64,000 nucleotides of DNA from Rhizobium sp. WSM4643 (GTDB taxonomy: Bacteria; Pseudomonadota; Alphaproteobacteria; Rhizobiales; Rhizobiaceae). The notes beneath the pieces are model-generated. The model saw nothing but the letters and a program-made list of their open reading frames with translations. It did no database searches and was not told the origin of the DNA. The position numbers and the translations under genes were made by a program. The stretch covers positions 434,001 to 498,000 of the forward strand of contig NZ_CP104040.1 in NCBI RefSeq assembly GCF_025152745.1. Direction: 5' to 3'. Position 1 is the stretch's first letter; each line of letters begins with the position of its first letter. This document shows, one piece after another, positions 1 to 64,000 of this stretch.

Positions 1-2939
1 CCGACAAGCTCATGGGGGCTGGCGGCAACGACACTTTGATCGGCGGGTCTGGTGCCGACACGATGTTGGGTGGGATTGGCGACGACGTCTACGTCGTCGA
101 CATTGCGACGGACATCGTGATTGAGAACGCGAACGAGGGGACGGACACGGTCCGGACGGCGCTTGTCGGCTATACGCTCGGCAACAATGTCGAGAACCTG
201 ACCTATACGGGATCCGCCAACTTCACCGGCGCCGGCAATGCGCTTGATAACACGATCACCGGCGGCGCCGGCAACGACACGCTGAACGGCGCGGCAGGTG
301 CGGACACCTTGATCGGCGGTGCGGGCAACGACACCTATATCGTCGACAATGCCGGCGACATCGTCACCGAAGCGGCCAATGAGGGGATCGACACGGTTCG
401 CACGAACCTGGCGAGCTATACGCTTGCCGGCAATGTCGAGAACCTGAGCTTTGCCGGGATAGGAACTTTCGCTGGTACCGGCAACAATCTCGACAACACG
501 ATCACGGGTGGCGCTGCCACCGACACGCTTTCCGGCGGCGCCGGCAACGACACGCTTGATGGCGGGGCCGGGGCCGACAGCTTGATCGGCGGTGAGGGCG
601 ACGACACCTATACCGTTGACAATGCCGGCGACCTCGTCACCGAAGCCGCCGATGCCGGAACCGACACGGTTCGCACGACCCTGGCGAGCTATACGCTTGT
701 CAGCGATGTTGAGAACCTCACCTATGCCGGCACGGCAGCCTTTACCGGCACCGGCAATGGCCTCGCCAACACGATCAAGGGCGCGGCAGGTGCCGACATC
801 CTGGATGGGAAGGCCGGAGCAGACATACTGATCGGTGGTGCCGGCAACGACACCTATATTGTCGATGACGTTGGCGACGTGGTCACCGAAGGGCTGAATG
901 CAGGAACCGATCTGATCAAGACGGCGCTTTCACTCTATACGCTCGGCAACAATGTCGAGAACCTGCTCTATACGGGATCCGCCAGCTTCACCGGTACCGG
1001 CAATGCGCTCGTCAATACGATCACCGGCGGCGCCGGCAACGACACGCTGGACGGCGGCGCCGGTAATGACACGCTTGACGGCGGTGCCGGCAACGACATC
1101 TATGTGGTCGACAGTGCGGGCGACGTGATCAAGGAGGCGGTCAGTGCCGGCACCGACGAAATCCGCACGGCGCTTGCAGCCTACTCGATCGCCGCCTTGG
1201 TCAATGTCGAGAACCTGACCTACACGGGGTCCGCCAGCTTCACCGGCACCGGCAATGCGCTTGATAACACGATCACCGGCGGCGCCGGCAACGACACGCT
1301 GAATGGCGGGGGCGGTGCGGACAGCTTGATCGGCGGTGAGGGCGGCGACATCTATATCGTCGACAATGCCGGCGACATCGTCACCGAAGCCGCCGATGCC
1401 GGAACCGATACGGTTCGCACGACCCTGGCGAGCTATACGCTTGGCAGCGATGTCGAGAACCTCACCTATATCGGCACGCTAGCCTTCGCCGGAACAGGCA
1501 ATGATCTCGACAACGCGATCACGGGTGGCGCTGCAATCGATACGCTTTCCGGCGGTGTCGGCAACGATACGCTGAATGGCGGGGCCGGGGCAGACCGTTT
1601 GATCGGCGGGGCGGGTGGCGACATCTATATCGTCGACAATGCCGGCGACCTGGTCACCGAGGCGATCAATGAGGGGATCGACACGGTTCGAACGAACCTG
1701 AGTGCCTATACATTGGGTGCCAATGTCGAGAATCTCACCTATATCGGAACGGCAGCCTTTGTCGGAACAGGCAATCTGCTCGACAACATTATCATCGGTG
1801 GTGTTGCTGCCGACAAGCTCATGGGGGCTGGCGGCAACGACACTTTGATCGGCGGGTCTGGTGCCGACACGATGTTGGGTGGGATTGGCGACGACGTCTA
1901 CGTCGTCGACATTGCGACGGACATCGTGATTGAGAACGCGAACGAGGGGACGGACACGGTCCGGACGGCGCTTGTCGGCTATACGCTCGGCAACAATGTC
2001 GAGAACCTGACCTATACGGGATCCGCCAACTTCACCGGCGCCGGCAATGCGCTCGCCAACACGATCACCGGCGGCGCCGGCAACGACATGCTGAATGGCG
2101 CGGCAGGTGCGGACACCTTGATCGGCGGTGCGGGCAACGACACCTATATCGTCGACAATGCCGGCGACATCGTCACCGAAGCGGCCAATGAGGGGATCGA
2201 CACGGTTCGCACGAACCTGGCGAGCTATACGCTTGCCGGCAATGTCGAGAACCTGAGCTTTGCCGGGATAGGAACTTTCGCTGGTACCGGCAACAATCTC
2301 GACAACACGATCACGGGTGGCGCTGCCACCGACACGCTTTCCGGCGGCGCCGGCAACGACACGCTTGATGGCGGGGCCGGGGCCGACAGCTTGATCGGCG
2401 GTGAGGGCGACGACACCTATACCGTTGACAATGCCGGCGACCTCGTCACCGAAGCCGCCGATGCCGGAACCGACACGGTTCGCACGACCCTGGCGAGCTA
2501 TACGCTTGTCAGCGATGTTGAGAACCTCACCTATACCGGCACGGCAGCCTTTACCGGCACCGGCAATGGCCTCGCCAACACGATCAAGGGCGCGGCAGGT
2601 GCCGACATCCTGGATGGGAAGGCCGGAGCAGACATACTGATCGGTGGTGCCGGCAACGACACCTATATTGTCGATGACGTTGGCGACGTGGTCACCGAAG
2701 GGCTGAATGCAGGAACCGATCTGATCAAGACGGCGCTTTCACTCTATACGCTCGGCAACAATGTCGAGAACCTGCTCTATACGGGATCCGCCAGCTTCAC
2801 CGGTACCGGCAATGCGCTCGTCAATACGATCACCGGCGGCGCCGCAACGACGACACGCTGGACGGCGGCGCCGGTAATGACACGCTTGACGGCGGTGCCG
2901 GCAACGACATCTATGTGGTCGACAGTGCGGGCGACGTGA
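1..2939 (+). CDS. RTX / haemolysin-type calcium-binding repeat protein (5' end outside window, frame broken)
   Basis: The frame is open from the window edge and encodes more than 940 residues of glycine- and aspartate-rich nonapeptide repeats (GGAGNDTL, GGEGDDTY type). Each nonapeptide run is followed by a conserved stretch with VENLTY and a TGTGN motif. Such repeats bind calcium in exported type I secretion substrates (adhesins, enzymes, surface proteins). No catalytic domain lies inside the window. At about 2842-2850 the second 1.8-kb copy lacks one G and has three extra bases relative to copy 1. The reading therefore leaves the RTX pattern and stops at 2937-2939. The RTX pattern continues in another frame to a TAA at 3098-3100, then returns to the original frame. 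This is either a real disruption or a sequence error in repeats. Confidence 0.8.
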   Translation, partial: DKLMGAGGNDTLIGGSGADTMLGGIGDDVYVVDIATDIVIENANEGTDTVRTALVGYTLGNNVENLTYTGSANFTGAGNALDNTITGGAGNDTLNGAAGADTLIGGAGNDTYIVDNAGDIVTEAANEGIDTVRTNLASYTLAGNVENLSFAGIGTFAGTGNNLDNTITGGAATDTLSGGAGNDTLDGGAGADSLIGGEGDDTYTVDNAGDLVTEAADAGTDTVRTTLASYTLVSDVENLTYAGTAAFTGTGNGLANTIKGAAGADILDGKAGADILIGGAGNDTYIVDDVGDVVTEGLNAGTDLIKTALSLYTLGNNVENLLYTGSASFTGTGNALVNTITGGAGNDTLDGGAGNDTLDGGAGNDIYVVDSAGDVIKEAVSAGTDEIRTALAAYSIAALVNVENLTYTGSASFTGTGNALDNTITGGAGNDTLNGGGGADSLIGGEGGDIYIVDNAGDIVTEAADAGTDTVRTTLASYTLGSDVENLTYIGTLAFAGTGNDLDNAITGGAAIDTLSGGVGNDTLNGGAGADRLIGGAGGDIYIVDNAGDLVTEAINEGIDTVRTNLSAYTLGANVENLTYIGTAAFVGTGNLLDNIIIGGVAADKLMGAGGNDTLIGGSGADTMLGGIGDDVYVVDIATDIVIENANEGTDTVRTALVGYTLGNNVENLTYTGSANFTGAGNALANTITGGAGNDMLNGAAGADTLIGGAGNDTYIVDNAGDIVTEAANEGIDTVRTNLASYTLAGNVENLSFAGIGTFAGTGNNLDNTITGGAATDTLSGGAGNDTLDGGAGADSLIGGEGDDTYTVDNAGDLVTEAADAGTDTVRTTLASYTLVSDVENLTYTGTAAFTGTGNGLANTIKGAAGADILDGKAGADILIGGAGNDTYIVDDVGDVVTEGLNAGTDLIKTALSLYTLGNNVENLLYTGSASFTGTGNALVNTITGGAATTTRWTAAPVMTRLTAVPATTSMWSTVRAT

Positions 2940-4064
2940 TCAAGGAGGCGGTCAGTGCCGGCACCGACGAAATCCGCACGGCGCTTGCAGCCTACTCGAT
3001 CGCCGCCTTGGTCAATGTCGAGAACCTGACCTACACGGGGTCCGCCAGCTTCACCGGCACCGGCAATGCGCTTGATAACACGATCACCGGCGGCGCTTAA
3101 CAACGACACGCTGAATGGCGGGGGCGGTGCGGACAGCTTGATCGGCGGTGAGGGCGGCGACATCTATATCGTCGACAATGCCGGCGACATCGTCACCGAA
3201 GCCGCCGATGCCGGAACCGATACGGTTCGCACGACCCTGGCGAGCTATACGCTTGGCAGCGATGTCGAGAACCTCACCTATATCGGCACGCTAGCCTTCG
3301 CCGGAACAGGCAATGATCTCGACAACGCGATCACGGGTGGCGCTGCAATCGATACGCTTTCCGGCGGTGTCGGCAACGATACGCTGAATGGCGGGGCCGG
3401 GGCAGACCGTTTGATCGGCGGGGCGGGTGGCGACATCTATATCGTCGACAATGCCGGCGACCTGGTCACCGAGGCGATCAATGAGGGGATCGACACGGTT
3501 CGAACGAACCTGAGTGCCTATACATTGGGTGCCAATGTCGAGAATCTCACCTATATCGGAACGGCAGCCTTTGTCGGAACAGGCAATCTGCTCGACAACA
3601 TTATCATCGGTGGTGTTGCTGCCGACAAGCTCATGGGGGCTGGCGGCAACGACACTTTGATCGGCGGGTCTGGTGCCGACACGATGTTGGGTGGGATTGG
3701 CGACGACGTCTACGTCGTCGACATTGCGACGGACATCGTGATTGAGAACGCGAACGAGGGGACGGACACGGTCCGGACGGCGCTTGTCGGCTATACGCTC
3801 GGCAACAATGTCGAGAACCTGACCTATACGGGATCCGCCAACTTCACCGGCGCCGGCAATGCGCTCGCCAACACGATCACCGGCGGCGCCGGCAACGACA
3901 TGCTGAATGGCGCGGCAGGTGCGGACACCTTGATCGGCGGTGCGGGCAACGACACCTATATCGTCGACAATGCCGGCGACATCGTCACCGAAGCGGCCAA
4001 TGAGGGAAGCGACACGGTTCGCACGAACCTGGCGAGCTATACGCTTGCCGGCAATGTCGAGAAC
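1..4064 (+). repeat. 1.8-kb near-identical tandem repeats inside an RTX gene
   Basis: The sequence beginning at base 1 recurs at 1810 and again at 3622. The first period is 1809 bp (603 codons) and the second is 1812 bp, because copy 2 carries small indels with a net gain of 3 bases. Copies 1 and 2 differ at only a few positions that I could find, for example near 245, 285 and 725. Copy 3 matches copy 2 for about 440 bp and then diverges into the gene's end. Each copy encodes about seven modules of roughly 86 residues. Near identity over 1.8 kb suggests recent duplication or gene conversion. It is also a region where an assembly can be wrong. Confidence 0.9.
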
Positions 4065-4436
4065 CTCACCTTTATCGGAACTGGGGCGTTTGCCGGAACA
4101 GGGAACGTGCTGAACAACATTATCGTCGGCGGCAGTGGTTCTAATACGCTGACGGGTGGCGCCGGCAACGATATCCTCACTGGTGGAGCGGCAGCCGACA
4201 TCTTCGTTTATTCGCCGAACTGGGGCCATGATACGATCACAAACTTCGTGGCAACCGGCTCCGCACATGACGTGATCTCGATCGATGACAGCATTTTCGC
4301 CGACTGGGAATCGCTTTTTGCGGCAATCGAGCAGTTCGGGAATGATACAATTATCACAGCCGATTCCGACAACACCATAACGTTAACGAATGTTGCTGTT
4401 TCAAGCCTGCAATCGTGGGACTTCTTGTTTGCGTGA
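3066..4436 (+). CDS. C-terminal part of the RTX repeat protein, with type I secretion-like tail
   Basis: This is the same reading frame as the upstream part, resumed after the second indel (RTX-like from about 3101; ATG at 3066 is only the formal start). It holds four further VENLTY-type modules. A non-repetitive C-terminal segment of about 75 residues follows, with SPNWGHDTITNF and an acidic, hydroxylated and hydrophobic end (SSLQSWDFLFA). That layout fits the uncleaved secretion signals of type I (HlyB/HlyD-type) substrates. No secretion ABC transporter lies nearby, so the exporter must be elsewhere or left of the window. I interpret this and the preceding entry as one original gene. No ribosome-binding site of its own is evident, which argues against an independent gene. 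Confidence 0.7.
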   Translation: MRLITRSPAALNNDTLNGGGGADSLIGGEGGDIYIVDNAGDIVTEAADAGTDTVRTTLASYTLGSDVENLTYIGTLAFAGTGNDLDNAITGGAAIDTLSGGVGNDTLNGGAGADRLIGGAGGDIYIVDNAGDLVTEAINEGIDTVRTNLSAYTLGANVENLTYIGTAAFVGTGNLLDNIIIGGVAADKLMGAGGNDTLIGGSGADTMLGGIGDDVYVVDIATDIVIENANEGTDTVRTALVGYTLGNNVENLTYTGSANFTGAGNALANTITGGAGNDMLNGAAGADTLIGGAGNDTYIVDNAGDIVTEAANEGSDTVRTNLASYTLAGNVENLTFIGTGAFAGTGNVLNNIIVGGSGSNTLTGGAGNDILTGGAAADIFVYSPNWGHDTITNFVATGSAHDVISIDDSIFADWESLFAAIEQFGNDTIITADSDNTITLTNVAVSSLQSWDFLFA

Positions 4437-4792
4437 TCTTTTCTCGGACCTCGCGGCACCCTGTTTGGCGGGAAGGGGGCTAAACCCGTAGCGGTGTGAA
4501 TCAAGTCCGCCGAGACGGCAGCGTTTGGACCCCTCAGTGTCGGACGAGAGCCAACAGGCAAATCAAAATGCTCTGCTGAGTTGGTGAGTTCCGCCGCGAG
4601 TTGCACGAGCTTCAACATAAATGCAAGAAGGGTTGATTATCAAACGCCGCGGCTGGCCTGCATAAGGTTTGCAAAGTGAGATCCGGAAGCGCACGTGCAG
4701 CCTCTCGAGTGCAGGAACGAAACGAGGATCCTGTCGTTTCGATGGAACCCGTGCCTTCCCGGACCGTTCTCCATGTTAACGGGAGAATTTGC
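4437..4792. other. intergenic region, no gene recognised
   Basis: These 356 bases lie between the RTX gene and the DUF4174 gene. I see no convincing coding frame, no strong rho-independent terminator and no RNA gene. A Shine-Dalgarno-like GGGAG at 4781-4785 belongs to the following gene. The promoter of that gene must lie here, but no clear -35/-10 pair stands out. Confidence 0.6.
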
Positions 4793-5229
4793 ATGTCGAA
4801 AACCCTTCTCTACGGTGCGACGAAGATCGACGAGACAAACAGCGCTTATGCGGCGGCCGAAAGCCTCGCCCAGTTCCAGTGGAAGAACCGCGTCTTCGTG
4901 GTTTTCGCCGACAGGGATAATTCTCGCGCCGCCCGGCAGGAAAATCAGTTGCTGGCCGATCGCTCGGCCCTCGATGAGCGTGATCTGGTGGTGCTCAAGT
5001 TTCCGGCGCCGGCGTTCGATCGCTCTTTGGTGCGGCTGACGGTCTCGACGGCGAAGCCATCCGCCGCGATCTCGAGGCACCTGATGTGGGCGAATTCGCC
5101 GCCTTCCTTGTCGGAAAGGACGGCACCGTCAAGCTCAAGGCCAGCGAGCCAATTACCGATGGCGAGCTCTTCGCTATCATCGATAGCATGCCGATGCGTG
5201 CTGCCGAATCGCTGAAGCCAGGCAAATAG
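4793..5229 (+). pseudogene. DUF4174 family protein, frameshifted
   Basis: Two frames together give one DUF4174-like protein. The first, from ATG 4793 (GGGAG eight bases upstream), contains FQWKNRVFVVFAD and then ERDLVVLKF, as at the start of the family. At about 5000-5005, right after AAG TTT, the family pattern moves to another frame. That frame reads SLFGAADGLDGEAIRRDLE, then FAAFLVGKDGTVKLKA, then IIDSMPMR, and stops at 5227-5229. Adding one T to the short T run after AAG would restore a protein of about 145 residues. The function of DUF4174 is unknown. The clean C-terminal frame suggests a sequencing error or a very recent mutation rather than old decay. Confidence 0.7.
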
Positions 5230-5271
5230 CCCGAACGTCGCGTAAACTGAAATCATGAAAGGGAGGCGGTC

Positions 5272-5439
5272 ATGTCCGTGCCCAACGAACCCATTCCCGA
5301 TCAGCCGCCGATGCCGGCGCCCGGCTGGAAGCCGGTGCCTCCGATCAAGGAGCCGGAGCCGGACCGGATGCCCGACGAGGCGCCGGTTCCCAATCCCGAC
5401 GAGAACGACGAGCCGGCAAAGCAGACTTTCGAACCTTAA
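5272..5439 (+). CDS. small proline-rich hypothetical protein (55 aa)
   Basis: A short open frame starts at ATG 5272 with a strong Shine-Dalgarno (GGGAGG, 5261-5266) and ends with TAA at 5437-5439. The 55-residue product is very rich in Pro, Glu and Asp, for example IPDQPPMPAPGWKPVPP and then EPEPDRMPDE. It has no Cys, membrane segment or recognisable domain and is probably disordered. Its stop overlaps the convergent LysR gene by 4 bases. The ribosome-binding site and codon usage like the neighbours support it as real. The function is unknown. Confidence 0.6.
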   Translation: MSVPNEPIPDQPPMPAPGWKPVPPIKEPEPDRMPDEAPVPNPDENDEPAKQTFEP

Positions 5440-6317
5440 AGAAAGATGTGCCGTTCGGCGCTGACGAGTTCCTGGAGGAAATCGGCGACGCTCCTGACGC
5501 GCATGAGGTCGCGCGCCGTTTCGTGATAGGTCGTCCAGTAGGCGCGGCGGATCGAAATATCAGGCAGGATGCGCTGGAGTTCTGGATACTGCCGAGCGAT
5601 ATAGTCGTGCAGGATGCCGATTCCGGCGCCTGATCGTACCGCCTCCGTCTGGCCGATCGCCGTCGAGATTTCGAAGCTTGCATCCCAGCTCCGCATCACC
5701 TCGCCGGAGAAATTCAGCGAGGCGGTGAAGATCAGGTCTTCGACGTAACCGATGCGCGGATGCGCCTTCAGTGCGTCGATATCCCCTGGCGCGCCCTGGG
5801 AGGTGAGGTAGTCGCGCGAGGCATAAAGGCCGAGCGTGTAATCCGTCAGCTTCGAGGAAACGAGCCGGCCCTGGTCCGGCCGCTCCAGCGTGATGGCGAT
5901 ATCCGCCTCGCGCTGCGACAGCGAGAAAGAGCGCGGCACAGGTACGAGCTGGATCTTCAGCTCCGGATGGCGCTCGATCAACCTGCCCATGCGCGGCGCA
6001 AGAAAGGAAACACCAAAGCCGTCGGGCGCGCCGACGCGCACCGTCCCGGCAATTGCCGTATCGGTGTGGCCGAGGCTGGCCTGTGCTGCGAGCATTTCCG
6101 TTTCCATCCGTTCTGCGGATGCCAGGAACACTTCGCCTTCGGCCGTCAGCTCGCAGCCATTCGTGCGACGGATGAAAAGCCGCGTCTTCAGCGCCTCTTC
6201 CAGCGAAGTCAGTCGACGTGAGAGCGTGGCGTGATTGAGCCCCAGCCGCTTCGAGGCGGCAAGGATCTGTCCGGTGCGGGCGACGGCGAGGAAAATACGA
6301 ACATCGTCCCAGTTCAT
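5436..6317 (-). CDS. LysR-family transcriptional regulator
   Basis: 293 residues, the usual LTTR length. The N-terminal winged helix-turn-helix spans about residues 3-62 (WDDVRIFLAVARTGQI, LNHATLSRRLTSLEE). A periplasmic-binding-like effector domain follows from about residue 90. Its ATG overlaps the TGA of the upstream ABM-domain gene in an ATGA (6314-6317), so the two are translationally coupled. The pair is divergent from mmsA, a typical arrangement for an LTTR that controls its neighbour. The effector is unknown. The inferred target is the ABM gene and/or mmsA. Confidence 0.88.
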   Translation of the reverse strand: MNWDDVRIFLAVARTGQILAASKRLGLNHATLSRRLTSLEEALKTRLFIRRTNGCELTAEGEVFLASAERMETEMLAAQASLGHTDTAIAGTVRVGAPDGFGVSFLAPRMGRLIERHPELKIQLVPVPRSFSLSQREADIAITLERPDQGRLVSSKLTDYTLGLYASRDYLTSQGAPGDIDALKAHPRIGYVEDLIFTASLNFSGEVMRSWDASFEISTAIGQTEAVRSGAGIGILHDYIARQYPELQRILPDISIRRAYWTTYHETARDLMRVRSVADFLQELVSAERHIFL

Positions 6318-6628
6318 GGCTTGGCACGCATCGCGATCGGATCGACCTCGATAAGCGTCAACGATGTCACCATGTGCGCCGTCTGGTTCTTGTACTTAAG
6401 GAAATGCGGTGTTCGCAGATGGGCCTCGTATGCTTCCTGGTCGGCGTAGATTTCAAGAATACGGATCTGGTTCGGGTTGTCCCTGATGGAAACAGCGTTC
6501 AGGGAAAGGACGCCGTCCTCCAGCGCTAGGGATGCTTCGATTTCTTCCGTGAGCAATGCGCGATAGGTTTCAAGCGTGTCCGGATCGATCTCCAGCTCTG
6601 CCATTCTGACGACGGGTTTCCGGCTCAT
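6314..6628 (-). CDS. antibiotic biosynthesis monooxygenase (ABM/YgiN-like) domain protein
   Basis: 104 residues from the ATG at 6628, chosen because AAGGGGAG lies just upstream; an earlier start would add an unconserved tail. The product is a single dimeric ferredoxin-like ABM domain. The motif LRTPHFLKYK, with the conserved His, matches the YgiN quinol-monooxygenase-like group. Family members oxidise quinones or small aromatics without cofactors, but many have no known substrate. It is the first gene of a two-gene unit with the LysR regulator (4-base ATGA overlap). Its physiological role here is not evident. Confidence 0.8.
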   Translation of the reverse strand: MSRKPVVRMAELEIDPDTLETYRALLTEEIEASLALEDGVLSLNAVSIRDNPNQIRILEIYADQEAYEAHLRTPHFLKYKNQTAHMVTSLTLIEVDPIAMRAKP

Positions 6629-6807
6629 CGGTTTGATCTCCCCTTGGGGTTTGACTTGTTGGCGTGGGGTGCCAAGTTTGGAAGCAGCCGCAGCGCCCGA
6701 TGCAATGATCGGGCTATAATTTACGCACAACGGTTGCTTATATCAGCGCATTGATTTGTGCAAATTGAAGTGCGATTGTCGGCCATCGAAAAACAGGAGG
6801 AACACCC
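6629..6807. promoter_or_regulatory. divergent promoter region of the ABM-LysR operon and mmsA
   Basis: The 179 bases between two divergent units must hold both promoters. Two short inverted repeats stand out. One is ATTTG-TG-CAAAT at 6754-6765, which fits the T-N11-A style of LysR-type operators. The other is CAAC-G-GTTG at 6728-6736. Binding by the neighbouring LysR protein is an inference. The mmsA ribosome-binding site AGGAGG lies a few bases before its start. Confidence 0.45.
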
Positions 6808-8304
6808 ATGCGTGAGATCGGTCATTTCATCGGCGGCAAGCAGGTTGCCGGCACCAGCGGCCGCGTAAGCAACGTCTACAATCCGGCAACAGGCGAAGTA
6901 CAGGCGACGGTCGCACTCGCAAGCGTCGAGGAACTGCGCGCTGCCGTCGAAAACGCCCAGGCTGCACAGCCGAAATGGGCTGCCACCAATCCGCAGCGCC
7001 GTGCCCGCGTCTTCTTCAAGTTCGTCGAACTCTTGAACAAGCACATGGACGAGCTTGCCGAAATCCTCTCCAAGGAGCACGGCAAGACGATCGAGGATGC
7101 CAAGGGCGACGTCATTCGCGGCCTCGAAGTCTGCGAATTCGTCTGCGGCATTCCCCATCTCGCCAAGGGCGAGTTCACCGAGGGCGCTGGGCCTGCGATC
7201 GACATGTATTCGATCCGCCAGCCGGTCGGCATCGGCGCCGGCATTACCCCCTTCAATTTCCCGGGCATGATCCCGATGTGGATGTTTGCGCCGGCGATCG
7301 CCTGTGGCAACGCCTTTATCCTAAAACCCTCCGAGCGTGATCCCTCCCTGCCGATCCGCCTCGCCGAACTGATGATCGAGGCCGGCCTGCCCGCCGGCAT
7401 CCTCAACGTCGTCAATGGCGACAAGGGTGCGGTCGACGCGATCCTCACCGATCCCGATATCGGCGCCGTCTCCTTCGTCGGCTCGACGCCGATCGCCCGC
7501 TACGTCTATGGCACCGCGGCGATGAACGGCAAGCGCGCCCAGTGCTTCGGCGGCGCCAAGAACCACATGATCATCATGCCCGATGCAGACCTGGATCAGG
7601 CCGTCAACGCCTTGATGGGCGCAGGCTACGGCTCGGCCGGCGAGCGCTGCATGGCGATCTCGGTTGCCGTTCCGGTCGGCGAGGAGACCGCCAACCGCCT
7701 CGTCGAGAAGCTGACCCCGAAGATCGAATCCCTGCGCATCGGCCCCTATACCGACGACAAGGCCGACATGGGCCCGCTCGTTACCAAGGAAGCCTATACC
7801 CGTGTTCGCGGGTTGATCGATCGCGGCATCGAAGAAGGCGCCAAGCTCGTCGTCGACGGCCGCGATTTCAAGCTCCAGGGTTATGAAGACGGTTATTTCG
7901 TCGGCGGCTGCCTGTTCGATCACGTCACGCCGGAGATGGATATCTACAAGACCGAGATCTTCGGGCCTGTGCTCTCCGTCGTCCGCGCCAACAACTATGA
8001 GGAAGCGCTGTCGTTGCCGATGAAGCACGAATACGGCAACGGCGTTGCGATCTACACCCGCGACGGCGATGCCGCCCGCGATTTTGCCTCGCGTATCAAT
8101 ATCGGCATGATCGGCATCAATGTTCCGATCCCGGTTCCGCTCGCCTATCACTCCTTCGGCGGCTGGAAGGCCTCGAGCTTCGGCGACCTCAACCAGCACG
8201 GCACGGATTCGATCAAGTTCTGGACGAAGACCAAGACCGTCACGGCCCGCTGGCCTTCCGGCATCAAGAGCGGCGCGGAATTCGTCATGCCGACGATGAA
8301 GTGA
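6808..8304 (+). CDS. mmsA: methylmalonate-semialdehyde dehydrogenase (CoA-acylating)
   Basis: 498 residues, the normal length of MmsA/IolA. The aldehyde dehydrogenase fold shows the NAD-binding ITPFNFP motif, the KPSERDPS segment, FVGSTP, and the catalytic cysteine at about residue 281 in GERCMA. CoA-acylating members carry this GERCM loop in place of the usual GQRC. The enzyme converts methylmalonate semialdehyde (or malonate semialdehyde) to propionyl-CoA (acetyl-CoA) in valine and myo-inositol breakdown. The start follows a strong AGGAGG. A strong terminator at 8334 ends transcription, so it is monocistronic. No other inositol genes are adjacent. Confidence 0.93.
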   Translation: MREIGHFIGGKQVAGTSGRVSNVYNPATGEVQATVALASVEELRAAVENAQAAQPKWAATNPQRRARVFFKFVELLNKHMDELAEILSKEHGKTIEDAKGDVIRGLEVCEFVCGIPHLAKGEFTEGAGPAIDMYSIRQPVGIGAGITPFNFPGMIPMWMFAPAIACGNAFILKPSERDPSLPIRLAELMIEAGLPAGILNVVNGDKGAVDAILTDPDIGAVSFVGSTPIARYVYGTAAMNGKRAQCFGGAKNHMIIMPDADLDQAVNALMGAGYGSAGERCMAISVAVPVGEETANRLVEKLTPKIESLRIGPYTDDKADMGPLVTKEAYTRVRGLIDRGIEEGAKLVVDGRDFKLQGYEDGYFVGGCLFDHVTPEMDIYKTEIFGPVLSVVRANNYEEALSLPMKHEYGNGVAIYTRDGDAARDFASRINIGMIGINVPIPVPLAYHSFGGWKASSFGDLNQHGTDSIKFWTKTKTVTARWPSGIKSGAEFVMPTMK

Positions 8305-8333
8305 TCGTCACCACATTCCAATCTGCAATCTGC

Positions 8334-8366
8334 AATTCGGGGGCCTTTCGGCCCCCGAATTTTTCT
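8334..8366 (+). terminator. rho-independent terminator after mmsA
   Basis: A perfect 11-12 bp stem (ATTCGGGGGCC / GGCCCCCGAAT) with a 4-base TTTC loop is followed by a run of Ts, 30 bases after the mmsA stop codon. Confidence 0.9.
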
Positions 8367-8561
8367 TCGTCATGCTGATTGTCGGCGATATCGGTCCGGC
8401 ATCGAGGATATTCTGAGACAAGGGCGTAGTCTGTTCGCCATCTCCATTCCCCAGTGCGAGGTCAAACGGATGCGCAAGGCACGCCCGAGCGCAGGCGGGC
8501 GATCCTCGATGACGTCGAGATATTGGAGGAGATTGACGTCGCGGCAAATGGCCTCATAAGC

Positions 8562-8576
8562 TGAATGCGAATTTCA
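8562..8576 (+). promoter_or_regulatory. IRO-like box 1 upstream of rirA (TGA-N9-TCA)
   Basis: The bases TGA-ATGCGAATT-TCA fit the published rhizobial iron-responsive operator core TGA-N9-TCA recognised by RirA. The site lies 69 bases before the rirA start codon. Together with box 2 it suggests autoregulation. Confidence 0.6.
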
Positions 8577-8619
8577 TATTTTGGAATTGTTCAAAACTAG
8601 CAAACCGCCTATATAGGTC

Positions 8620-8634
8620 TGAACAGACGAGTCA
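8620..8634 (+). promoter_or_regulatory. IRO-like box 2 overlapping the rirA leader (TGA-N9-TCA)
   Basis: The bases TGA-ACAGACGAG-TCA again fit TGA-N9-TCA. The site lies directly before the AGGAG ribosome-binding site of rirA and just downstream of a TATATA that could be a -10 element. A repressor bound here would block transcription start or clearance. Confidence 0.5.
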
Positions 8635-8644
8635 GGAGAATGGC

Positions 8645-9127
8645 ATGCGGTTGACGAAGCAGACGAACTATGCGGTTCGCATGTTGATGTATTGTGCTGC
8701 CAATGACGGGCACTTGAGCCGGATTCCGGAAATCGCCAGGGCCTATGGCGTTTCCGAGCTCTTTCTTTTCAAGATCCTCCAGCCGCTGAACAAGGCGGGT
8801 CTGGTCGAAACGGTGCGCGGTCGCAATGGCGGCGTGCGCTTGGGCAAGCCGGCCGCCGACATTAGTCTTTTCGACGTCGTTCGGGTGACGGAAGACAGCT
8901 TCGCCATGGCCGAATGCTTCGAGGATGACGGTGAGGTCGAATGCCCGCTGGTCGACAGTTGCGGTTTGAATTCGGCGCTGCGCAAGGCGCTCAACGCCTT
9001 CTTCGCCGTGCTGTCGGAATATTCCATCGACGACCTCGTCAAGGCGCGTCCGCAGATCAATTTCCTTCTCGGCATTACCGGCGAGCCGGCATATCGCAAA
9101 CCCGCGATCGTTGCTCCCGCCGCCTGA
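8645..9127 (+). CDS. rirA: iron-responsive transcriptional regulator RirA (Rrf2 family)
   Basis: 160 residues of the Rrf2 family. A winged helix-turn-helix lies in the first ~70 residues (MRLTKQTNYAVRMLMY, YGVSELFLFKILQPL, VRGRNGGVRL). Three cysteines at 91, 100 and 106 are placed to hold an Fe-S cluster. The sequence is the RirA signature of rhizobia. In iron-replete cells cluster-loaded RirA represses siderophore, haem and iron uptake genes; iron loss disables it. Two TGA-N9-TCA sites precede the gene. The tail after about residue 145 is short and variable. The gene stands alone between terminators. The neighbours mmsA and dpp are not obviously iron genes. Confidence 0.93.
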   Translation: MRLTKQTNYAVRMLMYCAANDGHLSRIPEIARAYGVSELFLFKILQPLNKAGLVETVRGRNGGVRLGKPAADISLFDVVRVTEDSFAMAECFEDDGEVECPLVDSCGLNSALRKALNAFFAVLSEYSIDDLVKARPQINFLLGITGEPAYRKPAIVAPAA

Positions 9128-9151
9128 TTTAAAGAGCAGAATTTGCTTCTG

Positions 9152-9189
9152 AACCGCGGTTGCCCTGGCAGCCGCGGTTTTTGTTTTTT
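9152..9189 (+). terminator. rho-independent terminator after rirA
   Basis: A GC-rich stem (AACCGCGGTTGCC with GGCAGCCGCGGTT, one G-T pair) is followed by TTTTGTTTTTT, 24 bases past the rirA stop codon. Confidence 0.88.
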
Positions 9190-9464
9190 CGGACCTCTCG
9201 TCGGCCGCCGAATGCCGGGAAAATGCCGGTTGCATGTCGCGATGGGCGCGCTTTTATACCAAATGCGACAAAATTTCGTTCATTTTTGTCCGAATATTTC
9301 CAAATGCGGCTGATTTTTGACTGAAAATTTCTAAAATTGTCCAGCTGGAAAATTTTTCTGCATAGCCCGTTGCTTTCAGTAGATAAATATCGTTCCATCA
9401 ACCGTCGATCGAGATGCATTCTACGATCTCCAAACATCAAGAAGAACAACCGGGAAACAATATT

Positions 9465-11060
9465 ATGAAAAAGATCTCTGTCCTCCTGGCAGCGACGGCC
9501 CTGATTTCCGTCATGGCGACGTCGGCCTGGTCCAAGACCCTTGTTTATTGCTCCGAGGGCTCGCCGGAAGGCTTCGACCCGAGCCTCTATACGGCAGGCA
9601 CGACCTTCGACGCGTCGTCGCGCACGGTCTATAGCCGCCTCGTCGAATTCAAGCATGGCGGGACCGAGATCGAGCCCGGTCTGGCCGAGAGCTGGAGCGT
9701 TTCGGCCGACGGCACGGAATACACCTTCAAGCTTCATCCCGGCGTCAAGTACCAGACCACCGACTTCTTCACGCCGACGCGTGATTTCAACGCCGACGAC
9801 GTCGTGTTCTCCTTCGAGCGCCAGCTGAAGTCCGACAATCCGTGGAACAAGTATGTCGAGGGCGGTTCCTACGAATACGCCGCCGGCATGGGCTTCCCTG
9901 AACTGATCAAGTCGATCGCAAAGGTCGACGACCTCACGGTCAAGTTCACGCTCAACCATCCCGAAGCGCCGTTCCTCGCCGACCTCGCCATGGACTTCGC
10001 CTCGATCGTCTCCAAGGAATATGCCGACAAGCTCGCCGCCGACGGCAAGATGGCGCAGATGAACCAGCAGCCGCTCGGCACCGGCCCGTTCACCTTCGTC
10101 GCCTACCAGCCGGATGCCGTCATCCGCTACAAAGCGAACGAAACCTATTTCAAGGGCAAGGAAAAGATCGACGATTTGGTTTTCGCCATCACCTCTGATG
10201 CGGCTGTCCGTGCTCAGAAGCTGAAGGCCGGCGAATGCCATCTGATCCCCTATCCGAATGCAGCCGACGTCTCCGAGCTGAAGAAGGACAACAATCTGAC
10301 CGTGCTGGAGCAGGCCGGTCTCAATGTCGGCTTCCTCGCCTACAACACGCAGATGGCTCCGTTCGACAAGCCGGAAGTTCGCCGTGCGCTCAATATGGCG
10401 ATCAACAAGCAGGCGATCATCGACGCCGTCTTCCAGGGTGCTGCCGCCGTTGCCAAGAACCCGATCCCGCCGACGATGTGGTCCTATAACGACGCTGTTC
10501 AGGACGACAAGTACGATCCGGATGCTGCCAAGAAGGCTCTCGCCGATGCCGGCGTCAAGGATCTCAGCATGAAGATCTGGGCGATGCCGGTTTCGCGCCC
10601 CTATATGCTGAACGCGCGCCGCGCCGCCGAATTGATGCAGGCAGATTTCGCCAAGATCGGTGTCAAGGTCGAGATCGTCACCCATGAATGGGCCGAATAC
10701 CTGAAGCTCTCCTCCGACGTGAAGCGCGACGGCGCCGTCATCCTCGGCTGGACGGGCGATAACGGTGATCCCGATAACTTCATGGATACGCTGCTCGGCT
10801 GCGATGCCGTCGGCGGCAACAACCGTGCTCAGTGGTGCAACAAGGAATATGACGACTTGATGACCAAGGCCAAGCTGACGGCCGATGTCGGCGAGCGTAC
10901 GAAGGCCTATGAGCAGGCGCAGCTGATCTTCAAGAAGGAAGCTCCCTGGGCGACCCTCGACCACTCGCTCGTCTTCGTTCCGATGAGCAAGAAGGTCTCC
11001 GGCTTCCAGATGGACCCGCTCGGCATTCACCGCTTCGACGGCGTCGACGTATCCGAATAA
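9465..11060 (+). CDS. dppA: dipeptide/oligopeptide ABC transporter, periplasmic substrate-binding protein
   Basis: 531 residues, a solute-binding protein of family 5. The start is set at ATG 9465 because MKKISVLLAATALISV begins a clear Sec signal peptide, probably cut after about residue 24. The mature protein shows the DppA order: YCSEGSPEGFDPS, then LAESWSVSADGTEYTF, GTGPFTF, RRALNMAINKQ and GWTGDNGDPDNF. It captures dipeptides (in relatives also delta-aminolevulinate or haem) in the periplasm for DppBC. It leads a dppABCDF operon. An AT-rich region of about 275 bases upstream carries the promoter. Confidence 0.92.
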   Translation: MKKISVLLAATALISVMATSAWSKTLVYCSEGSPEGFDPSLYTAGTTFDASSRTVYSRLVEFKHGGTEIEPGLAESWSVSADGTEYTFKLHPGVKYQTTDFFTPTRDFNADDVVFSFERQLKSDNPWNKYVEGGSYEYAAGMGFPELIKSIAKVDDLTVKFTLNHPEAPFLADLAMDFASIVSKEYADKLAADGKMAQMNQQPLGTGPFTFVAYQPDAVIRYKANETYFKGKEKIDDLVFAITSDAAVRAQKLKAGECHLIPYPNAADVSELKKDNNLTVLEQAGLNVGFLAYNTQMAPFDKPEVRRALNMAINKQAIIDAVFQGAAAVAKNPIPPTMWSYNDAVQDDKYDPDAAKKALADAGVKDLSMKIWAMPVSRPYMLNARRAAELMQADFAKIGVKVEIVTHEWAEYLKLSSDVKRDGAVILGWTGDNGDPDNFMDTLLGCDAVGGNNRAQWCNKEYDDLMTKAKLTADVGERTKAYEQAQLIFKKEAPWATLDHSLVFVPMSKKVSGFQMDPLGIHRFDGVDVSE

Positions 11061-11099
11061 CAAGAATAATGTAAGAATGCCCGGCAGAGCTGGGCGCAG

Positions 11100-11127
11100 C
11101 CGGCGGTCAGGGTCTCCTGACCGCCGG
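11100..11127 (+). other. intercistronic hairpin between dppA and dppB
   Basis: A perfect 12-bp stem (CCGGCGGTCAGG / CCTGACCGCCGG) with a 4-base loop has no T run behind it. This position after a binding-protein gene commonly holds an mRNA-stabilising or attenuating structure, giving more DppA than permease. That role is inferred. Confidence 0.65.
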
Positions 11128-11146
11128 AAACTATTGGATACCTGCC

Positions 11147-12151
11147 ATGTTGCGTTTTTTCATCAGCCGCTTCGCGGTGCTGATCCCGACATTTCTCGGC
11201 GTTTCCCTCATTGCCTTCTCGTTCATCCGCATGCTTCCCGGCGATCCCGTCATGCTCCTGTCGGGTGAACGTGTCATGGCGCCGGAGCGTCACGCCCAGA
11301 TCATGCACGATCTCGGCTTCGACCGGCCCATGTATGTGCAGTATTTCGACTACCTCGTAAAAGTGCTGCACGGCGATCTCGGCACCTCGATCGTCACTAA
11401 GCGGCCGGTTCTCGGCGAATTCCTGACCCTGTTTCCGGCAACGCTGGAGCTTTCGCTCTGTGCCATCATCATTGCGGTCTGTCTTGGCGTGCCCGCCGGC
11501 GTCTTTGCGGCGGTCAAGCGTGGCACGTGGTTCGATCAGAGCGTAATGGGTGTTGCCCTCATCGGTTATTCCATGCCGATCTTCTGGTGGGGTCTGCTGC
11601 TCATTATCTTCTTCTCCGGCTATCTCGGCTGGACGCCGGTTTCCGGTCGAATCTCGCTGATGTATTTCTTCAAGCCGGTCACCGGTTTCATGCTGATCGA
11701 CAGCCTGCTGTCAGGCCAAAAGGGGGCTTTCGCCTCCGCCGCCAGCTATCTCATCCTGCCGACCATCGTGCTGGCGACCATTCCGCTTGCCGTCATCGCG
11801 CGCCAGACGCGTTCGGCAATGCTCGAGGTTCTGGGCGAGGACTATGTCCGCACCGCGCGCTCGAAGGGCCTGAAGCCGCTGCGCGTTGTCGGCGTGCATG
11901 CGCTGCGCAATGCGATGATCCCTGTCATCACCACGATCGGTCTGCAGATCGGCGTTCTTCTTGCCGGCGCCATCCTCACCGAGACGATCTTCTCCTGGCC
12001 GGGCATCGGCAAATGGATGGTCGATTCGGTCTTCAAGCGCGATTATGCCGTGGTCCAGGGCGGTCTTCTGCTGATCGCCGGCGTCATCATGCTGGTCAAT
12101 CTGATTGTTGATGTTCTCTACGGCTTCATCAATCCGCGCATTCGTCATTAG
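11147..12151 (+). CDS. dppB: dipeptide ABC transporter permease DppB
   Basis: 334 residues with six predicted membrane helices. The first begins right at the N-terminus (MLRFFISRFAVLIPTFLGVS). The EAA-type coupling loop reads EDYVRTARSKGLKPLRVVGV and is followed by HALRNAMIPVIT. A large periplasmic loop follows helix 1, as in DppB/OppB. It pairs with DppC to form the inner-membrane channel. It is separated from dppA by 86 bases containing a hairpin, and is followed 9 bases later by dppC. Confidence 0.93.
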   Translation: MLRFFISRFAVLIPTFLGVSLIAFSFIRMLPGDPVMLLSGERVMAPERHAQIMHDLGFDRPMYVQYFDYLVKVLHGDLGTSIVTKRPVLGEFLTLFPATLELSLCAIIIAVCLGVPAGVFAAVKRGTWFDQSVMGVALIGYSMPIFWWGLLLIIFFSGYLGWTPVSGRISLMYFFKPVTGFMLIDSLLSGQKGAFASAASYLILPTIVLATIPLAVIARQTRSAMLEVLGEDYVRTARSKGLKPLRVVGVHALRNAMIPVITTIGLQIGVLLAGAILTETIFSWPGIGKWMVDSVFKRDYAVVQGGLLLIAGVIMLVNLIVDVLYGFINPRIRH

Positions 12152-12160
12152 GAGCGGTCC

Positions 12161-13051
12161 ATGAGCACGGTCACCGTCAAAACCGGCCAGCCATCCGCTC
12201 TTGCGGATTTCTGGCATTATTTCTCCCGCAACAAGGGCGCCGTCATCGGCCTGGTGGTTTTCATCATCATCCTGATCGTCGCAGTCTTCGCACCGCTCTT
12301 TGCGCCGCATGAGCCGAACGAGCAGAACCGTGCGGTACTGCTCGCCGTGCCATTCTGGATGGAGGGCGGCAGCGCCTCCTTCCCGCTTGGAACGGATGCC
12401 GTCGGCCGCGATATCCTCTCGCGCCTGATCTACGGCGCGCGCTTTTCGCTGTTCATCGGCGTCGTCGTCGTCACGCTTTCGGTCATTTCAGGCGTGCTGA
12501 TCGGCCTCGTCGCCGGATTTTTCCGCGGCAAGGTCGATACGGCGATCATGCGCCTGATGGATATCATCCTGGCCTTCCCGTCACTGCTGCTCGCTCTGGT
12601 GCTGGTGGCCGTGCTCGGGCCAGGGCTTACCAATGCGATGATCGCGATTTCGCTGGTCAACCAGCCGCATTTCGTCCGGCTGACGCGCGCCTCGGTCATT
12701 TCAGAACGCGAGAAGGAATATGTGATCGCCTCGCGTGTTGCCGGTGCCGGCACCTTCCGGTTGATGTTCAAGACGATCCTGCCGAACTGTCTTGGGCCGC
12801 TGATCGTTCAGGCGACGCTCGCCTTCTCGGCGGCGATTCTCGATGCTGCCGCCCTCGGCTTTCTCGGCATGGGCGCTCAGCCGCCGACACCCGAATGGGG
12901 GACGATGCTGGCCGAATCCCGTGAGTTCATATCGCGCGCCTGGTGGGTGGTGACATTCCCTGGTCTTGCCATCCTCATCACCGTTCTCGCCATCAATTTG
13001 ATGGGCGACGGTCTGCGCGACGCACTCGATCCCAAACTGAAGAGGTCGTGA
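12161..13051 (+). CDS. dppC: dipeptide ABC transporter permease DppC
   Basis: 296 residues. A soluble N-terminus precedes a first membrane helix at about 23-45 (GAVIGLVVFIIILIVAVFAP). The LGTDAVGRDILSRLIYGAR motif follows, typical of DppC/OppC. Five more helices and the EAA loop (KEYVIASRVAGAGTFRLM) complete the pattern. It is the partner of DppB. Its TGA shares one base with the ATG of dppD (TGATG at 13049-13053), so the two are translationally coupled. Confidence 0.93.
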   Translation: MSTVTVKTGQPSALADFWHYFSRNKGAVIGLVVFIIILIVAVFAPLFAPHEPNEQNRAVLLAVPFWMEGGSASFPLGTDAVGRDILSRLIYGARFSLFIGVVVVTLSVISGVLIGLVAGFFRGKVDTAIMRLMDIILAFPSLLLALVLVAVLGPGLTNAMIAISLVNQPHFVRLTRASVISEREKEYVIASRVAGAGTFRLMFKTILPNCLGPLIVQATLAFSAAILDAAALGFLGMGAQPPTPEWGTMLAESREFISRAWWVVTFPGLAILITVLAINLMGDGLRDALDPKLKRS

Positions 13052-14063
13052 TGCCACTCCTCGAGATTGAAAATCTGACTGTCGAATTCCAGACCTCTTC
13101 CGGTCTCTTCCGCGCCGTCGACGGCGTATCGCTTGCCTGCGACAAGGGCGAGATCCTGTCGGTCGTCGGCGAATCCGGCTCGGGTAAATCCGTTGCCATG
13201 CTTGCCCTCATGGGGCTTCTGCCCTGGACGGCGAAGATCACCGCCGACCGGATGCAGTTCGACGGCAAGGACCTGCGCGGCATCTCCGCCCGCCAGCGCC
13301 GCAGGATTATCGGCAAGGATATGGCGATGATCTTCCAGGAGCCGATGTCGAGCCTCAATCCTTGCTTCACGGTCGGTTTCCAGCTCGGCGAGACCCTGCG
13401 CGTGCATATGGGCCTCAACCGCAAGGAGCGCCGCCAACGCTCGATCGAGCTCTTGAACCTCGTCGGCATTCCGGCGCCGGAAGAGCGCCTGTCGAACTTC
13501 CCGCATCAGATGTCCGGCGGCATGAGCCAGCGCGTCATGATCGCCATGGCACTCGCCTGCAATCCGAAGCTCCTCATCGCCGACGAGCCGACGACCGCGC
13601 TCGACGTGACGATCCAGGCGCAGATTCTGGATCTGCTTGTTCGCCTGCAGAAGGAGCAGGGCATGGCGCTGGTGCTGATCACCCACGACATGGGGGTCGT
13701 TGCCGAAACTGCCGAACGGGTGCAGGTGCAATATGCCGGCCAGAAGGTCGAGGAACAGCCGGTGAGGGCGCTGTTCCGCGACCCGCATCATCCCTATACC
13801 GCAGCCCTGCTCGCAGCGCTGCCCGAGCGCGCCAAGGTCGGCCAGCGTCTTCCCTCGATCGCCGGTGTCGTTCCCGGGCAGCATGGTCGCCCGACAGGCT
13901 GTCTCTTTGCGCCGCGCTGCGGCTTCGCCACGGTCGAATGCGACCGTGGCGTGGTCCGCCAGGGACCGGAGCTTGGACTGGCGCTCTGCAACTATCCCTT
14001 GAAGGACGGCAAGCCGCTCGGGCATCCCGGCATCATGGCCGTTGAAACCGCAGGAGACCTCGT

Positions 14064-14067
<4 letters not shown>
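13051..14067 (+). CDS. dppD: dipeptide ABC transporter ATPase DppD
   Basis: 338 residues from ATG 13051, which overlaps the dppC stop; earlier starts would run through dppC. Walker A GESGSGKS at about 40-47, signature MSGGMSQR, Walker [13 protein letters not shown], and the oligopeptide-transporter C-terminal region ([16 protein letters not shown], cysteines at CLFAPRC) all fit DppD/OppD. It hydrolyses ATP with DppF to drive uptake. Its TGA overlaps the dppF ATG (ATGA). Confidence 0.93.
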
Positions 14068-15017
<950 letters not shown>

Positions 15018-15043
15018 GCGGGGAGATAAGCTGAGGAGCAAAC

Positions 15044-15583
15044 ATGCCGGATGAGCAGATGAACAGACCCCATGCGATCGTCGTCATGGGCGTCAGCGGC
15101 TGCGGCAAGTCCTCCGTCGGCGAAAAACTCGCCGAAGCGCTGCACCTGCAGTTTATGGAGGGCGATGCGCTTCATCCGGCCGCCAATGTCGAGAAGATGT
15201 CGAAGGGCATTCCGCTGACCGATGACGACCGGATGCCCTGGCTCGACAGCATCGGCGAAGAGATGAAGGCCTCGCTGGAAAAGAGCGAGGGCATCATCGT
15301 CTCCTGCTCGGCGCTGAAGCGTCTCTATCGCGACAGGCTCAGGGCTGCTGCCGGCGGCAATCTGCTCTTCGTCTATCTCGAAGGTTCCAGGGCGCTGCTG
15401 ATGAAAAGGATGGGCGAGCGCAAGGGGCACTTCATGCCGGTCTCGCTGCTCGACAGCCAACTGGCGACGCTTGAGGTGCCCACAGGCGAGCCGGGCGTCG
15501 TCACTGTCGATATCGACGACACCGTGGACGGCATTGCAGCAACGGCCCTCGAAGGTCTCGCAACACTCGGCGTTACGGGTTGA
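15044..15583 (+). CDS. gntK: gluconokinase
   Basis: 179 residues, a P-loop kinase of the gluconate/shikimate type. GVSGCGKS lies at residues 16-23, the family motif GDALHPAANVEKMSKGIPLTD follows, and SCSALKRLYRD and GHFMP match GntK. It phosphorylates D-gluconate to 6-phosphogluconate for the Entner-Doudoroff and pentose phosphate routes. AGGAG precedes the start. It lies 26 bases after dppF with no visible terminator, so read-through from dpp is possible. The 3' end overlaps the convergent oxidoreductase gene by 11 bases. Confidence 0.9.
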   Translation: MPDEQMNRPHAIVVMGVSGCGKSSVGEKLAEALHLQFMEGDALHPAANVEKMSKGIPLTDDDRMPWLDSIGEEMKASLEKSEGIIVSCSALKRLYRDRLRAAAGGNLLFVYLEGSRALLMKRMGERKGHFMPVSLLDSQLATLEVPTGEPGVVTVDIDDTVDGIAATALEGLATLGVTG

Positions 15584-16832
15584 AACGCTGCGGCGAATAG
15601 GCCGCGATATCGATGAAAGGCTTCTCGCCGGTGATGAGTTCGGCAAGCACGCGGCCGGTCACCGGTCCGAGCGTCAGCCCGTGATGGGCATGGCCGAAGG
15701 CAAACCACAGGCCCTGATGACGCGGCGCCTTGCCGATGATCGGCATCATATCCGGCGTGCAGGGGCGCGCGCCCATCCAGGGTTTGGGATCGAGCCTGCC
15801 TCCGAGCGGGAAGATCGTGCGCGCCACGGCTTCGGCGCGGTCGAGCTGGACCGGCGTCTTCGGCGCGTCGAGCGTAGCAAACTCCGCCCCGGTCGTCAGG
15901 CGGATGCCGCGGTTCATCGGCGCAAGGAGGTAGCCGCGTTCGGCATCGAGCGTCCAGTTGTTGAGCACGGCATTGCCCTCGGCGGCATAGTGCATGTGAT
16001 AGCCACGCTTGACGCCGAGCGGGAAGGAATAGCCGAGCCGGCGCGTCGCAACGGCCGCCCAGGGGCCGAGTGCCATCACAGCATCATTGGCTTCGAGCGC
16101 ACCTTCCGCGGTCATGATCTTCCAGCCGGAGCCGAACGGACCGAGCGAGGCGGCGTCGCCCGTGACGAACCGGCCACCGAGGCTCTCGAAATAGCGGCGA
16201 TAGGCCGATGTCAGCGCATGCGGATCGAGCACCGACCAGGGATCGCGCCAGCGAATACCGCCGGCGAAATCGCCGGTCATATGAGGTTCCATGCGGGCGA
16301 TGTCGGCCGAGGTCAGGCTGTCGTACGCCACGTCGAATTCATTCCGCCAAAGTGCTGCCTCTGCGAAAGCCGCGTCGCGCTTGGCTTCAGTGCGGAAAAT
16401 CTTTATCCATCCGTCCTTGCGGATCAGCCCTTCGGCCTCCGACGCTTCGATCAGGTCCTTGTGCTCCACAATCGAATTTTCGATCAGCGGCGCATAGGCC
16501 CGGGTGATGATGGCGTGGCGCCGCGCATTGGAATTCCACCAGTAGCGGGCGAGAAACGCGATCTGACTCGGCAGCGTGCGCAGGTGATAATGCGCGTCGA
16601 TGCGATTATTCAGCGCATAACGCAGCAAAAGCCCGAGCTGCTGGGGAAAGCCGTAAGGTGCCACACCTTCGCGCTGGATCAGGCCGGCATTGCCGAAGGA
16701 GGTTTCGTTGCCCGGATCCTTGCGGTCGATCAGCGTCACCTGCCGGCCGCGCCGCTGAAGATGGATGGCCGTGGAAACCCCGACGATGCCGGCGCCGAGC
16801 ACGATTGCGTTTTTCGTCATTTCCGCTTGCAT
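15573..16832 (-). CDS. FAD-dependent D-amino-acid dehydrogenase-like oxidoreductase (DadA family)
   Basis: 419 residues (or 415 from the internal ATG at 16820; neither start has a strong ribosome-binding site). The N-terminal dinucleotide-binding motif GAGIVG is at residues 13-18, followed by RKDPGNETSFGNAGLI, the DadA-type segment. The C-terminus has the FGHAHHGLTLGP motif. Such enzymes oxidise D-amino acids and pass electrons to the quinone pool. It lies 65 bases downstream of the ICMT-like gene on the same strand, so it may belong to the polyketide synthase operon. The exact substrate is unknown; a sarcosine- or glycine-oxidase-like role is an alternative. Confidence 0.8.
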   Translation of the reverse strand: MQAEMTKNAIVLGAGIVGVSTAIHLQRRGRQVTLIDRKDPGNETSFGNAGLIQREGVAPYGFPQQLGLLLRYALNNRIDAHYHLRTLPSQIAFLARYWWNSNARRHAIITRAYAPLIENSIVEHKDLIEASEAEGLIRKDGWIKIFRTEAKRDAAFAEAALWRNEFDVAYDSLTSADIARMEPHMTGDFAGGIRWRDPWSVLDPHALTSAYRRYFESLGGRFVTGDAASLGPFGSGWKIMTAEGALEANDAVMALGPWAAVATRRLGYSFPLGVKRGYHMHYAAEGNAVLNNWTLDAERGYLLAPMNRGIRLTTGAEFATLDAPKTPVQLDRAEAVARTIFPLGGRLDPKPWMGARPCTPDMMPIIGKAPRHQGLWFAFGHAHHGLTLGPVTGRVLAELITGEKPFIDIAAYSPQRFNP

Positions 16833-16896
16833 TCCGCTTAGTCTTACGCGGTGAAAATGCCCGCGCCGATACCGCGACGCAAACGGAAAATCGCAT

Positions 16897-17400
16897 TCAT
16901 TTCAAAATCATTGCGCTTTTCAGTGCGGCATTTTCAGTTTTCACGCGGACATGGAGGATAAGCGCGTTGAAAAGGGAAAAGACGATCGCGTAAAGCGGCA
17001 GGCCGAAGGCGAGGGGAAGGACGGCGATTTCGCCGACGACGATCGCATAGTTCGGATGGCGGAGGAAGCGATAGGGCCCGGAACTGACGAGCGGCGCACC
17101 GGGCAGGATGATGATACGCGTCGTCCAGCGGCCTTTCAGCGTCGCCAGCACCCAGAGCCGCAGCGCCTGCAGCCCCATGAACACGAGAAACCAGAAGAGC
17201 GCGATCGGCCTGCCCGGTGCAGTGAGCCAAAGGCCGATGATCCAGCCTGCATGCAGCGCCACCATGACGGGATAATGCTCGGGTGCCACCTCTCTGGCGC
17301 CACCGGCAAGAAGCGCGGCCGTGTTGCGCCGGGCGAGCGCGAGTTCCGCCAGCCGCTGCAGCGTCACGAATGCCAGAAGCGCGATCGACGGCCACATCAT
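16897..17400 (-). CDS. isoprenylcysteine carboxyl methyltransferase (ICMT)-family membrane methyltransferase
   Basis: 167 residues from ATG 17400, which overlaps the stop of the upstream polyketide synthase in an ATGA. Four to five hydrophobic segments and the signature GPYRFLRHPNYAIVVGEIAV place it in the ICMT/PEMT-like family of integral membrane SAM methyltransferases. In Bacillus (BpsB) and Streptomyces (SrsB) such proteins sit beside a type III polyketide synthase and O-methylate its alkylpyrone or alkylresorcinol product. The same pairing here supports that role. The actual product is not known. Confidence 0.82.
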   Translation of the reverse strand: MMWPSIALLAFVTLQRLAELALARRNTAALLAGGAREVAPEHYPVMVALHAGWIIGLWLTAPGRPIALFWFLVFMGLQALRLWVLATLKGRWTTRIIILPGAPLVSSGPYRFLRHPNYAIVVGEIAVLPLAFGLPLYAIVFSLFNALILHVRVKTENAALKSAMILK

Positions 17401-18449
17401 GCTTCCCTCCGCAGCGTCACGCAGCTGGCCGAAAAGCCCGGCCCCATGGCGATCATCGCCGAGCGCGCCGGCAACCCGGCGCGGATTGCCCGCTCCAGCA
17501 CGAACAGGATGGTCGGCGAGGACATGTTGCCATATTCGGCAAGCACGGCGCGCTCGTGATCGAGCGTGCCCGGCGATAGCGAAAGCGCGCTCTCCATCGC
17601 TGCCAGCACCTTCGTGCCGCCGGGATGGCAGATGAAGCGGTCGATATCCTCCAGCTTCAACCTGTTGCGCGCCAGAATAGCACCCACCGCCGGGCCAAGC
17701 TCCTTTTCGGCAAAGGGCGGCAGCGATTGCGCCAGTACGATGCCGAAGCCGCCGTCGTCTATCTTCCAGCCCATGATATCGAGCGTGTCGGGAAAGAGAT
17801 GTTCGCCGGTCGATTCCACCTCCGCCAGCCCGTCTTCGCCTGATCGCAGCACGCAGGCGGCCGCGCCGTCGCCAAAAAGCGCTGTGGCGATAATGTTCGG
17901 CCGCGTCAACTCGTCCAGCCGGAAGGCGAGCGTGCAAAGCTCGATCGAGACGAAAAGCACAACAGCGCCCGGCCGGCCCCGCGCCAGCCGTGAGGCGATC
18001 GCAAAGCCCGACACGCCGGCGGCGCAGCCGAGCCCGAAGACCGGCACGCGTTCGATATCGGGCCTGAAACCCATCCGGCCAGCTAGCTGCGCATCGAGGC
18101 TCGGTGTCGTAAAACCGGTGGAGGAGACGGTTACGACACAGTCGACATCGCCGGCCTCAAGCCCTGCCTGGCGAAGGGCCGAGCTGGCAGCCTCAACAAA
18201 AAGCCTGCCCGCCACCTCGGCAAAGGCCTGCATCCGGTCCTGCCAGCCATGCGGCTCGTCGAACCAGGCAAGCGGCCGCGCCGCATGACGCTTTTCGATA
18301 CCGGCGCTGTCGAAGACGCGGGCAAGATGCCGGAAATCCTCGAAGCGGTCGGCAAACAGGCGGGCAGAGGCTTCCACCGCCTGTCTTTGGAAAATGACAT
18401 GTTCGGGTGTCGCAACGGCGAGGCTGACGAGTTTCACGGTATCAGTCAT
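17397..18449 (-). CDS. type III polyketide synthase (chalcone/stilbene synthase family)
   Basis: 350 residues. The thiolase-fold catalytic triad is visible: Cys142 in GLGCAAG, His275 in ICHPGGTK and Asn308 in YGNMSSPT. The GFTTPSLDAQLAGRMG segment and C-terminal GPGFSASC loop match bacterial type III synthases (alkylpyrone/alkylresorcinol or PhlD-like). These enzymes extend an acyl-CoA with malonyl-CoA and cyclise the chain. AAGGAG precedes the start. Translational coupling with the ICMT-like methyltransferase suggests a methylated alkylpyrone or resorcinol lipid. Starter and product cannot be read from the sequence. Confidence 0.9.
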   Translation of the reverse strand: MTDTVKLVSLAVATPEHVIFQRQAVEASARLFADRFEDFRHLARVFDSAGIEKRHAARPLAWFDEPHGWQDRMQAFAEVAGRLFVEAASSALRQAGLEAGDVDCVVTVSSTGFTTPSLDAQLAGRMGFRPDIERVPVFGLGCAAGVSGFAIASRLARGRPGAVVLFVSIELCTLAFRLDELTRPNIIATALFGDGAAACVLRSGEDGLAEVESTGEHLFPDTLDIMGWKIDDGGFGIVLAQSLPPFAEKELGPAVGAILARNRLKLEDIDRFICHPGGTKVLAAMESALSLSPGTLDHERAVLAEYGNMSSPTILFVLERAIRAGLPARSAMIAMGPGFSASCVTLRREA

Positions 18450-18522
18450 GGTGTTCTCCTTGTCGTTCCCGGCGCAACGACTGAAAACACGCCTATGCCG
18501 AAATTATTCGGATCAGCGTGCT

Positions 18523-18536
18523 TCACGAAATCGTGA
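18523..18536. promoter_or_regulatory. inverted repeat between the polyketide synthase and TPR/sigma operons
   Basis: TCACGA-AA-TCGTGA is a perfect 6+6 bp inverted repeat in the 171-base divergent region, 85 bases before the TPR gene and 74 bases before the polyketide synthase start. It could be an operator for either direction. No regulator is assigned. Confidence 0.35.
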
Positions 18537-18620
18537 TGAAAGAAATGCGAGGGGCAGCCGAATAAAGCCCGAAGCAGCGGTGTTCTCTCCTCGCAACGTC
18601 ACTTCTAGAGGAGTTTCCCC

Positions 18621-19157
18621 ATGACGATCACGCAAGCCCGCATCGCTTCCATCGTTCTCGGCGGCTGCCTTGTCGCTTCTGTTTTCTCCGGCCCGGTCTT
18701 TGCGATCGGCGATAACAGTAGCACAACGCCAACCTGCAAGAAGGGCGAGATCTACGACCAGAAGACCAAGAAATGCGTCAAGCAGCAGAGCGCCAACGTC
18801 TCGGACGAGAACCGCGCCGATTATGCCTATTCGCTGGCCAAGGCCGGTCGCTATGAAGAGGCGCTTGCCGTACTCGACACCGTCAAGGACCAGAACACCG
18901 CGGAAGTGCTCAATTATCGCGGCTATGCCACCCGCAAGCTCGGCCGCACCGACGAGGGCATCTCCTACTACCTGCAATCGGTGAAGATGGACCCGCAATA
19001 TGCCAAGGTCCGCGAATATCTCGGCGAAGCCTATGTCATCAAGGGCCAGCTCGATCTCGCCAAGGACCAGTTGAACACGATCAAGGCGATCTGCGGCACC
19101 GGTTGCGAGGAATATCAGGACTTAAACGCCGCGATCCTAGACCCTTCGAAGATCTGA
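18621..19157 (+). CDS. exported tetratricopeptide-repeat protein
   Basis: 178 residues. A Sec signal peptide covers about residues 1-28 (SIVLGGCLVASVFSGPVFA). A short segment with two cysteines (TCKKGEIYDQKTKKC) follows, then about three TPR-like units from residue 65 (AYSLAKAGRYEEALAVLD, YRGYATRKLGRTDEGISYYLQSV, EYLGEAYVIKGQLDLAKDQL). TPRs bind other proteins; here it would act in the periplasm. It precedes the ECF sigma gene by 47 bases on the same strand and may be its co-transcribed partner or target. GAGGAG precedes the start. Confidence 0.8.
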   Translation: MTITQARIASIVLGGCLVASVFSGPVFAIGDNSSTTPTCKKGEIYDQKTKKCVKQQSANVSDENRADYAYSLAKAGRYEEALAVLDTVKDQNTAEVLNYRGYATRKLGRTDEGISYYLQSVKMDPQYAKVREYLGEAYVIKGQLDLAKDQLNTIKAICGTGCEEYQDLNAAILDPSKI

Positions 19158-19204
19158 TCGGCCGGTCAAGGGCGGGAAAACGGAACCACGAAAGGGATGT
19201 GAGA

Positions 19205-19810
19205 ATGTCGGTCGCGCGCAGCATATTTCCTGCCTATAGTCGCGCGAGAATGGAATCGCCGGTTCATCCGGCGGTTCCGAGGGATGCAGGATTGGCGGAG
19301 GCGGCCATCGCGAGCGAAGCGGATATCAGAAGCGGCCTGACGGAAAATCTGGCAAGGCTCTGGCGTTATGGTCTCGTTCTCTCGCATCAGCGCGATGTCG
19401 CCGACGACCTGGTCCAGGCGACCTGCCTTCGTGCGCTGGAGCGCGCCGATCAGTTCATCTCCGGCACCCGGCTCGACCGCTGGCTGTTTTCGATCCTGCA
19501 TTCGATCTGGCTGAACGAGATCCGCTCCCGCCGGGTGCGGCAGGGCCAGGGTTTCGTCGATGCCGGGGAGACGCTGACCTTCGACGGCGCACACGACACC
19601 GAAACGCATGTGATGGCCCATCAGGTACTGAAACAGGTGAATGCGCTGCCCGAGGCGCAGAGGACGGTGGTTTTCCTCGCCTATGTGGAAGGACTTTCCT
19701 ATCGCGAGGTTGCAGGCATACTGGATATCCCGATCGGAACCGTGATGAGCCGGCTGGCTGCTGCCCGCGCCAAGCTCTCCGGCGCCGGACCGGAAGGGGG
19801 ACGGCAATGA
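19205..19810 (+). CDS. ECF-type RNA polymerase sigma factor
   Basis: 201 residues from ATG 19205 (AAGGGATG just upstream; ATG 19250 is an alternative). Sigma region 2 covers about residues 45-110 (HQRDVADDLVQATCLRALE, RLDRWLFSILHSIWLNEIRS). Region 4 covers about 140-190 (LPEAQRTVVFLAYVEGLSYREVAGILDIPIGTVMSRL). It directs RNA polymerase to a small stress regulon. The ATG of the anti-sigma gene overlaps its stop (ATGA), so the pair is made in a fixed ratio. The regulon cannot be told from the sequence. Confidence 0.9.
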   Translation: MSVARSIFPAYSRARMESPVHPAVPRDAGLAEAAIASEADIRSGLTENLARLWRYGLVLSHQRDVADDLVQATCLRALERADQFISGTRLDRWLFSILHSIWLNEIRSRRVRQGQGFVDAGETLTFDGAHDTETHVMAHQVLKQVNALPEAQRTVVFLAYVEGLSYREVAGILDIPIGTVMSRLAAARAKLSGAGPEGGRQ

Positions 19811-20610
19811 ACACGAAACACACCATTCCCTCCGACGAAGAGCTGACCGCCTTCATCGACGGCGAACTGACGGCCGAAGAGGCCGCGCGCATTCAAACCG
19901 TGATGGAGGAAGACGAGAGCGTCGCCGAACGGCTGGAATTCCTGGCGCGCGCCAGCCTGCCGTTCAAGCAGGCCTTCGCCCCGCTGCTGTCGGAAGCCCC
20001 GCGCGAGAAGCTGGAGACGATGCTTGCCGTCATCCCGGCGCAGCCGAGCGCAAGGCCCGCCTCCACGCCCGCATTCGCTAGCCGTCGCCGCTTCCTCGGC
20101 GCGCTCGCCGCCTCGCTAATCGCCGGCATCGCGATCGACCGCGCCGTCATCGGCATCGGCAAAGGCTTCGCGGCAAAGGACGAAAACAGCGAATGGCGCG
20201 CCGTGGTCGCCGATTATATCTCGCTCTATACCGCGGAGACCCTGGCCGGCCCCGTTCCTGGCAGGGAGGACCAGGCCGCGCAGCTCGGCCCACTTGACGA
20301 AAAGCTCGGCCTCTCGCTCTCCCCCGAAGCCGTCTCGCTCCCGGGGATCGATTTCAAGCGCGCTTTGCTGCTGCAATATGACGGCAAGCCGCTTGCCCAG
20401 GTCGCCTATCTCGACCCCGAGACCGGCCCGATGGCGCTCTGCATCGTCCGTTCCGATGCCGGTCCCAAATCGCCGGATCTCGAAAGCCGCAAGGGCATGA
20501 ACGTCGTCTACTGGTCGAACGGCACGCACGCCTTCATGCTGATTGGCCATGCTGCGGCGGATCGGATGACGGCAATTGCGGAAGGGGCGCGGGGGAAAGT
20601 GGCGGTCTGA
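19807..20610 (+). CDS. membrane-anchored anti-sigma factor
   Basis: 267 residues. The cytoplasmic N-terminus has the anti-sigma pattern SDEELTAFIDGELTAEEAARI, usual for RsiW/RskA-like proteins. A single membrane helix lies at about 92-112 (RRFLGALAASLIAGIAI), preceded by arginines. A periplasmic domain of about 150 residues follows (CIVRSDAGPKSPD, MNVVYWSNGTHAFMLIG). The H-x3-C-x2-C zinc motif of ZAS-type anti-sigmas is absent, so redox zinc release is unlikely. It binds the upstream sigma factor until an envelope signal frees it (family knowledge). Translation is coupled to the sigma gene. Confidence 0.85.
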   Translation: MNTKHTIPSDEELTAFIDGELTAEEAARIQTVMEEDESVAERLEFLARASLPFKQAFAPLLSEAPREKLETMLAVIPAQPSARPASTPAFASRRRFLGALAASLIAGIAIDRAVIGIGKGFAAKDENSEWRAVVADYISLYTAETLAGPVPGREDQAAQLGPLDEKLGLSLSPEAVSLPGIDFKRALLLQYDGKPLAQVAYLDPETGPMALCIVRSDAGPKSPDLESRKGMNVVYWSNGTHAFMLIGHAAADRMTAIAEGARGKVAV

Positions 20611-20653
20611 CCTGCTATTGGCCCGGCCCGAAATCGGGGCTTGATAAATCCTG

Positions 20654-21442
20654 CTATCGATTTCGTTTCACGAACTGACCGAGGCGGTTCACAAGCTTCG
20701 ATGCCCAGAACATGAGGGTCGAGGCCCTTAAGCCGTGGTCGGCAAGGGCACGCAGCACTTCCTTGTTCTGACGCGATATGTTCTGAATGTTTTTGTTTGT
20801 AGCGCCCCCCAAGCGCATCCTCACCAACACGCGGGGGATATAAAGGCTCCTGATGCGCGCGACTTCCAGAAATCGCATCATAAGTTCGACGTCGGCTGCC
20901 AGCCGATAACGCAGATCGAACGTCCCAAACCGTTCATAGATGCGACGCCGAACATAGAATGTAGGATGTGGCGGACACCAGCCGCGTCCAAAAGTACCGG
21001 GTTCAAACGCACAGGATTTCCAATAACGGACCTTGCGATCGGGATGCTGGTTGGAAACATAGATGAGATCGCCATAGCAGCCATCATAGGCTTCATCGTC
21101 CAGCGCGGCCGCCACGGTTTCGAGGGAGTCACTGCTCTCGAAAGTGTCGTCCGCATTCAAGAAGCCGATGATGTCGCCGCTCGCAAGACCAATCCCCTTG
21201 TTCATGGCCTCATAGATACCTCCGTCCCGTCCCGAAAGTACGCGGCGGTTGTCCGCCGGCGCCAAAGCGATGATGGCGAGCGTCGAATCACTTGAGCCAC
21301 CGTCAATGATGATGTGCTCGAAATCACGGTAGGTTTGCGTGTCGATGGACCGCAGCGTCTCGGCAATGGTCCGCTCGGCGTTCCAGCAAACAGTGATGAG
21401 GCTTATCCGGGGAGTATGTCGATCGGCAGTGTTTGCGGCCAT
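20654..21442 (-). CDS. glycosyltransferase family 2
   Basis: 262 residues with a GT-A fold. The N-terminal ISLITVCWNAERTIAETLRSI, the IIIDGGSSDSTL motif and the DXD-like FLNADDTF are seen, followed by HPTFYVRRRIYERFG. It resembles WcaA/WbbD-type enzymes that add one sugar in O-antigen assembly. It is the last gene of the leftward polysaccharide cluster but is separated from the methyltransferase upstream by a 370-base gap. The anti-sigma gene converges on it with 43 bases between. Donor and acceptor are unknown. Confidence 0.88.
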   Translation of the reverse strand: MAANTADRHTPRISLITVCWNAERTIAETLRSIDTQTYRDFEHIIIDGGSSDSTLAIIALAPADNRRVLSGRDGGIYEAMNKGIGLASGDIIGFLNADDTFESSDSLETVAAALDDEAYDGCYGDLIYVSNQHPDRKVRYWKSCAFEPGTFGRGWCPPHPTFYVRRRIYERFGTFDLRYRLAADVELMMRFLEVARIRSLYIPRVLVRMRLGGATNKNIQNISRQNKEVLRALADHGLRASTLMFWASKLVNRLGQFVKRNR

Positions 21443-21813
21443 TTTGACGAGTGTCTTGCTTCCATTCTAAGGGGCGAAATCTGGCCAACCCGTAGCAGAC
21501 GGAAAGGCGGCGCCGCAATCCAGTACTGCAGATTATCCTTGATCAATGCTGGAGGTCCCTTGTCTTCGAAGAAAAAGCTGCGCAAGGGCATCTTGCTAGC
21601 CAGGGCTCGAGCACCGGCTCCTTCCTGAGCCCCTCGACATTTCGAAGCAACCTCTTCCGGTTCTTGACACGCCATACCTCATTGTATCCAGGCCTTGCGG
21701 CGTGATCTTGAACTGCACCCGCGCCCGCATATCCGCTCCTATGCAGTTGGAGCGTTCCGTTGAATTCTCCTACGTGCGATCGCCTGACCTTGCGGGAGAG
21801 CGGGCCGGAATTT
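21443..21813. other. intergenic gap with degraded coding look
   Basis: These 371 bases break an otherwise tightly packed operon. The minus strand has an open frame of about 90 codons (21403-21675) that includes KMPLRSFFFEDKGPP and NLQYWIAAPPFRLL. It looks like the tail of a lost protein, but it has no ribosome-binding site and runs into the next gene's start. I see no terminator. It may be the scar of a deleted gene. Confidence 0.4.
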
Positions 21814-22836
21814 CTAGATCGGCCTTAGCACGAAGAGAAGGCTGTCGCCCTTGCCCGCGGCATCCAGAATTCGATTGCCCAATCCCATCACCATCCCGAC
21901 CCCACGTGCGCCACGCGATAGGGCTACGTTCTTCAGCCGAATGAAGAACGGTGGCCTGACTTGGATTGCATCAGCATTGTGCGTCCAGGTGGATGATGAC
22001 TTGCCCTCCTGCTTCCGCTCGCGTGCGGTGCGTAATTGCAGGACCGACCAGAGATTAGGCGTAACCGTTCTGACGTTCTCGACCTTGTAACCAAACTTGC
22101 CGGCGAGTTTTGTAAAAGAGGTGCGGTTGAAATGATTTTGGTGATAGGGAATGTGCCAATTGATCCAGCGGTCTTTCCAGATCTTGTGATGAAACGAGCC
22201 CGTATTGGGGAACGCCATGATCACGCGACCTTGGGGGGTGAGACGTTCTCTTACCGCCTGCAGCATGGCCGAGGGATCCGGGACATGTTCGAGCACCTGA
22301 TTCAATACAATAAGGTCGAACTTCATGTCGGGAAAAGGCAGATCGTAAATTTTGCCGATATGGACTTGCAAGCCGAAGTGATCGGCAATCGTCCGTACAT
22401 TCGGATCGGCCTCAATCCCCCAGCTTTCGATACCTTTGTTCTTCATTTCGAGCAGCGAAATGCATGAGCCGCAACCGACATCCAGTACTTTCTCACCAGG
22501 CTGCGCCAGATAGTGGCCTTGATGATCGGTGCCGGCCATCCAACGATTGAAAGCGGCGAAAGGCTTGTTTACCAGCGCAGCTTCTCGCTCTATGGCGGAG
22601 AAATCAACTTCCCGGCGTGGATAATACGTACTGTAAAGCCCAGGTAGGTCCTCTTCCGTCAGCGGCGGTGTCGTCGTCATATGACCGCAAGACACGCATC
22701 TCTCGATCGAATAGACACCGGGGCAGCCGTATCGATCGTCGGATATGCGCTCGATAAATGTTTCCATATTCGAACCGCAGGCAATACACTGCATCTGATG
22801 ATCGCTCTTCATCGCGTCGTTATTGTCCTTTTTCAT
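21814..22836 (-). CDS. class I SAM-dependent methyltransferase with N-terminal zinc ribbon
   Basis: 340 residues from ATG 22836 (ATGA overlap with the upstream glycosyltransferase stop). The N-terminus has two CxxC pairs (CIACGS, CVSCGH), a zinc ribbon found in a group of sugar-cluster methyltransferases. The Rossmann core begins at about residue 110 with EKVLDVGCGSCISLLEM, then GIEADPNVR and DLIVLNQVLEHVPDPSAML. It probably methylates a sugar of the O-polysaccharide, or a terminal residue. The acceptor is unknown. Confidence 0.85.
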   Translation of the reverse strand: MKKDNNDAMKSDHQMQCIACGSNMETFIERISDDRYGCPGVYSIERCVSCGHMTTTPPLTEEDLPGLYSTYYPRREVDFSAIEREAALVNKPFAAFNRWMAGTDHQGHYLAQPGEKVLDVGCGSCISLLEMKNKGIESWGIEADPNVRTIADHFGLQVHIGKIYDLPFPDMKFDLIVLNQVLEHVPDPSAMLQAVRERLTPQGRVIMAFPNTGSFHHKIWKDRWINWHIPYHQNHFNRTSFTKLAGKFGYKVENVRTVTPNLWSVLQLRTARERKQEGKSSSTWTHNADAIQVRPPFFIRLKNVALSRGARGVGMVMGLGNRILDAAGKGDSLLFVLRPI

Positions 22837-23690
22837 TTCTTCGCTCGCAGAGCATGGGCCGTCCGGATAATCATGAAGGCCCCCATGCGCAATGGCGCTG
22901 TCATCCGTTGCAAGGGTGTGCCGATCAAAGAATAGAACGCGACCCGCTGAAATACATTGTGGGGCGAGCGCCGGCCAAAATGTTTCTTCCACGAAGACGT
23001 ATTCGACACGTGAGCGCCGTAGACGGGCGGTGAATAAACTATGGCTTCGCTGGAAACAAGCAGTTGTACGCCCGTTCGCGCGAAGCGCATGGATATTTCG
23101 TAATCGGCCATATAATGCGGCAGGAAACGCGGACGCATGGTTCCATGCCGTTTGAACAGTTCCGCGGGAAACAACGTTCCGCGACCGCTGAGCGCATCCG
23201 CCTGATAGAGCGGCTTAGGATTCCGGCGCTCCCCTTCGCTCAACTCGGCGAGAATGTCCCATACTGCAATGCGATTTATGTTCAAGCGCGGTCCAACGCC
23301 CGTCAAAGGCGGGTCGCTCTCCTCCTCGTGAACGACGCTGCCGACAATAGCATCCCGATTTTCGCGTGAACACCGTATCAATGTCTCGACATAGGTCGGG
23401 CCAAACCACGTGTCATTGTTGACGAACAGGATGTAGTCTTCGGGGCCGCAGTCGGGCAGAACCCGCTTCAGGCCGACTTCTATGGCTCCGCCCCACCACA
23501 GATTGCCGTCGCCTCTTATGCTCGTCACGTCAGGCTGCGTCGCGAGGAACTCAGCCGTTTCATCGGTGGAGCCGTCATCGATGATAACAATTCGAATATT
23601 GTCGACAACCGTTTGGGCCCTCAAGGCCGCGATGACTTTGCGAGTGTGCTCAAGTCGGTTGAAGACCGGAATTAGGACGTTTACACGCAT
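22833..23690 (-). CDS. glycosyltransferase family 2
   Basis: 285 residues from ATG 23690; a TTG ten codons earlier is possible. GT-A features: MRVNVLIPVFNRLEHTRKVI, VIIDDGSTDETAEFL, and YILFVNNDTWFGPTYVE (the DXD region is NND-like). LWWGGAIEVGLK and FLPHYMADYEISMRFARTG resemble rhamnosyltransferase-like enzymes. It overlaps the next gene by 4 bases. A 121-base gap separates it from the MptE-like gene upstream. Confidence 0.87.
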   Translation of the reverse strand: MRVNVLIPVFNRLEHTRKVIAALRAQTVVDNIRIVIIDDGSTDETAEFLATQPDVTSIRGDGNLWWGGAIEVGLKRVLPDCGPEDYILFVNNDTWFGPTYVETLIRCSRENRDAIVGSVVHEEESDPPLTGVGPRLNINRIAVWDILAELSEGERRNPKPLYQADALSGRGTLFPAELFKRHGTMRPRFLPHYMADYEISMRFARTGVQLLVSSEAIVYSPPVYGAHVSNTSSWKKHFGRRSPHNVFQRVAFYSLIGTPLQRMTAPLRMGAFMIIRTAHALRAKK

Positions 23691-23811
23691 CAAATATTGT
23701 CGTCTTTCGTTACGAACCAACAGAAATCTGGCCGTTGCACAAAAGACACATCGGTGACAGCGAACCGCGCGTTTGTTCTATCAACCAGTATTGACGCAGG
23801 ATGAAGGCGCT

Positions 23812-24678
23812 TCATTCTTCGAACCAAGCCTGGAAAGGCCGCCTCTCAAATTCGTCCAGTGCTCCGCCGGGTGTGGAATTGACGATGCGGATACCATTCG
23901 ATTTGGCAATATTTGAGATGGCTCGATACTGCCGCCACAGTCGCGCCAGCTGTTGGAACTCATCGTGAAGGGTCCTCGTCAAGGTGCCGTCCGCATTTAC
24001 GGTGAAGTCTTTTCCCTTTTGCACCTTGAGGTCGAACGCGTATCTATAGGTTGACGACAGGAAACGATCGTGGTCGACGCCGAGCAGGATGATCTCTTTG
24101 AAACCAAGATACATCGCTATCATCAAGGCCATCACCGGCACCGACTCGACACGAGGGACCGGTTGAGAGATATCGACGATTTCCTCTGATGTTCTTTCGT
24201 CGAAGCTTTCACCGAGCACGAGATACCGAACCGTTCGCCCTGAAAACAGATTGTGTTTTCGAACCAGCTCCGCTTCAGTGGAACTGAGAAACAGTTCCGC
24301 GGCGCCCAAGTGCGAATGCATCTCTTTAAACCAGTCGATCACATCCTCCGATGTCATCGATACGTAGGTAATTTGCGGAACACAATGATAACGAGACTGG
24401 AACTTGTCGAAATCGGAGTGCAGGTAACCATTGGAAACGGTTATAACGGTTTCGCCCTGAAGTTGCGACAGATCCAGGCCCTTGACGCTCGGGCCATTGC
24501 CTAAAATAAAACAGCGCTGCCCCGCGTGCAGACCAGCAAGCTGTCTATTTTCTGCCAGCGAACTCGCGACATCAGCAGAGAGATTGTGACGATTTTTTAG
24601 CCTGCGCTTCAGCTCATGCACACCATAGGGGAGCAGCATGGAGCCAAAGGTCAAAATCTTCCTCAAAGCTGCAGCCAC
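23812..24678 (-). CDS. MptE/DUF115-like protein, candidate glycosyltransferase
   Basis: 288 residues with a GTG start (24678) backed by a strong GAGGTGG five bases upstream. The core has CFILGNGPSVKGLDLSQL, an NGPS loop shared by the DUF115/MptE-like group and by CstI/Maf-type transferases that use CMP-nonulosonic acids. Later motifs are VESVPVMALMIAMYLGFKEIILLGVDHD. It sits directly beside nonulosonate-type synthesis genes, and its start overlaps the deacetylase gene by 16 bases. I infer it may transfer the cluster's CMP-activated sugar. The family assignment is fairly clear; the reaction is a guess. Confidence 0.65.
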   Translation of the reverse strand: MAAALRKILTFGSMLLPYGVHELKRRLKNRHNLSADVASSLAENRQLAGLHAGQRCFILGNGPSVKGLDLSQLQGETVITVSNGYLHSDFDKFQSRYHCVPQITYVSMTSEDVIDWFKEMHSHLGAAELFLSSTEAELVRKHNLFSGRTVRYLVLGESFDERTSEEIVDISQPVPRVESVPVMALMIAMYLGFKEIILLGVDHDRFLSSTYRYAFDLKVQKGKDFTVNADGTLTRTLHDEFQQLARLWRQYRAISNIAKSNGIRIVNSTPGGALDEFERRPFQAWFEE

Positions 24679-25295
24679 TTTACCACCTCAAAAACCTCCG
24701 CGTATTTTACACCGATGCGCTGGCCGGCATTCTCGGCTTCGTTGCGGAAGAAGCTCACCCATTTCCGCCCCGTGCGCTCCATCTCGGATTCATGGGCAAG
24801 GATCGCCTTCTCCTTCTGGTCCCAATGGGAGGTGATGTCGACGTAGAAATTCCCCCTGAAATCGACGGTCGAATGATACCAGTTGCTGCGGTACATCAGG
24901 AGGCGGGGCACATGGCGGCAGCTGTGCAGTGACGCCCGCGACAAGGCCAGATGGTCATGGTGGATGTCTCCGACCCAGTGGGTGTAAACCATATCGATCT
25001 TCAGATCCTGGACGAGCTTGAGGATCTCGATATTCAGCGGGTCGACGAATTCGATCTGGAGCGTTTTGAACTCGCCGCAGAACATTTTGTGGACGCCGAG
25101 AATTTCCATCGCGGCATCCGCTTCCGCTCTGGCGACCTGGCTGCTGCGCACGGACTGATCATACTGGTTTGAAAAGCCGGATACGGTCGCGACATAGACA
25201 TACACCGTGTCGCCGTTTACAGCATGACGTGCCAGTGCACCGCCACAGCCCAGTTCCACGTCGTCAAAATGGGCACCGATCGCGAGAATATTCAT
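24663..25295 (-). CDS. PIG-L/LmbE-family deacetylase
   Basis: 210 residues from ATG 25295, overlapping the WbqC-like gene stop (ATGA). The zinc site motifs are present: AIGAHFDDVELGCGG at the N-terminus and GDIHHDHLALSRASLHS in the middle. The family removes N-acetyl groups from GlcNAc-type sugars (PIG-L, MshB, BshB). In this cluster it could deacetylate a nucleotide sugar or a nonulosonate-like product and so allow other N-acyl groups. That is inference from context. Confidence 0.85.
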   Translation of the reverse strand: MNILAIGAHFDDVELGCGGALARHAVNGDTVYVYVATVSGFSNQYDQSVRSSQVARAEADAAMEILGVHKMFCGEFKTLQIEFVDPLNIEILKLVQDLKIDMVYTHWVGDIHHDHLALSRASLHSCRHVPRLLMYRSNWYHSTVDFRGNFYVDITSHWDQKEKAILAHESEMERTGRKWVSFFRNEAENAGQRIGVKYAEVFEVVKWLQL

Positions 25296-25993
25296 TTGCA
25301 ACTCCAGAGCAGGTCACGCGTGCCTGCAATACCACAATTCAGCAGTGTGTCGAGAATGCTGAGATAGGGCATGAACTCGCCGAAGGGCTGCGGATAGACG
25401 GGATGGACGAAATGCTGCCATTCGATCTCGATCCCGGCTGCCTCGAACACCTCAGACCGCATGTAGTCGCGCGCGCCCAGACCTGAGAGGTAACGCGTTG
25501 CTCCGACTTTCCGCAGCAGTTCGACAAGCAACTCATTCTTATGCCCCTCAGGGCTTAACGTGCTCGCCCGCACCGTCGGCATGGTTATCTCAAGCATCTC
25601 CAGAATGCCTTCGAGGAAATGCATGTTAAAATCGGCCAACAGCTCGAACCGCTTGCCGTAGAGGGCCTCGATACGGGGAAAGACCTCGCTCCAACCGGCA
25701 GACTTGCGATAATTTTCGCGAAGCAGGGAAAGGTTTTGGTCTATCCAGCCGGTGCCGGGCGCCAGTTCCACGGCATTGATCGCAGTGCCGAGACTTGGCT
25801 TTCTGATGCCAACGGTGAGCCACCGATCGCCCTGCGCCGTCTTTATCTTATCCCGATGCGTCCAGCTTTTGCTCGTGCCATGGACAAACTGAACGTGATC
25901 CAGAACGATATAGAGGTCGGCGTTCAGAAAACGCTGGAAAAAGCCGAGATATGAAGCGAAGTCTGGTTGATGGATAACCGCTGTAATGGTCAT
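25292..25993 (-). CDS. WbqC-family protein
   Basis: 233 residues. AVIHQPDFASYLGFFQRFLNADLYIVLDHVQF is the hallmark N-terminus of WbqC-like proteins; GTSKSWTHRDKIK and ARDYMRSEVFEAAGIEIEWQHF follow. WbqC proteins occur in O-antigen and nonulosonate-type clusters, but their biochemical role is not established. Both ends overlap neighbouring genes by 4 bases, so it is firmly part of the operon. Its position between the PseG-like and deacetylase genes suggests a step on the same sugar. Confidence 0.82.
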   Translation of the reverse strand: MTITAVIHQPDFASYLGFFQRFLNADLYIVLDHVQFVHGTSKSWTHRDKIKTAQGDRWLTVGIRKPSLGTAINAVELAPGTGWIDQNLSLLRENYRKSAGWSEVFPRIEALYGKRFELLADFNMHFLEGILEMLEITMPTVRASTLSPEGHKNELLVELLRKVGATRYLSGLGARDYMRSEVFEAAGIEIEWQHFVHPVYPQPFGEFMPYLSILDTLLNCGIAGTRDLLWSCK

Positions 25994-26955
25994 GCAGCCA
26001 ATCTTTCCAGCAAGTCGGCAACGCGGCCGACCCCGCCAAGGTCGACCTTGGTCATAGCAGTCTCGCTCATGCTCCGGATGGGGATCGGCGTTTCCAGGAT
26101 GCCGAGATCGAACGCCGAGTGATGCCCGGCAAAGAACGCCACTCCCAGATCTTCGAGCGCCCGCCCGACCGGGATTTCAAAAGGTTCGTTGGCGATCACC
26201 ACACACGGCAGGCCCGCCGCACAGGCTTCGAATGGGGTAACACCGCCGCCGGTAATCGCCAGATCGTGCCCATGCATCTCTGCCGCAAGCGATGGCACCT
26301 GGTTGAGCAGTTTGAACTGACCCGGTGCAGCGGTCGCGACGACCTCTTCAAGCTCCCTCATGTGTTGGAAGCTCGGGCCAGTGACGATGGTGACGGGAAA
26401 AGACTTGCTGCTCAGCCATTTGGCAACGCGGACGGTCACTCCGTAGGTATCGGCGCCGCCGAGCGTGACAAGGATCGATGCAAGGCTTTGCCGACGTCTG
26501 CGATAGCTAGCGATTTCAGGATTGAGTATCATATACTCCACCCCCAGCCGAACATCCTTGCCCTTGAGACCCTCGGTCTCTTCGAACAGGAGAGCGCAGA
26601 TATTCATGTCGGCAAGCTCCGCGCCATCACCACGATCATCAAAGGTAACGAGCTTTGCGCCCAAACGCTTAATCGCCTCGCTGTGGGATCGCTGCGTGTT
26701 CAGGCGGTCATTAATCCAGACTGAAGATGATGCATCGGGTTCAATAAAGCCATTCTCCCATCCGGTCACGGAGGCGAGATCATAAAGCGCCACATCAAAG
26801 CCGCGCTCTCGGATGACCCTCAACGAATTCGGATGATCGTTCGCTAAAAATAGGACCGGATGACCGCGTGAACGCAGTTCGGTGGCGAGCGTCAACGACC
26901 GAAACAGATGCCCCATGCCGCGTGCATGTGAACTTTCTATGCAGAAGACGAACAT
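25990..26955 (-). CDS. PseG-like UDP-sugar hydrolase/epimerase (nonulosonate pathway)
   Basis: 321 residues from ATG 26955 (overlaps the upstream gene by 19 bases). The GT-B-type fold shows CIESSHARGMGHLFRSLTLATEL, the PseG pattern around the catalytic His (GMGH), and ILVTLGGADTYGVT. The C-terminal motif is ITGGGVTPFEACAAGLPCVVI. PseG removes UDP from the 2,4-diamino-sugar before condensation with phosphoenolpyruvate. The next genes upstream are the cytidylyltransferase and the NeuB-like synthase, the usual partners. Confidence 0.8.
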   Translation of the reverse strand: MFVFCIESSHARGMGHLFRSLTLATELRSRGHPVLFLANDHPNSLRVIRERGFDVALYDLASVTGWENGFIEPDASSSVWINDRLNTQRSHSEAIKRLGAKLVTFDDRGDGAELADMNICALLFEETEGLKGKDVRLGVEYMILNPEIASYRRRRQSLASILVTLGGADTYGVTVRVAKWLSSKSFPVTIVTGPSFQHMRELEEVVATAAPGQFKLLNQVPSLAAEMHGHDLAITGGGVTPFEACAAGLPCVVIANEPFEIPVGRALEDLGVAFFAGHHSAFDLGILETPIPIRSMSETAMTKVDLGGVGRVADLLERLAA

Positions 26956-27614
26956 AGTCTGATCGCTTCTTCTGTCCCAACCCAGTTCCCACCCCCCCGC
27001 GCTGCCAGAGCACAAGCACGTCTCCAGTCTTCCTCAGTATCTACCGTCAGGCGCAGATTTGGGGATATTTTGGCTGGAGGCACATCGAGCTGGCCAATCT
27101 TGAACAACTCCGGCCGATCCGTGAAGTATTCATTCACGTGCTCGCGATGGTGCGGCAGCATCCCCTCTCGATGACTGCGTGAGAGCGCTTCGAACGTAAA
27201 TATCTCGGCGCCGACACCGATGGGCAACTGACCGAACGCGTGCGTGTAGTCGAATCCCTGCTTTTGGTGCAGGTCGATCAGCCTCTCCAACTCCTCGATA
27301 TCAGTGAAGGGATTGTCCGCCGTCAATCGCACGATATCCGACATCCCAAGCGATCTCGCACATTCGAAATAGCGATCGAGAACATCGGCCTCGTCGCCGC
27401 GAAAGCAGCTGACGCCGTGCTTGAGGCACCAAGTTTCGATAATGTCGTTCTCGCCGGCCGATGATGTCGCGACGACGATCTTGGCCGGCCGCTTCAGCAT
27501 CTGAAGCCTGCCAAGGACATGTGCGAGAAGCGGCTTGCCGGAAATGTCGCGAAGCACCTTTCCCGGCAATCGGGTGGATCCCATTCGCGCTTGGATGATG
27601 ATTCCAAGCCTCAC
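26937..27614 (-). CDS. SpsF-type cytidylyltransferase
   Basis: 225 residues from a GTG (27614) that overlaps the NeuB-like gene stop as GTGA. An earlier GTG at 27629 is possible. The N-terminus GIIIQARMGSTRLPGKVL is the nucleotide-binding motif of SpsF, related to CMP-KDO and acylneuraminate cytidylyltransferases; RLTADNPF follows at the metal site. It would activate the product of the NeuB-like enzyme with CTP. SpsF is less well characterised than NeuA/PseF, so the exact nucleotide is an inference. Confidence 0.82.
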   Translation of the reverse strand: MRLGIIIQARMGSTRLPGKVLRDISGKPLLAHVLGRLQMLKRPAKIVVATSSAGENDIIETWCLKHGVSCFRGDEADVLDRYFECARSLGMSDIVRLTADNPFTDIEELERLIDLHQKQGFDYTHAFGQLPIGVGAEIFTFEALSRSHREGMLPHHREHVNEYFTDRPELFKIGQLDVPPAKISPNLRLTVDTEEDWRRACALAARGGGNWVGTEEAIRLCSSSA

Positions 27615-28627
27615 GCCAGATCGCTCCACTGGAGGACGGCATCGCCATCGAGATCCCTTATCAATCGTCGCCCGGCGAGAGTGTCGAGATGCTTAGGCTC
27701 GATTCCCGTCCCCGGCCGCTTAACCGAAATGTCGCCGGGGGAGATGAATTCACCGGCTTTGAGCGGTCGATTGAGAACGACGCTCTTGCGGTTATTCAAT
27801 CTGGTTGTCGCCTCGCTTGCAGCCGGTTCCTTGCGACCACTGCCTTTCATGACCTCGAACGCACGTATCGCATCCACAAGCCATTTCATTTCTGCCGGAT
27901 CGGCCGAGAGCATGTGGTCGGGACCATCGGCGGCCTTGTCGTAGGTGAAATGCCGCTCGATGACCCGGGCGCCCATCGCGACCGCACAAAGGCTCGCGAC
28001 AGGGTTCAATGTATGGTCGGAATAGCCAACGTCGAGATCCGGAAACGCCTCCATCATCGTTTGCATTGCACGCAGGTTCACATTTTCCGGATGCGTCGGA
28101 TAGCTTGTGATGGCGTGCAACAGGATGAGCTTCTGATTACCCGCCTCCTTGATTGCGGCAACGGATTCCCGAACCTCTTCGAGCGTCGACATCCCCGTCG
28201 ACAGGATTATCGGCTTGCCCGTTTTTGCCAGATAGCGAAGAAAGGGAATGTTGACTGCATCGTCCGAACCCACCTTGTGGGCACCAACCCCGCACTTCTC
28301 CAGCAGATCGACATCCGTTTCGTGTGAGGGCGACGAAAACCAGTCCAGCCCGTGCTCCTCGGCATAGCGGAAAACCGCTTCGTGAAGCTCGTGACCGATT
28401 TCATATTTGCGGAAAAGCTCGAATTGCGAGGTAACGCCGGTGTTTTCCATATCGAACATGGCGTTGCGGCTCGACAGGGTCTCTGCCCGATAAGTCTGGA
28501 GCTTGACAGCGTCTACGCCGGACGACTTTGCCTCGTCGATCAGCCGTCTTGCCTGGTCAAAAGTCGTAAAATTCCCGCCGATTTCGGCGATAATATAACA
28601 CCGGTCAGGTCGGTAGTTCCGGAACAT
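27611..28627 (-). CDS. NeuB-family nonulosonic acid synthase with SAF domain
   Basis: 338 residues. A TIM-barrel domain covers about 1-270: YIIAEIGGNF, DAVKLQTYRAETL, ILSTGMSTLEEV, the phosphoenolpyruvate-site region AITSYPTHPENVNLRAM, and GYSDHTLNPVA. A C-terminal SAF (antifreeze-like) domain covers about 275-338, with ISPGDISVKRPGTGI. The enzyme condenses phosphoenolpyruvate with an amino-hexose to a nine-carbon 2-keto-3-deoxy acid. The usual YPTP is YPTH here. It lies at the head of a tight block with SpsF-, PseG-, WbqC- and LmbE-type genes. The substrate stereochemistry cannot be assigned. Confidence 0.88.
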   Translation of the reverse strand: MFRNYRPDRCYIIAEIGGNFTTFDQARRLIDEAKSSGVDAVKLQTYRAETLSSRNAMFDMENTGVTSQFELFRKYEIGHELHEAVFRYAEEHGLDWFSSPSHETDVDLLEKCGVGAHKVGSDDAVNIPFLRYLAKTGKPIILSTGMSTLEEVRESVAAIKEAGNQKLILLHAITSYPTHPENVNLRAMQTMMEAFPDLDVGYSDHTLNPVASLCAVAMGARVIERHFTYDKAADGPDHMLSADPAEMKWLVDAIRAFEVMKGSGRKEPAASEATTRLNNRKSVVLNRPLKAGEFISPGDISVKRPGTGIEPKHLDTLAGRRLIRDLDGDAVLQWSDLA

Positions 28628-28743
28628 CTGCTACTCCCGCAATTCACTATACAGCCGGCGTTCCAATAGCGGTAACACAGCTCAGTTCAGCTCTGTGCGA
28701 TGTCATCCCGCACACGACCGGTATACAACTCCCGGCTGCTTCT

Positions 28744-29814
28744 CTATTTTCCGATTTCCTGAGCCCGATCCACGTAATTTCGGACAACCACTTTCCGGCC
28801 GCAGATTTCGGTCGGCTCGTCATCCGTCAGGCGAGGCAGGTAGCATCGCCGGCATACTTCGCTTTTCAAGAAGCCCTGCGGTTCTTTGTGCAAGGCGCGG
28901 ACTGCATTCATTTTTTCGCCGTGCCAAATCTGGTGGACCGTCTCCGTCGTCGCGTCACCAATGACTTCGCGATTCTCCTCGTCGTTCGAGCACTTCATCA
29001 CAAGCCCGTCGGCCCCGATAACGAGGCGCTGGTATTGCTGTGGGCAGGTGAAATTATCCAGATATTGAACGTCAGAATCGTTTCCGAGGTAGTCGATCAG
29101 CGGATTGAAGGCGACAAGATCCACGTGAGGCGCAAAGGTTTCATAATAGAGATCCGGATTTTCCCTGATTGCTGGCCAGATGCCCTGCACCTTAATGACC
29201 GGACGGTGGAGCCCGCGCTCGTCTTTGTACTTCTTGATGTCCTTGATCTTGTCGAGTAGCGCCTCGAACTTGATCGGCTTGCGGATCTTTTCGTAGGTCT
29301 CACCGGTGCCGTCGATCGAAACGGTGATCCAGTCGATGCCGGCATCGACGAGCTGAGCGAAATAGTCTCTGTTGAGCTTGAAGCCGTGCGTCAGGGTCGA
29401 GACTTCCTTGATCCCACGGTCCTTGGCATAGCGCACACAGTCGGCGAAGCGCTTGTGCAATGTGGCCTCGCCCCGCAGCGACAGACGGATCGCAGGAACC
29501 TTGCCGCCGATCTCATCGATGATACGGCAGTAGAGATCCCAGTCCATCCTCGTCGTGTTCACACTTTTCTTGAACTCGTCGCTGATCGTATAGCACATCG
29601 GGCAGCGCAGATTGCAGATCGACGCCAGCTCGAGATCGACCAGCAGCGGATAGTCCGAAACCTGCTGGTTCAGGGCATATTCCGACCATTTGCGACGGTA
29701 ATCCGCGTATTCTGCTTCCCACCCTTCGCCCCGGAATTTGTCGAACGCGGCTTCGCGCTCGTCCGTGTCCATCGAGTAGTTGCCCTTGTTGATCGGAACG
29801 TAACGTTCGTTCAA
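28744..29814 (-). CDS. radical SAM/SPASM-type protein in the polysaccharide operon
   Basis: 356 residues from a TTG at 29814, chosen because AAGGAG lies at the proper distance; ATG 29772 is the alternative. The radical SAM cluster motif CNLRCPMC has cysteines at 67, 71 and 74. RLSLRGEATLH and ITVSIDGTGETYEKI are standard elements of the barrel. The C-terminal part has LVIGADGLVMKCSNDEE and CRRCY, as in SPASM-like auxiliary cluster regions. Such enzymes do hydrogen-abstraction chemistry (dehydration, epimerisation, dehydrogenation). A member between a NeuB-like gene and a sugar epimerase suggests unusual sugar chemistry. The substrate is unknown. Confidence 0.85.
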   Translation of the reverse strand: MNERYVPINKGNYSMDTDEREAAFDKFRGEGWEAEYADYRRKWSEYALNQQVSDYPLLVDLELASICNLRCPMCYTISDEFKKSVNTTRMDWDLYCRIIDEIGGKVPAIRLSLRGEATLHKRFADCVRYAKDRGIKEVSTLTHGFKLNRDYFAQLVDAGIDWITVSIDGTGETYEKIRKPIKFEALLDKIKDIKKYKDERGLHRPVIKVQGIWPAIRENPDLYYETFAPHVDLVAFNPLIDYLGNDSDVQYLDNFTCPQQYQRLVIGADGLVMKCSNDEENREVIGDATTETVHQIWHGEKMNAVRALHKEPQGFLKSEVCRRCYLPRLTDDEPTEICGRKVVVRNYVDRAQEIGK

Positions 29815-29815
29815 T

Positions 29816-30661
29816 TTACGACTCCTTCATCATCGCGCGCATCCCGGCCGGCAGATCCCATTCCGGCCGCCATCCGAGAACCGTGCGAGCCCGCGTGATA
29901 TCGGCCCGCACGTCAGGTATTTCATTCCGCCGAACTGTGCAAGATGACACCACAGGTAGAGCAGTGCCGGCAGCTTCTTGCAAGATGTCGATTATTTCCT
30001 GCACCGAATACGACATTCCGGAGCCGATATTGATACAATGGTAGCCTTCCGCGACGTCCATGGCCTTGGTAAAGGCGCTCAGGACATCTTCAACAAAGAT
30101 ATAGTCACGCCGGGGACTGAGATCCAGGACCTGTATTTCCTGCTTGGTTCGTATCTGGTTCAGAAGCGTCGGTATCAGAAATTCGGGGCGCTGCCCTGCG
30201 CCGTATATATTGAAAAGACGCAATACCACCACCGGTATCTGCTCGTGCGTGGCGGCGAACTCACAAAGCTGTTCGGCAAGATGTTTGGAAAGAGCATAAG
30301 GGTTGTTCGGCCTGACCAGATCGCTTTCACGGATCGGCAGCCGGTCAGGCACTCCGTAAACATAGGCGCTTGCGAACACGAGTTTGGCCTTGTGCCGCTT
30401 GCACCAGTTCAAAGCATGGTGCGTTCCGAGGACGTTGGCGGCCGTGAAACTCGGTCCTTGGCTCCAGCTATCTGGAACAAATGTCCTGCCGGCAAGGTGA
30501 AACAGCGTGCGCGCCGGGGGAAGCTCCTGCCAAACCTTTTCTTCGCTTATATCACCATGCGTTCGGTCAAGCGCAAGCACGTCAAAACCAGCCTGCTCAA
30601 GCCGTCTGACCAGACGACTCCCGAGAAAACCGCCAGCACCGGTGACGATGGCATCAACCAT
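29816..30661 (-). CDS. NAD-dependent sugar epimerase/dehydratase (extended SDR)
   Basis: 281 residues. TGAGGFLGSRLVRRLE at the N-terminus binds NAD. FASAYVYG is the catalytic Ser region and YALSKHLAEQL the YxxxK. RLFNIYGAGQRPEFLIP and NIGSGMSYSVQEII place it with UDP-glucose/GDP-sugar epimerases and reductases. It overlaps the nucleotidyltransferase by 8 bases and is followed 1 base later by the radical SAM gene. It likely acts on the nucleotide sugar formed by the LegB-like dehydratase or a related intermediate. Confidence 0.85.
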   Translation of the reverse strand: MVDAIVTGAGGFLGSRLVRRLEQAGFDVLALDRTHGDISEEKVWQELPPARTLFHLAGRTFVPDSWSQGPSFTAANVLGTHHALNWCKRHKAKLVFASAYVYGVPDRLPIRESDLVRPNNPYALSKHLAEQLCEFAATHEQIPVVVLRLFNIYGAGQRPEFLIPTLLNQIRTKQEIQVLDLSPRRDYIFVEDVLSAFTKAMDVAEGYHCINIGSGMSYSVQEIIDILQEAAGTALPVVSSCTVRRNEIPDVRADITRARTVLGWRPEWDLPAGMRAMMKES

Positions 30662-31367
30662 TCAGGAACCTGGAGCGCATGGATTCGAACTGCTCGATCG
30701 CCAAGGCATAATCGTCAGGCCGTCCGATATCGAGCCAATAGCCGCCAAAATCTCGAACCGTGGCCGGCTTGCCGGCCGCAAGAAGTTCAAGCATCAACTG
30801 ATCAAAGCCATAGGCGCCACCTTGTGGTATGTGCTCGACGGCCCTCGAAGACACCATGTAGACGCCCATGCTGACTTTGTATTCGGCCGTCGGTTTCTCT
30901 CGAAAACCGGTCAGCAGCCCGGCCTCGCCGGTGTCCAGAACGCCATAGTCTATGCGATGCTGGCGCGTCTTGGATGAGATCGTGAATATATTCCCGTCGC
31001 GGACGTGCGCATCATGAAAATCGGCATAGTTGAGATCCGTCAGAATGTCGCCGTTCATCACCAGGAAATTCTCCGGCAGATCCTTTATCAGCCGCAGCGG
31101 CCCCATGGTGCCGAGAGGCTCGTCCTCGAGCGAATAGTCGATGCGGATACCCCACTTGTCGCCATCCTGGAAGAAAGCCTTGATCAGCTCGGCCTGGTGG
31201 TTGACGGCAAGTGTTATATGCTGAAATCCGCCTGATATCAGCTGACGAATGATCACCTCAAGAATAGGATAGTCGCCGATCGGCATCAGAGGCTTCGGAA
31301 GCACGACGGTATAGGGCCGCAACCGCGTTCCCATCCCGCCCGCCAGAATGACTGCGCGCCTAGACAT
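30654..31367 (-). CDS. sugar nucleotidyltransferase
   Basis: 237 residues. The signature AVILAGGMGTRLRPYTVVLPKPLMPIGDYP is the nucleotide-binding loop; FLVMNGDILTD holds the metal-binding Asp, and GFREKPTAEY follows. It is a single-domain NDP-sugar pyrophosphorylase, like the catalytic half of PtmE or RmlA-like enzymes, without CBS or left-handed helix domains. It makes an NDP-hexose for this pathway. Legionaminate routes use a GDP-GlcN-forming enzyme of this group, so GDP-sugar formation is possible but not shown. Confidence 0.86.
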   Translation of the reverse strand: MSRRAVILAGGMGTRLRPYTVVLPKPLMPIGDYPILEVIIRQLISGGFQHITLAVNHQAELIKAFFQDGDKWGIRIDYSLEDEPLGTMGPLRLIKDLPENFLVMNGDILTDLNYADFHDAHVRDGNIFTISSKTRQHRIDYGVLDTGEAGLLTGFREKPTAEYKVSMGVYMVSSRAVEHIPQGGAYGFDQLMLELLAAGKPATVRDFGGYWLDIGRPDDYALAIEQFESMRSRFLNG

Positions 31368-32340
31368 TGAAGATATCCGCCTTGTATCTCGCCAGATTCT
31401 GCGGCTGACGCAGCCAGTCGATCGTCGCTTTCAGACCATCTTCCAAGCTGTAACGCGGCGAAAATCCTGTCAGAGACTTGATCAGGCTGTTGTCGCAGCA
31501 CAGACGCTCCACTTCGCTATTTGCCGGACGCAAACGCTGTTCGTCGCATTCGATCTCCACGCTGACGCCGATGATGTCGGCGATCAGGCGAACGGTATCG
31601 CCGATCGATATCTCGCTGCCCGAGCCGATATTGACCGTCTGTCCGATGGCTTCGTCGCAGGCCGCGAGCGCCAGAAAGCCGTCGCATGTATCCTGGACGA
31701 AATTGAAATCCCTGGTGGGCGAGAGCGCACCAAGCTTCAGCGTCGTTCGTCCACTCAGAAGCTGTGAAATCACAGTCGGAATAACCGCCCTTGCAGATTG
31801 TCGCGGGCCGAAAGTGTTGAAGGGCCGTGCGATCGTCACCGGTAGGTCAAAACTCGAATGATAACTGTATGCCATCGCGTCAGCACCGATTTTTGACGCC
31901 GAATAGGGCGACTGTGCCTGCAGCGGATGACTTTCGCTGATTGGGACAAAGCGAGCGGTTCCGTAGACCTCGCTGGTCGAGGTCTGAATGACGCGGCCAA
32001 CGCTGGCATCGAGAGCGCCCTGAAGTACATTCAACGTGCCATTAATGTTGGTGTCCACATAGCTGGACGGCGCCTGATAGGAATAGGGAATAGCGATGAG
32101 AGCGGCCAGATGAAATATCGTGTCAACGCCTTTTGCGATGGCACGCATTTGCGCCGGGTCGCGAACGTCGCCAAGAATGACCTCGAACTCGCCGCGATAT
32201 TCAGACTGGTCCAGCCAGCCCCAGCTGGAAAACGAGTTGTACTGGCAAAGGGCGCGGACTTCGACGCCTGCCCTTGTCAGGGTTTCAACGAGATGGGAGC
32301 CGATGAAGCCGTCCGCGCCGGTCACAAGTACTTTCTTCAT
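31360..32340 (-). CDS. LegB-like NDP-N-acetylglucosamine 4,6-dehydratase (extended SDR)
   Basis: 326 residues. VLVTGADGFIGSHLVETL, YNSFSSWGWLD, HLAALIAIPYSY, STSEVYGTARFVPI, the YxxxK in YSASKIGADAMAY, and RPFNTFGPRQSARAVIPT match the LegB type of legionaminic-acid 4,6-dehydratases very closely. The enzyme would make the 4-keto-6-deoxy sugar that starts nonulosonate synthesis. Its ATG overlaps the Wzt gene stop (ATGA). It overlaps the nucleotidyltransferase by 8 bases, a natural pair. Substrate nucleotide (UDP or GDP) is undetermined. Confidence 0.85.
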   Translation of the reverse strand: MKKVLVTGADGFIGSHLVETLTRAGVEVRALCQYNSFSSWGWLDQSEYRGEFEVILGDVRDPAQMRAIAKGVDTIFHLAALIAIPYSYQAPSSYVDTNINGTLNVLQGALDASVGRVIQTSTSEVYGTARFVPISESHPLQAQSPYSASKIGADAMAYSYHSSFDLPVTIARPFNTFGPRQSARAVIPTVISQLLSGRTTLKLGALSPTRDFNFVQDTCDGFLALAACDEAIGQTVNIGSGSEISIGDTVRLIADIIGVSVEIECDEQRLRPANSEVERLCCDNSLIKSLTGFSPRYSLEDGLKATIDWLRQPQNLARYKADIFNV

Positions 32341-33656
32341 TTCAATAAGCCCTCAGAATCGCGGCGGTAGAGCATCTTTACATCCCAGGGGAGCTGGATT
32401 GCCGAAATTGATGGTTTTCGTTGCTGGCCCAGCATCTGGATGATCCCGACATTGTCTTCGACTTCGAACCGAATACCCTCAACCACCGAATAGATCGAAA
32501 AACGGCTGGAAATGCCGGCGCGGAGATAAAAGGTTCCGGTGTTCAACAAGCCAGCCGGAATGATTACTCGCGCCCGATAATAACCTGGAGGCCGGGTGTC
32601 GAGGCGGCTTACGTCGAGTTCCGGATCGGACAGGCTGATGATCGGGGAATAACCATCCTCCATCATGATCTGCAGCCCGACGGAAAGCCCTGTCAGTGGC
32701 TCGCGCAGTTCATACTCCATCTCGACGATAAAATTCTTCGTGAGTTCAACGGTTTGTGCTAGCTCGCCGTCTTCGTTTCGGATGGAAAGGCGAGAGATCA
32801 CCGCCTTGCCGTCGACATCCTGTGGGTCGATTTCAAAATCTATCTTCCCGCTCAGTTCAGGCCGGTCGAGATAGGCGCGAATGACATCGGACGTACTGCC
32901 CACCGCAGCAACGCGACCGTCGGACAACAGAATGGATCGAGGGCAAAGACTGCTTACAGCCGTCATATTATGGCTGACGAACATGATTGTTCGGCCCGCC
33001 TTGGTCACCTCCCGCATTCGGCCCATACATTTGTTCTGGAAGTTGACGTCGCCAACTGCCAGAACCTCATCGACAAGAAGTATTTCGGGTTCCAGATGTG
33101 CCGCAACGGAAAAGGCAAGTCGAACATACATGCCTGAAGAGTAACGTTTGACTGGGGTGTCGATGAATTCGCCGATTTCTGCGAACTCGACAATTTCATC
33201 GAACTTCGTGCGAACTTCGGAGTGTGTCATTCCAAGAATGGCACCGTTTAAGTAAACGTTTTCGCGGCCCGTGAGTTCGGGGTGGAAGCCGGTTCCGACT
33301 TCCAAGAGGCTCGCAATCCTGCCTCGAATGCCAATATAGCCCGAGGTTGGACGCGTTATGCGAGACATCAGCTTCAGAAGGGTCGACTTGCCTGCCCCAT
33401 TGCGACCGATGACGCCAACGATATCGCCGCGGGAAATCTCGAAGGAGACATCATCCAGGGCGTGAAAAATATCGTTCTTAAGCCGAGCCTTGTTCTGTCT
33501 GTCGGAAGCGTAATCCGAGACGGAGGCGTTGGGGTCCGGCAGATTGCGGAACCGCGCCCACCAGCTTTGGAGGTCACGGTACAAGGTGCCGTGATTGATG
33601 ATACCCAAGCGATAGTGTTTGCTGACATTCTCGGCGTGTATAACGATATCATTCAT
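32337..33656 (-). CDS. wzt: O-polysaccharide ABC exporter ATPase with carbohydrate-binding tail (Wzt)
   Basis: 439 residues from ATG 33656, sharing one base with the Wzm stop (TGATG). Walker A GRNGAGKST at about 84-92, signature YSSGMYVRLAF, Walker B ILLVDEVLAVGD. After about residue 270 comes a beta-rich Wzt C-terminal domain (VGLQIMMEDGYSPI, GYYRARVIIPAGLLN) that recognises the chain's terminal modification. A Wzt of this long type implies that the polymer is finished by a specific cap, such as a methyl group or a special sugar, before export. Confidence 0.92.
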   Translation of the reverse strand: MNDIVIHAENVSKHYRLGIINHGTLYRDLQSWWARFRNLPDPNASVSDYASDRQNKARLKNDIFHALDDVSFEISRGDIVGVIGRNGAGKSTLLKLMSRITRPTSGYIGIRGRIASLLEVGTGFHPELTGRENVYLNGAILGMTHSEVRTKFDEIVEFAEIGEFIDTPVKRYSSGMYVRLAFSVAAHLEPEILLVDEVLAVGDVNFQNKCMGRMREVTKAGRTIMFVSHNMTAVSSLCPRSILLSDGRVAAVGSTSDVIRAYLDRPELSGKIDFEIDPQDVDGKAVISRLSIRNEDGELAQTVELTKNFIVEMEYELREPLTGLSVGLQIMMEDGYSPIISLSDPELDVSRLDTRPPGYYRARVIIPAGLLNTGTFYLRAGISSRFSIYSVVEGIRFEVEDNVGIIQMLGQQRKPSISAIQLPWDVKMLYRRDSEGLLK

Positions 33657-34576
33657 CAAACGGTATCCATAGCGGTTGCCTCAGCCCGCGCAAAAAGTAT
33701 CAAGCCGCCAATTATAATAGTCAGAGTGGCCGCGACATTCGCCAGGCAAATGCTCAGAGGAAGCGGCGACGCGTCGAAAAGTGCCCAACGGAATACCTGA
33801 ACCGGAGTCGTCATCGGGTTGAGGTAGTAAAACCATTGATATCGTTCGGGAACCTGGCTGAAAGCATAGACGACGGGTGTCGCATACATCCAAAGCTGCG
33901 TAACGAAACCGACGGCATAAACCAGGTCACGATATCGAACTGTTAGCGCGGAAACCAAGAGTCCCATTCCCACACCAAGCGTTGCAACGTATAGCAAAAT
34001 CAATGGTGTCGCGAAAACGAAACGCAGGCTGATCACTATAGCATCCTGGCTAAGCCAGAGAACAAACGAGATCGTAAGCAGAAGCGTGAATTGGATGGCA
34101 AATGCGACCAGGCCGCTCATCGCGACTGCGAGTGGTACGACTAGCCGGGGGAAATACACTTTTCCAAACAAGTTCGAGTTTTTCGAAAATGTTTCTGAGT
34201 TATTGGTGAGGCAAGCTGAGAAATAATTCCAGATAATGGTGCCGGACATATAAAAGACAAGCGGGGAAATTCCATCGGTGGAGAGATTGGCAATCTTTCC
34301 GAAGACGACGTAATAGGTGATCGTCGTCAGTATCGGTTGTATGAGATACCAAACCGGTCCAAGCACGGTTTGCTTGTAGAATGTCGTGAAATCTCTTTTG
34401 AAGAACATCCAGATAAGTTCACGATATTTCCACGCAGTCGTCAGCCCGACGCTGATGGTGCCGGACGGCTTGATGACTATATCCCAGGGTTCGGTGCCGC
34501 TTTCCCTTTCCTGTTTTGTCACGTGACCTGTCATATTAATGCGCTCAAACTCTCCGTTAGCCGTTGCTCGTGCCAT
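33656..34576 (-). CDS. wzm: O-polysaccharide ABC exporter permease (Wzm)
   Basis: About 306 residues from ATG 34576; ATG 34534 is an alternative and neither has a strong ribosome-binding site. ABC-2-type permease with six membrane segments; the family motif VLGPVWYLIQPILTTITYYVVFGKIA precedes helix 1-2 and LNPMTTPVQVFRWALF lies near the end. With Wzt it exports the completed undecaprenyl-linked O-chain across the inner membrane. No Wzx flippase or Wzy polymerase is present, so the cluster uses the ABC-dependent route. Confidence 0.9.
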   Translation of the reverse strand: MARATANGEFERINMTGHVTKQERESGTEPWDIVIKPSGTISVGLTTAWKYRELIWMFFKRDFTTFYKQTVLGPVWYLIQPILTTITYYVVFGKIANLSTDGISPLVFYMSGTIIWNYFSACLTNNSETFSKNSNLFGKVYFPRLVVPLAVAMSGLVAFAIQFTLLLTISFVLWLSQDAIVISLRFVFATPLILLYVATLGVGMGLLVSALTVRYRDLVYAVGFVTQLWMYATPVVYAFSQVPERYQWFYYLNPMTTPVQVFRWALFDASPLPLSICLANVAATLTIIIGGLILFARAEATAMDTV

Positions 34577-34619
34577 ATTTTCTAGGGCCTGAGGGGACCG
34601 CATGGACCGACGCCATGTA

Positions 34620-35831
34620 TCACGCGACTCGATCGAGGACACGCCCCAAAATTTCTCTCAGACGGTGGTCGAAATCTTCTTGCTTCCACAAGGAGGCTCT
34701 TTCAAGCCCCTTTTTGATCAAAGAGGAACGTAGGTCTTCATCTTCCCACAGGCGGCTCATTGCCCCTTGTATTTCCTCGACGGATTGCGGCGAGAAATAA
34801 AGCGCTGCGTCACCGCACTGTTCCCGCATACCATACTTGTCTGATATCAAGACGGGACAACCGCACACCATCGCTTCAAGGGGCGGAATGTTTGTCGGGC
34901 CAAAAAAAGTCGGCATGACCAACCCTAAGGCACGACGATAAAACCCAGCCAGATCCGAATCCGGCACATAGCCGACGAAGTGAACCGCTTGGGATAGCCC
35001 GAGCTCGCTTGCCATCGTTTTGGCGGCCGCATATTCGCGCTTTGTGTTGCCCGCCAAGACCAGTTCCATGTCCGGATGCGTCCTGCGCGCGGCTGCCAGC
35101 GCTTGTATGAGCCGCAAGTGATTCTTGTGAGGCCAGAATTGCGCCGGATAAAAATAGAATTTTTCCGGAAGTCGGTAGCGTTCGGCGAAGGCGGACCTCT
35201 CGACCGAATCTGTAAGATAGATCGGAGCGATATAAGGCAGCGGATATATGTGATCTTCTGGCGTGCCGTAGCTTTCCATGACATGCCGCCGCCCGGTTTC
35301 GGAATCGACGAGCACGGCAGCGCTCTGGTTCGCAAGGTGACGGAACCGGCTTTCTCTCAGTTGAAAGCGCAACCAGCTTCCGGCTTCTGGAAAGCTGCGT
35401 TCATATCTATGCATCAAATCGTGAACGGTTGCGATCGAGGGCTGCTTGATCTGCCAGGTCAGGGCGTCTTGAGCCGGAAAAATCCACAGATCACATTGGA
35501 GAGATGCCAATTCCCGCACGATTGGGTTCACCCATCTCGCGACGACGCGCGCTACGGACCCAGGCAGAACCATGAACAGCTTGGCAAGTGTCTCGCCCCG
35601 CTTCCAGTGCTGCAGCGGGACGGCCTTCAGCGGGCTGGCATCAAGTTCAGAGCGCCAGGCTTCGTCCCCATAGGCAACGATGACCTCCACTTCCGTGCCG
35701 TCGATTGAAGACAGGGCCTGCACGAGGCTTTGCGCGTACTGGAACATACCACCGGCATGGCGGCTTACTCCGAGATAGAAGCCAATCCTCTTCCGACGCA
35801 AGGTAATTCGGCTGTCCAAATGTATCGCCAA
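34620..35831 (-). CDS. glycosyltransferase, GT4 family
   Basis: 403 residues with a putative TTG start at 35831, three bases after the previous gene's stop; the true start is uncertain because no ATG lies near. GT-B fold: YLGVSRHAGGMFQYAQSL near the N-terminus, FYFYPAQFWPHKNHLRL, and the donor-site FFGPTNIPPLEAMVCGCPVL. It is a close paralogue of the GT4 at 39109-40305, sharing the PAQFWPHKNH motif. Mannosyltransferase activity is common in this type but unproven. Confidence 0.87.
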   Translation of the reverse strand: MAIHLDSRITLRRKRIGFYLGVSRHAGGMFQYAQSLVQALSSIDGTEVEVIVAYGDEAWRSELDASPLKAVPLQHWKRGETLAKLFMVLPGSVARVVARWVNPIVRELASLQCDLWIFPAQDALTWQIKQPSIATVHDLMHRYERSFPEAGSWLRFQLRESRFRHLANQSAAVLVDSETGRRHVMESYGTPEDHIYPLPYIAPIYLTDSVERSAFAERYRLPEKFYFYPAQFWPHKNHLRLIQALAAARRTHPDMELVLAGNTKREYAAAKTMASELGLSQAVHFVGYVPDSDLAGFYRRALGLVMPTFFGPTNIPPLEAMVCGCPVLISDKYGMREQCGDAALYFSPQSVEEIQGAMSRLWEDEDLRSSLIKKGLERASLWKQEDFDHRLREILGRVLDRVA

Positions 35832-35834
35832 CAG

Positions 35835-36605
35835 TCAGCCCGCGTTCTTGCGCGCTACGACACAGACGCCCCAGGTTTCGGTCCCCGGTGTCGAACTGGA
35901 CATCCACTCTTCGGCAATCACACGGCTCATCCCAGCATTCGTCAGGAGGCGATCTATCTCGTTCAGGAAGAGGTAGCGCATGCGGTGGGTTTCGCAAACC
36001 ATTTCGGTCTTGGCGCTCAGCTTCTCCGTCGCGAAGATCGTGTAATTGACATCCACGATATTCTCGGCGTCATGCACCACCGACTCTGCGACGCGAACGA
36101 CGGAAATCTCGTCGTTTTCCAAGCGTTTGACGCGCGTACTCGGCCGCTGCCAAAGGACTGCTGGTCCGTACCAGAAGTCGAATATGAAAATTCCGCCATC
36201 TTCGAGATGGTGGGAGACAGTCTCCATCATCGCTTCGAGATCGGCATCGGACGTCTGATAGCTCAGAACATGAAAAAGGGAGATGACCGCCTGGAATCGC
36301 CGATCCGTCCGGAATGTGCGTGCATCGCCCAGCGTGAAATTAAGTTTGCCGCCCGACTGTGCCGCCTTCGGCATGGCCGCCGCAAGCATGGTTTCCGACA
36401 GCTCTACCCCCAGCACCCCATATCCGGCTTCTGCGATCTTCTCGGCGTGAATGCCGGTGCCGGAGCCTAGCTCCAGAATCTGCGAGATCGGGCCGGTGGC
36501 ATAACGCCCCAGCAGAGCTTTCACATAAGCTGTTTCGCCCTCGTAATCCTTGTCCTTATAGAGAAGGTCGTAATACTGGGAGTACAATCCGAAACTGGTC
36601 GTCAA
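35835..36605 (-). CDS. class I SAM-dependent methyltransferase
   Basis: 256 residues from a TTG (36605) overlapping the aminotransferase stop as TTGA. A perfect GGAGGT six bases upstream makes this start convincing. The SAM-binding core is ISQILELGSGTGIHAEKIAEAG, then VELSETML and FTLGDARTF; AVISLFHVLSYQT follows. It has the WbmW/MtfA-like look of small-molecule or sugar methyltransferases. It may O-methylate a chain sugar. It lies between the aminotransferase and a GT4. Confidence 0.83.
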   Translation of the reverse strand: MTTSFGLYSQYYDLLYKDKDYEGETAYVKALLGRYATGPISQILELGSGTGIHAEKIAEAGYGVLGVELSETMLAAAMPKAAQSGGKLNFTLGDARTFRTDRRFQAVISLFHVLSYQTSDADLEAMMETVSHHLEDGGIFIFDFWYGPAVLWQRPSTRVKRLENDEISVVRVAESVVHDAENIVDVNYTIFATEKLSAKTEMVCETHRMRYLFLNEIDRLLTNAGMSRVIAEEWMSSSTPGTETWGVCVVARKNAG

Positions 36606-37711
36606 CGGATGACCTCCGCTACGATACCCGCGACTTCGCGAATTTGATCTTCCCTCAACGCCATGCCGCTTGGAATATAGAAGCCGCGGCGCGCAAGCTT
36701 TGCGGCGATGGGAAGACCTGCATCCTTGAAGAAGCCCATCTTCTGCAGAACGGGCTGCTCGTGCATCGGCCAGAAAAACGGACGGCTGCCTACGCCTTTA
36801 GCCGCCAATCGCTTCATCGCTTCGGCTGCGTCGAAATCGATCTCGTCCTTCAGAACGATGCCATAGACCCAATAGATATTCCGGGCATAGCTTGTTTCGG
36901 GCAACGGCAGTTGAATGCCGGGCAGGTCCTGAAGCAGATCGGTATACAGTTTGCCCATCGCACGTTTGCGCTCGACGAATTCCGCAAGGCGCTCAAGCTG
37001 CGCGCAACCCAGAGCCGCCTGCATATTCGTCATACGCATATTCCAGCCCAGTTCCTCGTGAACGAAGCGGCGGGCAGGCAGGAAGCAGAGATTTCGCAGG
37101 CTCCGAGATCTGTCGGCAAGGGCGTCGGAATCGGTGACGATCATGCCACCTTCGCCCGTGGTAATGTGCTTATTGGGATAGAAGCTGAAAATGCTGACAT
37201 CGCCGAAACTGCCGCAAGGCTGGCCGTTATATGTCTGTCCATGCATTTCTGCAGCGTCTTCGATGATCTTGAGGTCGTGGCGGCGGGCGATCTCGTTGAT
37301 CGCGGTCATATCGCAGGGCAGGCCGTAGATATGTACCACCATGATGGCGCGCGTCTTCGGCGTAATAGCTGCTTCGATCTTCGTCGGATCGATATTCCAG
37401 GTGAGGGGATCCGAGTCCACCGCAACCGGCACACAACCGGCTCTCACGATGGCTGCGGCACAGGAAATGATCGTGAAGGACGGCATGATGACCTCAGTGC
37501 CTTCCTCCAGGCCAAGCGCCATCATGCCAGCGTCGAGAGCCATCGAACCATTCGCAACGGCGATTGCGTGCTTGCGGCCGACAGTCGCGGCAAACTCACG
37601 CTCAAAGCGTGTGATGAAGGGGCCCTCGGAGGAAATCCAACCGGTCTCGATGCATTCCAGCAGATACTTACTCTCGTTACCGTTCAGCAGCGGCTCATTA
37701 ACCGGAATCAT
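36602..37711 (-). CDS. DegT/DnrJ/EryC1/StrS aminotransferase (perosamine-synthase-like)
   Basis: 369 residues, sugar-nucleotide aminotransferase family. MIPVNEPLLNGNESKYL, DSDPLTWNIDPTKI, KIIEDAAEMHG, and PLP-binding Lys181 in FYPNKHITTGEGG are visible; RMTNMQAALGCAQLE follows. The pattern DSDPLTWNID is nearest to GDP-perosamine synthase, which uses GDP-4-keto-6-deoxymannose made by Gmd (present nearby). It is also the only C4 aminotransferase in the island, so it might serve the nonulosonate branch. Both ends have 4-base overlaps. Confidence 0.88.
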   Translation of the reverse strand: MIPVNEPLLNGNESKYLLECIETGWISSEGPFITRFEREFAATVGRKHAIAVANGSMALDAGMMALGLEEGTEVIMPSFTIISCAAAIVRAGCVPVAVDSDPLTWNIDPTKIEAAITPKTRAIMVVHIYGLPCDMTAINEIARRHDLKIIEDAAEMHGQTYNGQPCGSFGDVSIFSFYPNKHITTGEGGMIVTDSDALADRSRSLRNLCFLPARRFVHEELGWNMRMTNMQAALGCAQLERLAEFVERKRAMGKLYTDLLQDLPGIQLPLPETSYARNIYWVYGIVLKDEIDFDAAEAMKRLAAKGVGSRPFFWPMHEQPVLQKMGFFKDAGLPIAAKLARRGFYIPSGMALREDQIREVAGIVAEVIR

Positions 37712-38142
37712 TCGGCATCCTTTATCTTCAGTTCGCGCACTGACGGTACAAATCGCGTCTTGTCGGATTCCCCGGCATAAGGCCCCTGCTTGACTTCGAT
37801 GATTTCAGCTTCTTCGATAATTTCAAAACCATGTCCGCCGAAGGCGAGCAGTATGACGTCGCCTGCGCGCAGTATGGCGCTTTCGTAATATTCCTGCGCG
37901 TCGGAATAGAAGTCCACGCGGACTACGCCCGACTTTATAAGCAGGACTTCCTTCGTGTAGAGAACCTCGCGCGCGACGGCGTTGTGAACATGGGGTTGGA
38001 TGACATAGCCCGTCGGTCGCTTCATATAGGCGAGTTGCTGCGAAAATTCGTCCGGCGTGAAGAATTGGATGCCATCGAACGTGTAGTTCGACCGCAATAT
38101 CATGGCCTGCAGTTCGCCACCGTTCGTGATCTTTTCTATCAT
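37708..38142 (-). CDS. cupin-fold protein
   Basis: 144 residues from ATG 38142 (GGAAAGAG upstream); a TTG five codons earlier is less likely. A single cupin barrel is suggested by IQPHVHNAVAREVLYTKEVLLIKSG and RAGDVILLAFGGHGFEI, with His residues that could bind a metal. Small cupins in O-antigen clusters include sugar 3,4-ketoisomerases and epimerases, and also proteins of unknown role. The His pattern is not that of RmlC. It precedes the aminotransferase (ATGA), so an NDP-ketosugar substrate is plausible. Confidence 0.72.
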   Translation of the reverse strand: MIEKITNGGELQAMILRSNYTFDGIQFFTPDEFSQQLAYMKRPTGYVIQPHVHNAVAREVLYTKEVLLIKSGVVRVDFYSDAQEYYESAILRAGDVILLAFGGHGFEIIEEAEIIEVKQGPYAGESDKTRFVPSVRELKIKDAE

Positions 38143-38170
38143 GTTTCTCTTTCCCAAATCGACCGATGCG

Positions 38171-39106
38171 TCAGGATGCCGCCAAACCGACTACTTTGCG
38201 TATGCGCTTGACCCCGGCCGAGAATACAAGCTTGTAAAAATCATTCATCCGCCGGCGGCGCATCTTTGCGAAAAAGCCCAACACGCGCAGTCGCATTTGT
38301 TCGTTAACTTCAACATCGATCTTTTGCAATTTCCCCGGCGCATGCCCGAGGTTGCCCGCGTAATAATCGACATCGCTGCAGTGGACTCCGCTGTCGTCAA
38401 ACCCTGAGTTCTCCACAAGGCTCTGGCGAGGATAGAGGGTCAGCATATTGTCCAGATAAGCGCTGGCATGCCACCTGATCGCCCAAGATTGATTCTTGCC
38501 TTTGACTTGATTGCGCAGCATCGCGATGAAAAAGGCGTTCCCACCGTAGTCGAAAGCTTTGGCAAGGCCTTTCTCTTTCAGGCCCATCAGAAGCTTAGCC
38601 CCATTGGGTTCGAAATGTTTCCATGCCCGGGCCCACGTGGCCCATCCCCAACAGTCCGCCCCACGTAGGAAATAGCTCTCTGGAGCATCGTCATTGGGGA
38701 CTGGATAGGCGTAACCGTGAATGCTGGCGACGCGCTCCTCATCCGCATAAAGATCCAGCCCCTGGTTCATATAGCGCAAGAAGTCAGGCGAGGTTATCAG
38801 GTCATCCTCGACGACGATGACGCGGCCATATTGTTCGCACAGACGGCCCACGCCATCGATGATAGAACCTGCAAGGCCATAGTTTCTTTCACGTTCGACG
38901 AGGGTGACCGACTTGAAACCCGTTACCGTCTTTGCCTGTTCACGGACTTGGCGCACACGCTCCGCTTCTTTTTCATTGCGCTGACCGTCGCAAAAAATGA
39001 ACAGCGGCGTCTGTTCCGCCAATTCGTTTGCCTGCAATGCAGCGACGGTCCGCGCCATATGCATGGGACGATTGAAGACAAAAAGTATGACTGGTGCGCA
39101 TTCCAT
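38171..39106 (-). CDS. glycosyltransferase (GT-A type, family unassigned)
   Basis: About 311 residues from ATG 39106; ATG 39121 is also possible, overlapping the upstream gene. APVILFVFNRPMHMARTVAALQ, an N-terminal pattern of a GT2-related group, is followed by LFIFCDGQR, the DXD-like VIVVEDDLITSPDFLRYMN, and SYFLRGADCWGWATWARAW. These motifs are common in bacterial surface-glycan clusters. Donor and linkage are unknown. Confidence 0.8.
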   Translation of the reverse strand: MECAPVILFVFNRPMHMARTVAALQANELAEQTPLFIFCDGQRNEKEAERVRQVREQAKTVTGFKSVTLVERERNYGLAGSIIDGVGRLCEQYGRVIVVEDDLITSPDFLRYMNQGLDLYADEERVASIHGYAYPVPNDDAPESYFLRGADCWGWATWARAWKHFEPNGAKLLMGLKEKGLAKAFDYGGNAFFIAMLRNQVKGKNQSWAIRWHASAYLDNMLTLYPRQSLVENSGFDDSGVHCSDVDYYAGNLGHAPGKLQKIDVEVNEQMRLRVLGFFAKMRRRRMNDFYKLVFSAGVKRIRKVVGLAAS

Positions 39107-39108
39107 GA

Positions 39109-40305
39109 TTATTCCCAGCATTTCCTGCGTTGCGCAAATTGCTCGAGTCTATGTACGAATAGGGTCTCGGCTTCGAGCCGCTCCGTGTCGATCGCCTTTA
39201 GCTGCTTACGCCCTTTTTCGATCAGATCAACTGCCACCGCAGGATCCCGAATGCGCAACATTGCTTCGGCCCACTGCTCTGCGTCATTAGCGTCGGCAAA
39301 CAACGCCGCATCGCCGACCTGTTCATTGAGATGCGCCGAATAGATCAACGGGCGGCCGACTGCCCAGGCTTCCAACGGCGGTAGATTGGTCGGGCCAAAA
39401 TAAGTCGACATCACGACGGCCAGAGCGCCTTCGTAAAGCGCGCGCATGTGATCAACCGGCACAAAGCCGAGAAACGTCACATTGTCAGAGACGCCTAACC
39501 GCTGCGCTTGCTGCTTGATCCGGGCCAAATTACCGCTGTCCGCACCCGAAAAGACCACGCGTATGTCGGAATTAACGGCCGCCTTTTTCTTTAACAACGA
39601 GACCGCTTCAAGAATGCGTATATGGTTCTTATGAGGCCAGAATTGCGCCGGATAGAAATAATAGCCATCCCTCAGCCCGTAATTGCCGAGCACGGCAGTC
39701 CGATCGATCGAATGCGCTTCACTTAAGAACGGAGAGGGCTCGAACGGCATCGCAATCATGCGCTCTTCGTCAATTCCGTAGCGAACGACGATTCTCTTCA
39801 GTAGCTGATGTGATGCCACCATGACGGCGACGGCACGTGGCAGGCATGTGGAAAAGTGCCGCTCTCGTTCTTCGAATCTGCCATCGGAGCTCACTTCTGG
39901 AAATTCGAGATCGTCCCGATGACAGAGATCAAGGACGGTCGTGATGTAGTTGAGCTTGCGGAAATAGTTCGGAGTTGAGGAATGGGTAACGAAATACGCT
40001 AGATCCATGCCTACTTTCAGCAGCGCATTTTCGATTTTGCTTGCCATCCACGCTTTGCCAATTTCCTTGCGGCTCAAGCGGCGCAAAACGGCGAGTGCAA
40101 TTCGAGATAGCCTTCCGGCGGCAGGCAGGTATTCTGCGGGAACTTCAAGCCGCTTGAGATGCTGCAGATTGGCTTTGATCGTCGTGAAAGCCACGACCTC
40201 ATGCTGTTTTCCGATGATACGCTGGAGTTGTACGATCGCATTGATTGCTTGATTGAATCCGCCACCGACCTGAATCGGGTTTTCTAACAAGATGCCAATT
40301 TTCAT
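39109..40305 (-). CDS. glycosyltransferase, GT4 family (first gene of the leftward operon)
   Basis: 398 residues with a clear ATG at 40305. GT-B motifs: YYFYPAQFWPHKNHIRILEAV and the donor-binding TYFGPTNLPPLEAWAVGRPLI. It is paralogous to the GT4 at 34620-35831. It heads the leftward O-polysaccharide operon, downstream of a 590-base regulatory gap, and its 5' leader carries a 7-bp hairpin. It probably adds backbone or core-proximal sugars. Confidence 0.88.
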   Translation of the reverse strand: MKIGILLENPIQVGGGFNQAINAIVQLQRIIGKQHEVVAFTTIKANLQHLKRLEVPAEYLPAAGRLSRIALAVLRRLSRKEIGKAWMASKIENALLKVGMDLAYFVTHSSTPNYFRKLNYITTVLDLCHRDDLEFPEVSSDGRFEERERHFSTCLPRAVAVMVASHQLLKRIVVRYGIDEERMIAMPFEPSPFLSEAHSIDRTAVLGNYGLRDGYYFYPAQFWPHKNHIRILEAVSLLKKKAAVNSDIRVVFSGADSGNLARIKQQAQRLGVSDNVTFLGFVPVDHMRALYEGALAVVMSTYFGPTNLPPLEAWAVGRPLIYSAHLNEQVGDAALFADANDAEQWAEAMLRIRDPAVAVDLIEKGRKQLKAIDTERLEAETLFVHRLEQFAQRRKCWE

Positions 40306-41957
<1,652 letters not shown>

Positions 41958-42908
41958 GTGTACGACCTGTCCAACAAGAAAATCTGGGTTGCCGGCCATC
42001 GCGGTATGGTCGGCAGTGCTCTTGTGCGTCGGCTTCAATCCGAAGATTGCAATGTCATCACGGCCACGCGCCGGGAGGTCGATTTGACGCGGCAGGAGGA
42101 GGTCGAGAAATTTGCTGAAGCAACCCGGCCTGACGCGATCATTCTCGCTGCGGCCAAGGTTGGCGGTATCCTCGCGAATGACAGCTATCCCGCAGAATTT
42201 ATCTATGACAATCTGATTATCGAAGCGAACATCTTCGAAGCCGCCCACCGGGCGGGAGTGGACCGGCTGCTGTTCCTGGGTTCAAGCTGCATTTATCCCA
42301 AGCTCGCTCCGCAGCCCATTCCCGAAGAGGCTCTGTTGACCGGTCCGCTTGAGCCGACCAACGAATGGTACGCGATTGCCAAGATCACCGGTATCAAGCT
42401 CGCGGAAGCATACCGGAAGCAATACGGCCACGATTACATTTCCGCCATGCCCACCAACCTATATGGCCCAGGCGATAATTTCGACCTGAATTCCAGTCAC
42501 GTGCTGCCTGCGCTTATCCGCAAGGCGCATGCCGCGAAACTTCGCAATGACCCGCATATGGTGGTCTGGGGCACAGGAACCCCGCGCCGAGAATTCCTTC
42601 ACGTCGACGACTGCGCCGACGCGTTGGTGTTTCTCCTCAAAACCTATTCGGGCTCGCAGCACGTCAATGTCGGCTCGGGCACAGATCTCGAAATTATCGA
42701 ATTGACGCGTTTGGTATGCCGCGTTGTCGGTTACGAAGGTGAGATCATTCATGATCTTTCCAAGCCTGATGGCACGCCGCGAAAGTTGATGAGCAATCAA
42801 AAGCTGCAGGACATGGGCTGGAAACCGCGCATTTCGCTTGAGGATGGCATCCGCGCTACTTACGCTTGGTTCCTTGAGTTCGAAAGCAGATCTGATCCAG
42901 CGGTCTGA
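41958..42908 (+). CDS. fcl: GDP-L-fucose synthase (GDP-4-keto-6-deoxymannose epimerase-reductase)
   Basis: 316 residues with a GTG start immediately after the gmd stop. VAGHRGMVGSALVRRL, LAAAKVGGI, LGSSCIYPK, YAIAKITGIKL and NLYGPGDNFD are typical of Fcl/WcaG. It makes GDP-L-fucose by 3,5-epimerisation and 4-reduction. Fucose is a common rhizobial O-antigen sugar. The stop is followed by an IS remnant with no clear terminator. Confidence 0.94.
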   Translation: MYDLSNKKIWVAGHRGMVGSALVRRLQSEDCNVITATRREVDLTRQEEVEKFAEATRPDAIILAAAKVGGILANDSYPAEFIYDNLIIEANIFEAAHRAGVDRLLFLGSSCIYPKLAPQPIPEEALLTGPLEPTNEWYAIAKITGIKLAEAYRKQYGHDYISAMPTNLYGPGDNFDLNSSHVLPALIRKAHAAKLRNDPHMVVWGTGTPRREFLHVDDCADALVFLLKTYSGSQHVNVGSGTDLEIIELTRLVCRVVGYEGEIIHDLSKPDGTPRKLMSNQKLQDMGWKPRISLEDGIRATYAWFLEFESRSDPAV

Positions 42909-42940
42909 TACCAGGTCGGTGATGACCGGCATTCCCTGTT

Positions 42941-43160
42941 CTAGGCTATCCCGCAGACCCGCACGGCAGCCGGAGCGAGGAATGCAGCGAAGGACTTTCC
43001 GTTTTGTCGTAACGGGTGGCGATGCGCCGAAATTGCTTGAGCCGGCTGAACAGAAGCCATCCGGGCTTGCCCGCCGGAATGGTCAGCAGGTCCGGAACGG
43101 CCTTGTAGCCTGAAGCTCCACCAGCCGTCAGGATAAAGCCGAGAGGGCGGTTCGATCTGC
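42941..43160 (-). mobile_element. remnant of an IS5-family transposase (C-terminal part, internally deleted and frameshifted)
   Basis: Minus-strand translation gives GFILTAGGASGYKAVPDLL, then with a deletion FSRLKQFRRIATRYDKT. After a frameshift it gives KSFAAFLAPAAVRV, ending at TAG 42941. These are the successive C-terminal motifs of IS5-group (DDE) transposases, in order. The middle catalytic part is missing and terminal inverted repeats are not seen. It is a decayed insertion lying between fcl and the O-methyltransferase gene, marking past rearrangement of the island. Confidence 0.7.
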
Positions 43161-43270
43161 AGTTTGCCGACGAGGAAGAGCAACTCGAGTCGCGGCGGTC
43201 GGCAGGACAGTTCCGCCATTGAGGCGGGAGAGCCCGATAGGGCTAGCGCGGTAAGTATTGTGGAATATGC

Positions 43271-43286
43271 GAATATGCGCATATTC
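43271..43286. promoter_or_regulatory. 16-bp perfect palindrome upstream of the O-methyltransferase gene
   Basis: GAATATGCGCATATTC is a perfect palindrome 52 bases before the ATG at 43338, preceded by a partial direct repeat (GAATATGC at 43263). It looks like a regulator operator. No cognate regulator gene is adjacent. Confidence 0.45.
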
Positions 43287-43337
43287 TGCGACTGGCGCTG
43301 CCAGACAAGACCGGTCGCGGGCCTCTGGGGGGATCCC

Positions 43338-44360
43338 ATGGAAACAATCGTCGAGGACGCCCATGCTGGCGTCGTGTCGCCCGAACTCGTGGTCGATGCA
43401 CTGTTTGCATGCCGGAAGACGGCAGCGATCAGGGCGGCCATCGAACTTGATCTTTTTACTCATATCGGCGAGGGCAAAACGGCCGCATTGCTGGCGTCGG
43501 CAATAAGCGCCTCGGAGCGAGGGGTGCGCATTCTGTGCGACTACCTCGTGGTCCACGGTTTCCTGACAAAGGAGAGCGGACAGTACCGAATGACGCCCTC
43601 GACCAGAATGTTCCTCGATCGCAATTCGCCAGCCTATATGGGCTCTGCCGTCGAGTTCGTCGCTGCACCCGAAATACTCGATAATTTTCTGCGCGATCCG
43701 GCCGCCGTCGTGCGAAACGGCGGTTCGGCCGGACTTGCAAACATTTCGGCGGACAACCCTGTCTGGCTGAAGTTTGCGCGTGGCATGGGCTCCTTCACGG
43801 GTCTCAGCGCCAAAATACTCGCTGACGAAATCTCCGGCTGGCCGAGCGCTCCCAAAAAGGTGTTGGACATCGCTGCAGGTCCAGGCGTCTTCGGGATCGA
43901 AATCGCCAAAGCCTTTCCATCGGCGGACATCATCGCCGTCGACTGGGGCGCTGTCCTGGAGCTGTCGAGGCAGAATGCGGAAAAATCAGGCGTGGCGGAC
44001 CGCTATCGGACGATCGCCGGCAGTGCCTTCGACGTCGACTGGGGCGCCGGTTATGATCTCGTTCTGCTTCCGAATTTTCTGCACCACTTCGATTTGCAAA
44101 CATGTGCCCAACTGTTACGAAAGATCGTCGCGAGCCTTGCAGAGGGTGGTCGGATCGTCGCGGTGGATTTCGTACCGAACGAAGATGGCGTGTCGCCGCC
44201 CTTTCCTGCGGCGTTCTCTTGGGAGATGCTCGCCAGCACGCCGTCGGGCCAGGCTTATACGCAAAGTGAGCTGACTGAGATGGCAGGACTGGCCGGTCTT
44301 GCCGGCGTCATCGTCAAACCCTTGCCGCCAACTCCGGCAAGCCTCATCCTGTTTGAATAG
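43338..44360 (+). CDS. O-methyltransferase (SAM-dependent, dimerisation-domain type)
   Basis: 340 residues from ATG 43338 (GGGGGGAT upstream; longer versions would read through the palindrome). The N-terminal winged-helix-like dimerisation domain has FACRKTAAIRAAIELDLFTHI and GVRILCDYLVVHGFLT. The catalytic domain from about 165 has KKVLDIAAGPGVFGIEIAKAFP, VDWGAVLELSRQNAEKSG and LPNFLHHFD. The family methylates hydroxyls of small molecules such as phenols, quinones and polyketides. Its link to the polysaccharide island is unclear; it is a lone gene beside an IS remnant. Confidence 0.85.
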   Translation: METIVEDAHAGVVSPELVVDALFACRKTAAIRAAIELDLFTHIGEGKTAALLASAISASERGVRILCDYLVVHGFLTKESGQYRMTPSTRMFLDRNSPAYMGSAVEFVAAPEILDNFLRDPAAVVRNGGSAGLANISADNPVWLKFARGMGSFTGLSAKILADEISGWPSAPKKVLDIAAGPGVFGIEIAKAFPSADIIAVDWGAVLELSRQNAEKSGVADRYRTIAGSAFDVDWGAGYDLVLLPNFLHHFDLQTCAQLLRKIVASLAEGGRIVAVDFVPNEDGVSPPFPAAFSWEMLASTPSGQAYTQSELTEMAGLAGLAGVIVKPLPPTPASLILFE

Positions 44361-44425
44361 CAGCAAGAGGTTGGCGCTCCCATCGTCCTCTATTACACGG
44401 GTGTGCCGTCAGGGCTGGCAGATGA

Positions 44426-44743
44426 ACGTCATTAACGCGATCCCGGGCTTCTACCCCGCTGACGCTCAGGTACCTGCTACAGGGCAACTATGCGACCGCT
44501 ATCGGATCGAAGGTGACCCAAATGCACGCCGGCTCGATCGAGTTCAGCGACGTCTGGTATGAGGACGGGAAGTGGAAGGCGCTCATCGTCTGCTTCCAGT
44601 TCATGCGCGATGACAACCAGCTCATCGAGACGATGGCGCAGTTCACCGTCTTTCCCGGCGTCTGGCCGCTTAATCTGATGGAGAGGTGGAAGACGTTCGA
44701 CCAGCGTTCGGCTGAGAACTTGCAGTTCGTTCGGATTGCCTGA
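44426..44743 (+). pseudogene. fragment of an unrecognised gene
   Basis: The frame is open from 44426 to TGA 44743 and encodes LLQGNYATAIGSK, IEFSDVWYEDGKWKALIV and MAQFTVFPGVWPLNLMERW. The first possible start is a GTG at 44513, inside what looks like continuous protein, so the 5' part seems lost. It overlaps the convergent acyltransferase 3' end by 74 bases. No family is recognised. Confidence 0.35.
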
Positions 44744-46652
44744 CGTGCGGCAGTACCAGGAAATTGAGGAGACCGCCCCCCCGTAGGTCGGCGCTTCTCT
44801 TTTCCAAAATGTCACCAATCAAGGTCGTCAGAAATTCTGCCGTCAGATGGGTCCAGTCTGTCATAAACGGAACACCCCCGCCGCTGGTGAGGCATTTCTC
44901 CTTGTCGTAGTCGCAGTGAAGCTTGATGATATCGACGTAGTTGAATGCAAGATCAGAAGGGAAAAATGGCAGTTGCGCTATGGTCTGGTTAGCTGGCGGA
45001 TAGGTCGCCAATCGCAGGCACGTAGAGGCATCAGATTTTGTCTGAAGCATTAGCCCCAGGCACGAGTGCAAGTCGTCTAGCTGGAAATAATCTCCGAAGA
45101 CGTAAATTCGCGCGTCATCCGAGTGGCTTTTCATCCAGGAAAGAAGCTCAAACCTAAACGGGTTGACAGTGTACTCGAAAGGCCGATGACTCGTGAGGAA
45201 AATCGCTTTCGTTCGGCTGAGCAATGACTTGTCGTTGATATATTTTTCAAAGGGAATGCAGTATTTGTCGTAAATGCTGGCGCGAGAGGGGGCCTTAACA
45301 ATATCGTTCTTGATCTCCACCATGCAGTTTAAGTAGCTTATTGCCACGACTTGATATCGGTCGGCATCGATGTAATTTTTCAGCGCGACTGACCAGTTTC
45401 TGGCGTAAGAGTCCCCAATTATGAAGATAACGGGCTTCCCGGCTTGAATGTTGTTGTTCAAGCCTAGAAAAGTGCTTTCGAGTCGTGCTTCGTTCATCTG
45501 CGCGAAAGATGGATAGACTTGATCCAACCTGTGAGGAAAACCGGCCATAGAGACTGCTGACACAACAGCAGCCGTGATGGCTACAACTGATGAGCTTAGG
45601 TAGATCCAGAGAGCGCGGCTTCTCCTGGTGCGGCGAAGGGGCTTTTCGATAACGACAAAGCTGACGACCGCGACCAAGACCGTCGCTGCGATGGCAAGAA
45701 CCTTATCGCTATTGTTGAAATTCAAGCTTGTCAGCCGCGCGAAGGCGAAGACCGGGTAATGCCACAAATATAAAGAGTAGGATACCAATCCGGTGAGCGC
45801 CGCAGGTCGAGAAGCCAACAGGCGCCCGACCGCGTCCTGCTGACTGGTGAATGCGAGCACCAGACAGGTCCCAATGACAGGGATCACAGTTACCAGGCCA
45901 GGATGAGCCGTGTCCTTTCTAAACAAGATGAGCGAACCAAGAACGAGGACAAGCCCGGCCGCCGCGAGCAACGGCCGAGGGCGAGTTCGTCCACGCCTCA
46001 CCTCGTGATAGGCGAGAAGTGTTCCGGCCAGCAGTTCCCACGCCCGGGTGAGTGGCGAGTAGAAGGCTTGTTGCTGATCATACCGTACCGTTACGACACA
46101 CAATACAAAGCTAAGGGATGCCACCAGCAACACGCATGGCAAAAACCTTGACTTCAGGTATCGGCGCACGATCAACAATAAGAGCGGAAACCCGATATAA
46201 AATTGCTCTTCGACGCTCAACGACCAGGTGTGAAGAAAAGGCTTGAGAAGGGTGTTGGGCTCCCCGTACTGGGCCGCAGTAAAATAGAAATAGATATTCG
46301 ATCCAAATAGGAGCGACGAACCTATGGAATTCGCGAAATCAAGAAGTTCCGATGGTAATAAAAGGTAGTATGCGAAGGGAATTGTCGCGAAAACGACCGC
46401 AAACAACGCAGGTAGAATTCTCCGCGCGCGCCGAGCATAGAATTTAAGGAAATCAATACGCCCCGTTGCTTCGATTTCTTTCAGCAGAATTTGGGAGATC
46501 AGAAAGCCACTGATCACAAAAAACACATCGACGCCGATGTATCCGCCCTGCAGCAACGTGTGGCCGGCAACCGTGAACTCGGCGTGATACAGAATAACCG
46601 CGATCACCGATATGGCTCTTAAGCCATCGATCTCTGGTCTGTAAACCTTCAA
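44670..46652 (-). CDS. acyltransferase 3 / SGNH-type O-acetyltransferase (OafA-like)
   Basis: 660 residues from a TTG at 46652 (AGGG six bases upstream; no earlier ATG). The N-terminal acyltransferase-3 domain has about ten membrane helices (YRPEIDGLRAISVIAVILYHAEF, GVDVFFVISGFLI, FLHTWSLSVEEQFYI, YSLYLWHYPVF). The C-terminal periplasmic SGNH domain begins at about residue 400 (VIFIIGDSYARNWS) and ends with the DxxH motif in MTDWTHLT. Such enzymes O-acetylate LPS or other surface glycans. The last ~40 residues lie in the overlap with the fragment on the other strand and may be a new tail. The gene looks more AT-rich than its neighbours. Confidence 0.88.
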   Translation of the reverse strand: MKVYRPEIDGLRAISVIAVILYHAEFTVAGHTLLQGGYIGVDVFFVISGFLISQILLKEIEATGRIDFLKFYARRARRILPALFAVVFATIPFAYYLLLPSELLDFANSIGSSLLFGSNIYFYFTAAQYGEPNTLLKPFLHTWSLSVEEQFYIGFPLLLLIVRRYLKSRFLPCVLLVASLSFVLCVVTVRYDQQQAFYSPLTRAWELLAGTLLAYHEVRRGRTRPRPLLAAAGLVLVLGSLILFRKDTAHPGLVTVIPVIGTCLVLAFTSQQDAVGRLLASRPAALTGLVSYSLYLWHYPVFAFARLTSLNFNNSDKVLAIAATVLVAVVSFVVIEKPLRRTRRSRALWIYLSSSVVAITAAVVSAVSMAGFPHRLDQVYPSFAQMNEARLESTFLGLNNNIQAGKPVIFIIGDSYARNWSVALKNYIDADRYQVVAISYLNCMVEIKNDIVKAPSRASIYDKYCIPFEKYINDKSLLSRTKAIFLTSHRPFEYTVNPFRFELLSWMKSHSDDARIYVFGDYFQLDDLHSCLGLMLQTKSDASTCLRLATYPPANQTIAQLPFFPSDLAFNYVDIIKLHCDYDKEKCLTSGGGVPFMTDWTHLTAEFLTTLIGDILEKRSADLRGGGLLNFLVLPHVRQSERTASSQPNAGRTSSTSPSD

Positions 46653-47142
46653 AGCTAGCCCTGCCTTCGATATCTGTGCGTAACGTTGTCGCGCCCAACA
46701 TTGGCGCTTTTGGGCTGCCTAACACAGAGATCTTGGAGGGAGAACAGTATAGCCTGATAAAAGATTTGCGGGCGCGGCCGATTTCAATCTTTATTTTCGG
46801 TGCTGTTGTAAATCAGCATTCCGGAACCTCATTGGTTTGCATGTGTTTTCCAATCGCTGACCACTTTTGTCTATCGGCCGTTCCAGAAGCGAGAGACGTC
46901 AGGCCGACGCCAATAGCGCCTACCATCGCTGCCCACCACCGCGCGCCCGAAATCAGCAAAAATCGAAATGGCGCGTGTAATGCGTAGATGCTCGCCCGAG
47001 CTGCGATGTCGGATTCGCTGACAGCCCGCGCCCGTCGATCCAAGTGATCAGGGGCAGCGAAAAGGAAGCAGGCATTGGAGGGGACGGGAGGGTAGGCAAA
47101 AGCAAGCCCGTTTGCCGTAAAATCAATCGCTTAGTGAAATAT
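46653..47142. other. intergenic region, no gene recognised
   Basis: 490 bases lie between the acyltransferase and tRNA-Gln. Open frames on both strands have no ribosome-binding site or family motif. One minus-strand frame (46813-47043) has a hydrophobic stretch but nothing more. The region marks the right edge of the polysaccharide island next to the tRNA 3' end. Confidence 0.5.
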
Positions 47143-47216
47143 TGGCTGGGGAACCTGGATTCGAACCAAGATTAACGGAGTCAGAGTCCGTCGTTCTACC
47201 ATTGAACTATTCCCCA
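47143..47216 (-). tRNA. tRNA-Gln (CTG anticodon)
   Basis: The reverse complement folds as a 74-nt tRNA with encoded CCA. It has acceptor TGGGGAA/TTCCCCA, D-arm GTTC...GAAC, anticodon stem ACGGA/TCCGT with loop CTCTGAC (anticodon CTG), and T-arm CTTGG-TTCGAAT-CCAGG. It reads CAG glutamine codons. Its 3' end faces the polysaccharide island, as at many integration sites, though I found no second copy of the 3' end in the window. Confidence 0.95.
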
Positions 47217-47458
47217 GCATAAGCGAACCGGCGGGCGGTCGGCTGGTGTGCGGCGCTTATAACCAAAAGCCGGGGAATTGCAAATAGCTGTTTTGAAAAA
47301 AATCGGTGCTGCCGGGGAAAGGTGAAACCGCTGCAAATCCCCTGTCCAAAAAAGAATTTGGCGATTTCGGCGGGCGCTGATATTCTTGCCACAACGCAAA
47401 AATCGAATGAGCGCCTGCTGCATATCTCAAGACTTGCGCGGCGTGATGGAAAAATAAC

Positions 47459-49039
47459 GTGGAAGACCCCGAAGGCGGCGTAAAGCCGCAATTTGACGGG
47501 GCGTCGGCGGCAGGGCGCAAGGACGGCAAGAAGTCCAGGCGCCGCAAGGGCAAACGTGGCGGGCAATCCCGCAACGCGGCTCATCCCGCTTCGCATGAGC
47601 CCTCCGGCGGTGCCGGACAGCCTGCGCGCCCGATGGAAGATGCAGCCGGCAATCCGGCTCGCAAGCGCAAGCGTCGCCGTCGTGGCGGCCATGGTGCTGC
47701 GCAGGACGGTTCACCTCAACCTCATGTGTTGGAACAGGCCGGAGCGGCAGATCATGCCGCCCGGTCCGATGGCGATTCGGCGCCGAGCCGTCGCAACCGC
47801 CGCAAGCATCGCGGCAAGCGCGGTCTGCAGGGCCGGCCGCTGACATCGGCAAAACCAGCAGGTGCCCCGCAGCAGGAAAGCCGCGCGGAAGAGACGGCGC
47901 GCGTCGCCGTCCCGCGCGAAACCCAGAACGGCGCGGCCGCCAGCCGCAAGGGCCGCCAGGACAGCCATATCAATCCCGGTTATCAGGGTGATCGCCAGGG
48001 CGGCGAGTATGTGTGGCCGGAGGAGCTCTACGCTGCTCTCGATCTCGGCACCAATAATTGCCGTCTCCTCATTGCCCAGCCGACCCGTCCTGGTCAGTTC
48101 CGTGTCGTCGACGCTTTTTCCCGCATCGTACGCCTCGGCGAAGGCCTTGCGGCCAGCGGCCGTCTGTCCGACGAGGCGATGGAGCGGGCGATCGAGGCAT
48201 TGAGGATCTGCGCCTCCAAGCTCAGGAACCGAGAGATCCGCCGCATGCGGCTGATCGCCACCGAAGCCTGCCGCCAGGCCGTCAATGGCGAGGACTTCCT
48301 CAACCGGGTCGTTGCCGAAACCGGCCTCGAGCTCGAAATCATCGATCGGGAGACCGAGGCGCGGCTTGCCGTCTCCGGCTGCTCGTCGCTGGTCGGTCGC
48401 GAGACGCGCTCCGTCGTGCTCTTCGATATCGGCGGTGGCTCGTCGGAGATTGCCGTCATCCGCATCGGCGACAATCGCTTCAGCCGTCTTGCCAATCACA
48501 TCACCCACTGGACCTCGCTGCCGGTCGGCGTCGTGACGCTGTCGGAGCGCCATGGTGGGCACGACGTCACGCCGGAGGCTTTCGAAGGCATGGTGCGCGA
48601 AGTCGAAGGCATGCTTGGACGCTTCGATTGCCCGGAGATCGAGGTCGCCCAGACCGGCGACTTCCACCTGATCGGCACATCGGGCACGGTGACGACGCTT
48701 GCCGGCGTGCATCTCGACCTGCCGCGTTATGACCGGCGCAAGGTCGATGGCATCTGGCTGTCCGATGACGAGGTCTCCGCCATGCAGGCAAAGCTGCTCT
48801 CCTGGGATTTCGCAAGCCGCGCCGCCAATCCCTGCATCGGGCCGGACCGGGCCGATCTGGTGCTGGCTGGCTGCGCCATTCTCGAGGCGATCCGCCGCCG
48901 GTGGCCGAGCCCGCGCATGCGGGTTGCCGATCGCGGCTTGAGGGAAGGCCTGCTCACCGACATGATGGCCGATGACGGCGTGTGGCGGCGCAATCGCAAC
49001 CGCCGCGGCCAGCGCGTGAGATCGCAAGATAAGGAATAG
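47459..49039 (+). CDS. Ppx/GppA family phosphatase with long basic N-terminal extension
   Basis: 526 residues from a GTG at 47459. The first ~185 residues are low-complexity and rich in Arg, Lys and Gly ([34 protein letters not shown]), probably disordered and nucleic-acid binding. From residue 191 the Ppx/GppA domain begins ([17 protein letters not shown]), with [25 protein letters not shown] and [14 protein letters not shown]. These enzymes hydrolyse polyphosphate or pppGpp. rlmE follows 2 bases later, so the two are co-transcribed. The basic tail next to an rRNA methylase suggests RNA or polyphosphate association. Confidence 0.88.
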
Positions 49040-49041
49040 CC

Positions 49042-49761
49042 ATGACCAAGGCACCGATCGCGGGAAACCGCACCGGCCGCAAGCTCGGCCAGCGCGTCAA
49101 GAACAAGAAGATGAAGGCCTCCTCCCGCCAATGGCTGCAGCGCCACATCAACGATCCCTATGTGCAGCGCGCCCAGCTTGAAGGCTATCGCGCCCGTGCC
49201 GCCTTCAAGCTGCTGGAGATCGACGAGAAACATCACATCCTGCGCGGCGCCAAGCGCATCATCGACCTCGGCGCTGCCCCCGGCAGCTGGTCGCAGATCG
49301 CTGCCAAGGTCACCGGCTCGACGGATGAGGACATCCGTGTGGCCGCAATCGATTTCCTTGAAATGACCCAGCTTCCGGGCGTCAAGATCCTGCAGCTCGA
49401 TTTCCTCGATCCGACCGCGCCGGAAAAGCTGCTGGAGGCGGTCGGCGGCACGCCCGACCTTGTCATATCAGACATGGCAGCACCCACCACCGGCCACCAC
49501 CGCACCGACCATCTGCGCACCATGCATCTCTGCGAAGTGGCAGCGCATTTCGCCGTCGAAGTGCTGGGGGAAGGCGGGCACTTCCTTACCAAGACCTTCC
49601 AGGGCGGAACCGAGCGTGAACTGCTCGCCATGCTGAAGCAGAATTTCCGCCAGGTCGTTCATGTCAAGCCGAACTCGTCGCGCGCCGAATCGGTCGAGAT
49701 GTTCCTGCTGGCCAAAGGGTTCAAGGGGCGCAAGGCCGAAGGCCAAGCAGAAGAAGCTTGA
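49042..49761 (+). CDS. rlmE: 23S rRNA (uridine2552-2'-O)-methyltransferase
   Basis: 239 residues. The SAM site is [15 protein letters not shown]. The catalytic K-D-K-E tetrad is visible as K56 (RAAFKL), D144 (ISDMAAP), K184 (LTKTFQGG) and E216 (SRAESVEM). RlmE/RrmJ methylates U2552 in the A-loop of 23S rRNA during late 50S assembly. The basic N-terminus of about 30 residues is longer than in E. coli RrmJ, as usual in alphaproteobacteria. Coupled to the Ppx/GppA gene. Confidence 0.94.
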
Positions 49762-49796
49762 TCTTTAAGCCGGTCCTGACGGATGATGGCGATCGG

Positions 49797-49897
49797 CTGC
49801 ATAATTTCTTAAATCGGGATCGATTTAAGGATAAGGTAGGCAGCAATGGAAAGCATTGCCGCGTCCTTTGCGTGTCCGAAAGGACGCGCGGCGCTGT
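49797..49897. repeat. dispersed palindromic intergenic repeat, copy A
   Basis: Starts CTGCATAAT and contains the inverted repeat TTAAATC-GGGATC-GATTTAA, then GCGTCCTTTGCG and a hairpin GCGTGTCC-GAAA-GGACGCGC, ending GCGCTGT. The same order occurs at 54573 and, shortened, at 55173. It resembles the rhizobial intergenic mosaic (RIME-like) elements of about 100 bp; that name is an inference. It lies between rlmE and the VOC gene. Confidence 0.75.
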
Positions 49898-49919
49898 GAG
49901 GATTTGAACCGCTGATCCC

Positions 49920-50303
49920 ATGCTTCTTTACGTCACGCTCGGAACCAACGACCTTTATCGCGCAGGGCATTTTTATGATGCCGTGCTGTCTCCCCTCGGC
50001 TATCGCCGCCAGCGCTCTTCCGAAGAGGAAATCGGCTATTCCGCCGAGGGCGATACGCGCTGCCGCTTTTGGGTGGTGACGCCGTTCAATCACCGCCGGG
50101 CGACCTCGGGCAATGGCGCCATGGTCGCGCTGGCGGCCGAAACGCGGGCGGATGTCGATGCCTTCCATACCGCGGCGATTGCGGCAGGCGCCGTGGATGA
50201 GGGCGAGCCCGGCCTGCGCTCCTATCATGCCCATTTCTATGCCGCCTATATCCGTGATCTCGACGGCAACAAGCTCTCTGCTGTCTGCGAAAACCCGGAG
50301 TAG
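49920..50303 (+). CDS. VOC (glyoxalase/bleomycin-resistance fold) family protein
   Basis: 127 residues forming a single vicinal-oxygen-chelate unit: LLYVTLGTNDLYRAGHFYDAVLSPLGY at the start, CRFWVVTPFN in the middle, and YAAYIRDLDGNKLSAVC at the end with the typical DPDGN-like turn. The family covers glyoxalases, dioxygenases and resistance proteins; no substrate can be named. Single gene, preceded by repeat copy A and convergent with the MFS exporter. Confidence 0.85.
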   Translation: MLLYVTLGTNDLYRAGHFYDAVLSPLGYRRQRSSEEEIGYSAEGDTRCRFWVVTPFNHRRATSGNGAMVALAAETRADVDAFHTAAIAAGAVDEGEPGLRSYHAHFYAAYIRDLDGNKLSAVCENPE

Positions 50304-50310
50304 CGGCTGC

Positions 50311-51735
50311 CTATTTAACCGCCTGCTGTTCGGCTTCGACAGTTGCTGCCGTCATCGCCTTGGAGCGGTGGCCGGAAACAAGTGCGCCGGCATTGCGGTC
50401 CATTCTGACGAAGGGAATGGTCGCAATGACGGTCAGTCCGGCGATGATGTAGAAGGCAAGGTGGAAATCGGCCACATCAAGCGCCTCGCCGCTGATATAG
50501 ATCGAGCTCTCCAGGATGGCGGCGGCGACCGCAACGCCGAGCGCCAGGCTGACCTGCTGCATCACCGAGCTCATCGATGTCGCTTGGCTGGCTTCGGCAT
50601 CATCGATATCGGCGAAGGCAAGCGCATTCACCCCGGTAAACATGAAGGAGCGGGAGAAGCCGCCGAGCAGCAGCACGACGATGATGACGAGGTGCGGCGT
50701 CGACGGCGTGAACAGGCCGGTGACGACAGTCACCAAGGTCGTTGCCATGGCGGCGCCGAGAAGCGTCGTGCGGAAGCCGGCAGCGGCGAAGACGCGCTTT
50801 GCCATGAACTTGGTGGTGATCGCCCCGATCGCTCCGGCAAAGGTGATGAGGCCGGATTGGAACGGCGTCAGCCCGAAGCCGAGCTGCAGCATCAGCGGCG
50901 TCAGGAAGGGCATGGCCCCGACGCAAATGCGAAACAGCGTGCCGCCCAAGGTGGAGGCGCGGAACGTCGGGTTCTTGAACAGGTTGAGGTTGAGGATCGG
51001 CGCCGGATGCCGCTTGGCATGGCGCACGTAGAGGAAGCCGCAGATGAGGCCGATTACGGTGGCGGTGACGCCAATGATCGGGGGCAGGGCCGGCAGACTG
51101 ACCACTGACAGACCGAAGACGACGCCCGCAGCCGATAGCGAGGTCAGCACGAAGCCGGCGAAATCGAGCCGCGGCGGCGCAGTTGCTTCCACCTCCGGCA
51201 GAAAGATCGTCGCAAGCCAGATGCCGATGATGCCGACCGGTACGTTGATCAGGAAGATCCAGTGCCAGCTGAAATAGGTGGTGATGAAGCCGCCGAGCGG
51301 CGGGCCGGTGAGCGGGCCGACAAGCGCGGGGATGGTCAGCAGCGCCATGGCTGAGACCAGATCGCTGCGCTTAGTCGTGCGCACCAGCACGAGCCGGCCG
51401 ACCGGCGTCATCATCGCGCCGCCCATGCCCTGCAGGAAGCGGGCAAAGACGAATTCCACGAGGTTGGACGAGACGGCACAAAAAATCGAGCCGATGACGA
51501 AGACGGAGATGGCAAGGCGGAAGATCTTCTTGGCGCCGAACCTGTCGGCTATCCAGCCGCTGACCGGGATGAACACCGCCAGCGCCACCATGTAGGAGGT
51601 CAGCGCCAGCTTCAGCGTGATCGGCCCGACATGCAAATCCGCGGCAATCGCCGGCAGCGCCGTCGCAATGACGGTCGAATCCATCTGTTCCATGAAAAGG
51701 GCGACGGCAAGGATCAGCGGGACGATGCGATTCAT
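50311..51735 (-). CDS. MFS drug efflux transporter (DHA2/EmrB-QacA type)
   Basis: 474 residues from ATG 51735; longer frames would add a soluble unconserved tail. About 14 membrane helices. Helix 1 carries LFMEQMDSTVIATALPAIA, the DHA2 motif with Asp (LD..V type), followed by GWIADRFGAKKIFRLAI (motif A) and RFLQGMGGAMMTPVGRLVL. It exports lipophilic cations or drugs by proton antiport. No membrane-fusion partner (EmrA) or adjacent regulator is present. Convergent with the VOC gene, 7 bases apart. Confidence 0.88.
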   Translation of the reverse strand: MNRIVPLILAVALFMEQMDSTVIATALPAIAADLHVGPITLKLALTSYMVALAVFIPVSGWIADRFGAKKIFRLAISVFVIGSIFCAVSSNLVEFVFARFLQGMGGAMMTPVGRLVLVRTTKRSDLVSAMALLTIPALVGPLTGPPLGGFITTYFSWHWIFLINVPVGIIGIWLATIFLPEVEATAPPRLDFAGFVLTSLSAAGVVFGLSVVSLPALPPIIGVTATVIGLICGFLYVRHAKRHPAPILNLNLFKNPTFRASTLGGTLFRICVGAMPFLTPLMLQLGFGLTPFQSGLITFAGAIGAITTKFMAKRVFAAAGFRTTLLGAAMATTLVTVVTGLFTPSTPHLVIIVVLLLGGFSRSFMFTGVNALAFADIDDAEASQATSMSSVMQQVSLALGVAVAAAILESSIYISGEALDVADFHLAFYIIAGLTVIATIPFVRMDRNAGALVSGHRSKAMTAATVEAEQQAVK

Positions 51736-51983
51736 AGGCGGGAGCCTTGATGGGGCAGCGGATTGGAGCTGGAAAGGCCCGTGCTGTTTAGTCCCAACTG
51801 CGGGTTCTGCCAATCCCCAAATCCAGGTCGACGGCACCTTTGCTTCACGTCTGCGTGAGACGGCTTGCGCATCAACGTCGCCTGTCAAGATTGACATATG
51901 TTTACACTTGCGGGGCAAGAAATCCGGCCGGAAATGTCATCGGGCCGTGCTGCGAACACCGCGCGTCATGGGAGAATGGATAT

Positions 51984-52202
51984 ATGGCAATTTCGACGCG
52001 AATGAAGCGGCGCACCGTCTTCGCCGCAGGCTTTGGCTTGCTGGCGGCGCCGCTGCCTTCAAGAATGCCCGCTATCGAGATGATCGCGACCGAAAAGATC
52101 GCCTTCCTTGGCTACCACATGCCGTTCCCGGCAGCCGGCTTCGTCGAGAGGCAGGATGGCGGTTATCGCTTCGTCCCGAAGACTTATCAGTTCGACATCT
52201 GA
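51984..52202 (+). CDS. small hypothetical protein with export-like N-terminus (72 aa)
   Basis: ATG 51984 is preceded by GGGAGAA at a good distance. The N-terminus KRRTVFAAGFGLLAAPLP resembles a short Tat- or Sec-like signal. The rest (IAFLGYHMPFPAAGF, then DGGYRFVPKTYQFDI) has no recognised domain. It lies alone between the MFS gene and guaB. A minus-strand frame overlaps it, so the call is tentative. Confidence 0.4.
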   Translation: MAISTRMKRRTVFAAGFGLLAAPLPSRMPAIEMIATEKIAFLGYHMPFPAAGFVERQDGGYRFVPKTYQFDI

Positions 52203-52328
52203 TCCGAAGCGGTTCAGGCTTTCACGGAAGTGCTGACCGCTATAACATATTGTATTTAAACCATTCCGGACCGAAAAATGCTTAGGGCTTTTCCCGGAAT
52301 GCTCCTCGCGCATGGCACCCATGACGAA

Positions 52329-52352
52329 CCCGGCAGACATGCCGGGCTTTTT
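52329..52352 (+). terminator. rho-independent terminator upstream of guaB
   Basis: CCCGGCA-GACA-TGCCGGG with a 7-bp perfect stem and 4-base loop is followed by CTTTTT. It ends whatever transcript precedes guaB, or acts in the guaB leader. Confidence 0.8.
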
Positions 52353-52469
52353 GCTATTTCCTTCCTGTCATAGACGTGTTACCAGCCCTCGCCAACTTCC
52401 AAGCAACCCAATGCAGACCGACGGGGCGGACGATTCGTTTCCGGACAGGGTCGCATTTTTATTAAATGA

Positions 52470-53966
<1,497 letters not shown>

Positions 53967-53968
53967 TC

Positions 53969-54523
53969 ATGAAAGCGGGCAGCGGGATTCCTCTCTGGAT
54001 CGTCGCGCTGCTCGCAGCCCTTTGCCTTGCCGTGCTCGCCTGGACGACCTTCGGCTTCGTCGTTCCCTTCAAGCATGAAACCGGCCAGGCGGTGCTCGAT
54101 ACCTATTTCGCCGGTTACGACGAGTCGGCCGTCTTCCACATGCAGAAGCTGCTCGATGAGAACGAGACAGCGACCAGGCTGCTACGCGCCATGTATTTCG
54201 GGCCGGAGCTGATCTTTCCGGCACTGCTGACGGCGCTGCTGTTCTTCGCCTTCCTCAAGCTCGGTCCTGTTGGTTCGTGGTTCGGCCAATCGCTGCATCC
54301 GGTCATTGGCAAAGCGGTTTACCTGCTGCCGTTCATCTACGGCATTGCCGACTACGGCGAGAATATCTCGAGCCTCATCGCCTTCGGCAACGGTGCGCCC
54401 TCTACTGTTGCAACGCAGCTACTGCCGTGGATGACACGGCTGAAATTCGCAAGCCTCGCCATCTGCTTCATCCTCATCGTCCGGCTTGCCATCGGTCGCT
54501 GGCTCTCGCCGCGCCAGGATTGA
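53969..54523 (+). CDS. hypothetical inner-membrane protein
   Basis: 184 residues with about four membrane helices: near 8-31 (PLWIVALLAALCLAVLAWTTFGF), 80-100 (LIFPALLTALLFFAFL), 112-130 and 155-175. Between helices is an acidic loop with the repeated Asp/Glu-Asn motif YGENISS. I do not recognise a family with a known function. It starts 2 bases after guaB, so it is co-transcribed, but a purine-related role is not shown. Confidence 0.75.
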   Translation: MKAGSGIPLWIVALLAALCLAVLAWTTFGFVVPFKHETGQAVLDTYFAGYDESAVFHMQKLLDENETATRLLRAMYFGPELIFPALLTALLFFAFLKLGPVGSWFGQSLHPVIGKAVYLLPFIYGIADYGENISSLIAFGNGAPSTVATQLLPWMTRLKFASLAICFILIVRLAIGRWLSPRQD

Positions 54524-54572
54524 GGCCGCTTTCAGCCTGAGCGGCGCTGGTGTCCGGTTCTCCTTTCGGCTA

Positions 54573-54674
54573 CTGCATAAGTCCTTAATTCGGAATCGAT
54601 TTAAGGAGAAAATTATGCAGCAACTCAAAAGTATTACAGCGTCCTTTGCGTGCCTGAAAGACGCGCGGCGCTGT
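54573..54674. repeat. dispersed palindromic intergenic repeat, copy B
   Basis: Same order of blocks as copy A: CTGCATAAG, TTAATTC-GGAATC-GATTTAA, AATTATGCAG, GCGTCCTTTGCG, and the GCGCGGCGCTGT end. The second hairpin is slightly shortened (GCGTGCCTGAAAGACGCGC). It lies in the gap between the membrane protein and MAPEG genes. Confidence 0.75.
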
Positions 54675-54715
54675 CATACGCGCAACAAATGCGGAAGCAG
54701 AAAGGAAGCGGCCAT

Positions 54716-55132
54716 ATGACCGGCTATCAAATCTTCTGGCCACTCCTTGCCCATGTGGCCCTGGTCTATGGTCTGTATGCGCTTCTTGGGCTTCGGCGCG
54801 CAAAAATGGTCCGCGCCGGCACCATCGCGAAATCGGATTATCGCGAAAACCGCCGCGAGCCGGCCGAAAGCCTTGCCGTCAAGAACTGTCTCGCCAACCA
54901 GTTCGAACTGCCGGTTCTCTTCTACGCCTGCTGCATTCTTCTCTATATCACCGAGGCCGACAATCTCGTTTCCGCCGGCCTCGCCTGGGCCTTCGTCGCC
55001 CTGCGCTACGCCCACGCCGCCATCCATGTCACCAGCAACGACCTGCGTTATCGCAGCCCGATCTTCGCCGCCGGTTACCTGGTGCTTGCCGCCATGTGGG
55101 TCTGGCTCGGCGCATGGATGGTAATGAGCTGA
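54716..55132 (+). CDS. MAPEG-family membrane protein
   Basis: 138 residues from ATG 54716 (AAAGGAAG upstream). Four membrane helices, with the MAPEG pattern REPAESLAVKNCLANQFELPVLFYACCILLY and LAWAFVALRYAHAAIHV. Eukaryotic members are glutathione-dependent transferases and peroxidases; bacterial ones are mostly uncharacterised. A monocistronic gene between repeat copies B and C. Confidence 0.85.
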   Translation: MTGYQIFWPLLAHVALVYGLYALLGLRRAKMVRAGTIAKSDYRENRREPAESLAVKNCLANQFELPVLFYACCILLYITEADNLVSAGLAWAFVALRYAHAAIHVTSNDLRYRSPIFAAGYLVLAAMWVWLGAWMVMS

Positions 55133-55172
55133 GGCGGCAGGCGCTACCGCCCCATCATTTGCCCGCCACCTG

Positions 55173-55239
55173 CTACATAATTCCTTAAATCGGGATCGAT
55201 CTAAGGATAAGATCTGCAGCAATTCAAAGTGCTGCAGCG
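55173..55239. repeat. dispersed palindromic intergenic repeat, copy C (shortened)
   Basis: Holds the first half of the element (CTACATAAT, TTAAATC-GGGATC-GATCTAA, CTGCAGCAATTCAAAGTG) but lacks the GCGTCCTTTGCG hairpin half found in copies A and B. It shows the modular nature of the repeat. It lies in the region upstream of the TetR gene. Confidence 0.7.
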
Positions 55240-55574
55240 CGACGACCGAACATGCCGGCATCGGCGGCAAGATGGCCGCCGCACGTTGGGCCATTCCCAA
55301 GATCGCAGACAACACACAGCAGCATGGGGCGCAAGCGGCGCTGCCGGTGAAATTCTGACTCGATATGCGTGCGGCGCCGAGCGTCTGTTTCAGTCGTGCA
55401 CAGGACGCCGTAGCACTTTGAATTGTACGATAGCGCACCGTTTTCACACGCTTTTCCCAGCCGTTAAAATGCGAGTGTTTCCATTTACCGCGGATGAAGG
55501 CCTGCATGTCATATCGGCTCGACGCGGTGGTTTGGCACATGCCTTTCGCCGTGAACAAAAAGAGTGGGAACGAC

Positions 55575-56216
55575 ATGGGCGCGGAAAGCATGGAACGCAT
55601 CGGCTTGCGCAGGAAGCCGAAGCAGGAGCGCAGCATCCAGAGGCTGGACCTCATTCTCGCTGCCGCCGCCAAGATCATCGCCGAAAAGGGCGTCAGCGCC
55701 ATGCGGATGACGGAACTCGCCATTGCCGCCAAGGTGCCGATCGGTTCGGTTTACCAGTATTTCCCGGAGAAGGCGGCAATCGTCAAAGCCCTGTTCGACC
55801 AGCACGCCTCGGCGATCCAGGCGAAGATGGCGGCGATGTTTGCCGACGTCCAGTCACTCGACCAGGCGCTGGACCGCGTCTGCGCCATCATCGACTGGTA
55901 TTACGATTCCTACCACAACGATCCCGTCTATCTCGGCGTCTGGATGGGAACGGAGACCGATCAGGATCTGTTGCAGCTGAATATAGAACATAGCGGTCGC
56001 GTCGCCGGTGTCTTTCATGACGCCGTGCGCCAGCTGGCTCCCGACTTTTGCGACGAAGACATGTATGCGCGCACTTACCTGTTCAGCCACCTGATCGGCG
56101 CTGTCATCCGGCTAGCCGCCGTGAGCGAGGAGGCCTTGGCGCGGCGCATGCTCGATGAGTGGAAGCGCGTCATCCGCGCCTCCCTTTTTGCCACGACCCT
56201 GCCGCGCGCCGCCTGA
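55575..56216 (+). CDS. TetR-family transcriptional regulator
   Basis: 213 residues from ATG 55575 (GTGGGAA upstream; ATG 55590 is an alternative). The N-terminal helix-turn-helix lies at about residues 20-65 (RLDLILAAAAKIIAEKGVSAMRMTEL, VPIGSVYQYFPEKAAIVKALFD). The ligand-binding helical domain follows. The target is unknown; no obvious pump or operon is divergent from it (MAPEG lies upstream, same strand). It converges on the LysR gene with 6 bases between. A 440-base upstream region contains repeat copy C. Confidence 0.88.
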   Translation: MGAESMERIGLRRKPKQERSIQRLDLILAAAAKIIAEKGVSAMRMTELAIAAKVPIGSVYQYFPEKAAIVKALFDQHASAIQAKMAAMFADVQSLDQALDRVCAIIDWYYDSYHNDPVYLGVWMGTETDQDLLQLNIEHSGRVAGVFHDAVRQLAPDFCDEDMYARTYLFSHLIGAVIRLAAVSEEALARRMLDEWKRVIRASLFATTLPRAA

Positions 56217-56222
56217 GAGCTC

Positions 56223-57191
56223 TTACCAGCTTGGGACCATATTGGCCGCCTTCAGCCGCGGATAAAGGCGCGCCTGGGCGGATTTGACGTCCGCCTCGAG
56301 GCTGTCGTCGACGACAGCCGGCGTGATGTTGTCGAGACAGGCGGTGATGTGCGCCGTGATCGCGTTCATCAGCGAGAGCGAAACGCCCGGCCGCTTCATG
56401 ATGCCGATCTGCACCGGCGGCAGCGCCGGAAAGCCGTCCGCCTGGCTCAGCACCTTCATGCCCGTCCGCAGCGCCGATTCCGGCATCACCGAAACGGCCA
56501 TGCCGGCAAGCACGGCAGCGGCAACGACGGTACAGGACCAGCTGGTGAACAGGATCTGGTGCTCGCGCCCCACCGCATCGAGCGCCGAGCAGGCGAGCTG
56601 GCGCCATTGGCAGTCGCGCCGGCCGACGGCAAGTGGCACCGGTGCGTCGTCGCGGATCGGATGGTTGGCCGAGCCCACCCAGCAGAGCGGCTCGGTTCTC
56701 ACCACATCGGACATGCGCTCGCGCGGATTGTGGGTGACGAGCGCGATATCGAGCTCGCCCTTATGCATGCGCTCGGCAAGATCCACCGAGGGCTCGCAGA
56801 CGATATAGAGCTCGACATTCGGATGCGTCTTGGCGAAGCGGCCGATGATTTCGGGCATGTAGCGGTCGGCATAATCGTCCGGCGTGCCGATGCGCAGCAT
56901 GCCCTCCAGCCTGTTGTCGTCGAAAGCGGCGATCGCTTCGTTATTGAGGCGAATGATGCGCCGGGCATAGTTGAGCAGCTTTTCGCCCTCGACCGTCAGC
57001 CGGTTGCCGCGTCCGTCTTTGATGAACAGCTGCTTGCCGATGCGTTCCTCGAGACGGCGCATCTGCATGGAGACGGCCGATTGGGTCTTGTAGACCCTGT
57101 CGGCGGCTTTGGTGAAGCTGCCGGAATCGACGATGGCGATGAAAGTCTGCAATTGGTCGAGATCAAGAGGCGCGGACATGTTTTCACCCAT
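56223..57191 (-). CDS. LysR-family transcriptional regulator (LrhA/HexA-like)
   Basis: 322 residues from ATG 57191; ATG 57179 is nearly as good. HTH motif: LDQLQTFIAIVDSGSFTKAADRVYKTQSAVSMQMRRLEERIG. GTPDDYADRYMPEIIGRFAKTHPNVEL opens the effector domain. The pattern is close to the LrhA/HexA group that controls motility and surface factors. It is divergent from the DUF1127 gene, with an AT-rich TGATAATCATTA element between (about 57201-57212). Confidence 0.9.
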   Translation of the reverse strand: MGENMSAPLDLDQLQTFIAIVDSGSFTKAADRVYKTQSAVSMQMRRLEERIGKQLFIKDGRGNRLTVEGEKLLNYARRIIRLNNEAIAAFDDNRLEGMLRIGTPDDYADRYMPEIIGRFAKTHPNVELYIVCEPSVDLAERMHKGELDIALVTHNPRERMSDVVRTEPLCWVGSANHPIRDDAPVPLAVGRRDCQWRQLACSALDAVGREHQILFTSWSCTVVAAAVLAGMAVSVMPESALRTGMKVLSQADGFPALPPVQIGIMKRPGVSLSLMNAITAHITACLDNITPAVVDDSLEADVKSAQARLYPRLKAANMVPSW

Positions 57192-57391
57192 AAAGATAGC
57201 TGATGATAATCATTAGAAACATTCGTTGGACTGATCAATAGGTCTTTGGCATCTTCGGGATGCAAATCAAGCAAAGTGAAGGACAGGCGCCCTGCCTGTC
57301 CGAGCCAATTCAGCCTGCTCCTTCCCGCACGACCTCGCGGGCAGGGTGGGTTGTTGCGCGCCTAAAAGAATTCGAAAGAAAGGAGAGTTCA

Positions 57392-57703
57392 ATGCGCATG
57401 ATAGACCGAACAATAGAGCTCGACTGCGGCAAGCGGACCCCGACGTTTTCCCAGCGTCTGGCAGCAGGCCTCGCACCGTTGGCCTCCCTCTTTCGCGTGT
57501 TCCGCAATCGCATGGAGATCAACGCGCTGCATGATCTGAACGACGCGCAGCTGAGGGATATCGGCCTTAGCAGGGCCGACCTGACCTCTGCGTTCCTGGC
57601 CTCGACCTTCTTCGAGGACCCGTCGGAACATCTGACGCGCTCGGCGCGCAATCGCTGGCGCCTGTCGTCGTTCTTGCGCCCCTACGAAGAGCAGGAGCGT
57701 TAA
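57392..57703 (+). CDS. DUF1127 domain small protein
   Basis: 103 residues from ATG 57392 with a very strong AAAGGAGAG. The C-terminal half carries the DUF1127 motif: RVFRNRMEINALHDLNDAQLRDIGLSRADL. In rhizobia and Agrobacterium small arginine-rich DUF1127 proteins affect phosphate, RNA and stress responses and are often under LysR control. The LysR gene next to it is divergent. The last 30 residues (EHLTRSARNRWRLSSFLRPY) are basic. A terminator follows. Confidence 0.85.
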   Translation: MRMIDRTIELDCGKRTPTFSQRLAAGLAPLASLFRVFRNRMEINALHDLNDAQLRDIGLSRADLTSAFLASTFFEDPSEHLTRSARNRWRLSSFLRPYEEQER

Positions 57704-57742
57704 GTTTCCCCGCAGGGTGATAGCCAATAGCCCTGCCGCTTG

Positions 57743-57783
57743 ACCCGGTGATCGGCTTTCCCAAGCCATCTCCGGGTTTTTTT
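57743..57783 (+). terminator. rho-independent terminator after the DUF1127 gene
   Basis: ACCCGG...CCGGGT with an inner GGCTT/AAGCC stem is followed by TTTTTTT, 40 bases after the stop codon. Confidence 0.8.
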
Positions 57784-57808
57784 ACGTGCTAAAGTCCCGC
57801 ATCCGGGG

Positions 57809-58663
57809 TTATTCGCTCGTCTTGGGCGGGGGCTTCGGCCGATAGGTTTCGAAGATCGCTTCCAGGTTCCGCTGGTAGTTCTTCTGCACTTCCAGTCCGC
57901 TGTCGAACATGGCGTTCAGCATCTCGGTATAGCTGTCGGCATTGACCTTCGCCTCTTCCTTCGGCGCCTCCGGCGTCTTAGTCTGGGCTGCCGGCTGCTG
58001 GCCGAGCCCGCCCATCATCTCCTGGAAGGCTTTGGCGAAAGGATTGTCGAGGAAGGGGTTCGGCGTCTGCGTTGGCGCAGGCTTCGGCATCGAAAACATC
58101 TGCTGCATCGCCTGCGTAAAGGGATTGTCGAAGACGCTGGGCTCTGGGGCCGGCTTCGGGGCGAAGCCGGTACTCTCAAGCCATTTCTGGATGGTTTCGC
58201 CCATCGCCGTGTTGAAGAAGGGATTGACCGGCGACGCCATCTGGCCGGTCGTCTGCTTGAAGAGCCCGCCCATCAGCGTATCGGCCAGCACCGGCAGCAT
58301 CTGCTTGTAGATATCCTGGCCGATGCCGGTCATTTGTGCGGCCTGGGCGGCGACCGCGCGCGAAACCTCCTTCGAGCCGAAAAGCTGGGCAAGGATGTTG
58401 TTGCCGTCGGAAATGCCCTCCGGCGTGAAGGCCCGGTTCATATCCTCGAAATATCGCGCATAGTTGCCGGAGGAGACCGCCTGCATCAGCCCAACGAAAT
58501 CATAGGGATTGCTGGTGCTGCGCTTCAGCCCGGCGGAAAAGGCCGGCATCAGTGCCGCCATCGCCTTCGTCGCCTGTTCCTGTGCGAGGTTGAACTGCCG
58601 GGCGATCGCCTCCATCGCCGCGCCGTTCTGCGCCTGCATCATCATGTCGAAGAGTGGCAGCAT
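57809..58663 (-). CDS. DUF937-like hypothetical protein with NPF motifs
   Basis: 284 residues from ATG 58663 (AAGGGA upstream; longer frames lack a site). The N-terminal ~170 residues are Ala/Met/Gln-rich and helical (LPLFDMMMQAQNGAAMEAIARQF, LAQLFGSKEVSRAVAAQAAQMTG), as in DUF937 proteins of unknown function. The C-terminal half is Pro-rich, with repeated NPF elements (VNPFFNTAMG, DNPFTQAMQQMF, PNPFLDNPFAKAF), then a charged helix ending KPPPKTSE. No signal peptide or membrane helix. Downstream of gshA on the same strand but separated by a hairpin. Confidence 0.7.
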   Translation of the reverse strand: MLPLFDMMMQAQNGAAMEAIARQFNLAQEQATKAMAALMPAFSAGLKRSTSNPYDFVGLMQAVSSGNYARYFEDMNRAFTPEGISDGNNILAQLFGSKEVSRAVAAQAAQMTGIGQDIYKQMLPVLADTLMGGLFKQTTGQMASPVNPFFNTAMGETIQKWLESTGFAPKPAPEPSVFDNPFTQAMQQMFSMPKPAPTQTPNPFLDNPFAKAFQEMMGGLGQQPAAQTKTPEAPKEEAKVNADSYTEMLNAMFDSGLEVQKNYQRNLEAIFETYRPKPPPKTSE

Positions 58664-58867
58664 GGAAGTCCCTTTCCCCAGGTCGTGACGCATTGTAACG
58701 CCACTATAACCGGAAATGGCAATGCGCAAACGGCTTTTTGCCATAAGAACTTAGGGAGGAATTTCGCTAGAGCGTTTGGCTAAGGTTCCAGCGGCAGGTC
58801 GCGTGGAGCACCATGCCGCCGGCCTCTACGTCCGTGCTCGGAGACCGTCGACAATAGGGGCTGTCAG

Positions 58868-58893
58868 AGCGATTCCGGGGAAGCGGAACCGCT
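58868..58893 (-). terminator. palindromic hairpin after gshA
   Basis: AGCGATTCCG-GGGAAG-CGGAACCGCT pairs in 9 of 10 positions, just downstream of the gshA stop (read on the minus strand). It is followed on that strand by GACAGCC rather than Ts. It resembles a common rhizobial intergenic palindrome; terminator function is likely but not proven. Confidence 0.5.
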
Positions 58894-58904
58894 TTGTGTC
58901 AGGC

Positions 58905-60278
58905 TCAGTACTGATAGTCCTCGAAGACCGGTTCCACGGAGCCGTGCCAGCGGCCGTGATAGAGTGCCAGCAGATCCTCGGCGAGCGTCGCCTTCTTGGC
59001 AAGCACTTCTTCGAGCGGCGCCAGGAAGATGCTCTCGTTCTGGCCTTCCCCGTTGAGCCTGCCGCGCGCCTTGAGGCCGGCCCTCGAAATACCGATCACC
59101 TCGCGGGCCATGTCGAAGAGCGGGTGTCCGCGAAACTGAGCCGTCAACCCCTCGGCGGGAACGGCATTGCGCAGTGCCTGGACCTCGGCAAAACTCCAAT
59201 CCTTCGTCAGTTCGTCGGCGGCATCGAGTGCCGCATCGTCGTAGAGCAGGCCGACCCAGAAGGCCGGCAAGGCACAGATGCGCCGCCACGGGCCGCCGTC
59301 GGCACCGCGCATTTCGAGGAAACGCTTCAGCCGCACGTCGGGGAAGAGTGTCGAAAGATGGTTGGTCCAGTCGCCCATGGTCGGCGCCGGATCGGCGACC
59401 TCGCCCTTCAATGCGCCGTTCATGAACTGGCGGAAGGTGACATGGGTGCAGTCGTGATAGCGGCCGTCGCGGACGATGAAATACATTGGCACGTCGAGCG
59501 CCCACTCGGCATAATCACGGAAACCAAAATCGTCGCGGAAGGTGAAATCGAGCAGGCCCGAGCGCCGGTTGTCGACATCGCGCCAAATATCGCCGCGCCA
59601 GGAGAGCAGCCCGTTCGGCTTGCCCTCGGTGAAGGGCGAGGATGCAAAGAGCGCGGTCGCCAGCGATTGCAACTTCATCGAGACGCGCATCTTCTTGCGC
59701 ATGTCGGCTTCCGACGAGAAATCGAGGTTCACCTGGATCGTGCAGGTGCGGTACATCATGTCGAGACCCTGGGTGCCGACCTTCGGCATATAGCGGGTCA
59801 TGATCTCGTAGCGTGACTTCGGCATTTGCGGGGTTTCCGCATAGGTCCATTTGGGACTGCCGCCGATGCCAAGGAAGCGGATGCCCATCGGTTCGGCGAT
59901 TTCGCGCAGCGTCGCCAGATGCTGGTTCGATTCCCGACAGGTCTCATGGATCGTCTCCAGCGGTGCGCCGGAGAGTTCGAACTGGCCGCCGGGCTCGATC
60001 GAGATCGCGCCCATGCCGTTCTGCTCGGCAAGCCCGATGATGTTGCCGCCGTCGATGATCGGCTCCCAGCCACTTTTTCTCTGCAAGCCGGTCAACAGGG
60101 CCGAAATGCTGGCATCGCCGAAATAGGGAACCGGGCTGTTGTCGGCGCGGAAGAAAGCGAATTTCTCGTGTTCGGTGCCGATCCGGAAGCGCTCCCGCGG
60201 CTTGTTGCCCGCGGCGATATAATCGGTCAGATCCTGGACCGAAGAGAGCGGTGTCTGGTCGGTAGTGTCGCGGGCCAT
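58905..60278 (-). CDS. gshA: glutamate-cysteine ligase (alphaproteobacterial/plant-type)
   Basis: 457 residues. FRIGTEHEKFAFF holds the ATP/glutamate site, IDGGNIIGLAEQNGMGAISIEPGGQFELSG follows, then TCTIQVNLDFSSEADMRKKM and GWTNHL-like DWTNHLSTLFPDVRLKRFLEMRGADGGPW. This is the plant-type GCS (GCS2) fold, distinct from E. coli GshA. It makes gamma-glutamylcysteine, the first step of glutathione synthesis, important in rhizobial symbiosis and stress. Separated from rsmE upstream by 147 bases. Confidence 0.94.
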   Translation of the reverse strand: MARDTTDQTPLSSVQDLTDYIAAGNKPRERFRIGTEHEKFAFFRADNSPVPYFGDASISALLTGLQRKSGWEPIIDGGNIIGLAEQNGMGAISIEPGGQFELSGAPLETIHETCRESNQHLATLREIAEPMGIRFLGIGGSPKWTYAETPQMPKSRYEIMTRYMPKVGTQGLDMMYRTCTIQVNLDFSSEADMRKKMRVSMKLQSLATALFASSPFTEGKPNGLLSWRGDIWRDVDNRRSGLLDFTFRDDFGFRDYAEWALDVPMYFIVRDGRYHDCTHVTFRQFMNGALKGEVADPAPTMGDWTNHLSTLFPDVRLKRFLEMRGADGGPWRRICALPAFWVGLLYDDAALDAADELTKDWSFAEVQALRNAVPAEGLTAQFRGHPLFDMAREVIGISRAGLKARGRLNGEGQNESIFLAPLEEVLAKKATLAEDLLALYHGRWHGSVEPVFEDYQY

Positions 60279-60425
60279 GCGGGATACCTGTATTCAAAAA
60301 GGCGCCCAGGGGGCCGGGCAATTGGAAGGCTGATTTGGACCCAAGCCACCTATGTTGCAAGTGAAATTCTTTCAACGACGCATCAAAAAAATAGCGCCGG
60401 TTTCCATGTCAACCCGTTTTCCAAG

Positions 60426-61163
60426 TCAGTTCCAGTCGCCGATTGCCGCCTGTACCACCGCCAGGGCCGCGACAGCTGCCGTATCGGCCCGCAGGATGCG
60501 CGGTCCGAGCGGAATGGCGGTGACGAAATCGAGGCTTCGAAGCCGTGCCCGTTCTTCCTCCGAAAAGCCGCCTTCCGGCCCGACCAGCAGGGCGAGATGT
60601 CTTTCCCGGACCGCCGATAGCACCGGCAGCGGGTTCTGCCCGGCATCGCCCTCGTCGCAATAGATGATGCGGCGCTCGCTCGGCCAGCGGTCGAGCAGGT
60701 CGAGAAGCCTCACCGGCTCGGCCACATCGGGAATGCCGAGGATGCCGCATTGCTCCGCCGCTTCGACGACATTGGCGCGCAGCTTGTCGAGATTGGTGAT
60801 CTTGCCCTGCACGTGTTGGGTCATGACCGGCTGCAGCAGGCCGGCGCCCATTTCGACCGCCTTCTGCACGAGGTAGTCCATGCGGCCGACTTTGAGCGGC
60901 GCAAAAAGATAATGCAGGTCGCAAGGCTGCGGCTGCGGCCGCGTCTCTTCGGTTGCCGTCAAAAGGATACGTTTGCGCGTCGGGAAGGAAAGGGCAGCCT
61001 TCCACTCGCCGTCGCGGCCGTTGAAGAGCAGGATCTCTGCACCTTCCTCCATCCTCAGGACGTTGGAGAGATAGTTGAACTGATCGGCATTCGCTTCTAC
61101 GACGGCGCCGCTCGTAAGCGGCGCATCGACGAAAAGCCGTTGCATGCGGAAATTGGCGCGCAT
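60426..61163 (-). CDS. rsmE: 16S rRNA (uracil1498-N3)-methyltransferase
   Basis: 245 residues. N-terminal PUA-like part ([30 protein letters not shown]) and a C-terminal SPOUT knotted domain: [18 protein letters not shown] and [21 protein letters not shown], the exact RsmE SAM-knot motifs. It methylates U1498 in helix 44 of 16S rRNA. It lies 17 bases downstream of pit on the same strand, with gshA after it, as in many alphaproteobacteria. Confidence 0.94.
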
Positions 61164-61180
61164 TTAAAAAACTCGGGGTT

Positions 61181-62680
61181 TCAGACGAAGATCGCGAACA
61201 TAACCCAATAAATCATTGCCGCAAGCGCACCTGAAACCGGCACGGTAACGATCCAGGCGGCGACGATCGTCATGAAATGCGAGCGGCGCACGAGATAGCG
61301 CCGGCGCGTCTCATAGATGTTCGGCTCTTCCGGCTCGTCGATATCGAAGCTCTCGGCCTTGCGTCTGATATAGGCGATGCGGGTCTTCGAATGGCGCGTG
61401 TACCATTCGCGGAAGAATCCGACGCCGAAGACGGCGCCGACGGCGATATGCGTGGTGCTGACCGGCAGGCCGAGCCAGGAGGCGACGATGACGGTAAAGG
61501 CGGTCGACAGCGCGACGCAATAGGCTCGCATCGGATTAAGCTTGGTGATCTCCTCGCCGACGAGGCGAATGAGGCGCGGTCCGAAGAGCAGCAGCCCGAC
61601 GGAGATGCCGAGGGCGCCGATCAGCATCACCCAGAGCGGCGGATGGCCGACGCCGCCGTTGCCGCCGATACCGACCGATTGGACGATCGCCGAAAGCGGC
61701 CCGATCGCGTTCGAAACGTCGTTTGCGCCATGCGCGAAGGATAGCAGCGCCGCGGAGCCGATCAGGGGCAGCCGGGACAGCGTCCGCAATGAGCTGTTGC
61801 GGTTTTCGAGATCCTGCGCTTGGGCGAGCACGAGCGGCCGGGCGGCAAGCCAGCTCACCAGCCCGATGCCGATCCCGACGAGGAGGACGGTCAGCGGCTG
61901 AAACCTGCCCGGGGGTGACAGTTGCAGCACCATATAAGCCATGAAACCGCCGGCCATCACCGCGACCAGGACCGGCACCCAGCGCCGCGCGGCTGCGAGC
62001 TTGTCGTCGCGATAGATAATGAAGGTCTTGACGAAATAAAGCAGCCCGGCGGCGATCAGCCCGCCGATCAGCGGCGAGGTAATCCAGCTCGTTGTGATCT
62101 CTAGTATCACACGCCAGTTCACCGGCTCCGGCCCGACGGCTGAGATGCCGGCGCCGATCACCGCCCCGACGATCGCATGGGTGGTGGAAACCGGCGCCTT
62201 CATCCAGGTTGCAAGATTGACCCAGAGGGCAGCGGCCGTCAGCGCCGCCATCATGATCCAGCCCGTCATCGCCTGCGGCACATGCACCGTATCGACAAGG
62301 TTTGCGGAAATCGTCTTGACGACGTCGCCGCCGGCGACCGTGGCGCCAAGCACCTCGAAAATCGCGGCGATGACCAGCGCCTGGACCATCGTCATGGCGC
62401 GCGCGCCGACGGCGGCACCAACATTGTTGGTCACATCATTGGCGCCGATATTCATCGCCATGTAGCCGGCAAGGGCTGCCGCCGCCACCACGAGAACCGC
62501 TCCCGGCTGGTCGAACACATAGACACCGGCAAAGAGCATGGCCAGACCGACGAAGATCAATCCGAGACCGGGCGTCACCAGGCGCCGCAAAACATGCTTT
62601 GCCGCGTCCTCGACATGGGTGATCTTGTCAAGGTCCTTGTCGAGCGTGCGTTTCGTGAGAACTACGGGACGTGGCGGCAT
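61181..62680 (-). CDS. pit: PiT-family low-affinity inorganic phosphate transporter
   Basis: 499 residues and about 11 membrane helices. The two family repeats are present: MNIGANDVTNNVGAAVGARAM in the first half and LSFAHGANDVSNAIGPLSAI in the second. KAPVSTTHAIVGAVIGAGIS and LPVSTTHIAVGAVFGVGFF are the paired motifs. It imports phosphate with a cation. A cytoplasmic loop of about 50 residues lies near the C-terminus (YTRHSKTRIAYIRRKAESF). Between the Nudix gene (63 bases upstream) and rsmE. Confidence 0.93.
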   Translation of the reverse strand: MPPRPVVLTKRTLDKDLDKITHVEDAAKHVLRRLVTPGLGLIFVGLAMLFAGVYVFDQPGAVLVVAAAALAGYMAMNIGANDVTNNVGAAVGARAMTMVQALVIAAIFEVLGATVAGGDVVKTISANLVDTVHVPQAMTGWIMMAALTAAALWVNLATWMKAPVSTTHAIVGAVIGAGISAVGPEPVNWRVILEITTSWITSPLIGGLIAAGLLYFVKTFIIYRDDKLAAARRWVPVLVAVMAGGFMAYMVLQLSPPGRFQPLTVLLVGIGIGLVSWLAARPLVLAQAQDLENRNSSLRTLSRLPLIGSAALLSFAHGANDVSNAIGPLSAIVQSVGIGGNGGVGHPPLWVMLIGALGISVGLLLFGPRLIRLVGEEITKLNPMRAYCVALSTAFTVIVASWLGLPVSTTHIAVGAVFGVGFFREWYTRHSKTRIAYIRRKAESFDIDEPEEPNIYETRRRYLVRRSHFMTIVAAWIVTVPVSGALAAMIYWVMFAIFV

Positions 62681-62742
62681 TCTTTTTCCTGAGAATAAAG
62701 CTGCTTCTACGCTGCTTTCTTAGCAGCGCAAGATGGCAGGAT

Positions 62743-63267
62743 TCATTCCGCTGGAATTTGCTTCGCCGCCTTGGCCGAAAGCCTGTCGGTCATCCTTTGC
62801 TTGAAGGCGAGGAAAAGGTGGCGGAGCTCCGGTTCACGCACGCGCGTCGCCGCCTCATCAAGCGAAACCCATTCAATGCGGCGCTCGCCTTTTTCCTTGA
62901 AATTCTTCGCCATCTCGGTGACTTCGAGGGCATAGACCTGCACCTTGCAGATCACCTGCACTCCGTCGCGCAGCACCTTCGGATAGCTATAGGCGCCGAG
63001 CGTCTCGGTTTCGACAACGCCGCGGACGCCCGCTTCTTCGAAGGCTTCCTGCATCGCGACCTCATGGGCGCATTTGCCCGTCATCGGCCAGCCCTTGGGA
63101 ATGACCCAGCGGCCGGTGTCGCGGCTGGTCATCAATAGCACCTCGACCTCGCCGCTCTTCTTCTTTGCCCGATAGCAGAGGGCGCCGTATTGCTGTCGCG
63201 GCGGTCGCCGGAACATCAGTTGCACATCGGAAGCCAGTCGGGCCAGAAGAGTCAATGGTCGGGTCAC
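62743..63267 (-). CDS. Nudix hydrolase (DIPP-like)
   Basis: 174 residues from a GTG at 63267; ATG 63216 is an alternative that loses 17 residues. The Nudix box reads GKCAHEVAMQEAFEEAGV after RWVIPKGWPMTG. The conserved Arg of the REUXEE core is replaced by Gln (MQEAFEEAG), while the three metal-binding glutamates stay. That and the WVIPKGWP lead are usual for diphosphoinositol-polyphosphate-like (DIPP) and Ap6A-type hydrolases. Substrate unknown. Next to pit, which may hint at phosphate metabolism. Confidence 0.85.
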   Translation of the reverse strand: MTRPLTLLARLASDVQLMFRRPPRQQYGALCYRAKKKSGEVEVLLMTSRDTGRWVIPKGWPMTGKCAHEVAMQEAFEEAGVRGVVETETLGAYSYPKVLRDGVQVICKVQVYALEVTEMAKNFKEKGERRIEWVSLDEAATRVREPELRHLFLAFKQRMTDRLSAKAAKQIPAE

Positions 63268-63519
63268 CTTCGCAGTCGTCGTTAGGAATCACTCATATAC
63301 ATATATCACGGAAAGCTTACGCAATCCAAAAGGCCGCAGAACGATTTGCACCGCGATTAACGCCGTTCATAGGGAAATCGAGGCCGGACAGGTCCGGAAA
63401 ATCCGTCACGCCCTGTCTCGAATGCGTCACATTGCACAGCTGTACAATATGGCGTGATCTTGCCTTTCGTTCAATGGCGAGATCTAGTGGTCAACCGTGA
63501 TTTTTTGAATGTCGTCCTC
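63268..63519. promoter_or_regulatory. divergent region between the Nudix and LysR genes
   Basis: 252 bases, clearly AT-rich near 63291-63310 (CATATACATATATCA), where a promoter -10 region is likely. No terminator or further gene seen. A GTG at 63487 could extend the LysR gene upstream. Confidence 0.4.
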
Positions 63520-64000
63520 ATGCGTCTGCCACCGCTCAACGCCATCCGCGCCTTCGAAGCCGTCTGTCGTCACGGCAGCATTCTGAAGGCTGCCGAAGAG
63601 CTGAATGTGGTGCGTGGCGCCGTGCGCCAGCAGATCGACACGCTGGAGAATCATTTCGGCCGCAAGCTCTTCACGCGTGACGGCGGCAGGCTGGTCCCGA
63701 CCTTGCAGGCCAGGGCTTTTGCCGAAGCTTCGAGTGCGGCTTTCGACATTCTGCAGCGCGCCGCTTCGGAACTTGAAGGCGCCGCGCCGAGCCGTATTCG
63801 GCTCGGCGTGCCCTCAGCCTTCGCGGTCTGGTGGCTGATGCCGCGTATGGCAGACATGCAGGCGAGCCTCGGCGATACCGTCGACATCGTGCCGATGACG
63901 ATGGTCGAGCCGCTGCGGGTGCACCCCGAATTGGACGCTGTGATCATGGGCGGCGAATACCGGCCGGCGGCAGGCATTTCGGCCCTGCGGTTCATGGAGG
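63520..64000 (+). CDS. LysR-family transcriptional regulator (GcvA-like), 3' end beyond window
   Basis: The frame is open from ATG 63520 to the window edge (160 codons, no stop). LPPLNAIRAFEAVCRHGSI and ELNVVRGAVRQQIDTLENHFG form the helix-turn-helix. FTRDGGRLVPTLQARAF and IRLGVPSAFAVWWLMPRMADM match the GcvA/AmpR-type LTTRs. A GTG at 63487 could be an earlier start; neither start has a strong ribosome-binding site. The regulated gene is not visible. Confidence 0.85.
   Translation, partial: MRLPPLNAIRAFEAVCRHGSILKAAEELNVVRGAVRQQIDTLENHFGRKLFTRDGGRLVPTLQARAFAEASSAAFDILQRAASELEGAAPSRIRLGVPSAFAVWWLMPRMADMQASLGDTVDIVPMTMVEPLRVHPELDAVIMGGEYRPAAGISALRFME

Follow-up and report, generated by a model that had tools for sequence, protein, structure and literature searches.

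The ten genes at positions 23812..32340 of the window, i.e., the whole 64,000-nucleotide stretch of DNA from the soil bacterium Rhizobium sp. WSM4643 that was analysed, are best explained, judging from their sequences, as a transferable biosynthetic cassette whose gene order is largely kept in distantly related microbes, and there is about an even chance that its product is a sialic-acid-like (nonulosonic) sugar, CMP-activated and substituted in a non-standard pattern. Its synthesis probably relies on a radical enzyme and on an exchanged chemical group, both foreign to known pathways. The same nine enzyme genes were found together in 32 of the 73 loci retrieved with the radical SAM protein as sole query, so that the cassette is more than a chance assembly. 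The gene families, the conserved order of the genes, the swapped modules, the natural fusions and the lack of any classical 2-epimerase family are shown by the analysis.

Gene content and organization

All ten reading frames were confirmed by an open reading frame check and family profile searches, and all lie on the (-) strand, as do wzt and wzm (32337-34642), into which the block runs uninterrupted. The families originally assigned to them are present, several with profile scores over threshold, the PseG-like and MptE-like genes with scores below theirs. The block had also been pictured as tight, leftward and joined mostly by 4-base overlaps; seven of its nine internal junctions do overlap, but only the PseG-like and WbqC genes by 4 bases, the other such overlap being that of Wzt and LegB at the block border. 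The remaining internal junctions, in order from LegB, measure -8, -8, +1, +116, -19, -79, -10 and -16 bases, and the -79 becomes about -19 if the PseG-like gene starts at the ATG at 26955, as it probably does. The 116-base gap between the radical SAM and NeuB genes (28628..28743) is a slot for optional tailoring genes in relatives: other loci fill it with a hexapeptide transferase, a methyltransferase, an acyltransferase or DegT plus an acyltransferase, and no ORF of at least 80 aa occupies it in 11/11 Rhizobium loci.

A nonulosonate-type core of synthase, CMP-transferase, PseG-like hydrolase and LegB, accompanied by radical SAM, deacetylase and WbqC genes, had been proposed, and the family assignments bear this out. 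The LegB-type NDP-GlcNAc 4,6-dehydratase (31360..32340; GDP_Man_Dehyd/Epimerase) scored 515.1 bits with TIGR04180, whose cut-off is 475. The sugar-1-phosphate nucleotidyltransferase (30654..31367; NTP_transferase 130.8 bits) is probably a guanylyltransferase: its top NCBIfam match was a mannose-1-phosphate guanylyltransferase model (135.6 bits, below the cut-off of 440) and its solved relatives include mannose-1-phosphate guanylyltransferases, the best being a UTP-glucose-1-phosphate uridylyltransferase. Its role would resemble that of PtmE. The NeuB-family nonulosonate synthase (27611..28627), the only PF03102 match in the genome, carries NeuB (280.1 bits) and SAF (41 bits) domains that are both above gathering score, and its subfamily scores were both below cut-off (NeuB_NnaB 335 vs. 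399.65, PseI 280.7 vs. 340.25). The cytidylyltransferase (26937..27629; CTP_transf_3 111.5 bits) is predicted to perform the CMP activation. The PseG-like nucleotide-sugar hydrolase (25990..27015) had no Pfam match and reached 117.6 bits with TIGR03590, below its cut-off of 153.55; it aligned with the solved UDP-sugar hydrolase 3hbm via the GxGH motif (E 0.003).

The SDR and the absent standard steps

The SDR (29816..30661; Epimerase 154 bits) is proposed to be a 4-keto reductase, alternatively an epimerase, and its nearest solved proteins were MoeE5 and GDP-6-deoxy-D-mannose reductase. In loci L060, L063 and L065 it is replaced by DegT plus an acyl- or formyltransferase. The acetyltransferase, whose absence had been regarded as unusual, is indeed missing, with no LegH among the ten cassette genes, but this is not odd in itself, because the SDR fills the step held in those three loci by the aminotransferase and its partner, and because some relatives have the optional hexapeptide transferase in the radical SAM-NeuB gap. 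A further absence, which had escaped the preliminary description, concerns the NeuC/LegG-type hydrolysing 2-epimerase: PF02350 gave 0 matches across a genome 99.4% complete, while 11 of 14 control genomes were positive.

The cassette could belong to an ordinary legionaminic/pseudaminic-type pathway that draws its aminotransferase, acetyltransferase and 2-epimerase from elsewhere in the genome, with the radical SAM enzyme, PIG-L and WbqC acting as decoration only. Such an arrangement would suit a LegB above cut-off and the DegT at 36602-37711, the genome's best LegC-family match (330-332 bits); this DegT, however, lies below the LegC cut-off of 420 and is poorly kept alongside the cassette, being 93% identical in L011 and 34-36% in ten other Rhizobium loci, where different DegT proteins are found. 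Not being conserved with the cassette, it was rejected as the cassette aminotransferase and is regarded as a separate flanking module. Considering also the PF02350 result and the lack of any PseB over the cut-off of 407.75 in the genome (best 176.8 bits, cassette LegB 61.6), an ordinary pathway appears quite improbable.

The radical SAM enzyme

The radical SAM twitch/SPASM enzyme (28744..29814) is BtrN-like, with seven cluster cysteines. In an alignment of 53 sequences, comprising that of the window and 52 from loci other than the 11 Rhizobium ones, C67, C71, C74, C257, C275, C321 and C324 were conserved in at least 97%; this is the BtrN-type pattern of CX3CX2C plus four cysteines for one auxiliary cluster, and the auxiliary-cluster cysteines align with those of BtrN. 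By analogy, we propose that the enzyme may, like BtrN, oxidise a hydroxyl of the sugar in a two-electron reaction. If it were instead an epimerase inverting a ring or chain carbon (e.g., LegG's carbon), the product would be a stereoisomer and not an oxidised sugar. Known radical epimerases use a cysteine hydrogen donor, whereas in the 53 sequences the seven cluster ligands were the only cysteines conserved at 88% or more; BtrN scored higher, and the enzyme is also found in loci that contain DUF4910 and PseF/PseG-like genes and may require no 2-epimerase, all of which makes inversion unlikely. C126 was considered as an extra catalytic cysteine and dismissed, being invariant in 17 close relatives and conserved at less than 88% in the wider set.

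It would likewise be surprising if the enzyme targeted an amino-acid or acyl substituent rather than the sugar carbon skeleton, in the manner of anSME-type enzymes, which oxidise serine or cysteine. Its fusion partners are the sugar-skeleton enzymes SDR, NeuB and PseG, with at least 24 SDR fusions among the matches listed, and no fusion to WbqC or PIG-L occurred among the 120 proteins listed, a list biased by a query that was itself a NeuB fusion and with DUF4910 outside the test.

PIG-L and WbqC

The PIG-L/LmbE N-deacetylase (24663..25301), which is BshB-like, scored 67.3 bits with PF02585 (threshold 28.2) and, over almost its full length, 81.3 bits with TIGR04001 (BshB1), below the cut-off of 182.5; it had the top median identity among cassette genes in both sets compared. 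WbqC (25292..25993; 211.8 bits) is proposed to be an ATP-dependent ligase or acyltransferase for the freed amine, and its family is described as functionally uncharacterised in an extract of PMC5532660. The two genes are best read as a single deacylation/re-acylation module, not as two separate oddities. A kinship of WbqC with BshC at sequence level was rejected: WbqC matched only PF08889 and not the BshC family PF10079, and hhalign against four BshC sequences gave a probability of 0.6%, about as low as the 0.3% obtained for an unrelated control pair (WbqC and the MptE-like protein). The search for solved relatives of WbqC by sequence gave none, with a single row at E 0.6, and Foldseek's rows were all at E 0.025 or worse, with BshC missing from the 50 listed. 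The fold of WbqC may be closest to that of BshC.

Transfer and export of the sugar

The MptE-like/DUF115 gene (23812..24678) encodes a candidate CMP-nonulosonate glycosyltransferase. The MptE Pfam model is still the best family match of this protein, at 26.2 bits and below the gathering score of 34.6. A profile of 15 sequences (A4) matched alpha-2,3- and 2,3/8-sialyltransferases, with a best E of 7e-5 to 2p2v and the GNGPS motif aligned (E 0.011 with the single sequence); the likeness is presumably to family GT42. A pterin enzyme was discarded, the solved pterin family appearing at only E 0.096 in the profile search, and on sequence grounds the gene more likely encodes the glycosyltransferase for the sugar.

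The O-polysaccharide ABC transporter consists of the ATPase Wzt (32337..33659; ABC_tran 76.4 bits, C-terminal Wzt_C 30.7 bits) and the permease Wzm (33656..34642; ABC2_membrane 71.9 bits), and from the linkage of these genes to the cassette we infer that the sugar is placed on the O-antigen. A tentative extension, compatible with the explanation favoured here, is that the sugar is a conserved chain end read by the Wzt C-terminal domain before export, independently of the repeat unit. Among 148 genomes of the genus, those with the domain and those with the radical SAM gene are precisely the same 24; the domain has 72-75% identity in the 11 Rhizobium loci regardless of the flanking glycosyltransferase genes, and adjoins the cassette also in Herbaspirillum (L018) and others. 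The high-identity form of wzm, used as control gene, is however restricted to the same 24 genomes, so that block inheritance alone accounts for the Wzt pattern and the domain loses weight as proof of a chain-end sugar; it is moreover found in just 20 of the 73 loci and with none of the cassettes of Gram-positive records, and its identity to the window is 90-96% in 3 of the 24 genomes and only 72-77% in 20.

Proposed route and significance

The following route is inferred throughout, in its reactions, in the sequence of its PIG-L, WbqC and radical SAM steps and in the attachment site: the nucleotidyltransferase would form NDP-GlcNAc (probably GDP), LegB would convert it to the 4-keto-6-deoxy sugar and the SDR would reduce the 4-ketone, so that carbon 7 would later bear a hydroxyl and not an N-acyl group. 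The radical SAM enzyme would oxidise a hydroxyl of the sugar by two electrons as BtrN does, the PseG-like enzyme would release the nucleotide, NeuB would condense the hexose with phosphoenolpyruvate and the cytidylyltransferase would activate the condensation product. PIG-L would remove the 5-N-acetyl group, and the amine thus exposed would be joined by WbqC, acting like BshC, to an amino acid or a comparable acid. The MptE-like protein would transfer the sugar onto the O-polysaccharide, to be exported by Wzm/Wzt. It is possible, if doubtful, that the product represents a new nonulosonic acid class, gene-transferred across bacterial phyla and possibly archaea, with a C7 hydroxyl, a 5-amine stripped by PIG-L and aminoacylated by WbqC, a skeleton oxidised by the radical SAM enzyme and, in Rhizobium, a position at the O-chain end read by Wzt.

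The initial statement that no described pathway has this gene set agrees with the open-licence literature searched, where neither such a pathway nor a radical SAM step in nonulosonic acid synthesis was found: in PMC6309461, the one paper listed with both terms, radical SAM concerns a heme enzyme, the text of a Candidatus Accumulibacter glycan paper lacks the word 'radical', and that of a Clostridium paper lacks 'radical SAM' and 'WbqC'. If the proposal is true, the WbqC family would be BshC-like aminoacyl ligases and would gain a concrete testable activity, and the deacetylate-then-ligate chemistry of bacillithiol would be reused for surface sugars. The cassette is sufficiently conserved for enzyme-by-enzyme testing. 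Nonulosonic acids shape how hosts, symbiosis partners and phages perceive bacterial surfaces.

Comparison with known systems

The pseudaminic acid pathway comprises PseB, C, H, G, I and F, of which the cassette shares a PseG-like hydrolase and a NeuB-family synthase; it differs in having no PseB above cut-off and neither PseC nor PseH, and the Pse models that it matched (PseB, PseF, PseG and PseI) all scored below cut-off. With the legionaminic acid pathway, given as LegB, C, H, G, I and F in an excerpt of PMC6137143, it has in common a LegB above the family cut-off, a NeuB-family synthase and a cytidylyltransferase, but LegC above cut-off, a cassette LegH and, genome-wide, a LegG-type PF02350 protein are lacking, the hydrolase is PseG-like, and SDR, radical SAM, PIG-L and WbqC genes are added. 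BtrN, the butirosin-pathway dehydrogenase of the twitch radical SAM type, whose substrate is an amino-cyclitol according to the section available (PMC9012708), resembles the cassette enzyme in fold and in the seven cluster cysteines, whereas identity is ~21% over the aligned part and the cassette enzyme has ~50 additional N-terminal residues.

Bacillithiol and mycothiol synthesis (BshB-BshC, MshB-MshC) similarly pairs a PIG-L-type deacetylase with a Rossmann-type ligase, but the cassette has no BshA-type step and its WbqC is unrelated to BshC in sequence; when the review PMC4360819 appeared, according to its accessible part, BshC activity itself had yet to be demonstrated in vitro. In Campylobacter jejuni, Cj1295 would likewise remove the C5 acetamido group of pseudaminic acid so that another acyl group is installed, an exchange presented as the authors' hypothesis in the passage concerned (PMC3068675), whereas the cassette deacylase is of PIG-L type and not aminopeptidase-like, and is joined by WbqC and the radical SAM enzyme.

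The cassette and its neighbourhood

All ten minus-strand genes at 23812-32340 of the window (434001-498000 of contig 1; assembly 6.44 Mb), here called the cassette, were recovered by translation and family scans with the families given in the preliminary description: LegB, NTP-transferase, SDR, a radical SAM/SPASM protein (rSAM, 28744-29814; of the BtrN-like twitch type), NeuB, CTP-transferase, PseG-like, WbqC, PIG-L and MptE-like. LegB scored above its family cut-off; equivalog cut-offs were missed by the PseG-like protein, by PIG-L (BshB model), by NeuB (NeuB_NnaB and PseI models) and by the cytidylyltransferase (PseF and KdsB models), and the MptE-like protein stayed below the Pfam gathering score. 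The block had been described as tight, with mostly 4-base overlaps; genes do overlap at seven of the nine internal junctions, but by 4 bases at just one. The transporter genes wzt and wzm (32337-34642) lie upstream and are joined to the cassette, glycosyltransferase and methyltransferase genes flank it on either side, and the block has 55.9% G+C vs. 60.4% in the window minus 20654-40305.

A separate minus-strand module (35835-38157) encodes a methyltransferase, a DegT aminotransferase and a product of 149 aa that looks cupin-like on inspection and has no Pfam match; the module is kept in L011, a Rhizobium locus fetched by its rSAM protein, and at lower identity in loci L027 and L062. Its DegT (36602-37711) is 93% conserved in L011 alone among Rhizobium loci and was not counted in the cassette, because the other ten have unlike DegT proteins (34-36% identity to it). 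On the plus strand, the family scan placed an SDR gene downstream of one resembling GDP-mannose 4,6-dehydratase (40896-42908), a pair that perhaps supplies a GDP-6-deoxyhexose to the same O-chain. A minus-strand three-gene group (15573-18449; chalcone-synthase-like type III polyketide synthase, ICMT-family methyltransferase, FAD oxidoreductase) resembles a phenolic-lipid operon.

Distribution among genomes

At the E-value limits used, rSAM was present in 24/148 genomes of the genus Rhizobium and in 3/398 sampled across the phylum, a patchy distribution as expected of surface-polysaccharide genes; the nearest named record carrying the rSAM gene is Rhizobium ruizarguesonis UPM1133 (99% protein identity), which places the host among the Rhizobium of that group. 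A single scan of species genomes, for which 17 aligned rSAM proteins served as query, returned 73 loci, several close to contig ends, in whose fetched flanks translated searches with fixed score limits detected NeuB at 65, PseG at 56, CTP-transferase at 54, WbqC at 50, PIG-L at 45, LegB and NTP-transferase at 44 each, SDR at 42 and MptE-like at 33. The co-occurrence looked for in the genome neighbourhoods was borne out, the nine enzyme genes standing together at 32 of the 73 loci (21/62 without the 11 Rhizobium loci), with a weakest member 30-35% identical in five of the 32; SDR was the sole missing gene in three more. The exact gene order listed above is found at 21/73 loci, 10 of them outside Rhizobium, and rearranged versions occur at others.

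Record labels, individually open to error since many records are metagenome bins, include Proteobacteria (several classes), Nitrospira, Nitrospina, Chlorobi, Bacteroidetes, Lachnospiraceae, Elusimicrobia, cyanobacteria, two archaea and others. The archaeal-labelled contigs L060 (Nitrosotalea bin, with cassette genes) and L061 (Thermoplasmata bin, with rSAM genes) reflect either cross-domain transfer or misbinning. The family scan found a second, B12-binding radical SAM protein in L061, with similar proteins (23-40% identity) in L058, L070, L071, L073, L074 and L076. A protein of ~330 aa occurs together with DUF4910 and rSAM in L038, L039, L044, L046, L047, L048, L051, L054, L061 and L064; the members scanned matched no family, whether in NCBIfam (L038, L054 and L061) or in Pfam (L054).

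Proposed steps

In L060, L063 and L065, a DegT aminotransferase and an acyl- or formyltransferase stand in for SDR. The DegT of L060 and L065 had PseC as best model, below cut-off, that of L063 being assigned by similarity; the partner is a GNAT acyltransferase in L060 (family scan) and L063 (similarity), and a formyltransferase in L065. 4-Keto sugars and the corresponding amines are the substrates of such enzymes in known pathways, and SDR is therefore most simply read as reducing the same ketone. Identities in these loci are 39-41% for NeuB, 67-77% for PIG-L, 62-69% for NTP-transferase and 61% for LegB; those of rSAM (49-53%) and WbqC (42-43%) likewise lie below the values of most SDR-type loci.

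The absence of an acetyltransferase had been pointed out as a departure from the known pathways. None is present in the cassette, and among relatives it is at most an optional extra, because the content of the gap between rSAM and NeuB varies: at least L016, L017, L020, L032 and L033 carry a hexapeptide transferase there, L022, L023, L024, L028 and L034 a methyltransferase, and L018 an acyltransferase (six of these eleven genes assigned by family checks, five by similarity clustering), with no ORF of ≥80 aa in 11/11 Rhizobium loci.

A 15-protein MptE-like profile matched alpha-2,3- and 2,3/8-sialyltransferases, Campylobacter CstI/CstII (E 7e-5 to 1.7e-4; GNGPS motif aligned), making this protein the obvious candidate for the transferase that attaches the CMP-sugar. 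The 24/148 genomes with the Wzt C-terminal domain are exactly those with rSAM, which might suggest that Wzt reads the cassette sugar as chain end; this suggestion is weakened because high-identity wzm follows the same 24 genomes (460-722 bits, vs. ≤167.3 bits in 54 other genomes with a match). Cassette and transporter travel as one block.

Comparison with known pathways

No pathway with this exact gene set was known to the preliminary description, and none was described in the part of the matching open-licence literature covered (on WbqC, on nonulosonic sugars of Rhizobium, and on radical SAM in connection with O-antigen or with nonulosonic, sialic or legionaminic acids), although one may exist elsewhere; in PMC6309461, the only paper with the term "radical SAM" among the matches listed, it denotes a heme-utilisation enzyme. 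The cassette is real and conserved, apparently an undescribed variant of nonulosonic acid synthesis. That it makes a sialic-like CMP-sugar is very probable; the complete proposal, which joins a 7-OH, 5-N deacylation by PIG-L with re-acylation by WbqC and radical oxidation by rSAM, has about an even chance of holding as a whole.

The genome encodes no PF02350 protein (NeuC, LegG, WecB type), a family found in 11/14 control genomes, and none of its proteins reaches the cut-off of the LegC or PseB models. Legionaminic synthesis, as described in the retrieved part of PMC6137143, requires LegC, LegH and LegG. Judged from these gene contents the cassette pathway would not be a classical one, and it differs from the legionaminic pathway, whose LegC (at cut-off) and LegG-type PF02350 protein are without counterpart in this genome.
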